46,225 nucleotides of DNA from an uncultured Bacteroidales bacterium (GTDB lineage: Bacteria > Bacteroidota > Bacteroidia > Bacteroidales > UBA4417), in NCBI GenBank assembly GCA_903879715.1, contig CAIRMR010000006.1, positions 1-46,225 of the forward strand, read 5' to 3'. Numbering within the stretch: the first letter of the stretch is position 1; every line of letters starts with the position of its first letter. The notes beneath the pieces were generated by a model. It made no database searches. It was not told the origin of the DNA and was given only the letters and a program-made list of their open reading frames with translations. Position numbers and translations under genes: made by a program. Positions 1-46,225 of the stretch are shown piece by piece.

Positions 1-127
1 CAATCATCACAAAGCTCGTTTCCTGACAGTGCGTCGGGCGGTCTTCAACCTGAACGGCAAATTGGGTTGTAAGGTTCTTTCATCCTTATAGGTATTTGTT
101 TTAATAAACGCACGCCTCGTGGCGCAC

Positions 128-221
128 CAGATTTCACAGACAAGTATTCATCATTTTTAATTAAATTTAATTGGAAAAACTGCTGAAAGTAGTTTGAAAT
201 CTGTGTAATCCGTGTAATCTG
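128..221. repeat. candidate intergenic inverted repeat
   Basis: The arms CAGATTTCAC (128-137) and GTGTAATCTG (212-221) are complementary at 9 of 10 positions. The right arm lies in a small tandem of GTGTAATC-type words (202-221). Words of this kind recur between genes in many Bacteroidota genomes, which is family knowledge and not checked here. Bases 1-300 hold no gene I can support. Confidence 0.35.
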
Positions 222-302
222 CGGCAAAAATGCATATTGATCAGACTGATTACTTACAAATTTCGTTTCCCAGATTGAAAGATGCACTCCGATTTATAAA
301 AC

Positions 303-336
303 AAAAGCGCATCAGTCCAAAACCTGATGCGCTTTT
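303..336 (-). terminator. rho-independent terminator of the ferritin-like gene
   Basis: A perfect 13-bp inverted repeat, AAAAGCGCATCAG / CTGATGCGCTTTT, has an 8-nt loop (316-323). It lies about 20 bases past the stop codon of the minus-strand gene that ends at 356. Read on the minus strand, the stem is followed by TTTTGTTTT, as expected for an intrinsic terminator. The A/T flanks on both sides mean it could also work on the plus strand. Confidence 0.85.
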
Positions 337-355
337 AAACCCAATAAACAGAACT

Positions 356-859
356 TTAAAACGGCCAGAACTGGTTATCGTACCATATGCTTTCTTTCAA
401 CGCTTCATTAAGATCGTACAAAATTTTATGATGGCCGCTTTCCCATTCCGCCAGCCATTTGTACATCTCTTTCTCATTCACGTCGTCAGCTTCAGCCGAA
501 CGTTTGGTATAAAGTTCTATAGCGCGTGTTTCAAAATCCATGGCTGCTGAAATGGCTGCTGCCTCAAAACTGGCTGCCGAAATTTCCTTGATTAACTGTG
601 GATTGAGAATCTCATGCGAAATATCCTCAGGCTCACCGCCGCTATAGTCAGGTTTTGAGAACTTTCCTTCTTTTACATAATGCGCAAACTGAACTGAGAG
701 AAATTCCACATGGGCTTTTTCTTCTTCCGCCATAGTTGTGAAAATCTTACGTGCTTCAGGACTTTCGGTCTGCTCAGCCATTTTTTCATAAAAGGCTTTT
801 CCACGCTTTTCAAGAAGAATTGCAGTCTTGAGAATTTCTAATGCTTTTGTGTTTTCCAT
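356..859 (-). CDS. ferritin-like / rubrerythrin-type diiron protein
   Basis: A 167-residue, almost wholly helical protein of the ferritin-like fold. The expected four-helix ligand pattern is visible: a glutamate at residue 17 in helix 1, EExAH near residues 46-50 in helix 2, a third-helix glutamate in the FETRAIELY segment, and ExGHH near residue 140 in helix 4. These would hold a diiron centre. Proteins of this type act in peroxide detoxification or iron handling in the cytoplasm. The C-terminal rubredoxin domain of full rubrerythrins is absent, so electrons would come from another protein. It is transcribed alone, divergently from the kinase gene, with a promoter box upstream and a strong terminator downstream. 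The exact substrate cannot be read from the sequence. Confidence 0.85.
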   Translation of the reverse strand: MENTKALEILKTAILLEKRGKAFYEKMAEQTESPEARKIFTTMAEEEKAHVEFLSVQFAHYVKEGKFSKPDYSGGEPEDISHEILNPQLIKEISAASFEAAAISAAMDFETRAIELYTKRSAEADDVNEKEMYKWLAEWESGHHKILYDLNEALKESIWYDNQFWPF

Positions 860-899
860 AATAATGTATATTGAATAAATTTACTTCCGGCTCGGGCAA

Positions 900-907
900 C
901 AAATATA
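900..907 (-). promoter_or_regulatory. Bacteroidota -7 box for the ferritin-like gene
   Basis: On the minus strand this reads TATATTTG, an exact match to the Bacteroidota -7 consensus TAnnTTTG, about 40 nt before the start codon at 859. I see no clear -33 TTTG at the usual spacing, so the assignment rests on the -7 box and position alone. Confidence 0.45.
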
Positions 908-972
908 CTACGATTAACAAATAATAAGCGGACTTGTTGAAGAATAATATCTCTATTCCAAACTAAAAACCA

Positions 973-980
973 TAAATTTG
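973..980 (+). promoter_or_regulatory. Bacteroidota -7 box for the kinase-RapZ locus
   Basis: TAAATTTG matches TAnnTTTG and lies 37 nt before the GTG start at 1018, in the divergent intergenic region. No convincing -33 element is visible at the usual distance. Confidence 0.4.
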
Positions 981-1017
981 CATAACAGCTAATTATTAAT
1001 CATATTTACAGAAATTC

Positions 1018-2460
1018 GTGTCTAAAACAGATCAAACGGATGTACTTCACAGCCTGTTCATGAAATGGGCGCAGGAACAGGGAATCGAGATTCTACCTCT
1101 TCCACAGGCCGGATCATACCGCCAATACTACCGGCTAAGCGGGCAGAACAAACAAGCTATTGGTGTTTACAGTCCGGATAAAAGCGAAACGAAGGCTTTT
1201 ATTTCGTTCACAAATCACTTCCGGCAATTGGGGCTTAATGTTCCCGAAATTTATGCATCAGACCTGGAAAACGATTGTTACCTGATCAGCGATCTGGGCG
1301 AAATGTCGTTGCTCGATCACCTGGAGCAGAACTGTGTGAATGGAATACCTTCGGAAAAGACTTTTGATATCTATAAACTGGCCATAGCGGAACTTCCGCG
1401 ATTCCAGGTTGATGCCTCTAAGAATCTGAATTTTTCCGTATGCTATCCCTCCGCTGAATTTGATGGACGTTCCATGCGCTGGGATCTCAATTATTTCAAA
1501 TATTATTTCCTAAGGCTGCTTAAAATACCATTTAACGAAACTGCGCTTGAAGATGATTTCGACAGGCTGATCATTCACCTTTTGAAAAGTGGTAACCAGT
1601 TTTTTATGTACCGCGATTTTCAGGCCAGGAATATAATGATTCATGACGATAAGCCCTGGTTTATCGATTACCAGGGCGGACGACGCGGACCGCTACAGTA
1701 TGATCTCGCTTCCTTGCTTTTCCAGGTAAAGGCGTCTTTGCCATATAGTTTCAGGGAAGATATGCTTTATTGGTACCTTGAAAACCTGAAAAAGTATATT
1801 CAAATTGACGAAAAGAAGTTCGTTGAAGATTATTATGGGTTTGTGCTGATCCGCCTGCTACAGGTTATGGGGGCTTACGGTTTCAGAGGATATTTTGAGC
1901 GCAGGGCACATTTTCTGTTAAGTATACCTTACGCCATTGAAAATATCCGTTGGTTGCTGGCAAATGTTAAATTCAGGTTTGAGCTACCTGAGCTAATGAA
2001 AGCGTTACACGAGATTACCAAATCTGAGATTACTACTCCCGAATTGCCACAGGCAGGCACCCTCACCGTTTCCGTAAACAGTTTTTCATTTAAAAACGGA
2101 CCGCCGCCGGATTATTCCGGTAACGGAGGCGGGTTTATTTTCGATTGCAGGGCTTTGCCTAACCCTGGTCGTTATGATCATTACAAGAAGTTCACCGGTC
2201 TTGATGAACCTGTAATTCAATACCTTGATCGGGAAAAGGCTGTTGCTAAATTTCTGACCAACGTATATAAGCTTGTGGATCAGAGTGTTCAGGAATACCA
2301 AAGACGCGGATTCAGTCACTTACAGATTAATTTCGGATGCACCGGCGGGCAGCACCGATCCGTATTTTGCGCATCGAGAGTTGCAGCTTACCTGGAAGAG
2401 ACGTTTTCATTAAAAGTAAGCACTTATCACCAGGAAATGAAAAATCTGAATTTAAAATAG
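1018..2460 (+). CDS. AmgK-like sugar kinase fused to a RapZ C-terminal domain
   Basis: A 480-residue, two-domain protein. Residues about 1-330 are an aminoglycoside-phosphotransferase-fold kinase: the catalytic loop YRDFQARN lies near residue 198 and the metal-binding segment FIDYQGGRRGPLQYDLASL near residue 214. The latter is the form seen in AmgK-type N-acetylmuramate/N-acetylglucosamine anomeric kinases. Residues about 345-480 match the C-terminal domain of the RNase adaptor RapZ, including DCRALPNPGR, TGLD and the signature GCTGGQHRSV near residue 440. In E. coli that domain senses glucosamine-6-phosphate. A MurU-like nucleotidyltransferase lies about 0.6 kb downstream. I infer a kinase that phosphorylates an amino sugar of cell-wall origin and is tuned by an amino-sugar ligand. 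The start is GTG. Confidence 0.8.
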   Translation: MSKTDQTDVLHSLFMKWAQEQGIEILPLPQAGSYRQYYRLSGQNKQAIGVYSPDKSETKAFISFTNHFRQLGLNVPEIYASDLENDCYLISDLGEMSLLDHLEQNCVNGIPSEKTFDIYKLAIAELPRFQVDASKNLNFSVCYPSAEFDGRSMRWDLNYFKYYFLRLLKIPFNETALEDDFDRLIIHLLKSGNQFFMYRDFQARNIMIHDDKPWFIDYQGGRRGPLQYDLASLLFQVKASLPYSFREDMLYWYLENLKKYIQIDEKKFVEDYYGFVLIRLLQVMGAYGFRGYFERRAHFLLSIPYAIENIRWLLANVKFRFELPELMKALHEITKSEITTPELPQAGTLTVSVNSFSFKNGPPPDYSGNGGGFIFDCRALPNPGRYDHYKKFTGLDEPVIQYLDREKAVAKFLTNVYKLVDQSVQEYQRRGFSHLQINFGCTGGQHRSVFCASRVAAYLEETFSLKVSTYHQEMKNLNLK

Positions 2461-2533
2461 CTTTTGACCTCTGAACATTGAACTTCATCGGTTTCAGGAT
2501 GTTTGTGATATATGATATTTAAAAGTAATAAGT

Positions 2534-2668
2534 ATGTCCAAAACTATGTGTAAAACCAAGGATGAAGCAAAACGTGCAAAAAAGCAGGCTGATCCTAAAT
2601 TTGAATGTTCAAAATGTGGTAAAAAAGTGAATAAAGAGAAATACGTGTGTAAACCCGAAAAATTATAG
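2534..2668 (+). CDS. small lysine-rich zinc-ribbon-like protein
   Basis: A 44-residue ORF, MSKTMCKTKDEAKR at its start and FECSKCGKKVNKEKYVC further on. The CxxC followed by a distant single Cys resembles half a zinc ribbon. A third of the residues are basic. It sits 73 bases after the kinase gene and 6 bases before the next reading frame, so it is probably part of the same transcript. I do not recognise the family. The case rests on length, an ATG start, the compact position and the Cys pattern. Confidence 0.6.
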   Translation: MSKTMCKTKDEAKRAKKQADPKFECSKCGKKVNKEKYVCKPEKL

Positions 2669-2674
2669 GATATT

Positions 2675-3040
2675 TTGGAGTCGTTTGATATAGAGCTTTA
2701 TAAAACTAAAACCGAAGTTATCCGGCAAACGGTTGAACAGGTAAAAAAGGATTTTACCATGTTTGGTATGGACGTGGATTTCACGGGAAACACCAATATG
2801 GCTTACGATGAATTGTTCCAGCAATTAACCTGGCATGTTTCCCATCTGCTCGAAATTGACCCGCATCGCCTTTCAGCTTTGCTATACCAGGTTGACCTGG
2901 GCGAAAATAAGATCATGGAATCAAGCACTTTACATCCCGAATGGTCGTTGCCGGAAGTGATTACTGAACTTGTTATTCACAGGGAACTGAAGAAAGTCCT
3001 GATCCGGAATTATTACAAAAATAATCCCGACAAATTATGA
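2675..3040 (+). CDS. conserved-looking hypothetical protein (TTG start)
   Basis: 121 residues, acidic and helical, with no signal peptide and no motif I recognise. The start is TTG at 2675, preceded by the purine-rich AGGA about 5 nt upstream. The next in-frame Met (residue 29) would remove the first helix, so I prefer TTG. The stop overlaps the ATG of the nucleotidyltransferase by four bases (ATGA at 3037-3040), which suggests translational coupling. Its position between the kinase and the transferase suggests a role in the same amino-sugar locus, by context only. Confidence 0.65.
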   Translation: MESFDIELYKTKTEVIRQTVEQVKKDFTMFGMDVDFTGNTNMAYDELFQQLTWHVSHLLEIDPHRLSALLYQVDLGENKIMESSTLHPEWSLPEVITELVIHRELKKVLIRNYYKNNPDKL

Positions 3041-3771
3041 AGGCAATGATTTTTGCCGCCGGTCTAGGCACCCGGCTCAAGCCTTATACAGAAACTATGC
3101 CTAAAGCTCTTGTTCCGGTTGCTGGAGTTCCAATGCTCGAAATACTGATTAATCATTTATTAAAGAACGGGATCAATGAAATCCTGATTAATGTGCATCA
3201 TTTTGCAGGGCAGGTGATAAGATTTCTTAAACAGAACAACAATTTTGGCGCAAATATCACTATTTCGAATGAAGAAGATTTATTGCTCGATACCGGAGGT
3301 GGATTAAAAAAAGCTTCCTGGTTTTTTAAAGATCAGCAACCTTTTCTTGTTCAGAATGTGGATGTGATAAGTGATTTGAATTATAAAAAAATGCTTGATT
3401 TTCACAATAGCAATAAGGCATTGGCAACACTGGCAGTTAGCGATCGTGTGACTTCCCGGTATTTTCTTCTTGATGATCAAATGCTGGTATGCGGCTGGGA
3501 GAACACGAAAACGGGAGAAACCAGAATGGCTCGTGCTGATTCGCAAAACCTGGCGAGATTTGCTTTCAGTGGTATTCATATTATTGATCCGGCAATTTTT
3601 AATTTGATAAATAATGAAGGGAAATTCTCAATAGTTGATACATATCTTGAATTGGCTTCATCAAATAAAATCACAGGCTTTGCACATAATCCTGAAAACT
3701 GGGTGGATATGGGGAAGCCTGATGAGTTGCAGAAAGCTGAGAGTATCCTTAAGAAGCTAAACATAGAGTGA
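3037..3771 (+). CDS. MurU-like sugar-phosphate nucleotidyltransferase
   Basis: 244 residues with the NTP-transferase Rossmann-like fold. The N-terminal signature AAGLGTRLKPYTETMPKAL (residues 6-24) carries the G-x-G-T-R nucleotide loop and the PKAL lysine. DTGGGLK near residue 88 and the QNVDV metal segment near residue 106 also fit, as does NWVDMGKPDEL at the C-terminus. Length and motifs match the short MurU/RmlA-like group that joins UTP (or another NTP) to a sugar-1-phosphate. With an AmgK-like kinase upstream, this matches the known AmgK-MurU route that makes UDP-MurNAc from recovered MurNAc, but the true sugar and nucleotide are unproven. Confidence 0.8.
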   Translation: MKAMIFAAGLGTRLKPYTETMPKALVPVAGVPMLEILINHLLKNGINEILINVHHFAGQVIRFLKQNNNFGANITISNEEDLLLDTGGGLKKASWFFKDQQPFLVQNVDVISDLNYKKMLDFHNSNKALATLAVSDRVTSRYFLLDDQMLVCGWENTKTGETRMARADSQNLARFAFSGIHIIDPAIFNLINNEGKFSIVDTYLELASSNKITGFAHNPENWVDMGKPDELQKAESILKKLNIE

Positions 3772-3797
3772 GGTAAAATTTTCTAAAAAAAAGACAC

Positions 3798-3877
3798 AAG
3801 TCTCAAATCTCAAGTACCAAGACTTACTTTACATCCCTGCTTGGAATTTGGAACTTGGTATTTGGAATTTGAGACTT
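3798..3877. repeat. imperfect inverted repeat, intergenic
   Basis: Two 24-nt arms, 3798-3821 and 3854-3877, are complementary at 21 of 24 positions and flank a 32-nt centre. The words CTCAAATCTCAAG and TTGGAATTTGAGAC recur within it. It could fold as a long hairpin after the nucleotidyltransferase gene. It resembles the short palindromic intergenic repeats seen in Bacteroidota, but a copy elsewhere in the genome would be needed to call it a family. Confidence 0.6.
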
Positions 3878-4010
3878 AAGAAATGTGGAAATTTATTCTG
3901 TTTCAGTCTAAAAAGCAGACAATAAAAATACTATTTAAACAACTCATTTTACTTATCTTCAATCACTTGCATCTAATAGAATGTGAATTAGGTGAGCTCA
4001 AATAGATACC

Positions 4011-6899
4011 ATGGAAGCCTTTTTAGATAAACTCGCCAAACACCTATACTCGACCCACGGCGATAATTTCAGCCGTATCTGCCTGGTTTTTCCAAGCCGC
4101 AGAGCAGGATTATTCTTTAAACAATATGTTTCAAGGATTATCGATAAGCCAATCTGGCTCCCTGATATTTATGCACTTGAAGATTTCGTTGTTTATAAAT
4201 CAGGTCTTAAACTTAGCGATCCGCTCGACCTGATAGCCAGGCTTTACAAGGTTTATAAATCGCTGGAAAAGGATAAGGCACAGCCGTTTTCCGAATTTAT
4301 TTCATGGGGCAACATGCTGCTCGGCGATTTTGATGAAATTGACCAATATATAGCTGACGGTGAAAAAGTGTTTCAGTTTCTGGATGAAATAAAAGCCATA
4401 AAGCACTGGAATCCTGACGGAAAGCCACTTACGCCCTTTGAGCAGGACTACCTGCGGTTCTATAATTCACTGGCACCTTGTTATACATTGTTTAGGGAAG
4501 AGTTGCTGAAGCACGGTGAAGGCTATTTCGGGCTGGCGTTTGACATGTTGTTAAAGGATATCCGGGAAAAAACTTTTTCCGAATGGGATAGTATTGTATT
4601 TGCCGGATTTAACGCGTTAACAGCTGCCGAAGAGAATCTCCTGAAATATCTTGTAGAAGCTGGCAAAGCTGAAATTTATTGGGATGCGGATGACTATTAC
4701 CTCAAGGACCCACGCCAGGAAGCCGGTCGTTTTTTAAGGGAATATATTAGCAAGAATACATTTGGCCCTTTGAACTGGATAGAAAATTCTCTGAGTGAAG
4801 ATACTAAGGCGATTTCGGTGATTGGTGTTCCGGGAAACGTTGGACAGGCGAAACTTGCCGGTGAATTGATCCGGGAACTGATCAAAAGAAAAGGAAATTC
4901 CGATGGAATCGCATTGGTTCTGGTAGACGAAGGACTTTTACTCCCGGTGCTAAATTCAATCCCGACAGAAACAGGTGATTTTAATGTAACCATGGGGTTT
5001 CCTCTTAAGCAGACACCTGTGTTTTCGCTGATTAATATTGTGCTTTCGAAGTTTGCAAATGCACAACGGTTTGCCCAGCCGGTTCCTGGTTCTCAGCCTG
5101 GGAGTGATCTCGTTCTGAGATTTTACCACAAAGATATTCAACGATTCCTCACTCATCCTTTTATTGTTTCATCATTAAAACTTACAACTTCAAACTCCGG
5201 TAAACAGGACAGTTTATCGGTTGCCAAGTCATTCTATACGCCGGCGGCTTTGTTAATACTATTAACTGACATTAATAAGCCACTTGCTCTTTTATTTAAG
5301 CCCTACCTTGAAAATACGCAGATTGAAGCAGTGGATGTAATCAGCCTGGTCAGAGATATCATTTCATTTTTGCGGGATACTTTTTCGCCTGTCGAAAATA
5401 CAAAAGATGATTCCAAAGTTCATGTGCATCCGATGGAGTTGGAGTATTTGTTTCATGCAGCAGTATTGTGTTCAAAACTGGATGCAATATTAAAAGACCC
5501 TGTTTTGAAGCCGGATATTGAAACGGTTCAAACCCTTGTCAGTAACCTGATATCTGGTATGCGGCTTCCTTTCTACGGGGAACCGCTTAACGGTCTGCAG
5601 GTAATGGGAATGCTTGAAACCCGTTTGCTCGATTTTACCGATATCATAATGATTTCGGTGAACGAAGGATTATTGCCACGCGGGAAAAATCAAACCACTT
5701 TTATTCCTGATGAAGTTCGTACGCAATTCGGAATGCAGCGGTACAGCGAACGCACAGCTGTTTTTGGGTATCATTTTTACAGGCTCATGCAGCGGGTTGA
5801 AAATGCCTGGCTCATTTACAATACCGAAGGTGATGAGTTGGGAGGAGGTGAGAAAAGCCGGTTTATCAGCCAGATGTTGTATGAAATGCCAACGGTAAAT
5901 CCTAAAATTCATATTTCGGAGCAAACCCTCTCCGTGGTTCCCGGAAACACAAACACCGGGGAGATTTCAATTGTGAAATCCCCTGCAGTAATTGAACGTT
6001 TACGCCAGATAGCTCAAAGAGGACTTTCGCCTACCGCATTGGCAATGTATATGAAATGTAAGCTGCAGTTTTACTTTTCGCAGGTTTTAAAAATCAGCGA
6101 ACCCGAGCAGGTTTCTGAAACTATTGATGCGGCTATGCTTGGTGAAATAGTGCATGATGCGCTTCATAAAACGTATGCAGCAAAAAAAATTGAGCGAATT
6201 ACATCTTCAGTACTTCAAACTCTGCTGCCAATTGCAATTAAGGAAGTTCATGAAGCTTTTGCGCTGAAATTTAATTCAGATGAATTGTCGACCGGGAAAA
6301 ACCTGTTGATTGTGAAAGTTGCAGAAAACATGGTAAAGCGGTTTCTGCTGGCAGAAATAAAATTTCTTGAGCAAAGCGGAGGCACTATTGAAATCGTTAT
6401 GCTGGAGGAAAACCTTGAATCTATAATCGAAATTGCGGATTTAGCCAGTGGTGAAGTTCATAATGTAAAACTTCATGGCAAAGCCGACCGCATCGACAAG
6501 GTTGGAGGGGTGACGCGTATAATAGATTATAAAACAGGGAAGGTTGAGAACAAGGATCTCAAACTGGACCTGATTGAGAATTTTCAATTGAAGGAAGAAC
6601 CGGGGAAACTATTGCAAGTTCTTACCTATGCGTTGATGCATTCGGATATGCAGTCTACGCCCCCCACAGAACTGGTTTCAGGAATAATTTCGCTGCGTAA
6701 AGCCTCTTCGTACCTTATCAAAACGGATATTGATAAAAGCGATAGCATTGATAAAGCCCTGCTTTCGTCGTTCAGGGTGGAGCTGAAAGGTATTGTTGGA
6801 AGCATATTTGACTCAGAAAGCATATTTGATCAGACAGACGATCGGGATACCTGCAATCTGTGTGCATTTAATACAATTTGTAATCGCACTGTGAATTAG
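4011..6899 (+). CDS. AddB-like PD-(D/E)XK nuclease with Fe-S cluster motif
   Basis: 962 residues. The N-terminal two thirds look like an inactivated helicase-type region as in AddB. The C-terminal third is a RecB-family nuclease: LSPTALAMYMKCKLQFYF near residues 672-690, a conserved GEIVHDALH helix, and the catalytic IIDYKTGK near residue 838. Four cysteines have the exact AddB Fe-S spacing: Cys683 before the nuclease core, then Cys948, Cys951 and Cys957 (C-x2-C-x5-C) at the end. AddB works with AddA to resect double-strand breaks for recombination. No AddA is in this window. It is monocistronic here and directly precedes tRNA-Asp. Confidence 0.85.
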   Translation: MEAFLDKLAKHLYSTHGDNFSRICLVFPSRRAGLFFKQYVSRIIDKPIWLPDIYALEDFVVYKSGLKLSDPLDLIARLYKVYKSLEKDKAQPFSEFISWGNMLLGDFDEIDQYIADGEKVFQFLDEIKAIKHWNPDGKPLTPFEQDYLRFYNSLAPCYTLFREELLKHGEGYFGLAFDMLLKDIREKTFSEWDSIVFAGFNALTAAEENLLKYLVEAGKAEIYWDADDYYLKDPRQEAGRFLREYISKNTFGPLNWIENSLSEDTKAISVIGVPGNVGQAKLAGELIRELIKRKGNSDGIALVLVDEGLLLPVLNSIPTETGDFNVTMGFPLKQTPVFSLINIVLSKFANAQRFAQPVPGSQPGSDLVLRFYHKDIQRFLTHPFIVSSLKLTTSNSGKQDSLSVAKSFYTPAALLILLTDINKPLALLFKPYLENTQIEAVDVISLVRDIISFLRDTFSPVENTKDDSKVHVHPMELEYLFHAAVLCSKLDAILKDPVLKPDIETVQTLVSNLISGMRLPFYGEPLNGLQVMGMLETRLLDFTDIIMISVNEGLLPRGKNQTTFIPDEVRTQFGMQRYSERTAVFGYHFYRLMQRVENAWLIYNTEGDELGGGEKSRFISQMLYEMPTVNPKIHISEQTLSVVPGNTNTGEISIVKSPAVIERLRQIAQRGLSPTALAMYMKCKLQFYFSQVLKISEPEQVSETIDAAMLGEIVHDALHKTYAAKKIERITSSVLQTLLPIAIKEVHEAFALKFNSDELSTGKNLLIVKVAENMVKRFLLAEIKFLEQSGGTIEIVMLEENLESIIEIADLASGEVHNVKLHGKADRIDKVGGVTRIIDYKTGKVENKDLKLDLIENFQLKEEPGKLLQVLTYALMHSDMQSTPPTELVSGIISLRKASSYLIKTDIDKSDSIDKALLSSFRVELKGIVGSIFDSESIFDQTDDRDTCNLCAFNTICNRTVN

Positions 6900-6958
6900 G
6901 GCTTTAACGGAAATTATATCAGTTGCGGAAATTATTTCAAAAAAATACGGTTAAATAT

Positions 6959-6988
6959 TTTGGAGTCTGATAAAAAGTGTTACTTTTG
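6959..6988 (+). promoter_or_regulatory. tRNA-Asp promoter
   Basis: TTTG at 6959-6962 and TACTTTTG at 6981-6988 match the Bacteroidota -33 and -7 elements with an 18-nt spacer. The tRNA begins 21 nt downstream, leaving a short 5' leader. Confidence 0.7.
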
Positions 6989-7008
6989 CAGTCCCAATAA
7001 CTATATTT

Positions 7009-7082
7009 GGTTCGGTAGTTCAGTTGGTTAGAATACGTGCCTGTCACGCATGTGGTCGCGGGTTCGAGTCCCGTCCGGACCG
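7009..7082 (+). tRNA. tRNA-Asp (GTC)
   Basis: A complete 74-nt cloverleaf. The acceptor stem GGTTCGG/CCGGACC has one U-G pair and the discriminator base is G73. The anticodon stem CGTGC/GCATG carries the loop CTGTCAC with anticodon GTC. The T arm is CGGG-TTCGAGT-CCCG. CCA is not encoded. Its 3' end is the attachment site of the element that follows; the 3' 14 bases of the tRNA plus one more base are repeated at 32746-32760, so the tRNA is kept intact by the inserted element. Confidence 0.97.
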
Positions 7083-7083
7083 C
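7069..7083 (+). other. attachment site, left copy (tRNA end)
   Basis: TCCCGTCCGGACCGC, covering the end of the T arm, the acceptor 3' strand and one base past the discriminator of tRNA-Asp. An identical 15-mer is at 32746-32760 in the same orientation. Bases on either side of the two copies differ, which fixes the repeat length. Confidence 0.88.
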
Positions 7084-7094
7084 TTAAAAATAGA

Positions 7095-7123
7095 AAACCC
7101 CTTGTAAACCAAGGGGTTTTTTT
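7095..7123 (+). terminator. terminator after tRNA-Asp (element-borne)
   Basis: Stem AAACCCCTT (7095-7103) / AAGGGGTTT (7111-7119), a 7-nt loop and a run of seven T's. It lies inside the element, so the insertion supplied a new terminator for the tRNA while the host one was displaced to 32767. Confidence 0.9.
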
Positions 7124-7127
7124 ATGG

Positions 7128-7146
7128 GGTGCGCAGAAAGGTGCGC
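7128..7146 (+). repeat. subterminal GGTGCGC repeats, left end
   Basis: Two copies of GGTGCGC (7128-7134, 7140-7146) each followed by an A-rich stretch. A third copy, GGTGCGCGAAAAGGG, lies at 32612-32626 near the right end; compare GGTGCGCAACAAAAGGG on the left. Repeats near both ends of an integrase-carrying element are candidates for arm-type integrase or excisionase binding sites. Confidence 0.4.
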
Positions 7147-7159
7147 AACAAAAGGGTAT

Positions 7160-8449
7160 TTACGATTTACCAATACTATTCCCAATATTGAGCATTTGAT
7201 CAATATCAGCATCACTCTTGATATATTTCTGTAGAGTCGTGAGCTTCTTATGTCCTGTGATTTTCATAATCTGGTGATAAGGGAGCCCTTTGTCAGCAAG
7301 TAACGTTGCCAGAGTTCTTCGAGCAGTATGGATGACCACCATTTCGTATTTCTTTTTCAGTTCCCTAACTTCAACACCACCTTTAGTGTATTTCTTTTCA
7401 ACGGTCACATTCATACTGGGTATTTTCTTGCAAATCTTTTTGATTTCACATAGAACTGTTACATCACTGATAGGTTCAGGGAAGTTGTAATTATACTTCT
7501 GTCCTATTCTTTTAATTGTTTCAAAAGCTGGTATAACAGACTTTTCACCAGTCTTGCTAGAACGAAACGAAAAGGATTTTGCAGTGGGATTTATTACAGC
7601 TATAAAATTCGCCAAGTCGCTTTTCCTTACCCCGCTCCACACATACAGAAGGTATTGGTCTCTGATAAGGTCGTGGAATGAATTGTCTGATAGATCCAAA
7701 GATTCAAGATCCTGTAACTCTTGCTCGGTAAATACAACAACATCACACTCCTCTGTGGTTAATACCTTTTTGTATTTCTTGAAAGGATTAAAAGGAATCA
7801 ATTCTTCATTAACAGCAATCTGTAGAAATGCTTTTAATGTTTTTAATCTGTTATGGATAGTGTTCTTTGCCATCTTCTTCTCATTAATGATATAGTATTC
7901 AAACTCATCAATTAGTTTGATATTGGTCATATCATCAATGTAGTAATGGGTTTTCTTCTTGAATTTCTGGAAGCCTTCCAATGCTAAAATCAGGGAATTG
8001 TAACAGCTAATTGTTTGGTAACTGAACTTTTTCCCATTGACCAGTTCGCGACCATTTTCTCTCTGTTCTTTAATACCTTTAATGTACTCGACCAATTTAA
8101 CTTTCTTGTTCAAGGTGAAGTATTCGCCAACTGATTTGTTGGTTCGAACAAAGGCTTTGAATGCCATTTCAGTTGGATATCTTTTATGCAGGCTATAATA
8201 TTCCGAATAAAATTTTTCTATGGTTCCTTTAATTCGATTCAGGTCATTCTGGATGTAGGAATTTTCCTGTTTACCCTTGCCTGTCTTCATCCTACCTTCA
8301 TCCCATTCTTTCACATAGATTGTACTATTTGGCACAGTGAAATGATACCTCTTCAATCCTGATGGCTGAACGGAACAACGAATAGTTGACTTTTCCTTTT
8401 TTCTGTCTTTAATGTAAAATGAAACCATATTTGTATATTTTAATTCCAA
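7160..8449 (-). CDS. tyrosine site-specific integrase
   Basis: 429 residues with the three-part layout of Bacteroidota integrases: an N-terminal arm-binding domain (residues about 1-110), a SAM-like core-binding domain (about 125-225) and a C-terminal catalytic domain. The catalytic residues are visible: Arg in SGVRKSDL (near 271), Lys in SSKTGEKSVIP, HTARR (HxxR, near 372), the His of GHKKLTTLQKYI, and the Tyr in that same segment. It should recombine the attP of the element with the tRNA-Asp 3' end. It lies 77 bases inside the left attachment site, and its start overlaps the end of the excisionase-like gene by 10 bases, so the two are co-expressed. Confidence 0.95.
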   Translation of the reverse strand: MELKYTNMVSFYIKDRKKEKSTIRCSVQPSGLKRYHFTVPNSTIYVKEWDEGRMKTGKGKQENSYIQNDLNRIKGTIEKFYSEYYSLHKRYPTEMAFKAFVRTNKSVGEYFTLNKKVKLVEYIKGIKEQRENGRELVNGKKFSYQTISCYNSLILALEGFQKFKKKTHYYIDDMTNIKLIDEFEYYIINEKKMAKNTIHNRLKTLKAFLQIAVNEELIPFNPFKKYKKVLTTEECDVVVFTEQELQDLESLDLSDNSFHDLIRDQYLLYVWSGVRKSDLANFIAVINPTAKSFSFRSSKTGEKSVIPAFETIKRIGQKYNYNFPEPISDVTVLCEIKKICKKIPSMNVTVEKKYTKGGVEVRELKKKYEMVVIHTARRTLATLLADKGLPYHQIMKITGHKKLTTLQKYIKSDADIDQMLNIGNSIGKS

Positions 8450-8730
8450 TGAGTGTATCTTCTTTTCTTTGAAACCTTCATAAGGTCAGTTTCGAGAATC
8501 ATTATTTTTCGTCCTATTCCACGATTAGGGATATGACCTTTATTGACATATTCACTAATAGTATTTGGGCAGACATTAAGGAATTCTGCTGCTTCTTCCC
8601 TTGTAAGGACCTTAGGTTCTTTTCTTAATTTTTCTTCCAAAATCTTGAACTCACTCTGGACGATTTCTCTTAAAATTCGATCAAGAGATTTCATACTAAT
8701 GAGATACAAATCATCTTTTTCGTCATTCAT
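8440..8730 (-). CDS. excisionase-like helix-turn-helix protein
   Basis: 96 residues. A coiled, charged N-terminal segment is followed by an HTH_17/MerR-like DNA-binding unit at about residues 44-85: LTREEAAEFLNVCPNTISEY, then the wing GHIPNRGIGRKIM. Small proteins of this class placed just before an integrase usually act as excisionases (recombination directionality factors) or as regulators of the integrase. The 10-base overlap with the integrase start supports coupling. Whether it directs excision is inference. Confidence 0.82.
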   Translation of the reverse strand: MNDEKDDLYLISMKSLDRILREIVQSEFKILEEKLRKEPKVLTREEAAEFLNVCPNTISEYVNKGHIPNRGIGRKIMILETDLMKVSKKRRYTHWN

Positions 8731-9244
8731 TTGTTGTTCTTTAAATTGATTATTACTTTTTGTAAATGATAAACCAAAATTTTGAGAAAACCAAACCGAT
8801 AAGCAACGAAATGTGCGCTAATGTAAGGGTCCCGGCAATTCTGGCCGCATAATTAGTAATTTAAGATGACGGGATAGAGTCTGCTCTAATTGTTGGTTAT
8901 ACCCCCCCTTCCTGTATCCCCCCTCCTTATTACTGTTTTAGATAGTCTTTAAAAGGGGTACAGTTCCGTCAAAAAAATTTTCCTAGAAAAAATCAAAAAA
9001 GTTGGACTTCACTAAAACCCACAAAAAAATTTTAGACCAGATTTTAGAAAACGGATATTTTACTTTTCCGATGTGAGTAAGTTCTAAAACATCTGTTTCT
9101 TGCAATTCTAAGTCGTTCTGGTGAGCTTTCACCAACTGTGCGATAGAAGAAGTCTACTAACATTGAAGGAAACCACCAGAACAAAAGATCTTGATTCTGG
9201 TGGGATCGTGTCGGAACAACTTAATTGAAGCATTTTCATCTTGG
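8731..9244. other. non-coding stretch, A/T-rich with pyrimidine runs
   Basis: No ORF I can support. It holds C-runs (8902-8908 and about 8918-8926), short palindromes (TAGAG-TCTG-CTCTA at 8875-8888) and, at its end, three forms of the word TTCTGGTG. It separates the integrase module from the three-paralogue array and could hold the integrase promoter. Confidence 0.4.
9173..9203 (-). terminator. hairpin after the first paralogue (possible terminator)
   Basis: CCACCAGAA (9173-9181) pairs with TTCTGGTGG (9195-9203), just past the minus-strand stop at 9245. The following minus-strand sequence is TTTCCTT, a weak T-run. A third copy of the arm, GTTCTGGTG at 9115-9123, could pair with the same left arm (CCACCAGAAC), so two alternative hairpins are possible. 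Confidence 0.5.
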
Positions 9245-10108
9245 TTAGTTCTCTGCATAGATTTCTTCGTGCTCTATTTTAAAGCTATCATAGTCTGTCG
9301 TCTTCAAGTTGTTTAAGCCGATCTGCTTTTTATCGAAGAACCAAGAAACACCTCCACCAATGTTGGAGTAATGTCTGATTACCTCTTCTGCCCCATCAAA
9401 CAGCAAGAAGCACGTAGTTGCCAGCTGTGTCATACGACTGAAGGATTCTTCTGTTGTTTCGGATTCTTCAGTTGCAAACAGAACAGCCAGTTCTGAATGA
9501 GCCTTTTTTATTTCTCTCATCTTTTTCTTTCGGGTCATTTGTTTAATGAATTCTATCGGTAGTTTCATTTCATACATTTCGACTTCATAGCTAATACAAC
9601 CAAATCCACCATCATCTTTACCGTATTCAACAAAAAAGCCCAATTTTTTGGAATCGACTGGATGGTAGTCGGCAACGTCAAAGCTTTGTGTATTTACTGT
9701 GACTTTCATTTGTTCAAATGTTTCATTATCAAGACATCGAATTTCAGTTAATGATTCGTCATCTCTTCGTATCATTGCAGACAGCACCTTAGAATCTCCC
9801 TGTAATTCATCATAGATTGCTGAAATTTCAGGTCTGCCACATAAATATGTTTCTGCTGCATCCATTACTTCGGCTTCAAATTTGTCATCTTTGATGCTGG
9901 CAAGTTGGACAAGACGGGTGTGAGCCTGTTCTTTGAACTTTTCATTGATAAGGTTAGCCATTCCACTTGTGAACATTTTTTTTGCGAAGTCATCCTGAGG
10001 CGTGAGGAACTCCAACCAATGTGAAATCCCAAGTAGAGTCTCAATCTGCACGAAAATATGGACATCGTCCTGATTTTGTTTATTGGTAATTAAATCTGAA
10101 TTGTTCAT
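9245..10108 (-). CDS. tandem paralogue 1, unknown function (287 aa)
   Basis: No family recognised. Residues about 15-135 align by eye with the two next genes: HIFVQIETLLGISHWLEFL, an acidic helical middle with CGRPEISAIYDE, then the hallmark RRDDESLTEIRCLDNETF. Only this copy has a further domain, residues about 140-287, with YHPVDSKKLGFFVEYG and a helix rich in K, E and T. There is no signal peptide or membrane segment, so it should be cytoplasmic. Like its two neighbours it has a conserved 28-nt box upstream. The array lies between the integrase and the replication module, where mobile elements often carry regulators or accessory genes. Confidence 0.7.
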   Translation of the reverse strand: MNNSDLITNKQNQDDVHIFVQIETLLGISHWLEFLTPQDDFAKKMFTSGMANLINEKFKEQAHTRLVQLASIKDDKFEAEVMDAAETYLCGRPEISAIYDELQGDSKVLSAMIRRDDESLTEIRCLDNETFEQMKVTVNTQSFDVADYHPVDSKKLGFFVEYGKDDGGFGCISYEVEMYEMKLPIEFIKQMTRKKKMREIKKAHSELAVLFATEESETTEESFSRMTQLATTCFLLFDGAEEVIRHYSNIGGGVSWFFDKKQIGLNNLKTTDYDSFKIEHEEIYAEN

Positions 10109-10260
10109 AGTATTTGTTTTTTATTGGTTAATTGTTTTTACAGCCAGATTTTATCCACTGGCCACTTCTTATTTAGTTGTTTTAAATTGATACTTGCATT
10201 ACCCATTCTTTCCTTCTGAAACACAAAGGATTCTTGATTGAGTCTAGGATTGATTACCAG

Positions 10261-10288
10261 TTATGGTGGTCTAATTGTGTTTTTCATA
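10261..10288 (-). promoter_or_regulatory. conserved 28-nt upstream box, copy 1
   Basis: On the minus strand it begins TATGAAAAACACAATTAG and ends CCACCATAA. Related boxes lie upstream of the other two paralogues at 10957-10984 and 11553-11580. All share an ATGAA(A/T)AA start and a CACCATA(A/G) end. Conservation upstream of each gene suggests a shared promoter or operator. Confidence 0.5.
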
Positions 10289-10302
10289 CCCAGTTTTATT
10301 AA

Positions 10303-10342
10303 TTATTATAATTATGACTATAATTGTGGTCATAATTATAAT
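10303..10342. repeat. A/T-rich palindrome between paralogues 1 and 2
   Basis: ATAATTATGAC and GTCATAATTAT form an 11-bp inverted repeat around a short centre. It lies just past the stop of paralogue 2 and upstream of paralogue 1, so it could be a transcript end or an operator. Confidence 0.5.
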
Positions 10343-10353
10343 TCAAAAAAATA

Positions 10354-10875
10354 TTACGCTTTAATACGTGCTTTGTCATTTAAATCCTTCTGAAAAATAA
10401 AAGCTATCGGATCGAGGTAGTCTACCGTGGTCAATGATTCATCATTTACTCTGATATTTGCGGATAATCGGATTAAATCTCCATAGTTCTCCTCAATAAT
10501 TGAAGACAGTTGATCAAGGCAGCATAAGTATTTTAATGTTGCATTGATCAATTCATCACCGGATGGTTGACCAAATTTGCTTGCGAGTTGTATAAGATCC
10601 TCATAGGCTTGAGTCTTATACTTTTGTTCTCTTTCACACGACAATTTACCTGAATTGATAAAGTCTTCGATATAGTAAATTGGGATAAGACATTCGAAAT
10701 ACCGGGAGAACCCCAAGGTTGTTTCTATCTGTGCCAGCATATGTATATTACGCTGGTTAGATTCGGTGTTGTTTTTCTTACGGATTTTCATTTGATTTTG
10801 AACTTTGTTTTTCATTTTGTTTTTAACAAGGTTTTTCCGTCTGTTCTGCATTTTGTTTTTAACGTGGTTTTTCAT
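10354..10875 (-). CDS. tandem paralogue 2, unknown function (173 aa)
   Basis: Shares NIHMLAQIETTLGFSRYFE with HIFVQIETLLGISHWLEFL of paralogue 1, and ends in the common IRVNDESLTTVDYLD motif. It has the single common domain only. The first 40 residues are a low-complexity run of K, N, M and Q built from a short repeated DNA word (AAAAACAAAATG-like), so the true start could be any of several Met codons; I keep the longest frame. No function is known to me. Confidence 0.65.
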   Translation of the reverse strand: MKNHVKNKMQNRRKNLVKNKMKNKVQNQMKIRKKNNTESNQRNIHMLAQIETTLGFSRYFECLIPIYYIEDFINSGKLSCEREQKYKTQAYEDLIQLASKFGQPSGDELINATLKYLCCLDQLSSIIEENYGDLIRLSANIRVNDESLTTVDYLDPIAFIFQKDLNDKARIKA

Positions 10876-10956
10876 TGTGTTTTGTATTTAAGGATTTGAT
10901 TTTTTTAGTTATGGACAGTTACTCCCAGGTTGTAGGAGTTTAAAATTGTTTGCCTG

Positions 10957-10984
10957 TTATGGTGCTCTGTTATGATTTTTCATA
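10957..10984 (-). promoter_or_regulatory. conserved 28-nt upstream box, copy 2
   Basis: Minus strand starts TATGAAAAATCATAACAG and ends GCACCATAA. The sequence between this box and the start codon (10876-10956) is also similar to that upstream of paralogue 3: CAGGTTGTAGG versus TAGGTTGTAGG, then TTTTGTATTTAAGG next to the start in both. Confidence 0.5.
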
Positions 10985-11025
10985 GAAGATCGGTTATTAG
11001 AAAACTATCCTTTTGCAAACAGTTT

Positions 11026-11472
11026 TTAATTATTGGAGAATTTATTCACACTTTCTCTAATTGATTTGTAAGTCTCAATGTCAAGAGATTCTATATTAGT
11101 CAGAGATTCATCATTTATAAAAATATTTAAAGACAGGTGTAATGAATCTTGACTGTTTTCATTGTAAATCATATATAATTCTTTATGACAACTTATATAA
11201 GTGAGAACAGATATGAATAAATTATTATCAGAAGGTCTATCTTCTGCACAGGTGTGCTTGATAATATGATTATACGCATCAATTTTTAATGACTTATCAT
11301 TTTGATAGGCCATACCGAAGGTGCGAATTGCGCGTTTAAGCCCTTTCAATGTTAACAGATATACAATGTGCCTTGTCTTCTTTATGTCAGTACCTATTTG
11401 CACCAATAGGGTAACATTATAAGGACTAGATTCTGTGCGGTTACTCATTTGAACTTTCAATTGCTTTTTCAT
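11026..11472 (-). CDS. tandem paralogue 3, unknown function (148 aa)
   Basis: The most diverged copy. It keeps NVTLLVQIGTD at the start of the domain, SCHKELYMIYNEN in the middle, and the hallmark FINDESLTNIESLDIETYKS near the end. It has no signal peptide and is predicted to be cytoplasmic. The leader next to the ATG is nearly the same as that of paralogue 2, so the whole unit of promoter plus gene was duplicated. Confidence 0.65.
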   Translation of the reverse strand: MKKQLKVQMSNRTESSPYNVTLLVQIGTDIKKTRHIVYLLTLKGLKRAIRTFGMAYQNDKSLKIDAYNHIIKHTCAEDRPSDNNLFISVLTYISCHKELYMIYNENSQDSLHLSLNIFINDESLTNIESLDIETYKSIRESVNKFSNN

Positions 11473-11552
11473 TTTGTTTTGTATTTAAGGTTTTATTTTT
11501 TTAGTAATAACCAATTACACCTAGGTTGTAGGGTTCTAAAATTGAATGATTA

Positions 11553-11580
11553 CTATGGTGGCCTATTCAGATTATTCATT
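11553..11580 (-). promoter_or_regulatory. conserved 28-nt upstream box, copy 3
   Basis: Minus strand starts AATGAATAATCTGAATAG and ends GCCACCATAG, matching the other two boxes at their ends. It lies 81-108 nt before the start codon at 11472. Confidence 0.45.
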
Positions 11581-11669
11581 TTGGAAATATTATGAGTCAA
11601 AATTTTTGGGCAAAAAAAAATTAGATTGTTTTGGAAATGTTTTTGGGCAAAATTTTTAGGCAAAAAAAA

Positions 11670-12203
11670 TTAGATTTCAGGGTAATCAAGTTTGTACTGC
11701 TCCCACATCATAAGTTCAAGCTCTTTGGCTGCGTGTTCTTTTACTTTGTCATTAATAACAACCTTATCCTTTGCACCAATACTTTTAGAAAATTTCCGTT
11801 CCTTTTTTCCGTTATTATTGATCCAATAAGCTCTAAAAACCACATAGATAACTTTAGTTGGCTGGTGAATGTGTTCTGCCTGTATGATCTTATTTTCAAT
11901 CATCAACCTAACCTTATCTATCTGAATCTTACGACCTTCCACCTGTTTATATATCTCAAGTAAGTTTAAGTATTCACCGGTTTTAGGGTTTACCGGTTTT
12001 TCATACATCAAATCATACCTTAATTTATCCTTCAATCGTTTAAGTTCATCAAACAAGTATTTCTTAGAAGCATCATTTTCAGCACCCTTTTTAAATCCAT
12101 CGTTGCTTAACCACTTCTCCAGGTCTACGTCAGGTAGTACATAGTTCAACAGAAGGAGCAAAAGAGCCTTTGTTGTACCCGCTAAAATTAAACCTGTGAA
12201 CAT
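11670..12203 (-). CDS. hypothetical protein, basic C-terminus (177 aa)
   Basis: Family not recognised. I set the start at the Met of MFTGLILAGTTKALLLLL rather than 27 codons upstream, because a good Bacteroidota promoter (-7 box at 12222-12229) lies inside the longer frame. The N-terminus has a short hydrophobic helix (residues about 4-22) that could be a membrane anchor or a buried helix. The rest is charged, with a segment FRAYWINNNGKKERKFSKSI resembling a DNA-binding beta hairpin. It reads toward the paralogue array and away from the replication genes. Confidence 0.6.
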   Translation of the reverse strand: MFTGLILAGTTKALLLLLLNYVLPDVDLEKWLSNDGFKKGAENDASKKYLFDELKRLKDKLRYDLMYEKPVNPKTGEYLNLLEIYKQVEGRKIQIDKVRLMIENKIIQAEHIHQPTKVIYVVFRAYWINNNGKKERKFSKSIGAKDKVVINDKVKEHAAKELELMMWEQYKLDYPEI

Positions 12204-12221
12204 CTCTTTCGATATTTGCTG

Positions 12222-12253
12222 CAAAGCTAGAACCGATTTATTTAATATGCAAA
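12222..12253 (-). promoter_or_regulatory. Bacteroidota promoter of the 11670-12203 gene
   Basis: On the minus strand TTTG (12253-12250), 20 nt, then TAGCTTTG (12229-12222): both the -33 and -7 elements with standard spacing. The start codon at 12203 would follow a leader of about ten bases. Confidence 0.7.
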
Positions 12254-12284
12254 TATTTTGGCAATTATTTAGGTCATAATTCAA

Positions 12285-12745
12285 AAATAATTTAATGCCC
12301 TATAAAAAACCTTATCTATGTATCTGATTAACAGATATATAATGTGTTGTATGTTTGGTCAAGTTAAACAGGGGTATTTAATCCTATAATAGCTTTACTG
12401 TTTCTCATTCAAGTCATTTATAGACAACCGGAATAAAAAAGGAATCATCTATATAATAAGGTATGAACTGGCGGTGGACGAGATGGACGAGTTAGAAACC
12501 ACTTTTATAACTATTTCTGAAAAGTGAAAGCCCCATTTCAGTTAACCATTCTGTCGCTTCCACTTTTACAAAATCTTTACAAAAACTGTCTTCTATCTCG
12601 TACCTAGTCCACCTGAAATAAAAAAAATGAATATTTATTGAAAAAATTACCACCAAAAGTGTCTTTTGATGTTTTCCCGGATATTTATAGATATGAACGG
12701 ATATCATTACTATCCGATGATAACTTAAAAATCAAAATCAAAAGA
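12285..12745. other. non-coding stretch before the replication genes
   Basis: Mostly A/T-rich without a supported gene. It contains the inverted GGTGGAC motifs described separately. A plus-strand frame opening with TTG at 12638 could extend the ribbon-helix-helix gene upstream by 36 codons, but I see no support for that start. Confidence 0.4.
12473..12613. repeat. inverted GGTGGAC-type motifs upstream of the primase gene
   Basis: GGTGGACGAGATGGACGAG at 12473-12491 contains a direct repeat of TGGACGAG. An inverted relative at 12595-12613 reads GGTGGACTAGGTACGAGAT on the minus strand. The two face each other about 100 bases apart, just before the ribbon-helix-helix and primase genes. Such sites are candidates for a replication origin or for binding of the small ribbon-helix-helix protein. 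Confidence 0.45.
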
Positions 12746-12946
12746 ATGAAAAAGATTAAGAAACCCCAAATTGTAAAGATGAACCTCACCTTATCGCGAG
12801 AGTTCTATCAGGTATTACAGCAGCAGGCACAGAGCGACTATATGAAAGTGGCCACTTGGACTAAACAATTCCTGATGAAAAATCTGAATGAAAATAAACT
12901 CGACTCAAACAGTTTAAACAATGATGAAAACGGAATTGAAAACTAA
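12746..12946 (+). CDS. small ribbon-helix-helix-like protein
   Basis: 66 residues from the ATG at 12746. KMNLTLSREFYQVLQQQAQ, then KVATWTKQFLMKNL, is the strand-helix-helix pattern of ribbon-helix-helix DNA-binding proteins. An acidic, Asn-rich tail follows. The gene overlaps the start of the primase/helicase gene by 26 bases, which argues for co-translation. I infer it binds near the origin or represses its own operon. A longer form from TTG at 12638 is possible. Confidence 0.65.
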   Translation: MKKIKKPQIVKMNLTLSREFYQVLQQQAQSDYMKVATWTKQFLMKNLNENKLDSNSLNNDENGIEN

Positions 12947-15035
12947 GAAAGTTGAAAATACTATCGATGACAATCTCCAGTTAGAATTGTCTATAATCCC
13001 GGTATCATCAAATAAGATACCGTTTAAACCGTGGGCTGAGTACCAAAAGAAGACTGCACCAATTTTGGAATGGCACACGCACTTTTGCAATCAAGGAACA
13101 GTTGGCATCATTACCGGGGAAGTCAGTGGAAACCTTGAAATAATAGACATAGACTTAAAGAACGATCCGCTAGGAACTATAATGGATGAATATATCAAAC
13201 TTATACCGCCAGACCTATATAGTAGGTTGATTATTCAGACAACGCCCAATAAAGGATTTCACCTTATATATAGTTGTCCCTTTATTAAAATCGAAAGGAA
13301 CCAGAAACTGGCACTACATACGGATAAATCAACAATCATCGAAACCCGTGGCGAAGGTGGCTATTTCTGTACCAGCAAGATTAATAATAAGGTACTACAA
13401 GGTGTATTAGACCTTGAACACCTTGATATCAATATTCCTGTAATCACTAAAGACGAGCGTGAACTTTTGTTAGAGACTGCCAGAAGTCTAACTCGCTATT
13501 TCCACTTAATTACAGAATCTCTATCAAAGAACGATAAACAATTTGTGTACAATGAACCAGCAATAAATGAATTCAATGATAAATTCCCCATACTTGAATT
13601 ATTTGTGAAACACGGCTGGTCAGTTGTATGCGAAGACGATGTGAAGCTTTACCTTTTACGAAACGGGTCATTAGCGTCCCATTCGGGTTATTATTTCAAA
13701 GGGAGTAAGGTGTTTTTCTGTTTTTCTTCATCAACTGAGTTTAAGCCAGAAAAACCATACAATCATTTTCAGGTACTTCAGGCACTTGAAGGTAGTAATG
13801 ATTATAATAAATCGATAAGATTGTTACCTGAGTATGGTTTTTCGACAACAGATAAGAAGGATAAAGTAACTACCGATGATATCGCCGATTATTTGAATAG
13901 TATAGGAATTCGCTTTGATGCGTTCATTCAGGACTTAACCTTAAACGGAAAAGTTATTGAAGAGAAAGACTACAATACCGCTTTCATTAATTTAAAGAAA
14001 CACTTTGAGAAGGAAATCCCAAGGTCCAGGTTTGAAGAAACGATAAAGTCTAATTACATCACAACTATAAATCCTATAGAAGATTTTATCAGCACAAACA
14101 GTCATCGCAATCCATCCGGGACATTTGAACAATGGTTAGACTGCATCGTATTACAAAACAAATCAGTTGACAAGTCAATATTACTCCATTTTTTAAAGAA
14201 ATGGTATGTTGGAATGATAGCTCAAGCACTTGGTGCTGAATATCCTAATGAGTTCTTTCTTACACTGCTTTCGGTTGAACAAGGAGTCGGTAAAACCACA
14301 TTTTTAAGGAATTATACTTTACCTAAAGAACTACACAATTACCGGGTCGAACACGCACTCAGTTTTGATGATGATTTCAAGGTCATTATGGGTCAGGCAT
14401 TATTGATAATCGACGACGAAATGGATGGCAGATCCTATGAAGCAGATAAAACCTTTAAGACTGTATTGAGTACTAAAGAACTCACAACAAGAAGAAAATA
14501 TGACAGGAGAATCAGTACCATCAAGCGTAGATGTTCATTTGCAGGCAGCGGTAACAATCTAAATGTGGTCCGAGAACAGCAGAATCGACGGATTATACCG
14601 ATTGAAATAGAAAAAATGCACTTCGATAAATTGGCTCAGATTGACTACACCGATCTCTTTATGGAGGCATACAACCTGTATGAGAATGGTTTTAAATATT
14701 CCTATCAACGAGAAGATATTAACTTATTAAAAAACATATACAATGACTATGTTCAAAAATCAGATGTAGACTTAATATTAGATGAATACATCCTGAAACC
14801 TGAATTGAATGATGTGTATTACATTTCCAGTCTTGATTTAGTTACTTGTTTGGCAAATCAATTCCCATATTTCAGTAAACGAATTAATGTTGTCGCTATC
14901 GGCAAGTTGATGAATGACCGTGGTCTTAAAACGGTACGAAAAGGAGCAAATAAAACAACAGGTTATGAGATAAGTAAGGATAGTAGGGTTGTACAATTGA
15001 TGACTGAAGATGATAACATTATATGTTTAGGATAA
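12921..15035 (+). CDS. primase-polymerase / VapE-type helicase
   Basis: 704 residues. The N-terminal half (about 20-190) has the archaeo-eukaryotic primase (prim-pol) pattern: KPWAEYQKK, GIITGEVSGNLEIIDIDLKN with the catalytic D-x-D, and a histidine in TPNKGFHLIYS. The C-terminal half (about 400-620) is a VapE/D5-like superfamily 3 ATPase: Walker A EQGVGKTTFLRN, Walker B ALLIIDDEMDG, then STKELTTRRKYDR and SFAGSGNN sensor segments. A protein of this kind primes and unwinds the element's DNA. A winged-helix-like C-terminal end (CLANQFPYFSKRINVVAIGK) is also seen. It is the element's only replication gene. Confidence 0.9.
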   Translation: MMKTELKTKKVENTIDDNLQLELSIIPVSSNKIPFKPWAEYQKKTAPILEWHTHFCNQGTVGIITGEVSGNLEIIDIDLKNDPLGTIMDEYIKLIPPDLYSRLIIQTTPNKGFHLIYSCPFIKIERNQKLALHTDKSTIIETRGEGGYFCTSKINNKVLQGVLDLEHLDINIPVITKDERELLLETARSLTRYFHLITESLSKNDKQFVYNEPAINEFNDKFPILELFVKHGWSVVCEDDVKLYLLRNGSLASHSGYYFKGSKVFFCFSSSTEFKPEKPYNHFQVLQALEGSNDYNKSIRLLPEYGFSTTDKKDKVTTDDIADYLNSIGIRFDAFIQDLTLNGKVIEEKDYNTAFINLKKHFEKEIPRSRFEETIKSNYITTINPIEDFISTNSHRNPSGTFEQWLDCIVLQNKSVDKSILLHFLKKWYVGMIAQALGAEYPNEFFLTLLSVEQGVGKTTFLRNYTLPKELHNYRVEHALSFDDDFKVIMGQALLIIDDEMDGRSYEADKTFKTVLSTKELTTRRKYDRRISTIKRRCSFAGSGNNLNVVREQQNRRIIPIEIEKMHFDKLAQIDYTDLFMEAYNLYENGFKYSYQREDINLLKNIYNDYVQKSDVDLILDEYILKPELNDVYYISSLDLVTCLANQFPYFSKRINVVAIGKLMNDRGLKTVRKGANKTTGYEISKDSRVVQLMTEDDNIICLG

Positions 15036-15137
15036 CAGATTGTTTTTCAAGAAGATCAACGCCAGTTTAAGATAATAAACAATCTTTAATCGTATAAATG
15101 AGATAATTATAAAAAAAATGGATTAAAAATTAAAATT

Positions 15138-15314
15138 ATGAAAAAGAAGACGAAAAAAACACAACAGATTATTGAGCCCCAAACGATAAAAACGGTGGCA
15201 GAAACACAATTAGAAGAAAAGGAAAAAATGATGGAGGAATTAAGGAAAAAATTCTGTGCATTTCGATATAAAGAGCCATTAACAGGTACTACTGAATGGC
15301 GGTGGGAGCATTAA
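15138..15314 (+). CDS. small charged protein after the primase gene
   Basis: 58 residues, MKKKTKKTQQ at the start and a helical K/E-rich middle, ending GTTEWRWEH. It follows the primase gene by 102 bases on the same strand. There is no clear family; a coiled coil is plausible. The case rests on a good start, codon-like composition and position. Confidence 0.5.
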   Translation: MKKKTKKTQQIIEPQTIKTVAETQLEEKEKMMEELRKKFCAFRYKEPLTGTTEWRWEH

Positions 15315-15725
15315 AATTACCTATCATTCATTTTCATATTATTCGGGTTCATTGATGCCAATAAAATAAAGAATTGCTTTGCAACTTCGAGGGAACTTGC
15401 TGCATATTCCCAAAAGCTATCAGGCAGCACGTTGAAGCTATTCGGACAAACTTCGATTTTTATTCAAACGCAGTTGATCCATATTAGTTCAATGCACATA
15501 GTATAGGTTCAAATTCAATAATATGGGATATAAGGACTGATGTTTTAAATTAGATATATAGTTCCACAGTATGATTAAATTAATCCAGTGAGTCCCAGAT
15601 GAGTTCCTGCGACCATATCTTCCATTCACTCAATATCACGAAAAAAATAAGGTAATTTGTGCTGATTCTATTTGATTAATTCAACTTAAACGCCTTATTT
15701 AGCGCAAGTTACTAATTTGTTACGA
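15315..15725. other. non-coding stretch with a possible gene remnant
   Basis: No intact gene. On the minus strand an open frame without a start codon runs from about 15463 down to a stop at 15317 and reads like protein (PDSFWEYAASSLEVAKQFF), so it may be the C-terminal remnant of a lost gene. The rest is A/T-rich. Confidence 0.3.
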
Positions 15726-16220
15726 ATGGCATTATTAATCTTTATTTGTCTTGTAGTCCTCTTTTTTGTAGCATTGATTAATGATATGTTGGAGAGTAGA
15801 AAGAAATGGGTAAAAGCGGTTCCATACTCCAAATTAGTGAATGCAACGCTCCAATACACAAACAATATTCTGTTTGAGAACAAGATATCGCATTTCCCAA
15901 AGGTTCATATACTTTATAAAACGCATCCAAGATTCAAAGGGTATTATCGCAATTCCGAGATATATATCTATACAAAATCGAACGAGTCGATTGAAGATAT
16001 AGTTTTAACAATACTTCACGAGCTAAAACACTATATCGATCATATGAAAGATCCACAGTATTTCGAGAAGTTCAATAAAAATTATGACTTTAGTTCATTT
16101 TCTCATTTTCTGTCTTATACGTGTTCTCCGCTAGAAATCAGTGCCAACGAATTCGCCTACAAGCACCAAGATCTTTGTCTCAAATTCTTAGCAAAAAAAG
16201 GGGTTATAAAAAAAGTATAA
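15726..16220 (+). CDS. membrane-anchored HExxH metallopeptidase-like protein
   Basis: 164 residues from the ATG at 15726; the TTG three codons upstream is a weaker start. An N-terminal transmembrane helix (MALLIFICLVVLFFVALI, residues 1-18) is followed by a soluble domain with TILHELKHYIDH, an HExxH zinc site plus a third His, near residue 100. Segments YYRNSEIYIYT and SPLEISANEFAYK fit the ImmA/IrrE-like or SprT-like minimal gluzincin layout. It lies one base before the next gene on the same strand, so both are probably made together. Its substrate is unknown. Confidence 0.7.
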   Translation: MALLIFICLVVLFFVALINDMLESRKKWVKAVPYSKLVNATLQYTNNILFENKISHFPKVHILYKTHPRFKGYYRNSEIYIYTKSNESIEDIVLTILHELKHYIDHMKDPQYFEKFNKNYDFSSFSHFLSYTCSPLEISANEFAYKHQDLCLKFLAKKGVIKKV

Positions 16221-16221
16221 G

Positions 16222-16617
16222 ATGGTAGATAATAAAAATATGGAAGTAGCAGATTGGTTATCAGATTACCCAAGCGAAATTGCAGATGAAATGGTCAACG
16301 AAATTCTTGACAATCCACAAGCTACTGTCCAAGATGAAATTTCACAAGGTATTGGCAGGTTTGGCTTAGATCCAACAAATCCGATCCCCATTTTCGGTGT
16401 ACCCAATAACCGAACTTACTTAAATAAACTTCGATTAGATAATGGAGAAAAAATAATGTGGCGACGGATGAGATCTTTAACGTTCAAAAATATAGAATTT
16501 CCGGTTGATGAATATGCAGTGCATAGTTTCATAGGTTATAAGGTCACTACTCTATATCTATCATCATATCATCTTCGAACTTCAAATAAGGCACCAGAAG
16601 GATTTATTTTACTCTGA
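16222..16617 (+). CDS. hypothetical partner of the HExxH protein (131 aa)
   Basis: 131 residues. The N-terminal third is acidic and helical (WLSDYPSEIADEMVNEIL). The rest carries NPIPIFGVPNNRTYLNKL, an aromatic-rich core, and ends TSNKAPEGFILL. No signal peptide. The start follows the stop of the peptidase-like gene by a single base. I do not recognise a function; the pairing suggests a regulator, substrate or inhibitor of the peptidase, which is inference only. Confidence 0.65.
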   Translation: MVDNKNMEVADWLSDYPSEIADEMVNEILDNPQATVQDEISQGIGRFGLDPTNPIPIFGVPNNRTYLNKLRLDNGEKIMWRRMRSLTFKNIEFPVDEYAVHSFIGYKVTTLYLSSYHLRTSNKAPEGFILL

Positions 16618-16772
16618 AAAGCAATCTGTCTTTCTGTGATTTTCAGAATCTTTGATAAAAAAAATCACTGATTTGTCGTATAAGACGTTATTGTTTTTTT
16701 GCCACCCATCTGTATAGTCGCTTTGTCCGATATCCATATTTCAGCGCTGTAAGCTGGGAAATAACCTAAGTC

Positions 16773-16869
16773 GTTGGGCAAATTTATCTCAAAATTCGAA
16801 CTGGTTGGATATCAATGGAATTGACCCATTTGAGTCTCTCCGACATATTTTTTTAAAAATTTGCCCAAC
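16773..16869. repeat. 13-bp inverted repeat after the HExxH gene pair
   Basis: GTTGGGCAAATTT (16773-16785) and AAATTTGCCCAAC (16857-16869) are perfect inverted copies 71 bases apart. The region between holds no gene. It may be a small element remnant or a structured RNA. Confidence 0.55.
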
Positions 16870-16879
16870 TACATTTACC

Positions 16880-16922
16880 TAGCAAGCAAAATCCAGCGCA
16901 AATATGCGCTTGCTATTTTTTA
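16880..16922 (+). terminator. terminator between the plus-strand pair and hsdR
   Basis: TAGCAAGC (16880-16887) pairs with GCTTGCTA (16908-16915), followed by a run of T's. An inner GCGCAAATATGCGC palindrome extends the fold. It would end plus-strand transcription before the convergent hsdR gene. Confidence 0.7.
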
Positions 16923-16935
16923 CAAGTAATAAATT

Positions 16936-19914
16936 CTAATAATATTCTTTTATATAGTCGTACGCCCGGATAAAAAGCTCTTCATCCTTGATTTGGTACT
17001 TTGTCCACAGAATTTTACGGAGTTCCCGTTTTACTTCACGCTCACCAACTGTTGAGTTCTGCCATCCATCGAATCGAACCAAACGAACGATTTCGTCAAT
17101 GTCATTTACGATCCTTTCAACAATTGCCGGTGTAGTATCGGTCTTCAGTTCCAGAAATAATTCCGATAACGCTGTCTTGGCACTCTTTCTTTCTTCTTTT
17201 GTATCCGTTTGTTTTTCTGCCTGAAGAGTTTCCTTTGCAATCTGGCATAGTTCTTTGATGAATTCTATTGAATTGATTAAACCTTTTTCTGCCTTGTCCC
17301 GCAATGCTTCCAATCGCTCACTTAGTTTTTTGAACAATGGATTAGTTCCGTGCTTGAAGAATCTACCGATTAAGACCTGAACCAATTTTTCAGCTTGTTT
17401 GGGGTCTTTCTTAATCATCAGGTCATCAATCACATCGGCATCAAGTATCATTTCTTCCATATCGTGATTGATACCTAATACGTGGATGTTCTCGTGTATA
17501 AGTTCTGTTGTTTGTGCTCCCAGTGTGTGCCAGAGTAGTCGACCGTTGTCGTCCGAAGCTGGCTTAACTGATATATAAATCTGGGCCAACCATTTGTAAT
17601 CTTTTTCGTATTCGTTAAGTAAAGAATCAGGTGATAATGCTTCCCATAGTTTGGCAAGGGTACTGAAATCTTTTGCAAACGCATCTCTTTTCTCGTTGGA
17701 GTTGATACAATCCTGGGCGGCTTGTAACCCTTCAAAACCAACAAGTGTTCTGTCTGCACCATTGAAATGATCCAAACACTTGTTCATCCATTCAGGCAAC
17801 TTATCAAGAAGTTCCTGTAGGTTGGATATGACTTTCTTCACACTTTCTTCATCAAATGCCAGAGCTTTAGCCGTGTCATCGAACACCCCGAAATAATCGA
17901 CAATTCTGCCAAAGGTTTTGTTAGGGTATAACCTGTTGGTTCTGCATATTGCCTGAAGCAAGGTGTGGTCTTTCAATGATTTATCCAAATACATTGTCTG
18001 AAGTATAGGAGAATCAAAGCCGGTAAGTAGTTTGGCGGTAACAATCAGAAATTTCAATGGCGAATCGGAATCATTAAACCTTTCGATTACCTTTTCTTGC
18101 TGGTCTTTATCTTTAGCCCACTTCTGTTTGAACTCGTACTCATCATTTGCCGAAGAACTTATCACCACTTCACTGGATTGGGTGCCGATCAGTTTATCCA
18201 ATTCATTTTTATATAAAATGCAGGCATAACGATCAGGAGTAACTATCATCGCTTTTAATCCTTCAGGCTCCACCTTTGATTTGAAGTGTTCAACAATATC
18301 GGCTGCAATAGTCTCTACCCTTTCCGGGGACTTTAAAAACACCGCCATATTTGCTGCCTTCTGACTTAGTTTGTTCCTGTCCTCTTCACTAAGGTCGTTG
18401 GCCAGTTCTTTAAAAGCGACATCAATACTTTCTTTATCAATATGATAATCAGGCAGGCGTGGTTCAAAGTGAAGCGGTAATGTTGCGTTATCTCTAATAC
18501 TGTCCTGAAAAGTGTAACGGCTCAAGTAACCGTTCACATCTTGTTCTGCACCAAATGCCCAGAAAGTATTCTTATCCACTTTATTAATTGGTGTTCCCGT
18601 CAACCCAAACAAAAAAGCGTTCGGCAAGGCGTTTCGCATCTTTCTTCCAAGATCTCCTTCCTGCGTCCGGTGGGCTTCATCAACCATTACAATGATATTG
18701 TTCCTCAAGTTCATATTGGGATATGAATCTTTGAACTTGTGAATCATCGTAATAATGATTTTCCGGCTATCTTGTTCCAACAACTTGTGAAGTTCCCGTA
18801 TATTATCGGTAGTCACCATATTGGGAACTTCCGCCGTATTGAATGTTGCTGTAATTTGTGTATCCAAATCTGTCCTGTCCACTACTATGAGCACAGTAGG
18901 ATTGTTCAACTCTTCCTGTTTACGGAGTTTCTGTGCAGCGAATAACATCAGTAATGATTTCCCTGAACCTTGGAAATGCCAGATAAGACCTTTCTTGATT
19001 ATCCCTTCCTTAACCCGTTCAACTATTGCATTTGCTCCCTCGTACTGTTGATAGCGACAAACGACCTTTATTTTCTTCTTTTTACTATTAGTAGCGTAAA
19101 TGGTGAAGTACTGTAGAATATCAAGTAGAGTCGAGGGTTTCAGAAGGTGTGCCAATTGACCAGCTACATCCTGTAAGCTTAACAAATGACTTAATTCATC
19201 TTTATCATCTTCGATTCGCCACGGAGTCCATAACTCAAGCGGTGTGCGTATACCACCTATATAAAGTTCCTTCCCTTCTGTAGCAAATGAAAAAACATTC
19301 GGGACGAATAATTGTGGTACAGCGTTTTCATAAACTACATTGATATCGTGTGCGGCATCAAACCAACTAATAGCAGGACGAACCGGGGTTTTTGCTTCAC
19401 CAACAACCAACGGAATCCCGTTTACAAACATTACGATATCCGGAATTTTGACTTCGCGGGTTCTTATTTTAAATTGGTTGGTAAGGATAAAACTATTGTT
19501 TTCAATAATATCGTAATCAATCAGCCGAACAATAATGTGCTGGTTGTTCTTGCCGTAAGGCATAGAGACTTCGTTGCGAAGCCAACGGGCGAATTCTTCG
19601 TTGGCACGAACCAACCCCACATTTCCTACAGTGATAATTATTGCACGAAGTTTATGTATCACATCGTCAGCCCGTTCAGGATTGGACGCTATAAATGGGT
19701 TAATCCGGCACAAAGAATCTTTTAATTCCTTCTCCCACAATACATCTGAAATATCCCTTGGCAAGATGTCAGGTTGAATGTACCTCCATTGAGTTTTATC
19801 AACGTATGGTACTGCATCTTCGTGGGCCATACCATTATGGATGGTATTAAGATTTACACCGGTTAGGTGGTGAACGATAAAGTGTTCGACACTGTTTTGT
19901 TCGTTAAAAGCCAT
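16936..19914 (-). CDS. hsdR: type I restriction enzyme, R subunit
   Basis: 992 residues, full length. The HsdR N-terminal nuclease domain shows PDIVMFVNGIPLVVGEAKTP (PD-(D/E)XK, about residues 155-175). The SF2 motor follows: Walker A HFQGSGKSLLML (about 311-322), DEAH box VMVDEAHRTQEGD (about 410), FGLTGTPI, and the motif VI region QAICRTNRLYPN. A helical C-terminal part probably contacts HsdM. It translocates DNA and cleaves non-methylated DNA when bound to HsdM and HsdS. It is the last gene of the operon, 10 bases after the small nuclease-like gene. Confidence 0.95.
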   Translation of the reverse strand: MAFNEQNSVEHFIVHHLTGVNLNTIHNGMAHEDAVPYVDKTQWRYIQPDILPRDISDVLWEKELKDSLCRINPFIASNPERADDVIHKLRAIIITVGNVGLVRANEEFARWLRNEVSMPYGKNNQHIIVRLIDYDIIENNSFILTNQFKIRTREVKIPDIVMFVNGIPLVVGEAKTPVRPAISWFDAAHDINVVYENAVPQLFVPNVFSFATEGKELYIGGIRTPLELWTPWRIEDDKDELSHLLSLQDVAGQLAHLLKPSTLLDILQYFTIYATNSKKKKIKVVCRYQQYEGANAIVERVKEGIIKKGLIWHFQGSGKSLLMLFAAQKLRKQEELNNPTVLIVVDRTDLDTQITATFNTAEVPNMVTTDNIRELHKLLEQDSRKIIITMIHKFKDSYPNMNLRNNIIVMVDEAHRTQEGDLGRKMRNALPNAFLFGLTGTPINKVDKNTFWAFGAEQDVNGYLSRYTFQDSIRDNATLPLHFEPRLPDYHIDKESIDVAFKELANDLSEEDRNKLSQKAANMAVFLKSPERVETIAADIVEHFKSKVEPEGLKAMIVTPDRYACILYKNELDKLIGTQSSEVVISSSANDEYEFKQKWAKDKDQQEKVIERFNDSDSPLKFLIVTAKLLTGFDSPILQTMYLDKSLKDHTLLQAICRTNRLYPNKTFGRIVDYFGVFDDTAKALAFDEESVKKVISNLQELLDKLPEWMNKCLDHFNGADRTLVGFEGLQAAQDCINSNEKRDAFAKDFSTLAKLWEALSPDSLLNEYEKDYKWLAQIYISVKPASDDNGRLLWHTLGAQTTELIHENIHVLGINHDMEEMILDADVIDDLMIKKDPKQAEKLVQVLIGRFFKHGTNPLFKKLSERLEALRDKAEKGLINSIEFIKELCQIAKETLQAEKQTDTKEERKSAKTALSELFLELKTDTTPAIVERIVNDIDEIVRLVRFDGWQNSTVGEREVKRELRKILWTKYQIKDEELFIRAYDYIKEYY

Positions 19915-19924
19915 AACTCAATGA

Positions 19925-20380
19925 TTAATGACTGTTCAAATATTCATCCAATTTAATAAATGTATTCTGATATTCTTTATAATTGGCCTGAATGCGTTTA
20001 AAAGAGATAAAAACTGTTTTGTTGTTACTGGCAATTTTATGTTCTGAATCTTGTGCTAAAATTTCGGACGGAATTAACCAAAAATCAGCAGGGGAATTGA
20101 TATCATTTATTTTACCGTTAAATAGAACCAAAGCAAACAGCAGATTAGGTTTATTCGGAAATGTTCCATTACTGCCGATCAACCAATCGTTTCTTTTATT
20201 ATTTCCTTTTACTTCAATAACACATATAGAACCTTGATTTGTTTTAACTATAATATCAACCCCTTTCTTATTACCAAGAGAAAGATAGGCATCCTTTCCA
20301 GCACGGAATAATAAACTCATCATCAGGTATTCAGATGCCAGATTGGTATTATAGCCAACTTCAGCGTTTCGTATAACCAT
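19925..20380 (-). CDS. small PD-(D/E)XK nuclease-like protein inside the hsd operon
   Basis: 151 residues. The N-terminal helix LASEYLMMSLLF is followed by GVDIIVKTNQGSICVIEVKGN: Asp in GVDIIV and E-x-K in IEVKG are the catalytic pattern of small PD-(D/E)XK nucleases. The gene lies 10 bases before hsdR and 3 bases after hsdS, so it is a true member of the operon. It is not a usual subunit of type I RM enzymes. Possible roles: an added nuclease activity, a DNA-end processing function, or a structural or regulatory protein that kept the fold. The function is not established here. Confidence 0.7.
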   Translation of the reverse strand: MVIRNAEVGYNTNLASEYLMMSLLFRAGKDAYLSLGNKKGVDIIVKTNQGSICVIEVKGNNKRNDWLIGSNGTFPNKPNLLFALVLFNGKINDINSPADFWLIPSEILAQDSEHKIASNNKTVFISFKRIQANYKEYQNTFIKLDEYLNSH

Positions 20381-20383
20381 AAT

Positions 20384-21550
20384 TTATCCTAATATATCAT
20401 CCAACAATTTCTGCTTTAAGTTCTTCAGAGTTGTTTTTTGCTGTTTCAGTTGATCCATTGTTAAATCAAACTGCTTGAATATGGATATCAACTCCTTTTG
20501 TTTTTCTTTTTTCGGTAGTGTGAATTCTTGTTGGGCAAGCGTTTTATTCTTAATTGTTGGTGAGAGTGAACCTTCCGAAATTTGAACGGCCCGGCTCATA
20601 AATGTATCGGACTGCATAAAATAGGGAAGAAAGTCTTTCTCTATATACTTTTCGTTGGCTCTTAAAATCATACTGTGAGCAGAAGCAATTCCATCAAAAT
20701 GTGATACAGCTACTTTGCGTAAATAAGCTCTACGCTTGCCGAAAATGATATCTCCTTTGTAAATTTTTAGTTTTGTTCCTATTACATCATCAGGTGTTCC
20801 GGTTCTTTCGATCCTAAGATTGTCTGCGTCCAGGTGTTCCAAGCCGACATAAGTTATAAGTGTCGTTTTCTTTGGTTCAACTCTTTCCGAAATATTAATA
20901 GCTACTTTATCAAACTTTACTGTTTCAAAATCTTTTTCTTTTAAATGATGACCAAAATGTTGTTTTTCGCTAAAAAGATCTCGAAGCAAATTATTTTTTA
21001 ATTGCATTAAATTCTTCTCCTGACCTTCAACATACTCCATAGAAGTTTCTATGGATTGAAAAAGGGAAGCTATTTGTTTTTGCTCTTCGAGTGGTGGAAC
21101 AGGTATTTTTAATGTGCCAAGATTAGTAGTATTTACGTTGGGTTGTGCAGAGCCTATTTTAATTCCATTAAGCTGTTTTAAATAATTTGGCGAATTAAGA
21201 AAACTAAAAAAGTAATCTGGATTAATTTTGTCTTCTTTCAATAATATCCTTAACAAATATGAAGCAAAAACAAATCTTTCACCCGATTTGTGTATGTATG
21301 GTTTTCCTGCTGTTGCTCCACTTCGAGCGATTAAGACATTATTTTGTTTTAATTCATATTTAGCATAAGTTTTCTCATTTACTGTGGTAAATCTTAGCCC
21401 ATCATTTAATCTACCAGTTTCATTTATATCTGTTATTCTTAAAAGTACTGTGTTTCCTGTATCGTCTGAACTTGCTGTTATACCATATTCAATATCCTGA
21501 CTTAAATCCTCAAGCCGTGCAATTTCCCATTTGTCTTTTCTCAACTTCAT
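20384..21550 (-). CDS. hsdS: type I restriction enzyme, S (specificity) subunit
   Basis: 388 residues with two target-recognition domains separated by helices. TRD1 covers residues about 1-155, with the boundary PVPPLEEQKQIASLFQ at 152-167 and the central spacer helix VEGQEKNLMQLKNNLLRDLF. TRD2 runs to about 340, closing with a second helix FDLTMDQLKQQKTTLKNLKQ. Each half recognises part of a bipartite DNA site. The start overlaps the end of hsdM by 4 bases (ATGA). Only one hsdS is present and I see no silent TRD cassettes nearby. Confidence 0.92.
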   Translation of the reverse strand: MKLRKDKWEIARLEDLSQDIEYGITASSDDTGNTVLLRITDINETGRLNDGLRFTTVNEKTYAKYELKQNNVLIARSGATAGKPYIHKSGERFVFASYLLRILLKEDKINPDYFFSFLNSPNYLKQLNGIKIGSAQPNVNTTNLGTLKIPVPPLEEQKQIASLFQSIETSMEYVEGQEKNLMQLKNNLLRDLFSEKQHFGHHLKEKDFETVKFDKVAINISERVEPKKTTLITYVGLEHLDADNLRIERTGTPDDVIGTKLKIYKGDIIFGKRRAYLRKVAVSHFDGIASAHSMILRANEKYIEKDFLPYFMQSDTFMSRAVQISEGSLSPTIKNKTLAQQEFTLPKKEKQKELISIFKQFDLTMDQLKQQKTTLKNLKQKLLDDILG

Positions 21551-23022
21551 ACTTCTATCCCTATGTTCTTTAGTTGAGTAAATAAATTGTCCAGTGTAGA
21601 ATTAATTTGGGCTTGATTGGTTTTTATATCAGTAATCAAGTCTTTAGTAATATGTTTATTATCTACAGCACCCTGTTTTACATATAATTGTAGACTCAGA
21701 TTCCCATTGTTTTCTAATACCTCTCTTGTAGTCATTACTTTGGCGAAACCCTCGGCATCTTTATAATTCCAATAAGCATCGCTGATTTTTTTTAAATGGT
21801 GTGGCTCCAGCCAGGCATTGGTGCGTTCAATCCGTAATTCGTCTTTTGCATCAATAAAAATAATTTTACCTGTACGTTCTTCCGGTTTTTTCATCCGGCA
21901 TACCAGCAAACAACTTTCCATACTGCTGTTGTAGAAAAGGTTTTTACCTAATCCAATAACCGCATCAACATAATCTTCTTCAATCATTCGTTTACGGATA
22001 CCGCTTTCTGAGTCACGGAATAAAACACCGTGAGGCCAAAGCACAACTGAACGACCAGTTTCCGGATTTAAACTTTTCATAATGTGTTGTTGGAAAGCAT
22101 AGTCGGCACAACCTTGTGGCGGAGTTCCCCAGATATTACGTCCGAATGGATCATTCATCCATTTTTGCTGGCTCCATTTCTTTACAGAATATGGCGGGTT
22201 CGCCATTACAACATCGAACTTCTTGAGTTCGTCGTTTTCCAGTATCTGTGGGCTGTCCAATGTATCACCCTGTACAATGAGGAATTCATCAACATTGTGC
22301 ATAAACATATTGATACGGGCAATGGCTGATGTAATCAGGTTCAACTCCTGCCCAAAAAGTTTCAATGTCCGGTACTCTTTCCCCTGGGATTTAAGGTGAA
22401 GTGCTGAGCTCAATAAGATCCCACCGCTCCCACACGTAGGATCATAGATACTCTCAGTACTTTGTGGATCGGTAATTTGGGTCATTAGTTTTACAACGGT
22501 GCGGTTAGTGTAGAACTCGGCCGCTGTGTGTCCGCTGTCATCAGCAAATTTCTTAATCAGGTATTCATACCCTTCTCCCATTATATCGTGTGGTACATTG
22601 GCGACACCTAAATTCATCTGGCTGAAATGCTCAATCAAGTCGAGCATTTTCTCATCACTCATACGGCGTTTGTTCGTCCACTGAGCATCACCAAAGACAT
22701 CGTGCAACATTTCGAAGTTGGCTTTTTCGATACCATTCAACGCTTGTTGTAAAGCGGCACCAACATCAATGGTTTTTTTACGAATATCATCCCAATGACA
22801 TCCTGCCGGTATTTGAAACCTATGGTTTTCGGCAAATTCGGCATAACTCAGATCACCATCACCTTCATCCAAAGCAATTTGATATTCTTCGTCCCACAGG
22901 TCACTAACACGTTTAAAGAAAAGTAATGGGAATATATATTGCTTAAAGTCAGCCGCATCAATCATTCCCCGTAGGATGTTAGCAGCACCCCACAGGTAGT
23001 CTTCTAATTGTTTTTGTGTCAT
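21547..23022 (-). CDS. hsdM: type I restriction enzyme, M (methyltransferase) subunit
   Basis: About 491 residues. The N-terminal HsdM helical domain begins MTQKQLEDYLWGAANILRG. The methyltransferase shows motif I YDPTCGSGG near residue 195 and the catalytic NPPY motif (MANPPYSV) near residue 273, so it makes N6-methyladenine. I place the start at 23022 rather than 54 bases upstream, because a promoter -7 box (23074-23081) overlaps the longer frame. It is the first gene of the operon hsdM-hsdS-nuclease-hsdR. Confidence 0.93.
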   Translation of the reverse strand: MTQKQLEDYLWGAANILRGMIDAADFKQYIFPLLFFKRVSDLWDEEYQIALDEGDGDLSYAEFAENHRFQIPAGCHWDDIRKKTIDVGAALQQALNGIEKANFEMLHDVFGDAQWTNKRRMSDEKMLDLIEHFSQMNLGVANVPHDIMGEGYEYLIKKFADDSGHTAAEFYTNRTVVKLMTQITDPQSTESIYDPTCGSGGILLSSALHLKSQGKEYRTLKLFGQELNLITSAIARINMFMHNVDEFLIVQGDTLDSPQILENDELKKFDVVMANPPYSVKKWSQQKWMNDPFGRNIWGTPPQGCADYAFQQHIMKSLNPETGRSVVLWPHGVLFRDSESGIRKRMIEEDYVDAVIGLGKNLFYNSSMESCLLVCRMKKPEERTGKIIFIDAKDELRIERTNAWLEPHHLKKISDAYWNYKDAEGFAKVMTTREVLENNGNLSLQLYVKQGAVDNKHITKDLITDIKTNQAQINSTLDNLFTQLKNIGIEV

Positions 23023-23047
23023 ATTGTATATAAAAAATTCAGAGTTT

Positions 23048-23081
23048 AAAGGTAGCCACCTTTTCGAAATCACCAAAGTTA
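23048..23081 (-). promoter_or_regulatory. hsdM promoter box and palindrome
   Basis: On the minus strand TAACTTTG (23081-23074) matches the -7 consensus. Just downstream, AAAGGT-AGCC-ACCTTT (23048-23063) is a palindrome with 6-bp arms lying in the leader, where a repressor could bind. A -33 element is not clear. Confidence 0.5.
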
Positions 23082-23227
23082 TTATTGAGGTTTGATAGAT
23101 TCATACTTTATCCAAAGAATATGGTAATATCGACAGCCAAACAAATTTTGCTAAAGTTTAAGGTCTTTAAATTAGGCAGTCTCGATAAAAATATCTAAAT
23201 TAGCTCATAACCAGCAAATTAACGAAA

Positions 23228-23794
23228 ATGAAAAATGTAGCACTTTATCTCAGAGTCAGTAGCCAAACACAGACGGTTGACAATCAAAGAATCCGGTTAG
23301 TAGACTTTGCTGAAAAAAATAATTACTCTTTTGATGTGTATGAAGAAGTGGAATCTACTCGTAAAACAAGACCTGTGAAACAAGCCCTACTGGCCAAACT
23401 CAGACAAAATACGTATGATGCCGTAATTGTCTACAAACTTGACAGGTGGGCTCGGTCAAGTACTGAGCTTATTTTGGACACAAAGGAGCTTTTGGATAAG
23501 GGAATTGGTTTCATTTCTGTTTCCGATAACCTGGACTTTTCTACTGCTGCTGGTAAATTACACTTTCAAATTCTTTCTGCTTTTGCTGAGTTTGAGCGTG
23601 AACTGATCCGTGAAAGAACTATCGAAGGTTTAAGACGTGCTAAAGCACAGGGTAAAACAGCTGGACGTCCGGTTGGGAGTAAAGATTCCAAAAAACGAAA
23701 GAAATCCGGGTACATACTTCGAGAAGCAAAAAAGCGACAGGATGTTGATTCCGGAAAAGGTATCCACAAATCGGTTGAAGCTTACCTAAACTAA
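23228..23794 (+). CDS. serine recombinase (resolvase/invertase family)
   Basis: 188 residues. The catalytic domain shows YLRVSSQTQTVDNQ (nucleophile Ser near residue 11), YKLDRWARSSTEL (arginines near 80), and FAEFERELIRERTIEGL (helix E). The C-terminal part has the usual GRPVGSKD linker followed by a short, very basic tail instead of a clear HTH. It is transcribed away from hsdM. Proteins of this class invert or resolve DNA between short sites. Whether it serves the element or a flanking site is not clear; no inverted site pair around it is obvious by eye. Confidence 0.88.
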   Translation: MKNVALYLRVSSQTQTVDNQRIRLVDFAEKNNYSFDVYEEVESTRKTRPVKQALLAKLRQNTYDAVIVYKLDRWARSSTELILDTKELLDKGIGFISVSDNLDFSTAAGKLHFQILSAFAEFERELIRERTIEGLRRAKAQGKTAGRPVGSKDSKKRKKSGYILREAKKRQDVDSGKGIHKSVEAYLN

Positions 23795-23983
23795 ATAATA
23801 CTCCCCCATATAATTATTCAGTGAAATTACTTCCTAAAAACCCGTCAGCCTCCCCTGCTTTTATGATATCAAATAAACGTCCGTTTATTTGGCTGAGAAA
23901 TTTGGAAACTTCGTATAAACAGGTATCTAATAAAATGGTATAGCACGCTTAAGTAAAAAGACCAGCATAAATTTGGTTTTAAA

Positions 23984-24505
23984 TTACTGCTCCGGAGGTG
24001 ACTGGTTCCAAGCGTTTTTTCCTCTCACTATTCGATTTGCTCTTTTACAAATCTCAAAAATATTTACATCCAATTCATCAACTAAATCTCTACATTTTCC
24101 CATTAGCATATCAAGGCGTTCACCCTCCTCTAAAGTGAATGTCTGGACTGTTGAATTCCCATCAAGATCTGTATTAGTGATGTCAAGAAAAGATGATTCT
24201 GGACTATAAGATATGTGCTCTTTTTCAAGAAGAATGAAAAACATTTCTATGTCATCAAGGGTTTCAATATCCTCTATATCTATTGTTATCGTTTGAAAAG
24301 AATATTTATTTACTCCATCAACAAACATAGCCCAAACGAAACCCCTAGCGTCATTTTCATTTTGGAACAAGGTATCACGGGTTATGAAGTCTTGGGGATC
24401 TTTAGATTTAAGGTCATCAATAACCGAAAATAATTCAGGCCTGATTACTGATTTGATTTCATTGAGGTATTTGTTGTATTTGGCACCAAATTCAATAGAG
24501 TCCAT
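23984..24505 (-). CDS. hypothetical protein with an intact paralogue-type N-terminus (173 aa)
   Basis: 173 residues, acidic and soluble, with no recognised family. Its first 63 residues match the short ORF at 31564-31779: SIEFGAKYNKYLNEI versus AIKFVANYDSYLEEI, and NENDARGFVWAMF versus SENDARGIVWGMF. The rest (YSFQTITIDIEDIETLDD onward) is missing in the short copy. It follows the serine recombinase convergently and precedes the AGIR-tail cluster. Confidence 0.7.
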   Translation of the reverse strand: MDSIEFGAKYNKYLNEIKSVIRPELFSVIDDLKSKDPQDFITRDTLFQNENDARGFVWAMFVDGVNKYSFQTITIDIEDIETLDDIEMFFILLEKEHISYSPESSFLDITNTDLDGNSTVQTFTLEEGERLDMLMGKCRDLVDELDVNIFEICKRANRIVRGKNAWNQSPPEQ

Positions 24506-25045
24506 AGTTTTAATTTATAAACGCTAAAGTAAAATACATTTGCTGTACCACCAAATATTTTATGACTAAAAATAGTAATCCAGCTATAAGCCTCATTTAA
24601 ATTCAGCCAGTTTTATATTTACCTATTATATTACCAATTGTAATCACCATTGGGGTCAAGATAAATCAGCACGGGGTGGCTAGTCAGGCTGAGTTACCCA
24701 GTAAAACTTGAACCCCTTGCCCGAATTATCAAAAACAAGTCCCAAAAATGTTTTTAGGCAACTATAACAATTGGCATAAATTACCACCAATCTCGGTGTG
24801 AAACACCAAATTTCAGGTTCTTATTGTAAAAACCGCCCTGCTATTATTCTTTGGGTTTTAATAGGACAAGAGCACCCATCGTAAGTATCCTAAAATAAAT
24901 GATTTGGGGATTAAAACAGGACTGCAATTAAAACAGGAAATTTGATGGCGATTAAGATCGGCTGAGACTCATCTAATAGATTGTCTACCCAAGCATACAG
25001 GATATTTCACAGGAAGGTCAATGTTACTCAGTTAATAAGGTTTGG
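24506..25045. other. non-coding stretch with a shared upstream element
   Basis: No gene supported. At 24672-24701 lies a 30-nt sequence that matches 32536-32565 at 20 of 30 positions, including GGGTGG at one end and TTACCCAG at the other. Both lie upstream of minus-strand genes in the paralogue neighbourhoods. Bases 24599-24614 also resemble the TCCAG-type element described at 29926 and 32459. Confidence 0.4.
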
Positions 25046-25645
25046 TCACCCTTCCATCAGAAGCAAATAACCTATACCCGTTGGAATACCAAGAATAAGA
25101 ACACATTTGAGGTAGTCTGAGAACGGATCAAATCCAAAAGCAAACCCAAAACATATCACTTCAAGTAAAATAAAGGAATATATAAAATACTTGGAGTTCT
25201 TTCGTTTAGTAAAAAAGGTATGTCTTAATGAAATTAATGTCTTTACGATATAGCTTATAAAAATAATTAACGTGAAATTTTTAAAATTTGAGTAATGCTG
25301 ATCAACATATTCAGAACTATATTGGCTTGTGGTTTTGAACCAGTTTACAAAAAGCTGAAAAAACATATTGTTACTATACTCTTGCTCTAAGACATCAATA
25401 TAATTTAAGACTTCAAATAATTTGTAGGCAATAAATCCAAATAGCGCTGCTGAAATTAATCCTAGAAATGAGAAATATAGGCTATCTTCTTGTGATTGAT
25501 TTACTATATTTGATCCGATCTTTTCTTTATCATTAGGATATTTCTTTAGCCACAGTTCCACGAGTTTTATATCTGATAAATCATCGTAATCTCCCGGATA
25601 CGATTTTCTTATTTCTGTGGCGAATTCATTTATTGTGTACTTCAT
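25046..25645 (-). CDS. EFAxEIR-headed membrane protein, no AGIR tail
   Basis: 199 residues. The head, residues 1-45 (MKYTINEFATEIRKSYPGD, then DDLSD, LWLKKYPNDKEKI), is nearly the same as that of the 26394-26720 gene. Three to four transmembrane segments follow (about 55-75, 110-130, 145-165, 170-195). It ends GYLLLMEG and has no AGIR tail, the only cluster member without one. It follows the gene at 25663 by 17 bases. Function is unknown. Confidence 0.7.
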   Translation of the reverse strand: MKYTINEFATEIRKSYPGDYDDLSDIKLVELWLKKYPNDKEKIGSNIVNQSQEDSLYFSFLGLISAALFGFIAYKLFEVLNYIDVLEQEYSNNMFFQLFVNWFKTTSQYSSEYVDQHYSNFKNFTLIIFISYIVKTLISLRHTFFTKRKNSKYFIYSFILLEVICFGFAFGFDPFSDYLKCVLILGIPTGIGYLLLMEG

Positions 25646-25662
25646 ATATCAAAATTTTTAAA

Positions 25663-26310
25663 TTATCGGATTCCTGCACCATCTCGATCTTTCTGTTTTA
25701 TATAAGGAGTGGGGATTTCAATTTTCTTCTTAATAATCTGATGCTTTATTAAGTCCTTGTTTACGAAGAAATTATTAATGTATTTATAGAGTGCAAAGAG
25801 ATTTAATAGGATTAATGTAATAGTGCATACTAAGGATACATAATTGAGATTAAAATAGTAATTTTCACCATACGTGAAATAACTATCAGGGAAATAATAT
25901 AATCCGACCATATAAACAATATCCAAAATAAATAGAATTGACAAAAATATATTTTTATAATTAAGAACTATTGCCATTAAATCAAAGAATATAATGAAAG
26001 AGATTAACGTTTTTGTATCAGGATCATAATAGTAGCAAGACAACCTATAATAGGATAAGATGAGCCCAGGATGAAAGATTACATAAAAAACAATCATTCC
26101 ATTTAGGAATATGAGGATAATAATTGCAAGAAAATAAATATTTGTTCTCACAATATTTTTGAAAAGTGAGCTTTTACTATAATTTGCGTCTTTTGGTGTA
26201 TAGTCTACAACATTGGTTGAACCTTTAAAATGTTTAACTTTTTCTCCACAAGTCGAACAGAATCTTGTTGTCTGAGATATTATTTGGCCGCAATTTTCAC
26301 AAAAAGCCAT
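25663..26310 (-). CDS. zinc-ribbon membrane protein with AGIR tail
   Basis: 215 residues. The N-terminal zinc ribbon is FCENCGQII, then FCSTCGEKV (CxxC, CxxC). Four hydrophobic segments follow (about 53-75, 95-115, 118-138, 160-180), then a charged segment. The C-terminus is IPTPYIKQKDRDGAGIR. Heads and tails match the neighbours: zinc ribbon as in 26738 and 28285, tail as in those plus 26394. It is probably an inner-membrane protein with the ribbon and tail in the cytoplasm, but topology is not certain. Confidence 0.75.
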   Translation of the reverse strand: MAFCENCGQIISQTTRFCSTCGEKVKHFKGSTNVVDYTPKDANYSKSSLFKNIVRTNIYFLAIIILIFLNGMIVFYVIFHPGLILSYYRLSCYYYDPDTKTLISFIIFFDLMAIVLNYKNIFLSILFILDIVYMVGLYYFPDSYFTYGENYYFNLNYVSLVCTITLILLNLFALYKYINNFFVNKDLIKHQIIKKKIEIPTPYIKQKDRDGAGIR

Positions 26311-26393
26311 AATGTTTGATTTATATATTGGGGTTTGTATTATTCAAGTTAAATAAACTCATTTATCGTGTTCTTCATCGGAACGAAAATTTG

Positions 26394-26720
26394 TTATCTG
26401 ATACCAGCTCTATCTTGATCTTTCGGCCTTATTGGAGAAATGTTATCATTGGAAGTCCAAGAGTTTAATACCTTAGGAATCAGGTATATCACGATACCAA
26501 TAACCAATATCCACAAGAAAGGAATAAAAATAGCGCAAATTATAACAACTATAGTTACTGCTATCTCAAACCCGCATCCTGTGCTTGATTTAATCTTTCC
26601 TTTGTCATTTGGAAACTTATTTAGCCAGAGAGATACAAGATCCTTATCCGACAAATCATTATAGTCATTTGGATAAAGTCTTCTGATTTCTTGTGCAAAT
26701 TCACTTTTAGTGTACTTCAT
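26394..26720 (-). CDS. EFAxEIR-headed small membrane protein with AGIR tail
   Basis: 108 residues: the head MKYTKSEFAQEIRRLYPND, then a DLSD and PNDKGKI segment as in 25046, a pair of tightly packed hydrophobic segments (about 50-70 and 70-87), then SPIRPKDQDRAGIR at the end. It is the smallest member and contains little beyond head, membrane anchor and tail, so it shows the modular plan most clearly. It starts 17 bases after the 26738 gene ends. Confidence 0.75.
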   Translation of the reverse strand: MKYTKSEFAQEIRRLYPNDYNDLSDKDLVSLWLNKFPNDKGKIKSSTGCGFEIAVTIVVIICAIFIPFLWILVIGIVIYLIPKVLNSWTSNDNISPIRPKDQDRAGIR

Positions 26721-26737
26721 ATTTCTGAATCATTATG

Positions 26738-28174
26738 TTACCGAATCCCGGCACTATCTTTAGGTTTAATCGGAGAAGTAGGAATGACAATATTCTTCTC
26801 TTTTTCGAAATCATTCTTAAAGTAAAAATTATAAAAATTCATTAGTGCTTCTAAAACTAAATCACACCCACCAAACTCACAAGTAACAGATGTTGGATTT
26901 TTATCTCCCGGATTTATAAAATCCATCATAAAAGTAGATTTCCTGTGAGTAATGGATGTAATAATCGAAAGACTGGCAAACACAGCAGTTCCGTCAGATG
27001 AAAGAACAAATAGCTTACTATTTTGAATATCATTATCAAAGGAAGCAATTAGAAATCCAGTATCACCTTTACCCATAAGTGTATCATCATAATATACATA
27101 AAAGGTGTTGTAATCAAAAGATGCAATATCTGGCATTCTTTTTAAAAAATTATTTGCAAAAGCATTTGTCTTTTTATTTGGTATATTTTCACCTAAATAT
27201 ACTTTAAATCTTTGGGTAAGATGTCCAAAATACCTTTCAAAATCAAGAGGCATAATTGAGTCATCTTCGTCCAACTCGTCTTCATCTTCGTTATTATCTC
27301 TATCTTTAAAATCATAAAAAAAGTGTCTTAAAGCTGACAATACATAAGCACAATTGGGAAAAGAAAATTGAAAGTTCTCTGTTTTTCCTTGATAATAATA
27401 TTCAATCATCAATTTTGTGTCGATTTGCTCAATTTTATCTATAAGAGAAAAATGGATACCCAGCGAGGTATAGCCATTATTAATAATTAATCGAATATTA
27501 CCATTATCAAACCAATCATCACTTTTGTCCAAGACTTCTATCAGAAAACTATTCGCTCCGTCATCTGACATTTGGTCTTCAAAATACACATAGGGTGAGT
27601 ATTCACTTGAATCATCAAAATGTATCTTATCTTTAGAATTGAATTGATATTTTGAAAAAAAGGCATTAAGTTTACTTTTGGGAATACGGTCCGCTAAATA
27701 CAGATTATAATCTTTGGGCAAATTTCCAAAATATTCATCAAAATGATAATCGTCATAGAAACAATATGCACCTTGACGGCTTTCAGCGACTTTAGAAAGA
27801 TTTTCTAATGTTTTCATCTGAGCATCAGAAAAATGAATCTCATCATCAACGCTAGATGTTTCTGTTATCTTGATATTTACTAAACCAATTCCATCGCAGT
27901 ATATACACTCTCCTGGACTCCAATTATGTTCCATCGACAATCTTTTTATATCATCAATGTCAACGTTTCCTTTTCCCATACATCTTGGGCAAGTAATTAT
28001 ACCTTTTTCATCTGGGGGATTGTCTTCAAGAAAAGTTTCTAAACTCCACTGGGGTATAGTCTCTTTAGATTGAATTTCTGTTGTTGGAGAAATGTTATTT
28101 ATCTTCTCACCACAGCTTTTACAGAATTTAGCGGTGTCGGAAAGTTTATTTCCGCAATTTTCACAGTATGACAT
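26738..28174 (-). CDS. zinc-ribbon protein with duplicated domain and AGIR tail
   Basis: 478 residues. Order: zinc ribbon CENCGNKL / FCKSCGEK (1-25); a second, DnaJ-like zinc motif CPRCMGKG / CIYCDGIG (about 58-88); two copies of a domain of about 130 residues (about 140-290 and 310-455); and the tail SPIKPKDSAGIR. The duplication is visible as FDEYFGNLPKDYNLYLADRI against FERYFGHLTQRFKVYLGENI, and SFLIEVLD against GFLIASFD. No membrane segment. No family recognised; the two zinc motifs suggest binding to RNA, protein or DNA. Confidence 0.75.
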   Translation of the reverse strand: MSYCENCGNKLSDTAKFCKSCGEKINNISPTTEIQSKETIPQWSLETFLEDNPPDEKGIITCPRCMGKGNVDIDDIKRLSMEHNWSPGECIYCDGIGLVNIKITETSSVDDEIHFSDAQMKTLENLSKVAESRQGAYCFYDDYHFDEYFGNLPKDYNLYLADRIPKSKLNAFFSKYQFNSKDKIHFDDSSEYSPYVYFEDQMSDDGANSFLIEVLDKSDDWFDNGNIRLIINNGYTSLGIHFSLIDKIEQIDTKLMIEYYYQGKTENFQFSFPNCAYVLSALRHFFYDFKDRDNNEDEDELDEDDSIMPLDFERYFGHLTQRFKVYLGENIPNKKTNAFANNFLKRMPDIASFDYNTFYVYYDDTLMGKGDTGFLIASFDNDIQNSKLFVLSSDGTAVFASLSIITSITHRKSTFMMDFINPGDKNPTSVTCEFGGCDLVLEALMNFYNFYFKNDFEKEKNIVIPTSPIKPKDSAGIR

Positions 28175-28249
28175 AGTTTTGTGAATTATTCAGGTTAGGT
28201 CAAAGTTAAGTTATTTTCTTTCAATCGGACAAAACCAACAATAGCTTAT

Positions 28250-28270
28250 CCCCCCCCCCACACACACAAA
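28250..28270. repeat. C10 and CA tract upstream of the duplicated-domain gene
   Basis: A run of ten C's (28250-28259) is followed by ACACACACA. On the minus strand this is GTGTGTGT then G10, 76-85 nt before the start at 28174. Homopolymers of this length can slip, and in a leader or promoter can vary expression. Confidence 0.75.
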
Positions 28271-28284
28271 GGCTGATAATAAAA

Positions 28285-29883
28285 TCATCTAATACCAGCT
28301 CCATCTTTAGGTTTTATAGGAGAACCATCCATATCTTCGTTATAGTCTTCATCCTCTTCGTTATAATCTTCATCCTCTTCGTTATAATCTTCATCCTCAT
28401 CGTTATAGTCTTCATCCTCATCGTTATTGTCTTCATCCCAATCGTTATTGTCTTCATCCCAAATCATATCATCGCCTTCAAAATCCGTTTTAGTATAATC
28501 AAATTGGGGTTGTATGATCCAATTACCGAATTTATCAACAAACCCGTATTTGTTGGTAATTGCCGCTTTTAAAAGCTCATTTCCTCCTTTTTCCAGCATC
28601 AAAAAAATGGGTTGAATCATCCATTGACCTTGGCGATCAATGCAACCCCATTTGCCATTTAACTGTGCTTCAGTATAATCACATTTACCAAAACTCAGTG
28701 CTTCATCAAAAATAGGCTGAATAACCCAGTTCCCCTGACGATTGATGAAACCGTATTTGTTATCCACTGCGGCCGGAGCAAAATCAAATTCATCAAAAAT
28801 GTCGAGGTAATCAAACAAAGGCTGAATTGCCCATTGGCCCTGACGATTGATAAAACCGCTTTTGGATTTTGATAGTGTTCGAGCCAAATCCTTTTCATCG
28901 AAACCCCAAGATGAATCAAATATTGGTTGAATAGCCCATTGGCCTTGGCGGTTGATAAATCCCCATTTATCATTAGATTTTGCACAAGCAAAATCTTTTG
29001 CATCAAAATCAAAAACATTATCAAATACTGGATTAATTACCCATTCGCCTTGCCGATTGATAAAACCACATTTACCTTTAGATTCTGCAAGAGCATAATC
29101 CTTTACATCAAAATCCGAATTAGAATCAAAAATGGGCTGAATGACCCATTCACCTTGCCTATTTATAAAGCCGCTTCTGCCATTTGCTTGTGCGTGGGAA
29201 TAATCTTTCGAATCAAACGTATTGAGATAATCAAACCTCGGTTGTATAACCCAATGACCTTGACGATTAATACAGCCCCATTTACCATTAAGTTTTGCAT
29301 TGGCATAATCCTTTTCATCAAACCTAACGAGACCATCAAACATAGGTTGTATAACCCATTCACCTTGACGGTTAATACAGCCCCATTTACCAGCAATTTT
29401 TGCCGGTGCATAATCTTTTTCGTCAAATTCCTCAATAGTGTCAAACAAAGGTTGGATGACCCAATGGCCTTGAGAATTAATAATTCCCCATTTGCTGTTT
29501 AATCCTACCCGTGCGGTATCGTCTAAACGAAAACCATCTTCGAAGTCAAATGAAGGCTGAATCACCCATTGACCCTGTCGATTAATAAAACCAACTTTCA
29601 AAACTCCTTGTCCATCTTTGATTGATGCTGGTATAAGATCCAATGATGGAATAACAGTTTCTCCATTTATCTTTTCACTATCCAAGTTTTGGATTTCTGT
29701 TTCTTGGATGCGAACAGAATCAGAAATAGTTGATTGAGGTTGAGCAACACTGTTCAAATCTCTTATACTTTCATTTCGTTCTCCTAAATTCTGCTCCTCT
29801 GTAGTTTTAACTTGTTCTCCACATTTAGAACAGAATTTTGTTGTTTCGGAAAGTTTATTTCCGCAATTTTCACAGTATGGCAT
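28285..29883 (-). CDS. WG-repeat protein with zinc ribbon and AGIR tail
   Basis: 532 residues. Zinc ribbon CENCGNKL / FCSKCGEQV (1-25), a variable linker, then about ten copies of a 35-residue WG repeat (GFINRQGQWVIQPIFD-type), which in known families forms beta-sheet protein-interaction surfaces. An acidic stretch with a seven-residue repeat (NEEDEDY) precedes the tail SPIKPKDGAGIR. The first 25 residues and the 5' leader next to the ATG are nearly identical to those of the 26738 gene. It is the first gene of the cluster, so its promoter probably drives all five. Confidence 0.8.
   Translation of the reverse strand: MPYCENCGNKLSETTKFCSKCGEQVKTTEEQNLGERNESIRDLNSVAQPQSTISDSVRIQETEIQNLDSEKINGETVIPSLDLIPASIKDGQGVLKVGFINRQGQWVIQPSFDFEDGFRLDDTARVGLNSKWGIINSQGHWVIQPLFDTIEEFDEKDYAPAKIAGKWGCINRQGEWVIQPMFDGLVRFDEKDYANAKLNGKWGCINRQGHWVIQPRFDYLNTFDSKDYSHAQANGRSGFINRQGEWVIQPIFDSNSDFDVKDYALAESKGKCGFINRQGEWVINPVFDNVFDFDAKDFACAKSNDKWGFINRQGQWAIQPIFDSSWGFDEKDLARTLSKSKSGFINRQGQWAIQPLFDYLDIFDEFDFAPAAVDNKYGFINRQGNWVIQPIFDEALSFGKCDYTEAQLNGKWGCIDRQGQWMIQPIFLMLEKGGNELLKAAITNKYGFVDKFGNWIIQPQFDYTKTDFEGDDMIWDEDNNDWDEDNNDEDEDYNDEDEDYNEEDEDYNEEDEDYNEDMDGSPIKPKDGAGIR
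28332..28458. repeat. 21-bp tandem repeats encoding the acidic region
   Basis: On the minus strand, units of 21 bases encode NEEDEDY-type heptads, about six copies, with the last two diverged (DNNDWDE). The repeats stay in frame, so copy number can change without breaking the downstream AGIR tail. Confidence 0.75.
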
Positions 29884-29925
29884 AGTTTTGTGAATTATTA
29901 AGGCTAGTATAAAAAACTCTAAATG

Positions 29926-29945
29926 TCCAGTCTTAGCCGATTTTA
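29926..29945 (-). promoter_or_regulatory. shared 20-nt upstream element, copy 1
   Basis: On the plus strand this reads TCCAGTCTTAGCCGATTTTA. A second copy, TCCAGACTTCGCCGATTTTA at 32459-32478, differs at 2 of 20 positions. Copy 1 lies 43-62 nt before the WG-repeat gene and copy 2 lies 61-80 nt before the caspase-like gene. A shared regulator of both units is likely. Confidence 0.45.
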
Positions 29946-30054
29946 ATTGAACACCTTATTCCGTTATGATGAGTGGCACAAAGAGGCGAATATATAATGG
30001 ATCAAGGTAGTCAGATCAATTGGCATATTCACCATTCGAATCCGTCTAAAACAT

Positions 30055-30951
30055 TTACTGTAATTTAAAATAAACTGGCATCTTATACAGAACCGGAACT
30101 ATCTTCCCTTTTTGCTGACCCGGATGCCACTGTGGCATCATTTGAACAACTCGTAACGCTTCTTGATCACAGCCAGAGCCAATTCCTCGCAGTAATTTAA
30201 CATCCGTTAAATTACCTTTTAAATCGACTATAAATGATACATAAACGGTACCTTGTATGCCATTTTCGAAAGCTTGTTGAGGATAAATAATATTTTCAGC
30301 AAGATATTTATTAAGTTCTGCTTCTCCACCTGGGAAAGAAGGCATTACATCAACAGTAGCAGAAACATTATTAATTTTATCAGAACTATTTTCTGTAGAA
30401 GTCTTAACTTTTATATTGCTATTTACTGTTTGCGGTCTGGGTGAATCCTCTATAAAAGGAGTTGTCTCAACTGGTGGCAAAACATATTTTTTAGTTCCTT
30501 GAGATTTACTTGCCGCTGGTTTTGAATTTGTTTTAGAATGTAATGTTACAGTTTGCCTTTCTGTATTTTCATTATTAGAATTACTATTATCTGACGACTC
30601 GTAAGAATACGCGCTATATATAGTTCTATCTTTCCTATCGATTAGAATATTTTGTTTTGAATCAACCTTAAAACTCGCCGACAACCCTGAATAGCTTGAT
30701 GAAACATATGTAACATAAGCGATATTATTAGAAATTACTATAACTTCTGGTTGATAATATTTTGCTCGGCCAGTACTTAAATTAGTAGCCATATCTGAAA
30801 ACGATAAAGTAATCCCTGAATTTTCATTTGAAAAACTTCCTTTTGTATCCAAATAGTATAACACATCGGATTCTGACTCAAAATCTGATTGTGCATTTAC
30901 CGAAAAGTTTGTACAGAAAAAAATGCAAATAGAGAAGATTAGGTTTTTCAT
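30055..30951 (-). CDS. secreted/periplasmic protein with TonB C-terminal domain
   Basis: About 298 residues from the ATG at 30951, where a signal peptide (MKNLIFSICIFFCTNFSVNAQ) begins. The middle is a low-complexity Ser/Asn linker. The end is a typical TonB C-terminal domain: FPGGEAELNKYLAENIIYP near residue 205, GTVYVSFIVD, GCDQEALRVV, then MPQWHPGQQKGK and PVYFKLQ. In Bacteroidota such proteins span the periplasm to energise outer-membrane receptors. An ordinary signal peptide rather than a long anchor helix is unusual, so it may be a soluble or anchor-by-signal form. It is the only TonB-like gene in the element. Confidence 0.8.
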   Translation of the reverse strand: MKNLIFSICIFFCTNFSVNAQSDFESESDVLYYLDTKGSFSNENSGITLSFSDMATNLSTGRAKYYQPEVIVISNNIAYVTYVSSSYSGLSASFKVDSKQNILIDRKDRTIYSAYSYESSDNSNSNNENTERQTVTLHSKTNSKPAASKSQGTKKYVLPPVETTPFIEDSPRPQTVNSNIKVKTSTENSSDKINNVSATVDVMPSFPGGEAELNKYLAENIIYPQQAFENGIQGTVYVSFIVDLKGNLTDVKLLRGIGSGCDQEALRVVQMMPQWHPGQQKGKIVPVLYKMPVYFKLQ

Positions 30952-31008
30952 ATTATTAAGTTTTGATGTAAATAATAAATTCAACAGTCGTGAATAGAAA
31001 TTCAACAA

Positions 31009-31563
31009 TCTACCCTGAAAACAGGATAGGAATCAGAGTATGCAGAAGTGGTGTGGAATTGGAATGGACAGACTGTTGTATGCCAAATCTACCTTTCAGT
31101 GGAACAGGGATGAGAAAGAATAGATTGCTGCAGGTAATCATAGCTATTGGAGTATTTTGAGTATTACAAATGTAAAACATTTAAGTGCCATTTGTTCTCC
31201 CGATTAAAATAATTATGGCTCAATCTTTTACCTTTAAATTATTTTAGACCACAAGGTCTATTGATATCAACCTTATTTGATGGTGCACACTATATGAACA
31301 GAAGCAAATTTAAATCACATTCCAAAGTAAAATAATTTCAAATAGGCTCAAATAGAATATGCTTAATAGGGTTTTTTGTGAAACATTGCTAGGGACAGAT
31401 CAGTCGTCAAATCCAGTTTGTACGCCCTACTTTATATAAAAATAAAAGCGTATAGTTGGTTCTGGGCACTTGCCCAAAAAGTTGTTACAGGTCCTAGATC
31501 CATTATGCTATATACAAGCAAGTTCAAAAGCAATGTAGTTTTACGAACCTTGCCTAAAAAGAT
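31009..31563. other. non-coding stretch
   Basis: A/T-rich, without a gene I can support. It separates the TonB-C protein from the truncated paralogue, and probably holds the promoter of the former. Confidence 0.4.
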
Positions 31564-31779
31564 TCAACCTTTGGTAGATACCCGATCTCTCTTAATAAAC
31601 ATACCCCATACAATTCCTCTGGCATCGTTTTCAGAATGGAACCAAGTATCAGGTCCAATTGTATCGTGAGGATCTATTTGTTGTAGTTCTTCAATTATTG
31701 GATACAGTTCCATCTTGACTACAGATCTGATTTCTTCGAGGTATGAGTCGTAGTTGGCTACGAATTTAATAGCATCCAT
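31564..31779 (-). pseudogene. truncated paralogue of the 23984-24505 gene
   Basis: 71 residues. The first 60 follow the 173-residue paralogue closely (MDAIKFVANYDSYLEEI, SENDARGIVWGMF), then diverge for about ten residues (IKRDRVSTKG) and stop. The C-terminal 110 residues are absent and I see no continuation in other frames. Either a deleted remnant or a short form that is still made; the ATG and its spacing to the next gene (28 bases) are intact. Confidence 0.6.
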
Positions 31780-31807
31780 AATGTTGATTTGTTAATTCTA
31801 AATGAAA

Positions 31808-32398
31808 CTAAAGTGTATTCCCAACCTTAATAGGACACACATTATGATCCGATATTGTAAGGTATAACCGGTTAAGGTTAAACAGGGCTATCGGATTTCT
31901 CTTGGCTAGAACACCATATTCAGCTATTACATTCTTATAAAACACATCAACCCTTTCGTCTATATGTTTGGATACAATCGCTGAGAATTCATTATTTGAT
32001 TCATTTATACTGTCCTGATCAATATCCAAGAAATCAAAACACCAAGCTTCGCACAATTCACTAACAAACATACCTGAATAAACCCCCTCAAGCGAGTGTC
32101 GATGGACGAATTCGTCAGAGTTACACCAGATAAAAACATTATTTTTCTTACTTCTGATGGATTCAACCATCGAATAATCAATGATATATGAACCACAATC
32201 TGGAAATCGGTTCATAGATAGCAAACCCATTGGTGTGCCGTGGCCCAGCAAAAGTACCCGGTCATTAACATCAATATGTTTCTGCAACTCCACTTTGGTT
32301 ACTCCACCGGTAATGATAGTTTTATTTGTCAGGGTTGCATAAATTCCAGTCAGGAATTTGGTGGTATCATCTTCAGGATGAACAATGAGTGTTTTCAT
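31808..32398 (-). CDS. caspase-fold-like cysteine peptidase-type protein
   Basis: 196 residues from the Met at 32398 (MKTLIVHPEDDTTKF); seven codons upstream are possible but unlikely. A caspase-like layout is visible: a strand ending in LLGHGTPMGLLS (His53) and a second strand ending in NVFIWCNSDEF (Cys92), the His-Cys dyad order of clan CD peptidases. YSGMFVSELCEAW follows. It lies 28 bases before the truncated paralogue. Catalytic activity and substrate are not proven; clan CD members often cleave after Arg or Lys. Confidence 0.55.
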   Translation of the reverse strand: MKTLIVHPEDDTTKFLTGIYATLTNKTIITGGVTKVELQKHIDVNDRVLLLGHGTPMGLLSMNRFPDCGSYIIDYSMVESIRSKKNNVFIWCNSDEFVHRHSLEGVYSGMFVSELCEAWCFDFLDIDQDSINESNNEFSAIVSKHIDERVDVFYKNVIAEYGVLAKRNPIALFNLNRLYLTISDHNVCPIKVGNTL

Positions 32399-32458
32399 AA
32401 TGGCTAATATAAGCGCCATTTTAAATTTGGCCTAATGATTGGATAAATAATCAATACA

Positions 32459-32478
32459 TCCAGACTTCGCCGATTTTA
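32459..32478 (-). promoter_or_regulatory. shared 20-nt upstream element, copy 2
   Basis: TCCAGACTTCGCCGATTTTA, 18 of 20 identical to 29926-29945, upstream of the caspase-like gene. Confidence 0.45.
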
Positions 32479-32611
32479 TTTGTTTCTTTGTAGCATTATA
32501 AATGATTAATGCGAGGTGGTTTATATAAAAAGTCGCTGGGTGGTCAGAACAGCCGGTTTACCCAGATTTGTACATAATTTATTGAATTTTTCTTGATTTT
32601 TATTTTGTTGT

Positions 32612-32626
32612 GGTGCGCGAAAAGGG
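32612..32626 (+). repeat. subterminal GGTGCGC repeat, right end
   Basis: GGTGCGCGAAAAGGG, about 130 bases inside the right attachment site, matches the two left-end copies in the same orientation. Confidence 0.35.
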
Positions 32627-32745
32627 AAGCTGAACAATCATTTTATGTTGGATTATGATACGATAGTATAAGGGAATATAATGGTAATAGTGTTATATTC
32701 TGACACTTATGAATGTTTAATGTACGATAGGGTAAGATTCGTTTT

Positions 32746-32760
32746 TCCCGTCCGGACCGC
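32746..32760 (+). other. attachment site, right copy
   Basis: Exact copy of the tRNA-Asp 3' 15-mer with no tRNA around it. It is followed at 32767 by a hairpin and T-run that would have been the original terminator of tRNA-Asp before insertion. Confidence 0.88.
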
Positions 32761-32766
32761 GCTTTT

Positions 32767-32805
32767 CCCCTGTAAGTCATTGATTTACAGGGGATTTCGC
32801 TTTTT
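32767..32805 (+). terminator. displaced host terminator of tRNA-Asp
   Basis: CCCCTGTAAGTCA (32767-32779) and TGATTTACAGGGG (32781-32793) form a hairpin with at most one G-U pair, followed by a T-run (32801-32805). Its place right after the right attachment site fits the original terminator of the tRNA gene. Just beyond, at 32805-32843, are three copies of a 13-nt unit (TAGACACCTAAAT, the last diverged). Confidence 0.75.
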
Positions 32806-32922
32806 AGACACCTAAATTAGACACCTAAATTGGACACCTGGATCATATAGTTTAGAAAAAAAAACAGTATTATTTCGATCCCAACTTGTCTTATTTTAAT
32901 GCAATGTTCATTAAAAAAGAAT

Positions 32923-32939
32923 GTTCACATTCCGTGAAC
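32923..32939. repeat. GTTCAC-N5-GTGAAC palindrome
   Basis: Perfect 6-bp arms around ATTCC, 49 bases past the stop of the HipB-like gene. It may be an operator or part of a transcript end. A related half-site ATGTTCAT is at 32904. Confidence 0.45.
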
Positions 32940-32987
32940 AAGATTTATTCTAAATAATTATATATTAAGCATTTATCTATTCTAATA

Positions 32988-33209
32988 TCATCTTAAATCT
33001 TCAAGTTGTATCTTTCGGACCGAAGGGACCACACCTACTTCAGAGCCAAATAATTTCAAGACCTGGTTGACTTTATCTAAACGCAAAGTCTCTTTGCCCT
33101 GTTCAAGTTCGCGGACAAACCGCAGGCCAACACCAGCCTTTTCTGCCAATTCTGGCTGGGTTAGGTGAACAAGCCTTCTTCGTTCTTTTACAAATTCTCG
33201 TATCGACAT
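32988..33209 (-). CDS. HipB-like XRE-family regulator, orphan
   Basis: 73 residues. The HTH is clear: LTQPELAEKAGVGLRFVREL, then EQGKETLRLDKVNQVLKLFG and a short basic tail. This size and layout match the HipB/y4mF group of antitoxin-type regulators, which usually pair with a HipA kinase gene downstream. Downstream here are only 227 bases up to the attachment site, and no HipA is visible, so it is an orphan. Several palindromes upstream of its start are likely self-binding operators. Confidence 0.8.
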   Translation of the reverse strand: MSIREFVKERRRLVHLTQPELAEKAGVGLRFVRELEQGKETLRLDKVNQVLKLFGSEVGVVPSVRKIQLEDLR

Positions 33210-33215
33210 AAAATA

Positions 33216-33350
33216 TACCCTTACGGGTACAAATATAGTTTAATTATGTTGAAATACACCCTTAAGGGTATAAATGTTTCATAAAGCAACAACAATATAC
33301 CCTAGGTATATATTCATAGTTCATATATCTAAAGTTCCCTGTCGGGTGCA
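33216..33350. promoter_or_regulatory. operator array of the HipB-like gene
   Basis: TACCC-TTAC-GGGTA (33216-33229), ACCCTTAAGGGT (33258-33269, perfect palindrome), ATATACCCTAGGTATAT (33295-33311, near-palindrome) and CCCTGTCGGG (33338-33347) share the core ACCC-n-GGGT. The first lies 6 bases upstream of the start codon, the usual place for autorepression by XRE-type antitoxins. Confidence 0.7.
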
Positions 33351-33444
33351 CTAATCTGAAGTTGAATGATCACAAAGAAATGCCACAAATGGCAACAAAT
33401 CTTTTTTCCGGGTAAACATGACATAAAACTTTGTACAAAAACTT

Positions 33445-33635
33445 GAAAATATTTTCTATTTTATTATTCCTAATGGAAAATATTTATCATTTGCTGTATG
33501 CATTTCTCATTTAGTGGAAAATATTTGCTTCCAATACTCCTTTTATTCTGGAATATATTTTCTAAAAACATCTCTTTAGTGGAATATATTTTCTAATTTT
33601 GTTATTTAATGCTTATATAATGGAAAATATTTTAC
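33445..33635. promoter_or_regulatory. six GGAAAATATTTTC-type sites before the Fic gene
   Basis: GAAAATATTTTC (33445-33456), GGAAAATATTTAT (33475), GGAAAATATTTGC (33526), GGAATATATTTTC (33550 and 33581) and GGAAAATATTTTAC (33622-33635). Most are near-palindromic, often preceded by TAGT or TAAT. The last copy begins in the start codon of the Fic gene (ATG at 33620), so binding there would block translation or initiation. Confidence 0.7.
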
Positions 33636-35107
33636 CAATACACCTACAGGAAATAATCTTTGGTTCTTCTGAATCCAGGATATCAAAGCAAATTTCAAAA
33701 CTGGAAAAGGAAGGCAAAATCAGAAAGATTGCCCCAAGAGTCTATTCATCAAACCTCAAAGAACCAGTTGAGGATATAGTGAGAAGGAATCTATTCAGGA
33801 TACTTGGCAAACTATACCCCGGTGTGTTGTTAAGCCACCGCTCAGCCTTTGAATTTCAACCTACAAAAACTGGTCATATTTTTTTAACTTACTCATATAC
33901 TAAAAAGCTTTCATTGCCAGGCATCACCATTCAGTTTCTGGAAGGGCATGCTCCCATTAACGGCGATAATGTGTTTACAGGTGAATTGTATGCCTCTCAA
34001 AAGCCCAGAGCATTTCTGGAAAATCTTCAATCATCAAAAAATACTGGACCAACTTCAAAGTGCCTGACCTTGCCTGAAATTGAAGATAAATTAGAACAAA
34101 TCATCAGGGTAAACGGTGAAGATGAATTAAATAAAGTAAGAGACAGAGCAAGAATTATTGCGGTAGAACTTAACATGCAAAAGGAATTTGAACGTCTGAA
34201 CAAATTAATAAGTGCCCTTCTTACAACACATACAACAAAAATACTATCCTCACCACTTGCCATTGCCAGAGCTTTCGGGTCACCATATGACCCGGGCAGA
34301 ATGGAATTATTTGAAGAGCTTTTTCGTGATTTACAAAAACAGGAATTTAAAATCAGGCCAGACAAAAATACCAGCGCTACCGCCTTCCGGAACTTTGCAT
34401 TTTTTGAAAGTTATTTTTCAAACTATATTGAAGGAACTGTTTTCGAAATTGATGAAGCTAGACAGATTATTAAAACAAACAAACCACTGGCAGCAAGAAA
34501 TGAAGACAGTCATGATGTATTAGGCACTTATCAAATTGTTTCGAACAGGCAGGAAATGTCTGTTACGCCTCAATCACCGGAAGAACTGATTAATATGCTA
34601 TCATACCGCCATAAAATTTTGCTCAGTGCCAGAGAAGAGAAAAATCCGGGTATTTTTAAAGACAAAAACAATTTTGCAGGGAATACATCCTTTGTGGATT
34701 TTAACCTGGTAAAAGGAACACTGATACAAAGTTTCGATTTGTATAATGCACTTGACCATCCATTTTCAAGGGCAACATTTATGATGTTTATATTAAGTGA
34801 AGTACATCCTTTTTTGGATGGTAACGGAAGAATTGCGAGGGTTATGATGAATGCGGAATTGGTAAAAGAGGGTCAGTCGAAAATAATCATTCCAACTGTT
34901 TTCAGGGATGATTATATGGGAGCACTCAGAAGATTAACAAGACAAAATGATACAGCACCATATATCAAAATGTTACAAAAAGCCCATGAATTCAGCTCAA
35001 CTATTTATGGAGATGAAATAAATGAAATGCAAGAATTTTTAAAACATTGTAACGCATTTTCGGAACATACTGAGGCGAAGCTAAGAATCATAGAAAGAAG
35101 GGGTTAG
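33620..35107 (+). CDS. AbiEi-like DNA-binding domain fused to class II Fic AMP-transferase
   Basis: 495 residues from the ATG at 33620; a longer frame starts at TTG 33599. Residues about 1-130 look like the AbiEi-type antitoxin: a winged helix (SESRISKQISKLEKEGKIRK) and LLSHRSAFEF. Residues about 230-495 are Fic: the inhibitory motif SNYIEG at residues 267-272 (S/TxxxE(G/N)), placed before the core as in class II Fic proteins, and the catalytic HPFLDGNGRIAR with His396. Such enzymes AMPylate target proteins; the inhibitory glutamate keeps the enzyme quiet. Six operator-like sites sit upstream. This suggests a single-chain, self-regulated toxin-antitoxin unit. Confidence 0.85.
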   Translation: MENILPIHLQEIIFGSSESRISKQISKLEKEGKIRKIAPRVYSSNLKEPVEDIVRRNLFRILGKLYPGVLLSHRSAFEFQPTKTGHIFLTYSYTKKLSLPGITIQFLEGHAPINGDNVFTGELYASQKPRAFLENLQSSKNTGPTSKCLTLPEIEDKLEQIIRVNGEDELNKVRDRARIIAVELNMQKEFERLNKLISALLTTHTTKILSSPLAIARAFGSPYDPGRMELFEELFRDLQKQEFKIRPDKNTSATAFRNFAFFESYFSNYIEGTVFEIDEARQIIKTNKPLAARNEDSHDVLGTYQIVSNRQEMSVTPQSPEELINMLSYRHKILLSAREEKNPGIFKDKNNFAGNTSFVDFNLVKGTLIQSFDLYNALDHPFSRATFMMFILSEVHPFLDGNGRIARVMMNAELVKEGQSKIIIPTVFRDDYMGALRRLTRQNDTAPYIKMLQKAHEFSSTIYGDEINEMQEFLKHCNAFSEHTEAKLRIIERRG

Positions 35108-35631
35108 TGTATATAAATTGAATCTGTAAAGTAGAAAAATCCCATACATTCAAACCTTTAAATGTCAGATTTGGGAAAAGACCTGGTTTTTCTTCGGGAA
35201 GCTTACCAGTTTTAATTAGAAATATTATTCTTCAGATTGAAGCAAGACAAATTGTTTTTTTGAAGGACATAGGGCAATTATTAGCTAATATCTGGAAACA
35301 ATAAGCAGTTGGTAAGAGAATAATATTTCGCATTTGGTATTGATTTGGTCAGAGTTGATTAATTTACCAGTCTACAGCGGTTAAAATAATTCACCACAAA
35401 CCGCTGCTTGAAATAACGATAGTGTGATCAAATTACCTTGGCGAAGACTGGTGTGTTTAATTGGCGTTTGTGCGTAAATTAGACGCCATATTCTATTTAA
35501 TGAACCTGTACAAGCTATTCTCCCAAAAACGAAGAAAGCACTCTACAAGCCGAAACAAAGTCATTTAAACGCTTTAGCCGCAATAGAATTTTAAAATGCT
35601 TTAATAGAAGCAATTTTGTCTATTATTACCG
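35108..35631. other. non-coding stretch with hairpin
   Basis: No gene supported. CAGCGGTT (35375-35382) and AACCGCTG (35399-35406) form an 8-bp hairpin with a 16-nt loop. It follows the Fic gene and precedes a run of pseudogene remnants. Confidence 0.45.
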
Positions 35632-35835
35632 CTAATTCATAGTTGGCGAACTTTCCAGGAATTTAATAAGTTCGTTTTCGGTTTTTTCTTTGAGTGACAA
35701 TATGCTTTTAGCATTTGGATCAGTTTCAACAGCTGATTTAAAGTCATGGAAAGCACCTAAAAGGTCATTAAGTGCATATTTTATTTTGCCTCTCTTCAGA
35801 TAAGTTACTGGAACAATATAATGTACTATTTTCGA
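35632..35835 (-). pseudogene. remnant of a TPR-type protein (C-terminal end)
   Basis: An open frame ends at 35632 and contains KRGKIKYALNDLLGAFHDF, then LKEKTENELIKFLES. The same pattern recurs in the second remnant at 36451-36890 (GKTKYVLGDLLGAYTDFEKA, LDQKETVEKELIK), so both derive from one TPR-like family. A palindromic element interrupts the upstream part at 35843-35883; no start remains. Confidence 0.65.
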
Positions 35836-35842
35836 ACTAAGA

Positions 35843-35883
35843 CCTCTCCCTAAATCCCTCTCTGCGGGAGAGGGACTGGTTGG
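35843..35883. repeat. REP-like palindromic element
   Basis: CCCTCTC (35856-35862) and GAGAGGG (35868-35874) form a hairpin inside a G/C-richer block, CCTCTCCCTAAATCC at its left edge. The composition differs from its A/T-rich surroundings, and this type of word is common in bacterial intergenic repeats. It sits in the broken TPR gene. Confidence 0.6.
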
Positions 35884-35958
35884 TTGCAATTTTCAGATTA
35901 TAAGACATTATTTAATTGTCTTTACTTAATATGTATCTATGTAAAAAAAATCACATGA

Positions 35959-36249
35959 TTAATTAAAGCTTTCTTTTATTTTCCTTTCATCAATTTCCTT
36001 TTTAAAATACTCTTCCATTTCAACGGGTCGAAGTAATTCATAAGCCTGACTAATTTGACACTTAGTGCCTTTTCCTTTTCCGGAAGATATGATTAGGTTT
36101 TCGGAAATTAATCTTTGTAAGGATCGTTATACAATAGCATAACCTATTTCAACATTAAGTCCTATATGAATTTCCTTTGATGATAGGAAAGGGTTCGATT
36201 TTATGAATTCAAGTATTAAACTCCACTTATCGAATGATGATTTTTCCAT
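35959..36249 (-). pseudogene. remnant of a Fic-associated winged-helix protein
   Basis: From the ATG at 36249 the minus strand reads MEKSSFDKWSLILEFIKSNP, SSKEIHIGLNVEIGYAIV, then an in-frame TAA (36129-36127), then RSLQRLISENLI, SSGKGKGTKCQISQAYELL, EEYFKKEIDERKIKESFN and a stop. The wHTH layout and the ending KKEIDERKIKE match the N-terminal part of Fic-family proteins; the Fic core is absent. An internal stop and lost C-terminus mark it as a pseudogene. Confidence 0.7.
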
Positions 36250-36285
36250 TTTACATTATTTATAGGTTACAAATATGGTGAATGT

Positions 36286-36432
36286 GGCTCAATTATCTTC
36301 ATTAATGAGCTCTATTTGTAGCCAGAATGAGCTCTAATAGTGAGTATGCGATAGTTTATGGCTCAATTAAGCTGAAGTTATGGCTCGTATTTCTTTAAGT
36401 ATGAGCTTTAAATACTCTCATGGAGAGCTGAT
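36286..36432. promoter_or_regulatory. repeats upstream of the winged-helix remnant
   Basis: GTGGCTCAATT, AATGAGCTCTA (two copies), ATGGCTCAATT, ATGGCTCGTA, TATGAGCTTTA and GGAGAGCTGA: about seven copies of an ATG(A/G)(G)CTC-type word, in both orientations, within 150 bases. The arrangement parallels the repeats before the intact Fic gene at 33620, so they are probably relic operators. Confidence 0.55.
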
Positions 36433-36450
36433 TCTGCCTTATAATAGCCG

Positions 36451-36890
36451 CTAATGCTTAATTGGCTGGCTGTCCGGGGATTTTATTAGTTCTTTTTCAA
36501 CTGTTTCTTTTTGATCCAAAACGTAATTATCATCTATCCCTGTATCATGTCCCAGATTAATTGCTTTTTCAAAGTCAGTATATGCACCTAATAAGTCACC
36601 TAAAACATATTTCGTTTTCCCCTATTTGAATATAGATCAATAAGCTTAACAAAATCACAACATACTTCGGCATACTCAATACCCAGGTTATAATCCAACA
36701 TGGCTACATTATATTTTCTAAATCTAAACATACTATTTGCTCGGATTAAAAATGCATTCCAATGGAAACATTCAAGTTCAATTGCTTTATTGCATGCTTC
36801 AAATGCCCCTAAGGTTTGCGGTTCTATTAGAATGAATATGGTTTCCCGTTTCCAGTATCAAATGATCAATCTGCGGTTACCCTGAAACTA
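36451..36890 (-). pseudogene. frameshifted TPR-type gene remnant
   Basis: The minus strand encodes LGAFEACNKAIELECFHWNA, RKYNVAMLDYNLGIEYAEV and DFVKLIDLYSNRG in one frame, then GKTKYVLGDLLGAYTDFEKA and LDQKETVEKELIK in the next, ending at the stop at 36451. At least two frame changes (near 36620 and 36810, both in G-runs) break it. The pattern of paired helices with LGA and KAI fits TPR repeats. It is a paralogue of the remnant at 35632. Confidence 0.65.
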
Positions 36891-37020
36891 TAGTAGCTTA
36901 TTACGTTAAAGTTATATCTGAAATACTTATTTTTGGCACATCAATCACAATCTGCATTTCGCTCTAAACCGGGAAAATCCTGCATTGTTTTTTGAATTTT
37001 AATTTTCGGTAAACACTCCT

Positions 37021-37632
37021 ATGCCATTTAAAGCTTCATATCTTCCTGCGAAAGACTTAAATACAAAGTTGCGTAATGGTGATTTTGATGCATTTGAGCT
37101 TCTGTTCCGAAATTATTATTCCCGATTATATGCATATGTGCGGACTTTTGTTAATAGCGACCTTTTTGCCGAAGATCTGGTTCAGGGTGTTTTCACAACT
37201 TTGTGGGTAAAGCGCGAAGAAATTGATAGTGAAAAATCAATTTCTGCCTTTTTAATGAAAAATGCAAAAAACGCCTGCCTGGATCATTTAAGGCATCAAC
37301 TCGTTGAAGCAAAATACATTAATGAGGCCAAAGAAACCGAAACTCAACAACTTTACTATTATGATTTTCTGGGGAGTAAATCGGAAAACAATATTGAAGA
37401 AGATCTGAAAAAGTCGATCGAGGTAGCAATTGAGACGATGCCCGAAAAATGTAAAATCGTTTTCCGTATGCGTTGGTTCGAGGGCCTTAAAAATCGTGAA
37501 ATATCCGAAAAACTCATCATTTCAACAACCATGGTTGAAAAACACCTGGCTAAAGGAATTTCAATCTTAAAAAGTCAATTCAGGAAAGAGTATTATTTAT
37601 TCTTGATTTTTATCCTAACTAAGATTGACTAA
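37021..37632 (+). CDS. ECF-type RNA polymerase sigma factor
   Basis: 203 residues with region 2 (FELLFRNYYSRLYAYVRTFV ... AEDLVQGVFTTLW, residues about 25-70) and region 4 (MPEKCKIVFRMRWFEGLKNREISEKL, then the HTH STTMVEKHLAKGI, residues about 138-185). This is the Bacteroidota expansion group of sigma-70 family members. It is followed by a FecR anti-sigma gene and an STN-type receptor, the classic cell-surface signalling order. When the receptor binds its ligand, FecR should release this factor to transcribe the downstream genes. Confidence 0.93.
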   Translation: MPFKASYLPAKDLNTKLRNGDFDAFELLFRNYYSRLYAYVRTFVNSDLFAEDLVQGVFTTLWVKREEIDSEKSISAFLMKNAKNACLDHLRHQLVEAKYINEAKETETQQLYYYDFLGSKSENNIEEDLKKSIEVAIETMPEKCKIVFRMRWFEGLKNREISEKLIISTTMVEKHLAKGISILKSQFRKEYYLFLIFILTKID

Positions 37633-37807
37633 TCACCTGTTTATTTCAATAATCTCTTCACGCCATTTCCGACTTACATAAAAAACGGTTTGAAATCCCG
37701 GTATAAATAAGCGATTGCAGTTTTTTGAATAAATCAAAAAAAAAATCAAAATGAGGTTGGGGAAAACCGAAACTCTACGTATTAATTGAACTCTATAAGA
37801 AAATAAA

Positions 37808-39016
37808 ATGAACAATAGCCAAACTCAGCATCAGATTCTAATCAGAAAATACCTGAAAGGTATAGCTTCTGCCGATGAAGAAATGATGCTACTTAATTGG
37901 ATTAATGAAAAAGCCGGGAATGAAGTTTTATTTGATGAAATAAAAGGAAATTGGGAAACAGACAAAGAGGAAGACATTGAATATGCTGAGTTTCTCAACC
38001 AAAAATGGAGTGAATATCAGGAAAATTTTACTCCAATAAAAACGCAGAAGCGGATATTCAGGCTAAACCGCATACTACGTTACGCGGCCATTTTTATCCT
38101 AACCCTTGGAAGTGCGGCTACAGTATACTTTATTATGGACACCAGGCAGTCGGATTATCAGAAATATGCTACTGAGATTATTAACAACACAGGCGAAAAC
38201 AATAGCCAGTTAGTGCTTGCAAACGGGACTAAAGTAAATATTATTAGTAAAGACTCGTATGTTAAGTACAATGAAGACGGGACAGAAATCAAACTAGATG
38301 ATAACTCCAATAATACGGCAAAGCAGGTAATCCAAAACGAGGTAACTGAAAAGAAAAAAAACAACCAAATGATTGTTCCAAATGGGCACCAAGCTCTTTT
38401 AACACTCAGCGATGGGACAAAAGTTTGGTTAAATGCCGGGAGCAAGCTGATCTTCCCCTCGGTTTTTGAGGCTGGGAAAAGAGAGGTTTTTGTTGAAGGA
38501 GAAGCCTTTTTCGATGTCACTAAAAACCCGGAAAAACCATTCATTGTTGTTACTAAAGGACTTAACATTCAGGTTTTTGGAACCAGTTTCAACGTGATGG
38601 CTTATCCTGACGAAGAGGTTATTGAAACAGTTTTAGTTACAGGGAAAGTTCAATTGGAACGGAATGATTTCTCTCTTTTTAAAAAGGAAAAAGTCATGTT
38701 GCATCCGGGTCAATATGCCGGTTTGAAGAAAAATGGACTTAAATTAGAAGTAAAAGATGTTGATGTCGAATCATTTATTTCCTGGAAACAAGGGTGGTAC
38801 AAACTCGACAAACTGCCACTTTCGGATGTTGTTTCCAAACTCGAAAGGTATTACAATATCAAAGTGGTAATCATAGATAAAGAACTGGAATTATTAAAAA
38901 TAACTGGTAAACTTGACTTAAATGCGAATCTAAATCAAGTTATGGATAATCTGGCTGAAGCAGTTAAAATCCGGTATAAGATAGAACAGAATACTATTTT
39001 GATACGTAAAAGATAA
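37808..39016 (+). CDS. FecR-family anti-sigma factor
   Basis: 402 residues: a cytoplasmic N-terminal part (about 1-85), a transmembrane helix (LRYAAIFILTLGSAATVYFI, about 92-111), then a periplasmic FecR domain (VPNGHQALLTLSDGTKVWL, LIFPSVFEAGKREVFVEGEA, FGTSFNVMAYPDEE) and a C-terminal DUF4974-like domain (GWYKLDKLPLSDVVSKLERY). It should hold the sigma factor at the membrane and contact the receptor STN domain. The gene begins 175 bases after the sigma gene. Confidence 0.93.
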   Translation: MNNSQTQHQILIRKYLKGIASADEEMMLLNWINEKAGNEVLFDEIKGNWETDKEEDIEYAEFLNQKWSEYQENFTPIKTQKRIFRLNRILRYAAIFILTLGSAATVYFIMDTRQSDYQKYATEIINNTGENNSQLVLANGTKVNIISKDSYVKYNEDGTEIKLDDNSNNTAKQVIQNEVTEKKKNNQMIVPNGHQALLTLSDGTKVWLNAGSKLIFPSVFEAGKREVFVEGEAFFDVTKNPEKPFIVVTKGLNIQVFGTSFNVMAYPDEEVIETVLVTGKVQLERNDFSLFKKEKVMLHPGQYAGLKKNGLKLEVKDVDVESFISWKQGWYKLDKLPLSDVVSKLERYYNIKVVIIDKELELLKITGKLDLNANLNQVMDNLAEAVKIRYKIEQNTILIRKR

Positions 39017-39046
39017 ATCAGGGCATAAAAATACTAAGAAAAAGGC

Positions 39047-39070
39047 CGGAAAATGCTGTAACATTTTCCG
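39047..39070. repeat. hairpin between fecR and the receptor gene
   Basis: CGGAAAATG (39047-39055) pairs with CATTTTCCG (39062-39070) around CTGTAA. There is no T-run, so it is more likely a processing or attenuation structure than a terminator. A second CCGGAAAAATG follows directly. Confidence 0.55.
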
Positions 39071-39116
39071 ACCGGAAAAATGTCAAAATCGGTTAGAACT
39101 TTAACATTGCGAATTT

Positions 39117-42100
39117 ATGAAAAAAATCACCATTCAATCCAGATTGGATTGGGAATTTTTTAGAAGTACATTACGTATCATGCGGTTAATTTCAATCTTA
39201 ATTTTCGTAGCGACCTATACTGTTTCTGCATCGACCGGATATTCGCAGAAGACGCTTCTATCAGTCAATCTGAAAAATGCCGGAATCAAGGAAGTAATCA
39301 GTACTATTGAAAGTCAAAGCGATTACATCTTTTTATATAAAGATGATGTTCTCGATCAGAAAAATAAAGTTTCTATAAATACAAAAGATGAGACTTTGGA
39401 TAAAATTATGTCACAAATTTCCAAAGATCTACATATCGACTATAAAATCAATGACCGCCAGGTGATTGTATCCGTCGATTATTCAATTCCTTTGCTCAGT
39501 AGTGTAAATCCCAAAAAAGAGAATAAAGTCCAGCGTCAGATTGGGAAAGGGGAAGTTTATGGGAAAGTGACCGAAGCCGAAAACGGGAAATCATTACCTT
39601 TTGTTTCCATTGTAGTTAGTGGAACAACCATTGGAACCACTTCGAACGAAAATGGAACCTACGTTTTATCCGGAATTCCGGAAGGTTCACAGGTAATCGT
39701 GTATTCATTTCTTGGATTTGAAAAAACGGAAAAACCTGTCACCATCATTCCCGGTAAAAAACTCGAAGTCAATGCAGCACTTAAAACAATAGCCATTCTT
39801 ACCTCGGAGGTTATTATTACCTCTCAAGCTAAAGGGCAGATGAAAGCGATTAATCAGCAAATGAATTCGAAAGAAATCATGAATGCTGTTTCGGCGGAGC
39901 GTATTCAGGAACTGCCTGATGCCAATGCAGCCGAAACCGTATCGAGACTTCCGGGAGTTTCGTTGCAACGTGAAGGAGGTGAAGGAAGCAAGCTGGTAAT
40001 CAGGGGTTTGGAGCCTAAATATAACAGAATTAGCATTGAAGGTGTTACTATGCTATCAACGGGGGGTGACGACCGAAGTGTTGATATAAGTATGATTTCT
40101 CCTTATTCGCTCGATGGGATTGAAGTTACCAAAGCCATTACTGCCGACAAAGATGCCAATTATATGGGAGGATCTGTCAATTTTAAACTTCGAAAAGCTG
40201 ATCCCGGAATAAAATCTAGTATCATAGTACAAGGCGGATATAATAATCTAAGAAATACTTTCAACGATTTTATGTTTGTTGGTAATGTCGGTAATCGTTT
40301 TTTTACTGATAAACTCGGCATTTATGTACAGGCTAATATTGAAAAAAGGAACCGTAGTTCGAACGATTTAAACGCGTCTATAGGCCACTACCGCACTCCG
40401 GAGATAGATGTAAATAATGTTCTTACAACCGGAGGTATAACGATGGTGGATAATTACCGAAATCGTGACCGCTATGGTGCTACGGTTGTATTCGATTATA
40501 AATTGTCTAGTGGAAGTATACAGTTTAACAATATATTGAGTCAGAGCACAACCACCAACAATGCATTTTCCGAAATGTATACCAGCGGCAGAACACATGA
40601 ATATAATACCGGAGACTCCAAAAATAAATTATTGATAGTGACAAATGTTCTGGAATACATACAAAATTTCGGTAAGCTCGAACTTATGGGGAAAGTGTCG
40701 CACTCATTATCGTCGAATGAGACTCCTTATGATGTAAGCTTCCATTATGTTCAGGGCGATGGTTTGTCGAGTGATGTGTATTCAAAGCCGATATCTCCGG
40801 AAGAGATTATGAACTATAAAACAATAAATGATCGAATAGCATACCTCACAAGTATTAATAATGGCTATGGGTTGAGTAAGCAATCACAATTAGAAAGCGA
40901 ACTTAACCTGAAGTATAATTTTGTAATTAACCCCCAAATTACAGGAAATATAAAAGGTGGAGGTAAGTTTAGGCGTATAGCCAATGATTTTGATTATAAT
41001 GACTATTCCGGAGCAATGAACCTGGGTAGTGGTACCACAGAAAAAGATGCAATTTTAAACGCATTTCCATGGATGCAGGAGACAGCTCCTTTAGGAACCA
41101 CGCGCCTGCCCTACTTGTTATTTATGGATAAAAATTCAAATACGGGCGAATTTTTAGGTGGAGAATATACAATGGGTCCATATGGAGATATAGGTCTGAT
41201 GAACAGTGTGTTGAATGTACTATCCAATACTGTTAAAAATGAGGTAGGCATAAGTGAAACGTATCATTACAATGACTATCTGTCAAGCACTTCCGATTAC
41301 AAGGGAATTGAAAAATTATCGGCAGCTTACCTGATGGGAGAAATCAATATCGGCAGCAAATTAACCTTAATACCGGGATTCCGATTCGAGAAAAATGTTA
41401 CTCAATACACTGCTCCAAGAGGAAATTCATCTTTGCCGTTTCCAGATATTAATTATGTTCGCTCCGACACCACTATGACTATCTCAGATCAGTTCTTATT
41501 GCCAATGATTCATTTGAAATATTTGCCTTTCAAATGGTTAAGTGTAAGACTGGCATATACGCATACCCTTTCGCGGCCCAGTTTTAATGTCATAACACCA
41601 AGATGGGATCTAGGATCAACCAATGTTGTCTGGAACAATTTTTTATTAAAACCTGAACTTTCAAAAAACTGGGATTTATATTTTTCATTCCGGCAAAACA
41701 AGTTAGGGTTATTTACAATAGGAGGTTTTACAAAAGATATTTCGGGTAAAATATTTGCAATGGATAAGCGGGTTATTTTAGATCCGGGCGAATATGGCTT
41801 ACCTAATTCTACCAAAGATCGATTCATCTTCACTCAAATGAATAATCCCCAAAATGCTAAAGTCAGGGGCCTGGAAATTGATTGGCAAACCTCTTTATGG
41901 TATTTGCCAGGTGTCTTACGCGGTATTGTGTTTAACATAAATTATTCATATATTTTCTCAGAGGCAAAATACCCGAGAACAATTATTGAATCGACATGGA
42001 ATCCGGATACTTTCGAATATTCTTTCAAAAATATTGACGACTATTATACCGCACCACTGGTGTTTCAACCCCGGAACATACTCAACCTTTCAACCGGTTA

Positions 42101-42410
42101 TGAGTACAAGAAATTTTTTGCGCGATTATCTATGTTGTATCAGGAAAAAGTTTTCCAGGGCCCGTCTTTCTGGCCTGAGTTAGTGAACTATTCTGACAAT
42201 TACCTGCGCTGGGACTTGTCAATCAAACAAGGACTACCATGGTATGGGATTCAGGTATTTTGCAACTTAAACAATATCACAAATGCAAAAGATATACTCA
42301 GGAATGTAGGTTCCGGCTATGTAAGTTCCATGCAACATTATGGAAGAACAATCGACCTGGGTATCCGTTGGAATTTCGAACAGAAAAAGGATAAAGATAC
42401 CACTCCATAG
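39117..42410 (+). CDS. STN-domain TonB-dependent outer-membrane receptor
   Basis: 1097 residues. Order: signal peptide (about 1-43, ending TGYSQ), STN domain (LSVNLKNAGIKEVISTIESQ, about 48-115) for signalling to FecR, a carboxypeptidase-regulatory-like domain (GEVYGKVTEAENGKSLPFVS, about 145-225), plug (SRLPGVSLQREGGEGSKLVI, RGLEPKYNRISIEGV, about 260-330) and a 22-strand barrel to the end. It has the long form and plug sequence of TonB receptors for larger ligands, but no SusD-like partner follows. The substrate is unknown; the next genes are secreted proteins. Confidence 0.92.
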   Translation: MKKITIQSRLDWEFFRSTLRIMRLISILIFVATYTVSASTGYSQKTLLSVNLKNAGIKEVISTIESQSDYIFLYKDDVLDQKNKVSINTKDETLDKIMSQISKDLHIDYKINDRQVIVSVDYSIPLLSSVNPKKENKVQRQIGKGEVYGKVTEAENGKSLPFVSIVVSGTTIGTTSNENGTYVLSGIPEGSQVIVYSFLGFEKTEKPVTIIPGKKLEVNAALKTIAILTSEVIITSQAKGQMKAINQQMNSKEIMNAVSAERIQELPDANAAETVSRLPGVSLQREGGEGSKLVIRGLEPKYNRISIEGVTMLSTGGDDRSVDISMISPYSLDGIEVTKAITADKDANYMGGSVNFKLRKADPGIKSSIIVQGGYNNLRNTFNDFMFVGNVGNRFFTDKLGIYVQANIEKRNRSSNDLNASIGHYRTPEIDVNNVLTTGGITMVDNYRNRDRYGATVVFDYKLSSGSIQFNNILSQSTTTNNAFSEMYTSGRTHEYNTGDSKNKLLIVTNVLEYIQNFGKLELMGKVSHSLSSNETPYDVSFHYVQGDGLSSDVYSKPISPEEIMNYKTINDRIAYLTSINNGYGLSKQSQLESELNLKYNFVINPQITGNIKGGGKFRRIANDFDYNDYSGAMNLGSGTTEKDAILNAFPWMQETAPLGTTRLPYLLFMDKNSNTGEFLGGEYTMGPYGDIGLMNSVLNVLSNTVKNEVGISETYHYNDYLSSTSDYKGIEKLSAAYLMGEINIGSKLTLIPGFRFEKNVTQYTAPRGNSSLPFPDINYVRSDTTMTISDQFLLPMIHLKYLPFKWLSVRLAYTHTLSRPSFNVITPRWDLGSTNVVWNNFLLKPELSKNWDLYFSFRQNKLGLFTIGGFTKDISGKIFAMDKRVILDPGEYGLPNSTKDRFIFTQMNNPQNAKVRGLEIDWQTSLWYLPGVLRGIVFNINYSYIFSEAKYPRTIIESTWNPDTFEYSFKNIDDYYTAPLVFQPRNILNLSTGYEYKKFFARLSMLYQEKVFQGPSFWPELVNYSDNYLRWDLSIKQGLPWYGIQVFCNLNNITNAKDILRNVGSGYVSSMQHYGRTIDLGIRWNFEQKKDKDTTP

Positions 42411-42554
42411 TAATTTCTGTTTTACCCGATTTTACTGATTAAATTAAGTTTACCCGAAAGACATAATGAAACATGTCTTATGTCAGGAACAACTGTAAAT
42501 GATATAAGTACTCAATCAAAGAATCATCATAATTATTTAATTAAATCCTTGCTC

Positions 42555-44246
42555 ATGAAAAAAAATCTACTTCTCCCGGTACTAGTTTGGGCAGTTATAT
42601 TTTTCAGCTGGACGGATCAACTGTTCGCCCAGAAGGCCGACACTGTAACCGTAGTTGCGCCTATGCCCGGCGACTTGTACAAATTCATAGAAAAAGACAC
42701 GTTGTCCAATGGTAACAGGGTAAATCCAAATCGGTATTACCGCCTTGAAAGAGGGAAGGTTTATGTTGTAAATGCCACTATGTATTACAGGCATAGCGTT
42801 AATCTGATTGCAGATAACGATGACCCTAAAAGTCCTAAACGGCCACCAATTCTTGTAAACGGAAAACTGGCTGACGGTTCGAATAATCTGATTATGGTGG
42901 CTCTGATGAAAAATGGCACAAATTGTTTGTTTAAAAATATATTATTTCAGGGTGTGAGTGCAACCCGCACGCAAGGAGACGATAACCAGGCTTTTGCGCT
43001 CGGCGGCGATAGTATCAGGCTTTCAGTTGATGGTTGCGTTTTTAATGCTTTTGGCATGCAATCGATTGTAATATGGGGGAAAGCCAATAAATTTTATATC
43101 AGGAACAATATTTTCAGAAATATGGTTCAGAACCATCCATTTAAGGGTCAGTTGATCGCCAATAGCGGAGCGTTGGACCAGGATACTATTATAATTACCA
43201 ATAATACATCATTCAACAACAACTCATATTTCTGGGCGCCACTTCAGGCAATTATGAATTATGAAAAGATTGAGCACAACACATTGTATACTTCAATTGT
43301 AAATGTTTTTTATTCGCCCTGGATGGTGAATGCGGAAATCCGGGATAATTTATTTTATGGTATGCTGGCGTATGGTCAAATGCAAAGTGAAATAGATGGC
43401 GGATGGTACGATTTTAACAAGAGTCTAAGTAGCATAATAAGCATGACTACCATAAGTTCATTTATTCTCGGATTACATGGGATGACAGAAGCTGGCCGGA
43501 AGGTTACAGTCAGCAACAATGCTTATTTCTGGCCACAAAAAATCAAAAATTATTGGGCACAAACCCCGAATATGTTTGCCAGCGACCTATGGATGAATAC
43601 CAGGACTCTGGATTTATTTGCCGACAAAACAAAACACCCGAATTTCCTTGCTGAGAATAACATATCGGCTGATCCGCAATTTAATGCTACAATGGAAAAT
43701 AAGGTATTGGATAGTGTTGTTTCCTGGACTTACAATATGCGTACAAACAGCAAATCATCCTTTAGAAATTACAATGTAGGCAGTACCGACATTTTACTTC
43801 CTAGCTGGCCATTACCCGAAAAACTGGCTTATGCTAATACACAACTTCTAACCGCAGGTCATGATGGACTGCCGATTGGCGACCTAAACTGGTTCCCGGC
43901 TGCAAAAAATCAATGGAACGTATTAAATGGTTTTCCACTAGAGAATACAATGACAGGAGTTCAATCACCACTCCAGGCCAATCATGAAAACCTTCAACTA
44001 AGCAATTTTCCGAATCCGGCAAATCATTTAACCACTATTTCATTTAACCTTCCTTTAGGTGGAAATACGGTTTTGAAAATATATAACCTTCAGGGCAAAG
44101 AGGTTGCAACTATTATTAGCGCTAAGCTCGACATGGGAAGCCATAACTATCAATTTGATACAAGAGAATTATCACCAGGAGTTTATGTTTGCCATTTGAA
44201 TTCAGGGAACTTAACGGCAAAAAGTAAACTTATTGTTACGAAATAA
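42555..44246 (+). CDS. secreted right-handed beta-helix protein with T9SS tail
   Basis: 563 residues from the ATG at 42555, chosen because the signal peptide (MKKNLLLPVLVWAVIFFSW ... FAQ) begins there. Residues about 110-320 have the repeated NNxF / IxxN pattern of parallel beta-helix proteins (FKNILFQGV, CVFNAFGM, IRNNIFRNM, ITNNTSFNN). The last 80 residues are a type A sorting domain: NFPNPANHLTTISFNLP, LKIYNLQGKEVATI and GVYVCHLNSG, for export by type IX secretion. Many such helices are polysaccharide lyases, but I cannot identify a catalytic site. Confidence 0.8.
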   Translation: MKKNLLLPVLVWAVIFFSWTDQLFAQKADTVTVVAPMPGDLYKFIEKDTLSNGNRVNPNRYYRLERGKVYVVNATMYYRHSVNLIADNDDPKSPKRPPILVNGKLADGSNNLIMVALMKNGTNCLFKNILFQGVSATRTQGDDNQAFALGGDSIRLSVDGCVFNAFGMQSIVIWGKANKFYIRNNIFRNMVQNHPFKGQLIANSGALDQDTIIITNNTSFNNNSYFWAPLQAIMNYEKIEHNTLYTSIVNVFYSPWMVNAEIRDNLFYGMLAYGQMQSEIDGGWYDFNKSLSSIISMTTISSFILGLHGMTEAGRKVTVSNNAYFWPQKIKNYWAQTPNMFASDLWMNTRTLDLFADKTKHPNFLAENNISADPQFNATMENKVLDSVVSWTYNMRTNSKSSFRNYNVGSTDILLPSWPLPEKLAYANTQLLTAGHDGLPIGDLNWFPAAKNQWNVLNGFPLENTMTGVQSPLQANHENLQLSNFPNPANHLTTISFNLPLGGNTVLKIYNLQGKEVATIISAKLDMGSHNYQFDTRELSPGVYVCHLNSGNLTAKSKLIVTK

Positions 44247-44293
44247 TCAACACAGAATAAAAACTATTATTTACTAACTAAAACAAACCAAAT

Positions 44294-46225
44294 ATGAGAA
44301 AGCTTACTCTTGTTATCTTGATTGCACTTTTCATCCTTTCGGTGAATCGGCTATCAGCGCAGCATCCTATTGTTGCCGTAATTGATTCATGCAAAGCGGT
44401 TATTGCAGCTGCGCCAATAGGCCCTGCTTTATGGACGGAGTATTCACAGGCTTCGGTTGATGGTATTAACTATTTCATCAAACAAGCCGACAGCATTAGC
44501 GCTGGTTCTGATGAGGCAAAAAAAGCGAATGCCATCAGCGATTTGAGGTACTATATGTCAAGATTTGCTGTGAACCCAGGCTTGCCTGCTGCTAATACTT
44601 ATTACGAAGATTTTGATGGCATGATTAAGTATAACCTTTGGAACGAATTAGGTGGGCTAAATGGAATTACGCAAAGTATTGATAATGGTGCATTAAAATT
44701 CGATTGTTACAGTAATGGAAGCATGTGGTTTTCCCCAAAAATCACATTTGGTCAGGCTCCACAACCTCTAACCATGGATTTGAAAGAATATCCTTATGTT
44801 AGTTTCAAAGCAAAGGCAGCACCAGGTGCAACCTACGACGGCGTTGTGGTTGATTCTGTTAACATTACCTTTAATGACAACTACCAACCCTATCAGGTAT
44901 TTAAAATTCCAGCCGATGGAGCCTGGCACGATGTGCTATTTAATTTACCAAATACCCAATTAGCATCCTATACCGGATATGATCAGTTTTGGTTGAACCC
45001 CGGGATGGAACAAGGGCATTTCTCCAGTGAATTCATTGGATCCGTGTGGATTGATGACTTTAAAGCAGGAAAAGCAACCAATATGCCGGCAATTAAATCT
45101 GAACTTGCAAAGTTAATTGATTCATGCAAAGCGGTTGTTGCAGCTGCGCCAATAGGCCCTGCTTTATGGACTGAGTATTCACAAGCTTCGGTTGATGGTA
45201 TCAACTATTTCATCAAACAAGCCGACAGCATTAGCGCTGGTTCTGATAAGGCAAAAAAAGCGAATGCCATCAGCGATTTGATGTACTATATGTCAAGATT
45301 TTATGTGAACCCAGGCCTGCCTGCTGCTAATACTTATTCCGAAGATTTTGATGGCATAATTAAATATAACCTTTGGAACGAATTGGGTGGAGCAAATGGA
45401 ATTACGCAAAGTATTGATAATGGTGCATTAAAATTCGATTGTTACAGTAATGGAAGCATGTGGTTTTCCCCAAAAATCACATTTGGCCAGGCTCCACAAC
45501 CTTTAACCATGGATTTGAAAGAATATCCTTATGTTAGTTTCAAAGCAAAGGCTGCACCAGGTGCAACCTACGACGGCGTTGTGGTTGATTCTGTTAACAT
45601 TACCTTTAATGACAACTACCAACCCTTTCAGGTATTTAAAATTCCAGCCGATGGAGCCTGGCACGATGTGCTATTTAATTTACCAAATACCCAATTAGCA
45701 TCCTATACCGGATATGATCAATTTTGGTTGAACCCCGGGATGGAACAAGGGCATTTCACCAGTGAATTCATTGGAACAGTATGGGTTGATGACTTCAAGG
45801 CAGGTAAAGCTGTTGATGTGCCGGCTGCTGAGTCTGATCTTGCGACGCTGATCGATTCGTGTAACGCTATTATTGCAGCTGTGCAAATAGGCCCTGCTTT
45901 ATGGACTGAGTATTCACAAGCTTCGGTTGATGGTATCAACTATTTCATCAAACAAGCCGACAGCATTAGCGCTGGTACTGATGAGGCAAAAAAAGTGAAT
46001 GCCATCAGCGATTTGAGGTACTATATGTCAAGATTTTATGTTAACCCAGGCCTGCCTGCTGCTAATACGTATTCCGAAGATTTTAATGGCATAATTAAAT
46101 ATAACCTTTGGAACGAATTGGGTGGAGCAAATGGAATTACGCAAAGTATTGATAATGGTGCATTAAAATTCGATTGTTACAGTAATGGAAGCATGTGGTT
46201 TTCCGAAAAAATCACATTTAGTAAG
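44294..46225 (+). CDS. secreted tandem-repeat protein, cut by the window end
   Basis: At least 644 residues, open to the last base. A signal peptide (MRKLTLVILIALFILSVNRLSAQ) is followed by a 245-residue unit present twice in full and once in part. Each unit has a helical part (IDSCKAVVAAAPIGPALWTE ... AISDLMYYMSRF) and a beta-sandwich-like part (EDFDGIIKYNLWNELGG, GSMWFSPKITF, YPYVSFKAKAAPGATYDG, GAWHDVLFNLPN, GTVWVDDFKAGKA), which resembles carbohydrate-binding modules. It follows the beta-helix protein by 47 bases on the same strand and likely shares its expression and export. Confidence 0.8.
   Translation, partial: MRKLTLVILIALFILSVNRLSAQHPIVAVIDSCKAVIAAAPIGPALWTEYSQASVDGINYFIKQADSISAGSDEAKKANAISDLRYYMSRFAVNPGLPAANTYYEDFDGMIKYNLWNELGGLNGITQSIDNGALKFDCYSNGSMWFSPKITFGQAPQPLTMDLKEYPYVSFKAKAAPGATYDGVVVDSVNITFNDNYQPYQVFKIPADGAWHDVLFNLPNTQLASYTGYDQFWLNPGMEQGHFSSEFIGSVWIDDFKAGKATNMPAIKSELAKLIDSCKAVVAAAPIGPALWTEYSQASVDGINYFIKQADSISAGSDKAKKANAISDLMYYMSRFYVNPGLPAANTYSEDFDGIIKYNLWNELGGANGITQSIDNGALKFDCYSNGSMWFSPKITFGQAPQPLTMDLKEYPYVSFKAKAAPGATYDGVVVDSVNITFNDNYQPFQVFKIPADGAWHDVLFNLPNTQLASYTGYDQFWLNPGMEQGHFTSEFIGTVWVDDFKAGKAVDVPAAESDLATLIDSCNAIIAAVQIGPALWTEYSQASVDGINYFIKQADSISAGTDEAKKVNAISDLRYYMSRFYVNPGLPAANTYSEDFNGIIKYNLWNELGGANGITQSIDNGALKFDCYSNGSMWFSEKITFSK
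44381..46225 (+). repeat. 735-bp tandem coding repeat (2.5 copies seen)
   Basis: Units begin at 44381, 45116 and 45851, exactly 735 bases apart, so the frame is kept. By eye the copies differ at only a small fraction of bases, mostly singles, while the junction segment (near KATNMPAIKSELAKL and KAVDVPAAESDLATL) differs more. Near-identity suggests recent duplication or gene conversion. Confidence 0.92.

Follow-up and report, generated by a model that had tools for sequence, protein, structure and literature searches.

Genes at the locus and their C-terminal tails

The window, i.e., the whole 46,225-nt stretch of DNA analyzed in this study, contains a row of five consecutive genes on the minus strand, four of which end in AGIR followed directly by a stop codon (stops at 25663, 26394, 26738, and 28285). 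Re-reading of the sequence confirmed these four C-termini and their immediate stops as given in the initial annotation. The genes, referred to here as A1, A2, A3, B2, and B3, and their tails are as follows.

28285..29883, minus strand: A1, 532 aa; zinc ribbon, WG repeats (11 Pfam stretches), acidic linker, and tail SPIKPKDGAGIR
28285..28323, minus strand: tail and stop of A1, SPIKPKDGAGIR
26738..28174, minus strand: A2, 478 aa; zinc ribbon, duplicated soluble domain, and tail SPIKPKDSAGIR
26738..26776, minus strand: tail and stop of A2, SPIKPKDSAGIR
26394..26720, minus strand: B2, 108 aa; EFA head, transmembrane segment, and tail SPIRPKDQDRAGIR
26394..26438, minus strand: tail and stop of B2, SPIRPKDQDRAGIR
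25663..26310, minus strand: A3, 215 aa; zinc ribbon, multi-pass membrane body, and tail IKQKDRDGAGIR
25663..25707, minus strand: tail and stop of A3, PYIKQKDRDGAGIR, the protein end being given as IKQKDRDGAGIR
25046..25645, minus strand: B3, 199 aa, fifth gene of the row; EFA head and hydrophobic segments, no tail

The consensus of the tails was K-[PQ]-K-D-x(1-3)-A-G-I-R, in which B2 has R for the first K. Among the 42 mechanically called ORFs of at least 100 aa in the window, AGIR was the only C-terminal 4-mer that occurred more than once (four times). A degenerate pattern for AGIR and stop, which also admits Trp for the stop and Ser for Arg, matched the 6.07-Mb genome of origin (G000) 29 times, compared with 6 times for the reversed control. 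These 29 matches comprised the 4 window genes, 9 matches reading TGG, and 16 that were fetched and translated, among which no convincing further gene ending in AGIR was found: 3 of the 16 have Ser in place of Arg, and in the other 13 the longest ORF with a start codon was 81 aa and the rest were at most 9 aa. The 81-aa ORF, which ends in AGIR and has a TTG start, looks spurious. Moreover, no described system with this tag was present among the literature matches listed; SAGIR in these matches was an acronym where the abstract shows its usage, and GAGIR, PKDGAGIR, and PKDSAGIR were absent from the matches listed.

The A proteins

The N-terminal portions of the A proteins matched Zn_Ribbon_1 (PF13240), for which the Pfam cut-off is 25 bits. 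The scores were 27.6 bits for A2, 27.5 bits for A1, and 36.3 bits for the A protein of SCN18, a second Bacteroidota locus described below, and A3 was just under the cut-off with 24.6 bits. No Zn_Ribbon_1 match was found in B2. The leader and zinc-ribbon start of A1 and A2 were 86% identical over 92 nt and form two copies of a repeat.

29816..29907, minus strand: leader and zinc-ribbon start of A1, one 92-nt repeat copy
28107..28198, minus strand: leader and zinc-ribbon start of A2, the other 92-nt repeat copy

Behind the zinc ribbon, the bodies varied substantially. WG_beta_rep (PF14903) matched A1 (E 8.9e-95) and the A protein of a third locus, that of G464 (E 2e-17), and did not match A2, A3, or B2. 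The A protein of SCN18 consists of a zinc ribbon, MORN repeats (PF02493), and the end KKPKDGAGIR. Apart from weak matches below threshold, family searches with the A and B proteins returned only these zinc-ribbon, WG, and MORN parts, and the predicted structure of A2 had a pLDDT of 34. The zinc ribbon and the tail are thus constant ends around changing middles in the four complete A genes (A1, A2, A3, and SCN18 A), and among the five A genes examined there was no intact gene with a decayed tail. Judged by their sequences, A1, A2, and A3 are best regarded as zinc-ribbon paralogues with exchanged middles. The fourth tagged protein belongs to the second family, B, so the four are not unrelated. 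Their earlier description as otherwise unrelated is only partly right, since three share the zinc ribbon and the protein at 26394 shares its head with the untagged one at 25046–25645.

At the threshold used, a hydrophobic segment was absent from A1, A2, SCN18 A, and the seen part of G464 A, and these proteins are therefore probably cytosolic. The contig ends within the gene of G464 A, so the zinc ribbon of this protein is unseen; its visible body combines WG repeats as in A1 and the A2 domain in a single chain. The A2-type body domain was found only in G000 and G464 among 198 class genomes. As G464 A fuses A1-like and A2-like bodies, its architecture suggests that A1 and A2 may work together in one assembly.

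The B proteins and the origin of the B2 tail

The first 46 residues of B2 and B3, which constitute the EFA head, were 67% identical, and a hydrophobic segment followed the EFA head in 4 of 4 B proteins. In the AlphaFold model of B2 (4 sequences), the head had a pLDDT of 85–89, and the tail was below 50 and without secondary structure. Comparison of the EFA head with PDB returned nothing meaningful (best E 1.4 by fold and 0.17 by sequence). Both copies of a 175-nt repeat, 70% identical to each other, contain the junction of an A tail, 17 nt, and a B head. In addition, a decayed further start of an EFA head, reading MKNTINEFI and then a stop, lies behind the tail of B2.

26585..26759, minus strand: junction of A2 tail and B2 head, one copy of the 175-nt repeat
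25510..25684, minus strand: junction of A3 tail and B3 head, the other copy
26356..26378, minus strand: decayed further EFA-head start

The decayed start was identical to the start of B3 at 20 of 23 nt, a score that was reached by 2 of 2000 simple shuffles; its match to the start of B2 was weaker, 40 of 2000 shuffles scoring as high. In the simplest reading, a former junction of A tail and B head lay behind B2, and the A tail of this junction became attached to B2 through a deletion. B2 thus probably arose when recombination fused a B gene with an A tail, and its tail would not be an independent invention. Separate acquisition of the tail by four unrelated proteins is not borne out: three of the proteins are paralogues, and the fourth most likely received its tail by fusion.

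Selection on the tail

Selection acts on the AGIR peptide. In six tails from three genomes, the four codons of AGIR gave a pS of 0.86 and a pN of 0; with the K and D codons added, pS was 0.81 and pN was 0. By hand count, at least 8 changes have occurred in AGIR, all of them synonymous, for which the probability is about 6e-5 if neutral; these values are to be read with the caveat that the motif was picked because it is conserved and that one of the tails (L079) was found by requiring it. The tails of G464 A and A2, both SPIKPKDSAGIR, differ by 7 synonymous and 0 amino-acid changes over 12 codons, and the body domains of these two proteins are about 31% identical overall and 41% identical over the best 71 aa. 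The earlier suggestion of selection at the level of the peptide is supported by these results. That the tail codons differ between copies had also been noted correctly; if the codon strings were meant in gene order, the first two had been swapped, as the gene at 25663 has GCAGGAATCCGA and that at 26394 has GCTGGTATCAGA.

Occurrence in other genomes

A profile of the two EFA heads of the window matched G000 and one other among 395 class genomes, G464 (E 5.9e-20), which belongs to another order of the same class. The gene directly before the EFA head of G464 ends in SPIKPKDSAGIR, a tail that was met via the head and not searched for. Scanning of genome contigs for PKDxAGIR and stop returned 18 stretches, of which 4 had Trp for the stop, 4 had Ser for Arg, and 10 read AGIR and stop. 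Two of these 10, L073 and L079, were convincing genes, and an EFA-head gene followed directly after both. L073 belongs to the G464 contig (Bacteroidetes bacterium SI072_bin56), and L079 is titled Sphingobacteriia bacterium SCN18. A third stretch, L066, was a 447-aa ORF in an acidobacterium that was judged spurious and had no EFA head beside it, and the remaining 7 had no ORF of at least 30 aa ending there. The scan covered only the PKD-x-AGIR spacer form and would not detect tails of the A3 or B2 type. With the tail profile, the genomes of these two convincing genes (G745 and G746) each gave one convincing tail, and three weaker matches lacked AGIR and stop.

In both other Bacteroidota, an EFA-head membrane-protein gene starts at most 12 nt after a gene ending in SPIKPKDSAGIR or KKPKDGAGIR; in SCN18, it starts 4 nt behind the A gene. 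One of these two outside loci was reached through the head and the other through the tail, independently. In each of the three genomes with a convincing tail, A and B genes are therefore direct neighbors. The initial annotation had asked whether tagged genes cluster with one constant extra gene, and the EFA-head membrane-protein gene is such a neighbor in all three genomes known to have the cassette, a small sample that includes two MAGs.

Further matches were weak. The EFA-head profile gave marginal matches in 5 other genomes among 395 of the phylum (E 0.006–0.009) and in 1 other among 108 genomes of the order of G464 (E 8e-4), and no AGIR end was found in any frame at the six loci of about 3 kb around them. 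Searched against 395 phylum genomes, the tail profile gave matches below E 0.03 for the four window tails alone; 100 other genomes matched weakly (E 0.038–1), and the 29 loci fetched had no AGIR and stop in any frame. Likewise, 8 other genomes among 277 of the order matched weakly, with no AGIR and stop in any frame at their loci. These genome samples overlap, and their counts are not to be summed. No relative of B2 was found in 15 other genomes of its own genus, and thus the cassette appears to be patchy cargo.

In viral contigs, the tail pattern had 4 matches, all in frames with stops just upstream, and no relatives of the EFA head, A2, or SCN18 B were found. Plasmids gave no match for B2, B3, A2, or the SCN18 head. 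Phage-borne relatives of the EFA head were not supported by the phage search: the SCN18 head matched 43 records (best E 4) and the G464 head matched 1 record (E 8), all judged to be chance. Nearly all of the 30 matches listed of the 43 were annotated as replication proteins.

The genomic island and neighboring genes

The last 15 nt of tRNA-Asp recur exactly at 32746–32760. This repeat, together with the integrase gene that the tRNA-Asp gene adjoins, places the module within an island.

7084..32760, no strand: genomic island with the module, 25.7 kb; tRNA-Asp at 7009–7083, integrase at 7160–8449

A type I restriction system and a VapE-like gene also lie on the island, as does a gene for a serine recombinase whose similarity to Mpi falls below the curated cut-off. 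Within 10 kb of the G464 pair are genes for a WYL regulator and for an AAA_15 ATPase that matches several profiles of defense ATPases. About 10 kb off the SCN18 pair are a BilD/ThiF-like E1 gene and a marginal BilB-like gene, and nearer to it are an HNH gene and a weak restriction-enzyme match. These neighbors suggest a possible role of the cassette in conflict with phages or other elements. No PADLOC 2023 profile matched A1, A3, B2, or B3 at E ≤ 0.01. An assignment of A2 as BnzA was not convincing, since the match was partial (E 1.4e-4 over 48 of 544 profile positions).

Among the neighbors scanned, no constant ligase or protease gene was found; an E1-like gene is near one locus, and the gene of the GHG/IWC protein is near two. 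The latter protein (31808–32419 in the window), which we take to have a caspase/CHAT-like look, was considered as a constant partner and rejected because it is absent from the genome of SCN18. Its gene is near the module in G464 and was not found in 197 other phylum genomes sampled. The protein also occurred in two viral contigs, whose fetched stretches had no AGIR end, and a PDB sequence search with it returned nothing meaningful.

Proposed function and alternative explanations

The reading that we prefer, which we put forward tentatively and at just short of an even chance, is that a mobile two-gene cassette has been expanded to give this cluster and that its A proteins carry a C-terminal docking tail. 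Gene A encodes a protein that begins with the zinc ribbon and ends with the tail; the middle between them is exchangeable and consists of WG repeats, a soluble domain, MORN repeats, or membrane helices. The product of gene B, which lies 4–17 nt downstream of A, has an EFA head of about 45 residues that is predicted to be helical, then a hydrophobic segment and an end that varies. Most likely, the tail would be a short linear docking motif by which different A proteins bind one shared cytosolic partner. We infer the cytosolic side of the tail, its binding, the identity of its partner, and a role in defense. As partner, the EFA head of B is the best candidate, and A proteins would thereby be gathered at the membrane; binding of this head to the tail is proposed because the tail is a conserved C-terminal peptide, predicted to be disordered, on changing bodies and B is the sole constant adjacent gene. 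A more specific version, in which this would be a new class of defense-type mobile membrane complex of Bacteroidota whose PKDxAGIR tag plugs interchangeable sensor or scaffold proteins into an EFA-head hub, with recombinational tag swapping creating members like B2, is speculative and on present evidence rather unlikely as a whole.

Several points run counter to docking on B. The pairing of A and B also follows if both genes simply move as a unit, A1 has no B gene directly behind it, and B2 carries both head and tail and could therefore bind itself.

The tail might instead be read by a general host factor outside the cassette, such as a protease, a chaperone, or a targeting or modifying enzyme, with B as a fellow traveler. 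This explanation, which we consider doubtful, agrees with the retention of the tail in A1 despite the missing B gene and with the predicted disorder of the tail where modeled (B2). However, if a host factor read the tail, other host genes might be expected to carry it, and no such gene was found in the own genome; the 2 convincing genes among the 18 matches of the contig scan, which covered one tail form, are both beside B. In another explanation, the tail docks on the zinc ribbons of fellow A proteins; A1–A3 would then assemble mutually, with B only as an anchor, and the constancy of ribbon and tail in the four complete A genes would be accounted for. Nevertheless, B2 has a tail and no zinc ribbon, and the three zinc-ribbon proteins over the cut-off outside the cassettes (two in G000 and one in G746) have no tail, which makes mutual assembly improbable.

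The remaining explanations deny the peptide a function of its own. If the shared tail were a functionless relic of duplication and gene conversion among paralogues, the duplication of the tail-head junction as a unit and the apparent origin of the B2 tail by fusion would be expected. This explanation is disfavored and very improbable, as the synonymous sites of AGIR are largely changed while its amino acids are unchanged, and as the tail of G464 A is identical to that of A2 despite the divergence of their body domains. Least probable of all is that the stretch is conserved as a DNA or RNA element, such as a recombination site or a coupling signal for the start of B, and encodes the peptide by chance. 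A B gene does start 4–17 nt after 4 of the 6 tails; however, the codon pattern speaks against such an element, in that third codon positions vary freely. In addition, the tails of A1 and B2 are without an intact B gene after them, and the intergenic bases look unlike between lineages by eye.

If the tail is a docking tag, the preferred reading of a mobile cassette would describe a natural plug-in system in which one short peptide recruits many different bodies, with the constant neighbor B as a directly testable candidate receptor. Moreover, the tail and the EFA head together provide a search key for an undescribed module near defense genes.

Comparison with known systems

Like other zinc-ribbon, WG-repeat, and MORN-repeat proteins, the A proteins contain such domains; the three zinc-ribbon proteins over the cut-off outside the cassettes differ from them in lacking the tail. 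A substrate of Bil-type ubiquitin-like conjugation was considered and rejected, as BilD/ThiF-like and marginal BilB-like genes are near the SCN18 locus only; ThiF was absent from the 28 window proteins and the G464 proteins scanned.

LPXTG and PEP-CTERM are C-terminal sorting signals. Similar to these and to the T9SS Por_Secre_tail, the tail is a conserved C-terminus on different bodies. Different from them, it comprises about 12 residues and no domain, and A1, A2, and SCN18 A are without a hydrophobic segment. At E ≤ 0.1, none of the four tagged proteins had a Por_Secre_tail, which the same library does find in the window at 42480–44246. The tmRNA (ssrA) tag is also a C-terminal peptide on different proteins; unlike it, the AGIR tail is encoded in each gene, with different codons, and not added in translation.

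C-terminal docking tails are known from the cargo-loading peptides of encapsulins and from the tail of SSB. No encapsulin shell family was found in the 28 window proteins given to Pfam. By analogy, the tail would work like these docking peptides, in which a short C-terminal peptide brings different proteins to one partner. Different from encapsulin cargo and SSB, however, PKDxAGIR ends in Arg, and the constant neighboring gene encodes a membrane protein whose head is small and helical.

Genomic Context of the Tagged Cluster

The features in the window that delimit the island and surround the tagged cluster are as follows.

7009–7083, tRNA-Asp
7160–8449, tyrosine integrase, adjoining tRNA-Asp
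23984–24505 and 31564–31779, related gene pair bracketing the tagged cluster, one per side
31808–32419, small protein carrying a GHG and an IWC motif
32746–32760, exact 15-nt repeat of the tRNA-Asp 3' end, 25.7 kb from the tRNA

The 15-nt repeat marks the other end of the genomic island, which lies at tRNA-Asp. The bracketing genes, of which 31564–31779 was the shorter, were 53% identical over 62 amino acid residues. At 20384–23794, type I specificity and modification genes adjoined a serine recombinase, possibly forming a phase-variable restriction system. In A1, the tagged WG-repeat protein, a run of 21-nt repeats just upstream of the tail (28340–28480) encoded the acidic linker rich in D, E, N, and Y.

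The GHG/IWC protein, which appears to be caspase/CHAT-like, was also found in two viral contigs and, as a short frame, close to the A-B pair of G464, another Bacteroidota genome. It had no match in 197 other genomes of the phylum in the sample.

Resemblance to Ubiquitin-Like Conjugation Genes

In G746, a genome with one convincing tail, the following genes were found.

L098 307–1493, three tandem genes immediately ahead of an untagged zinc-ribbon gene

They may encode beta-grasp, ubiquitin-like proteins. The SCN18 cassette lies about 10 kb from L124 3–2259, where one gene resembles a JAB peptidase by motif, and profile search returned no match for this gene. This region, which also contained a BilB-like E2 (a marginal match) and a BilD/ThiF-like E1, is likely a ubiquitin-like conjugation operon.
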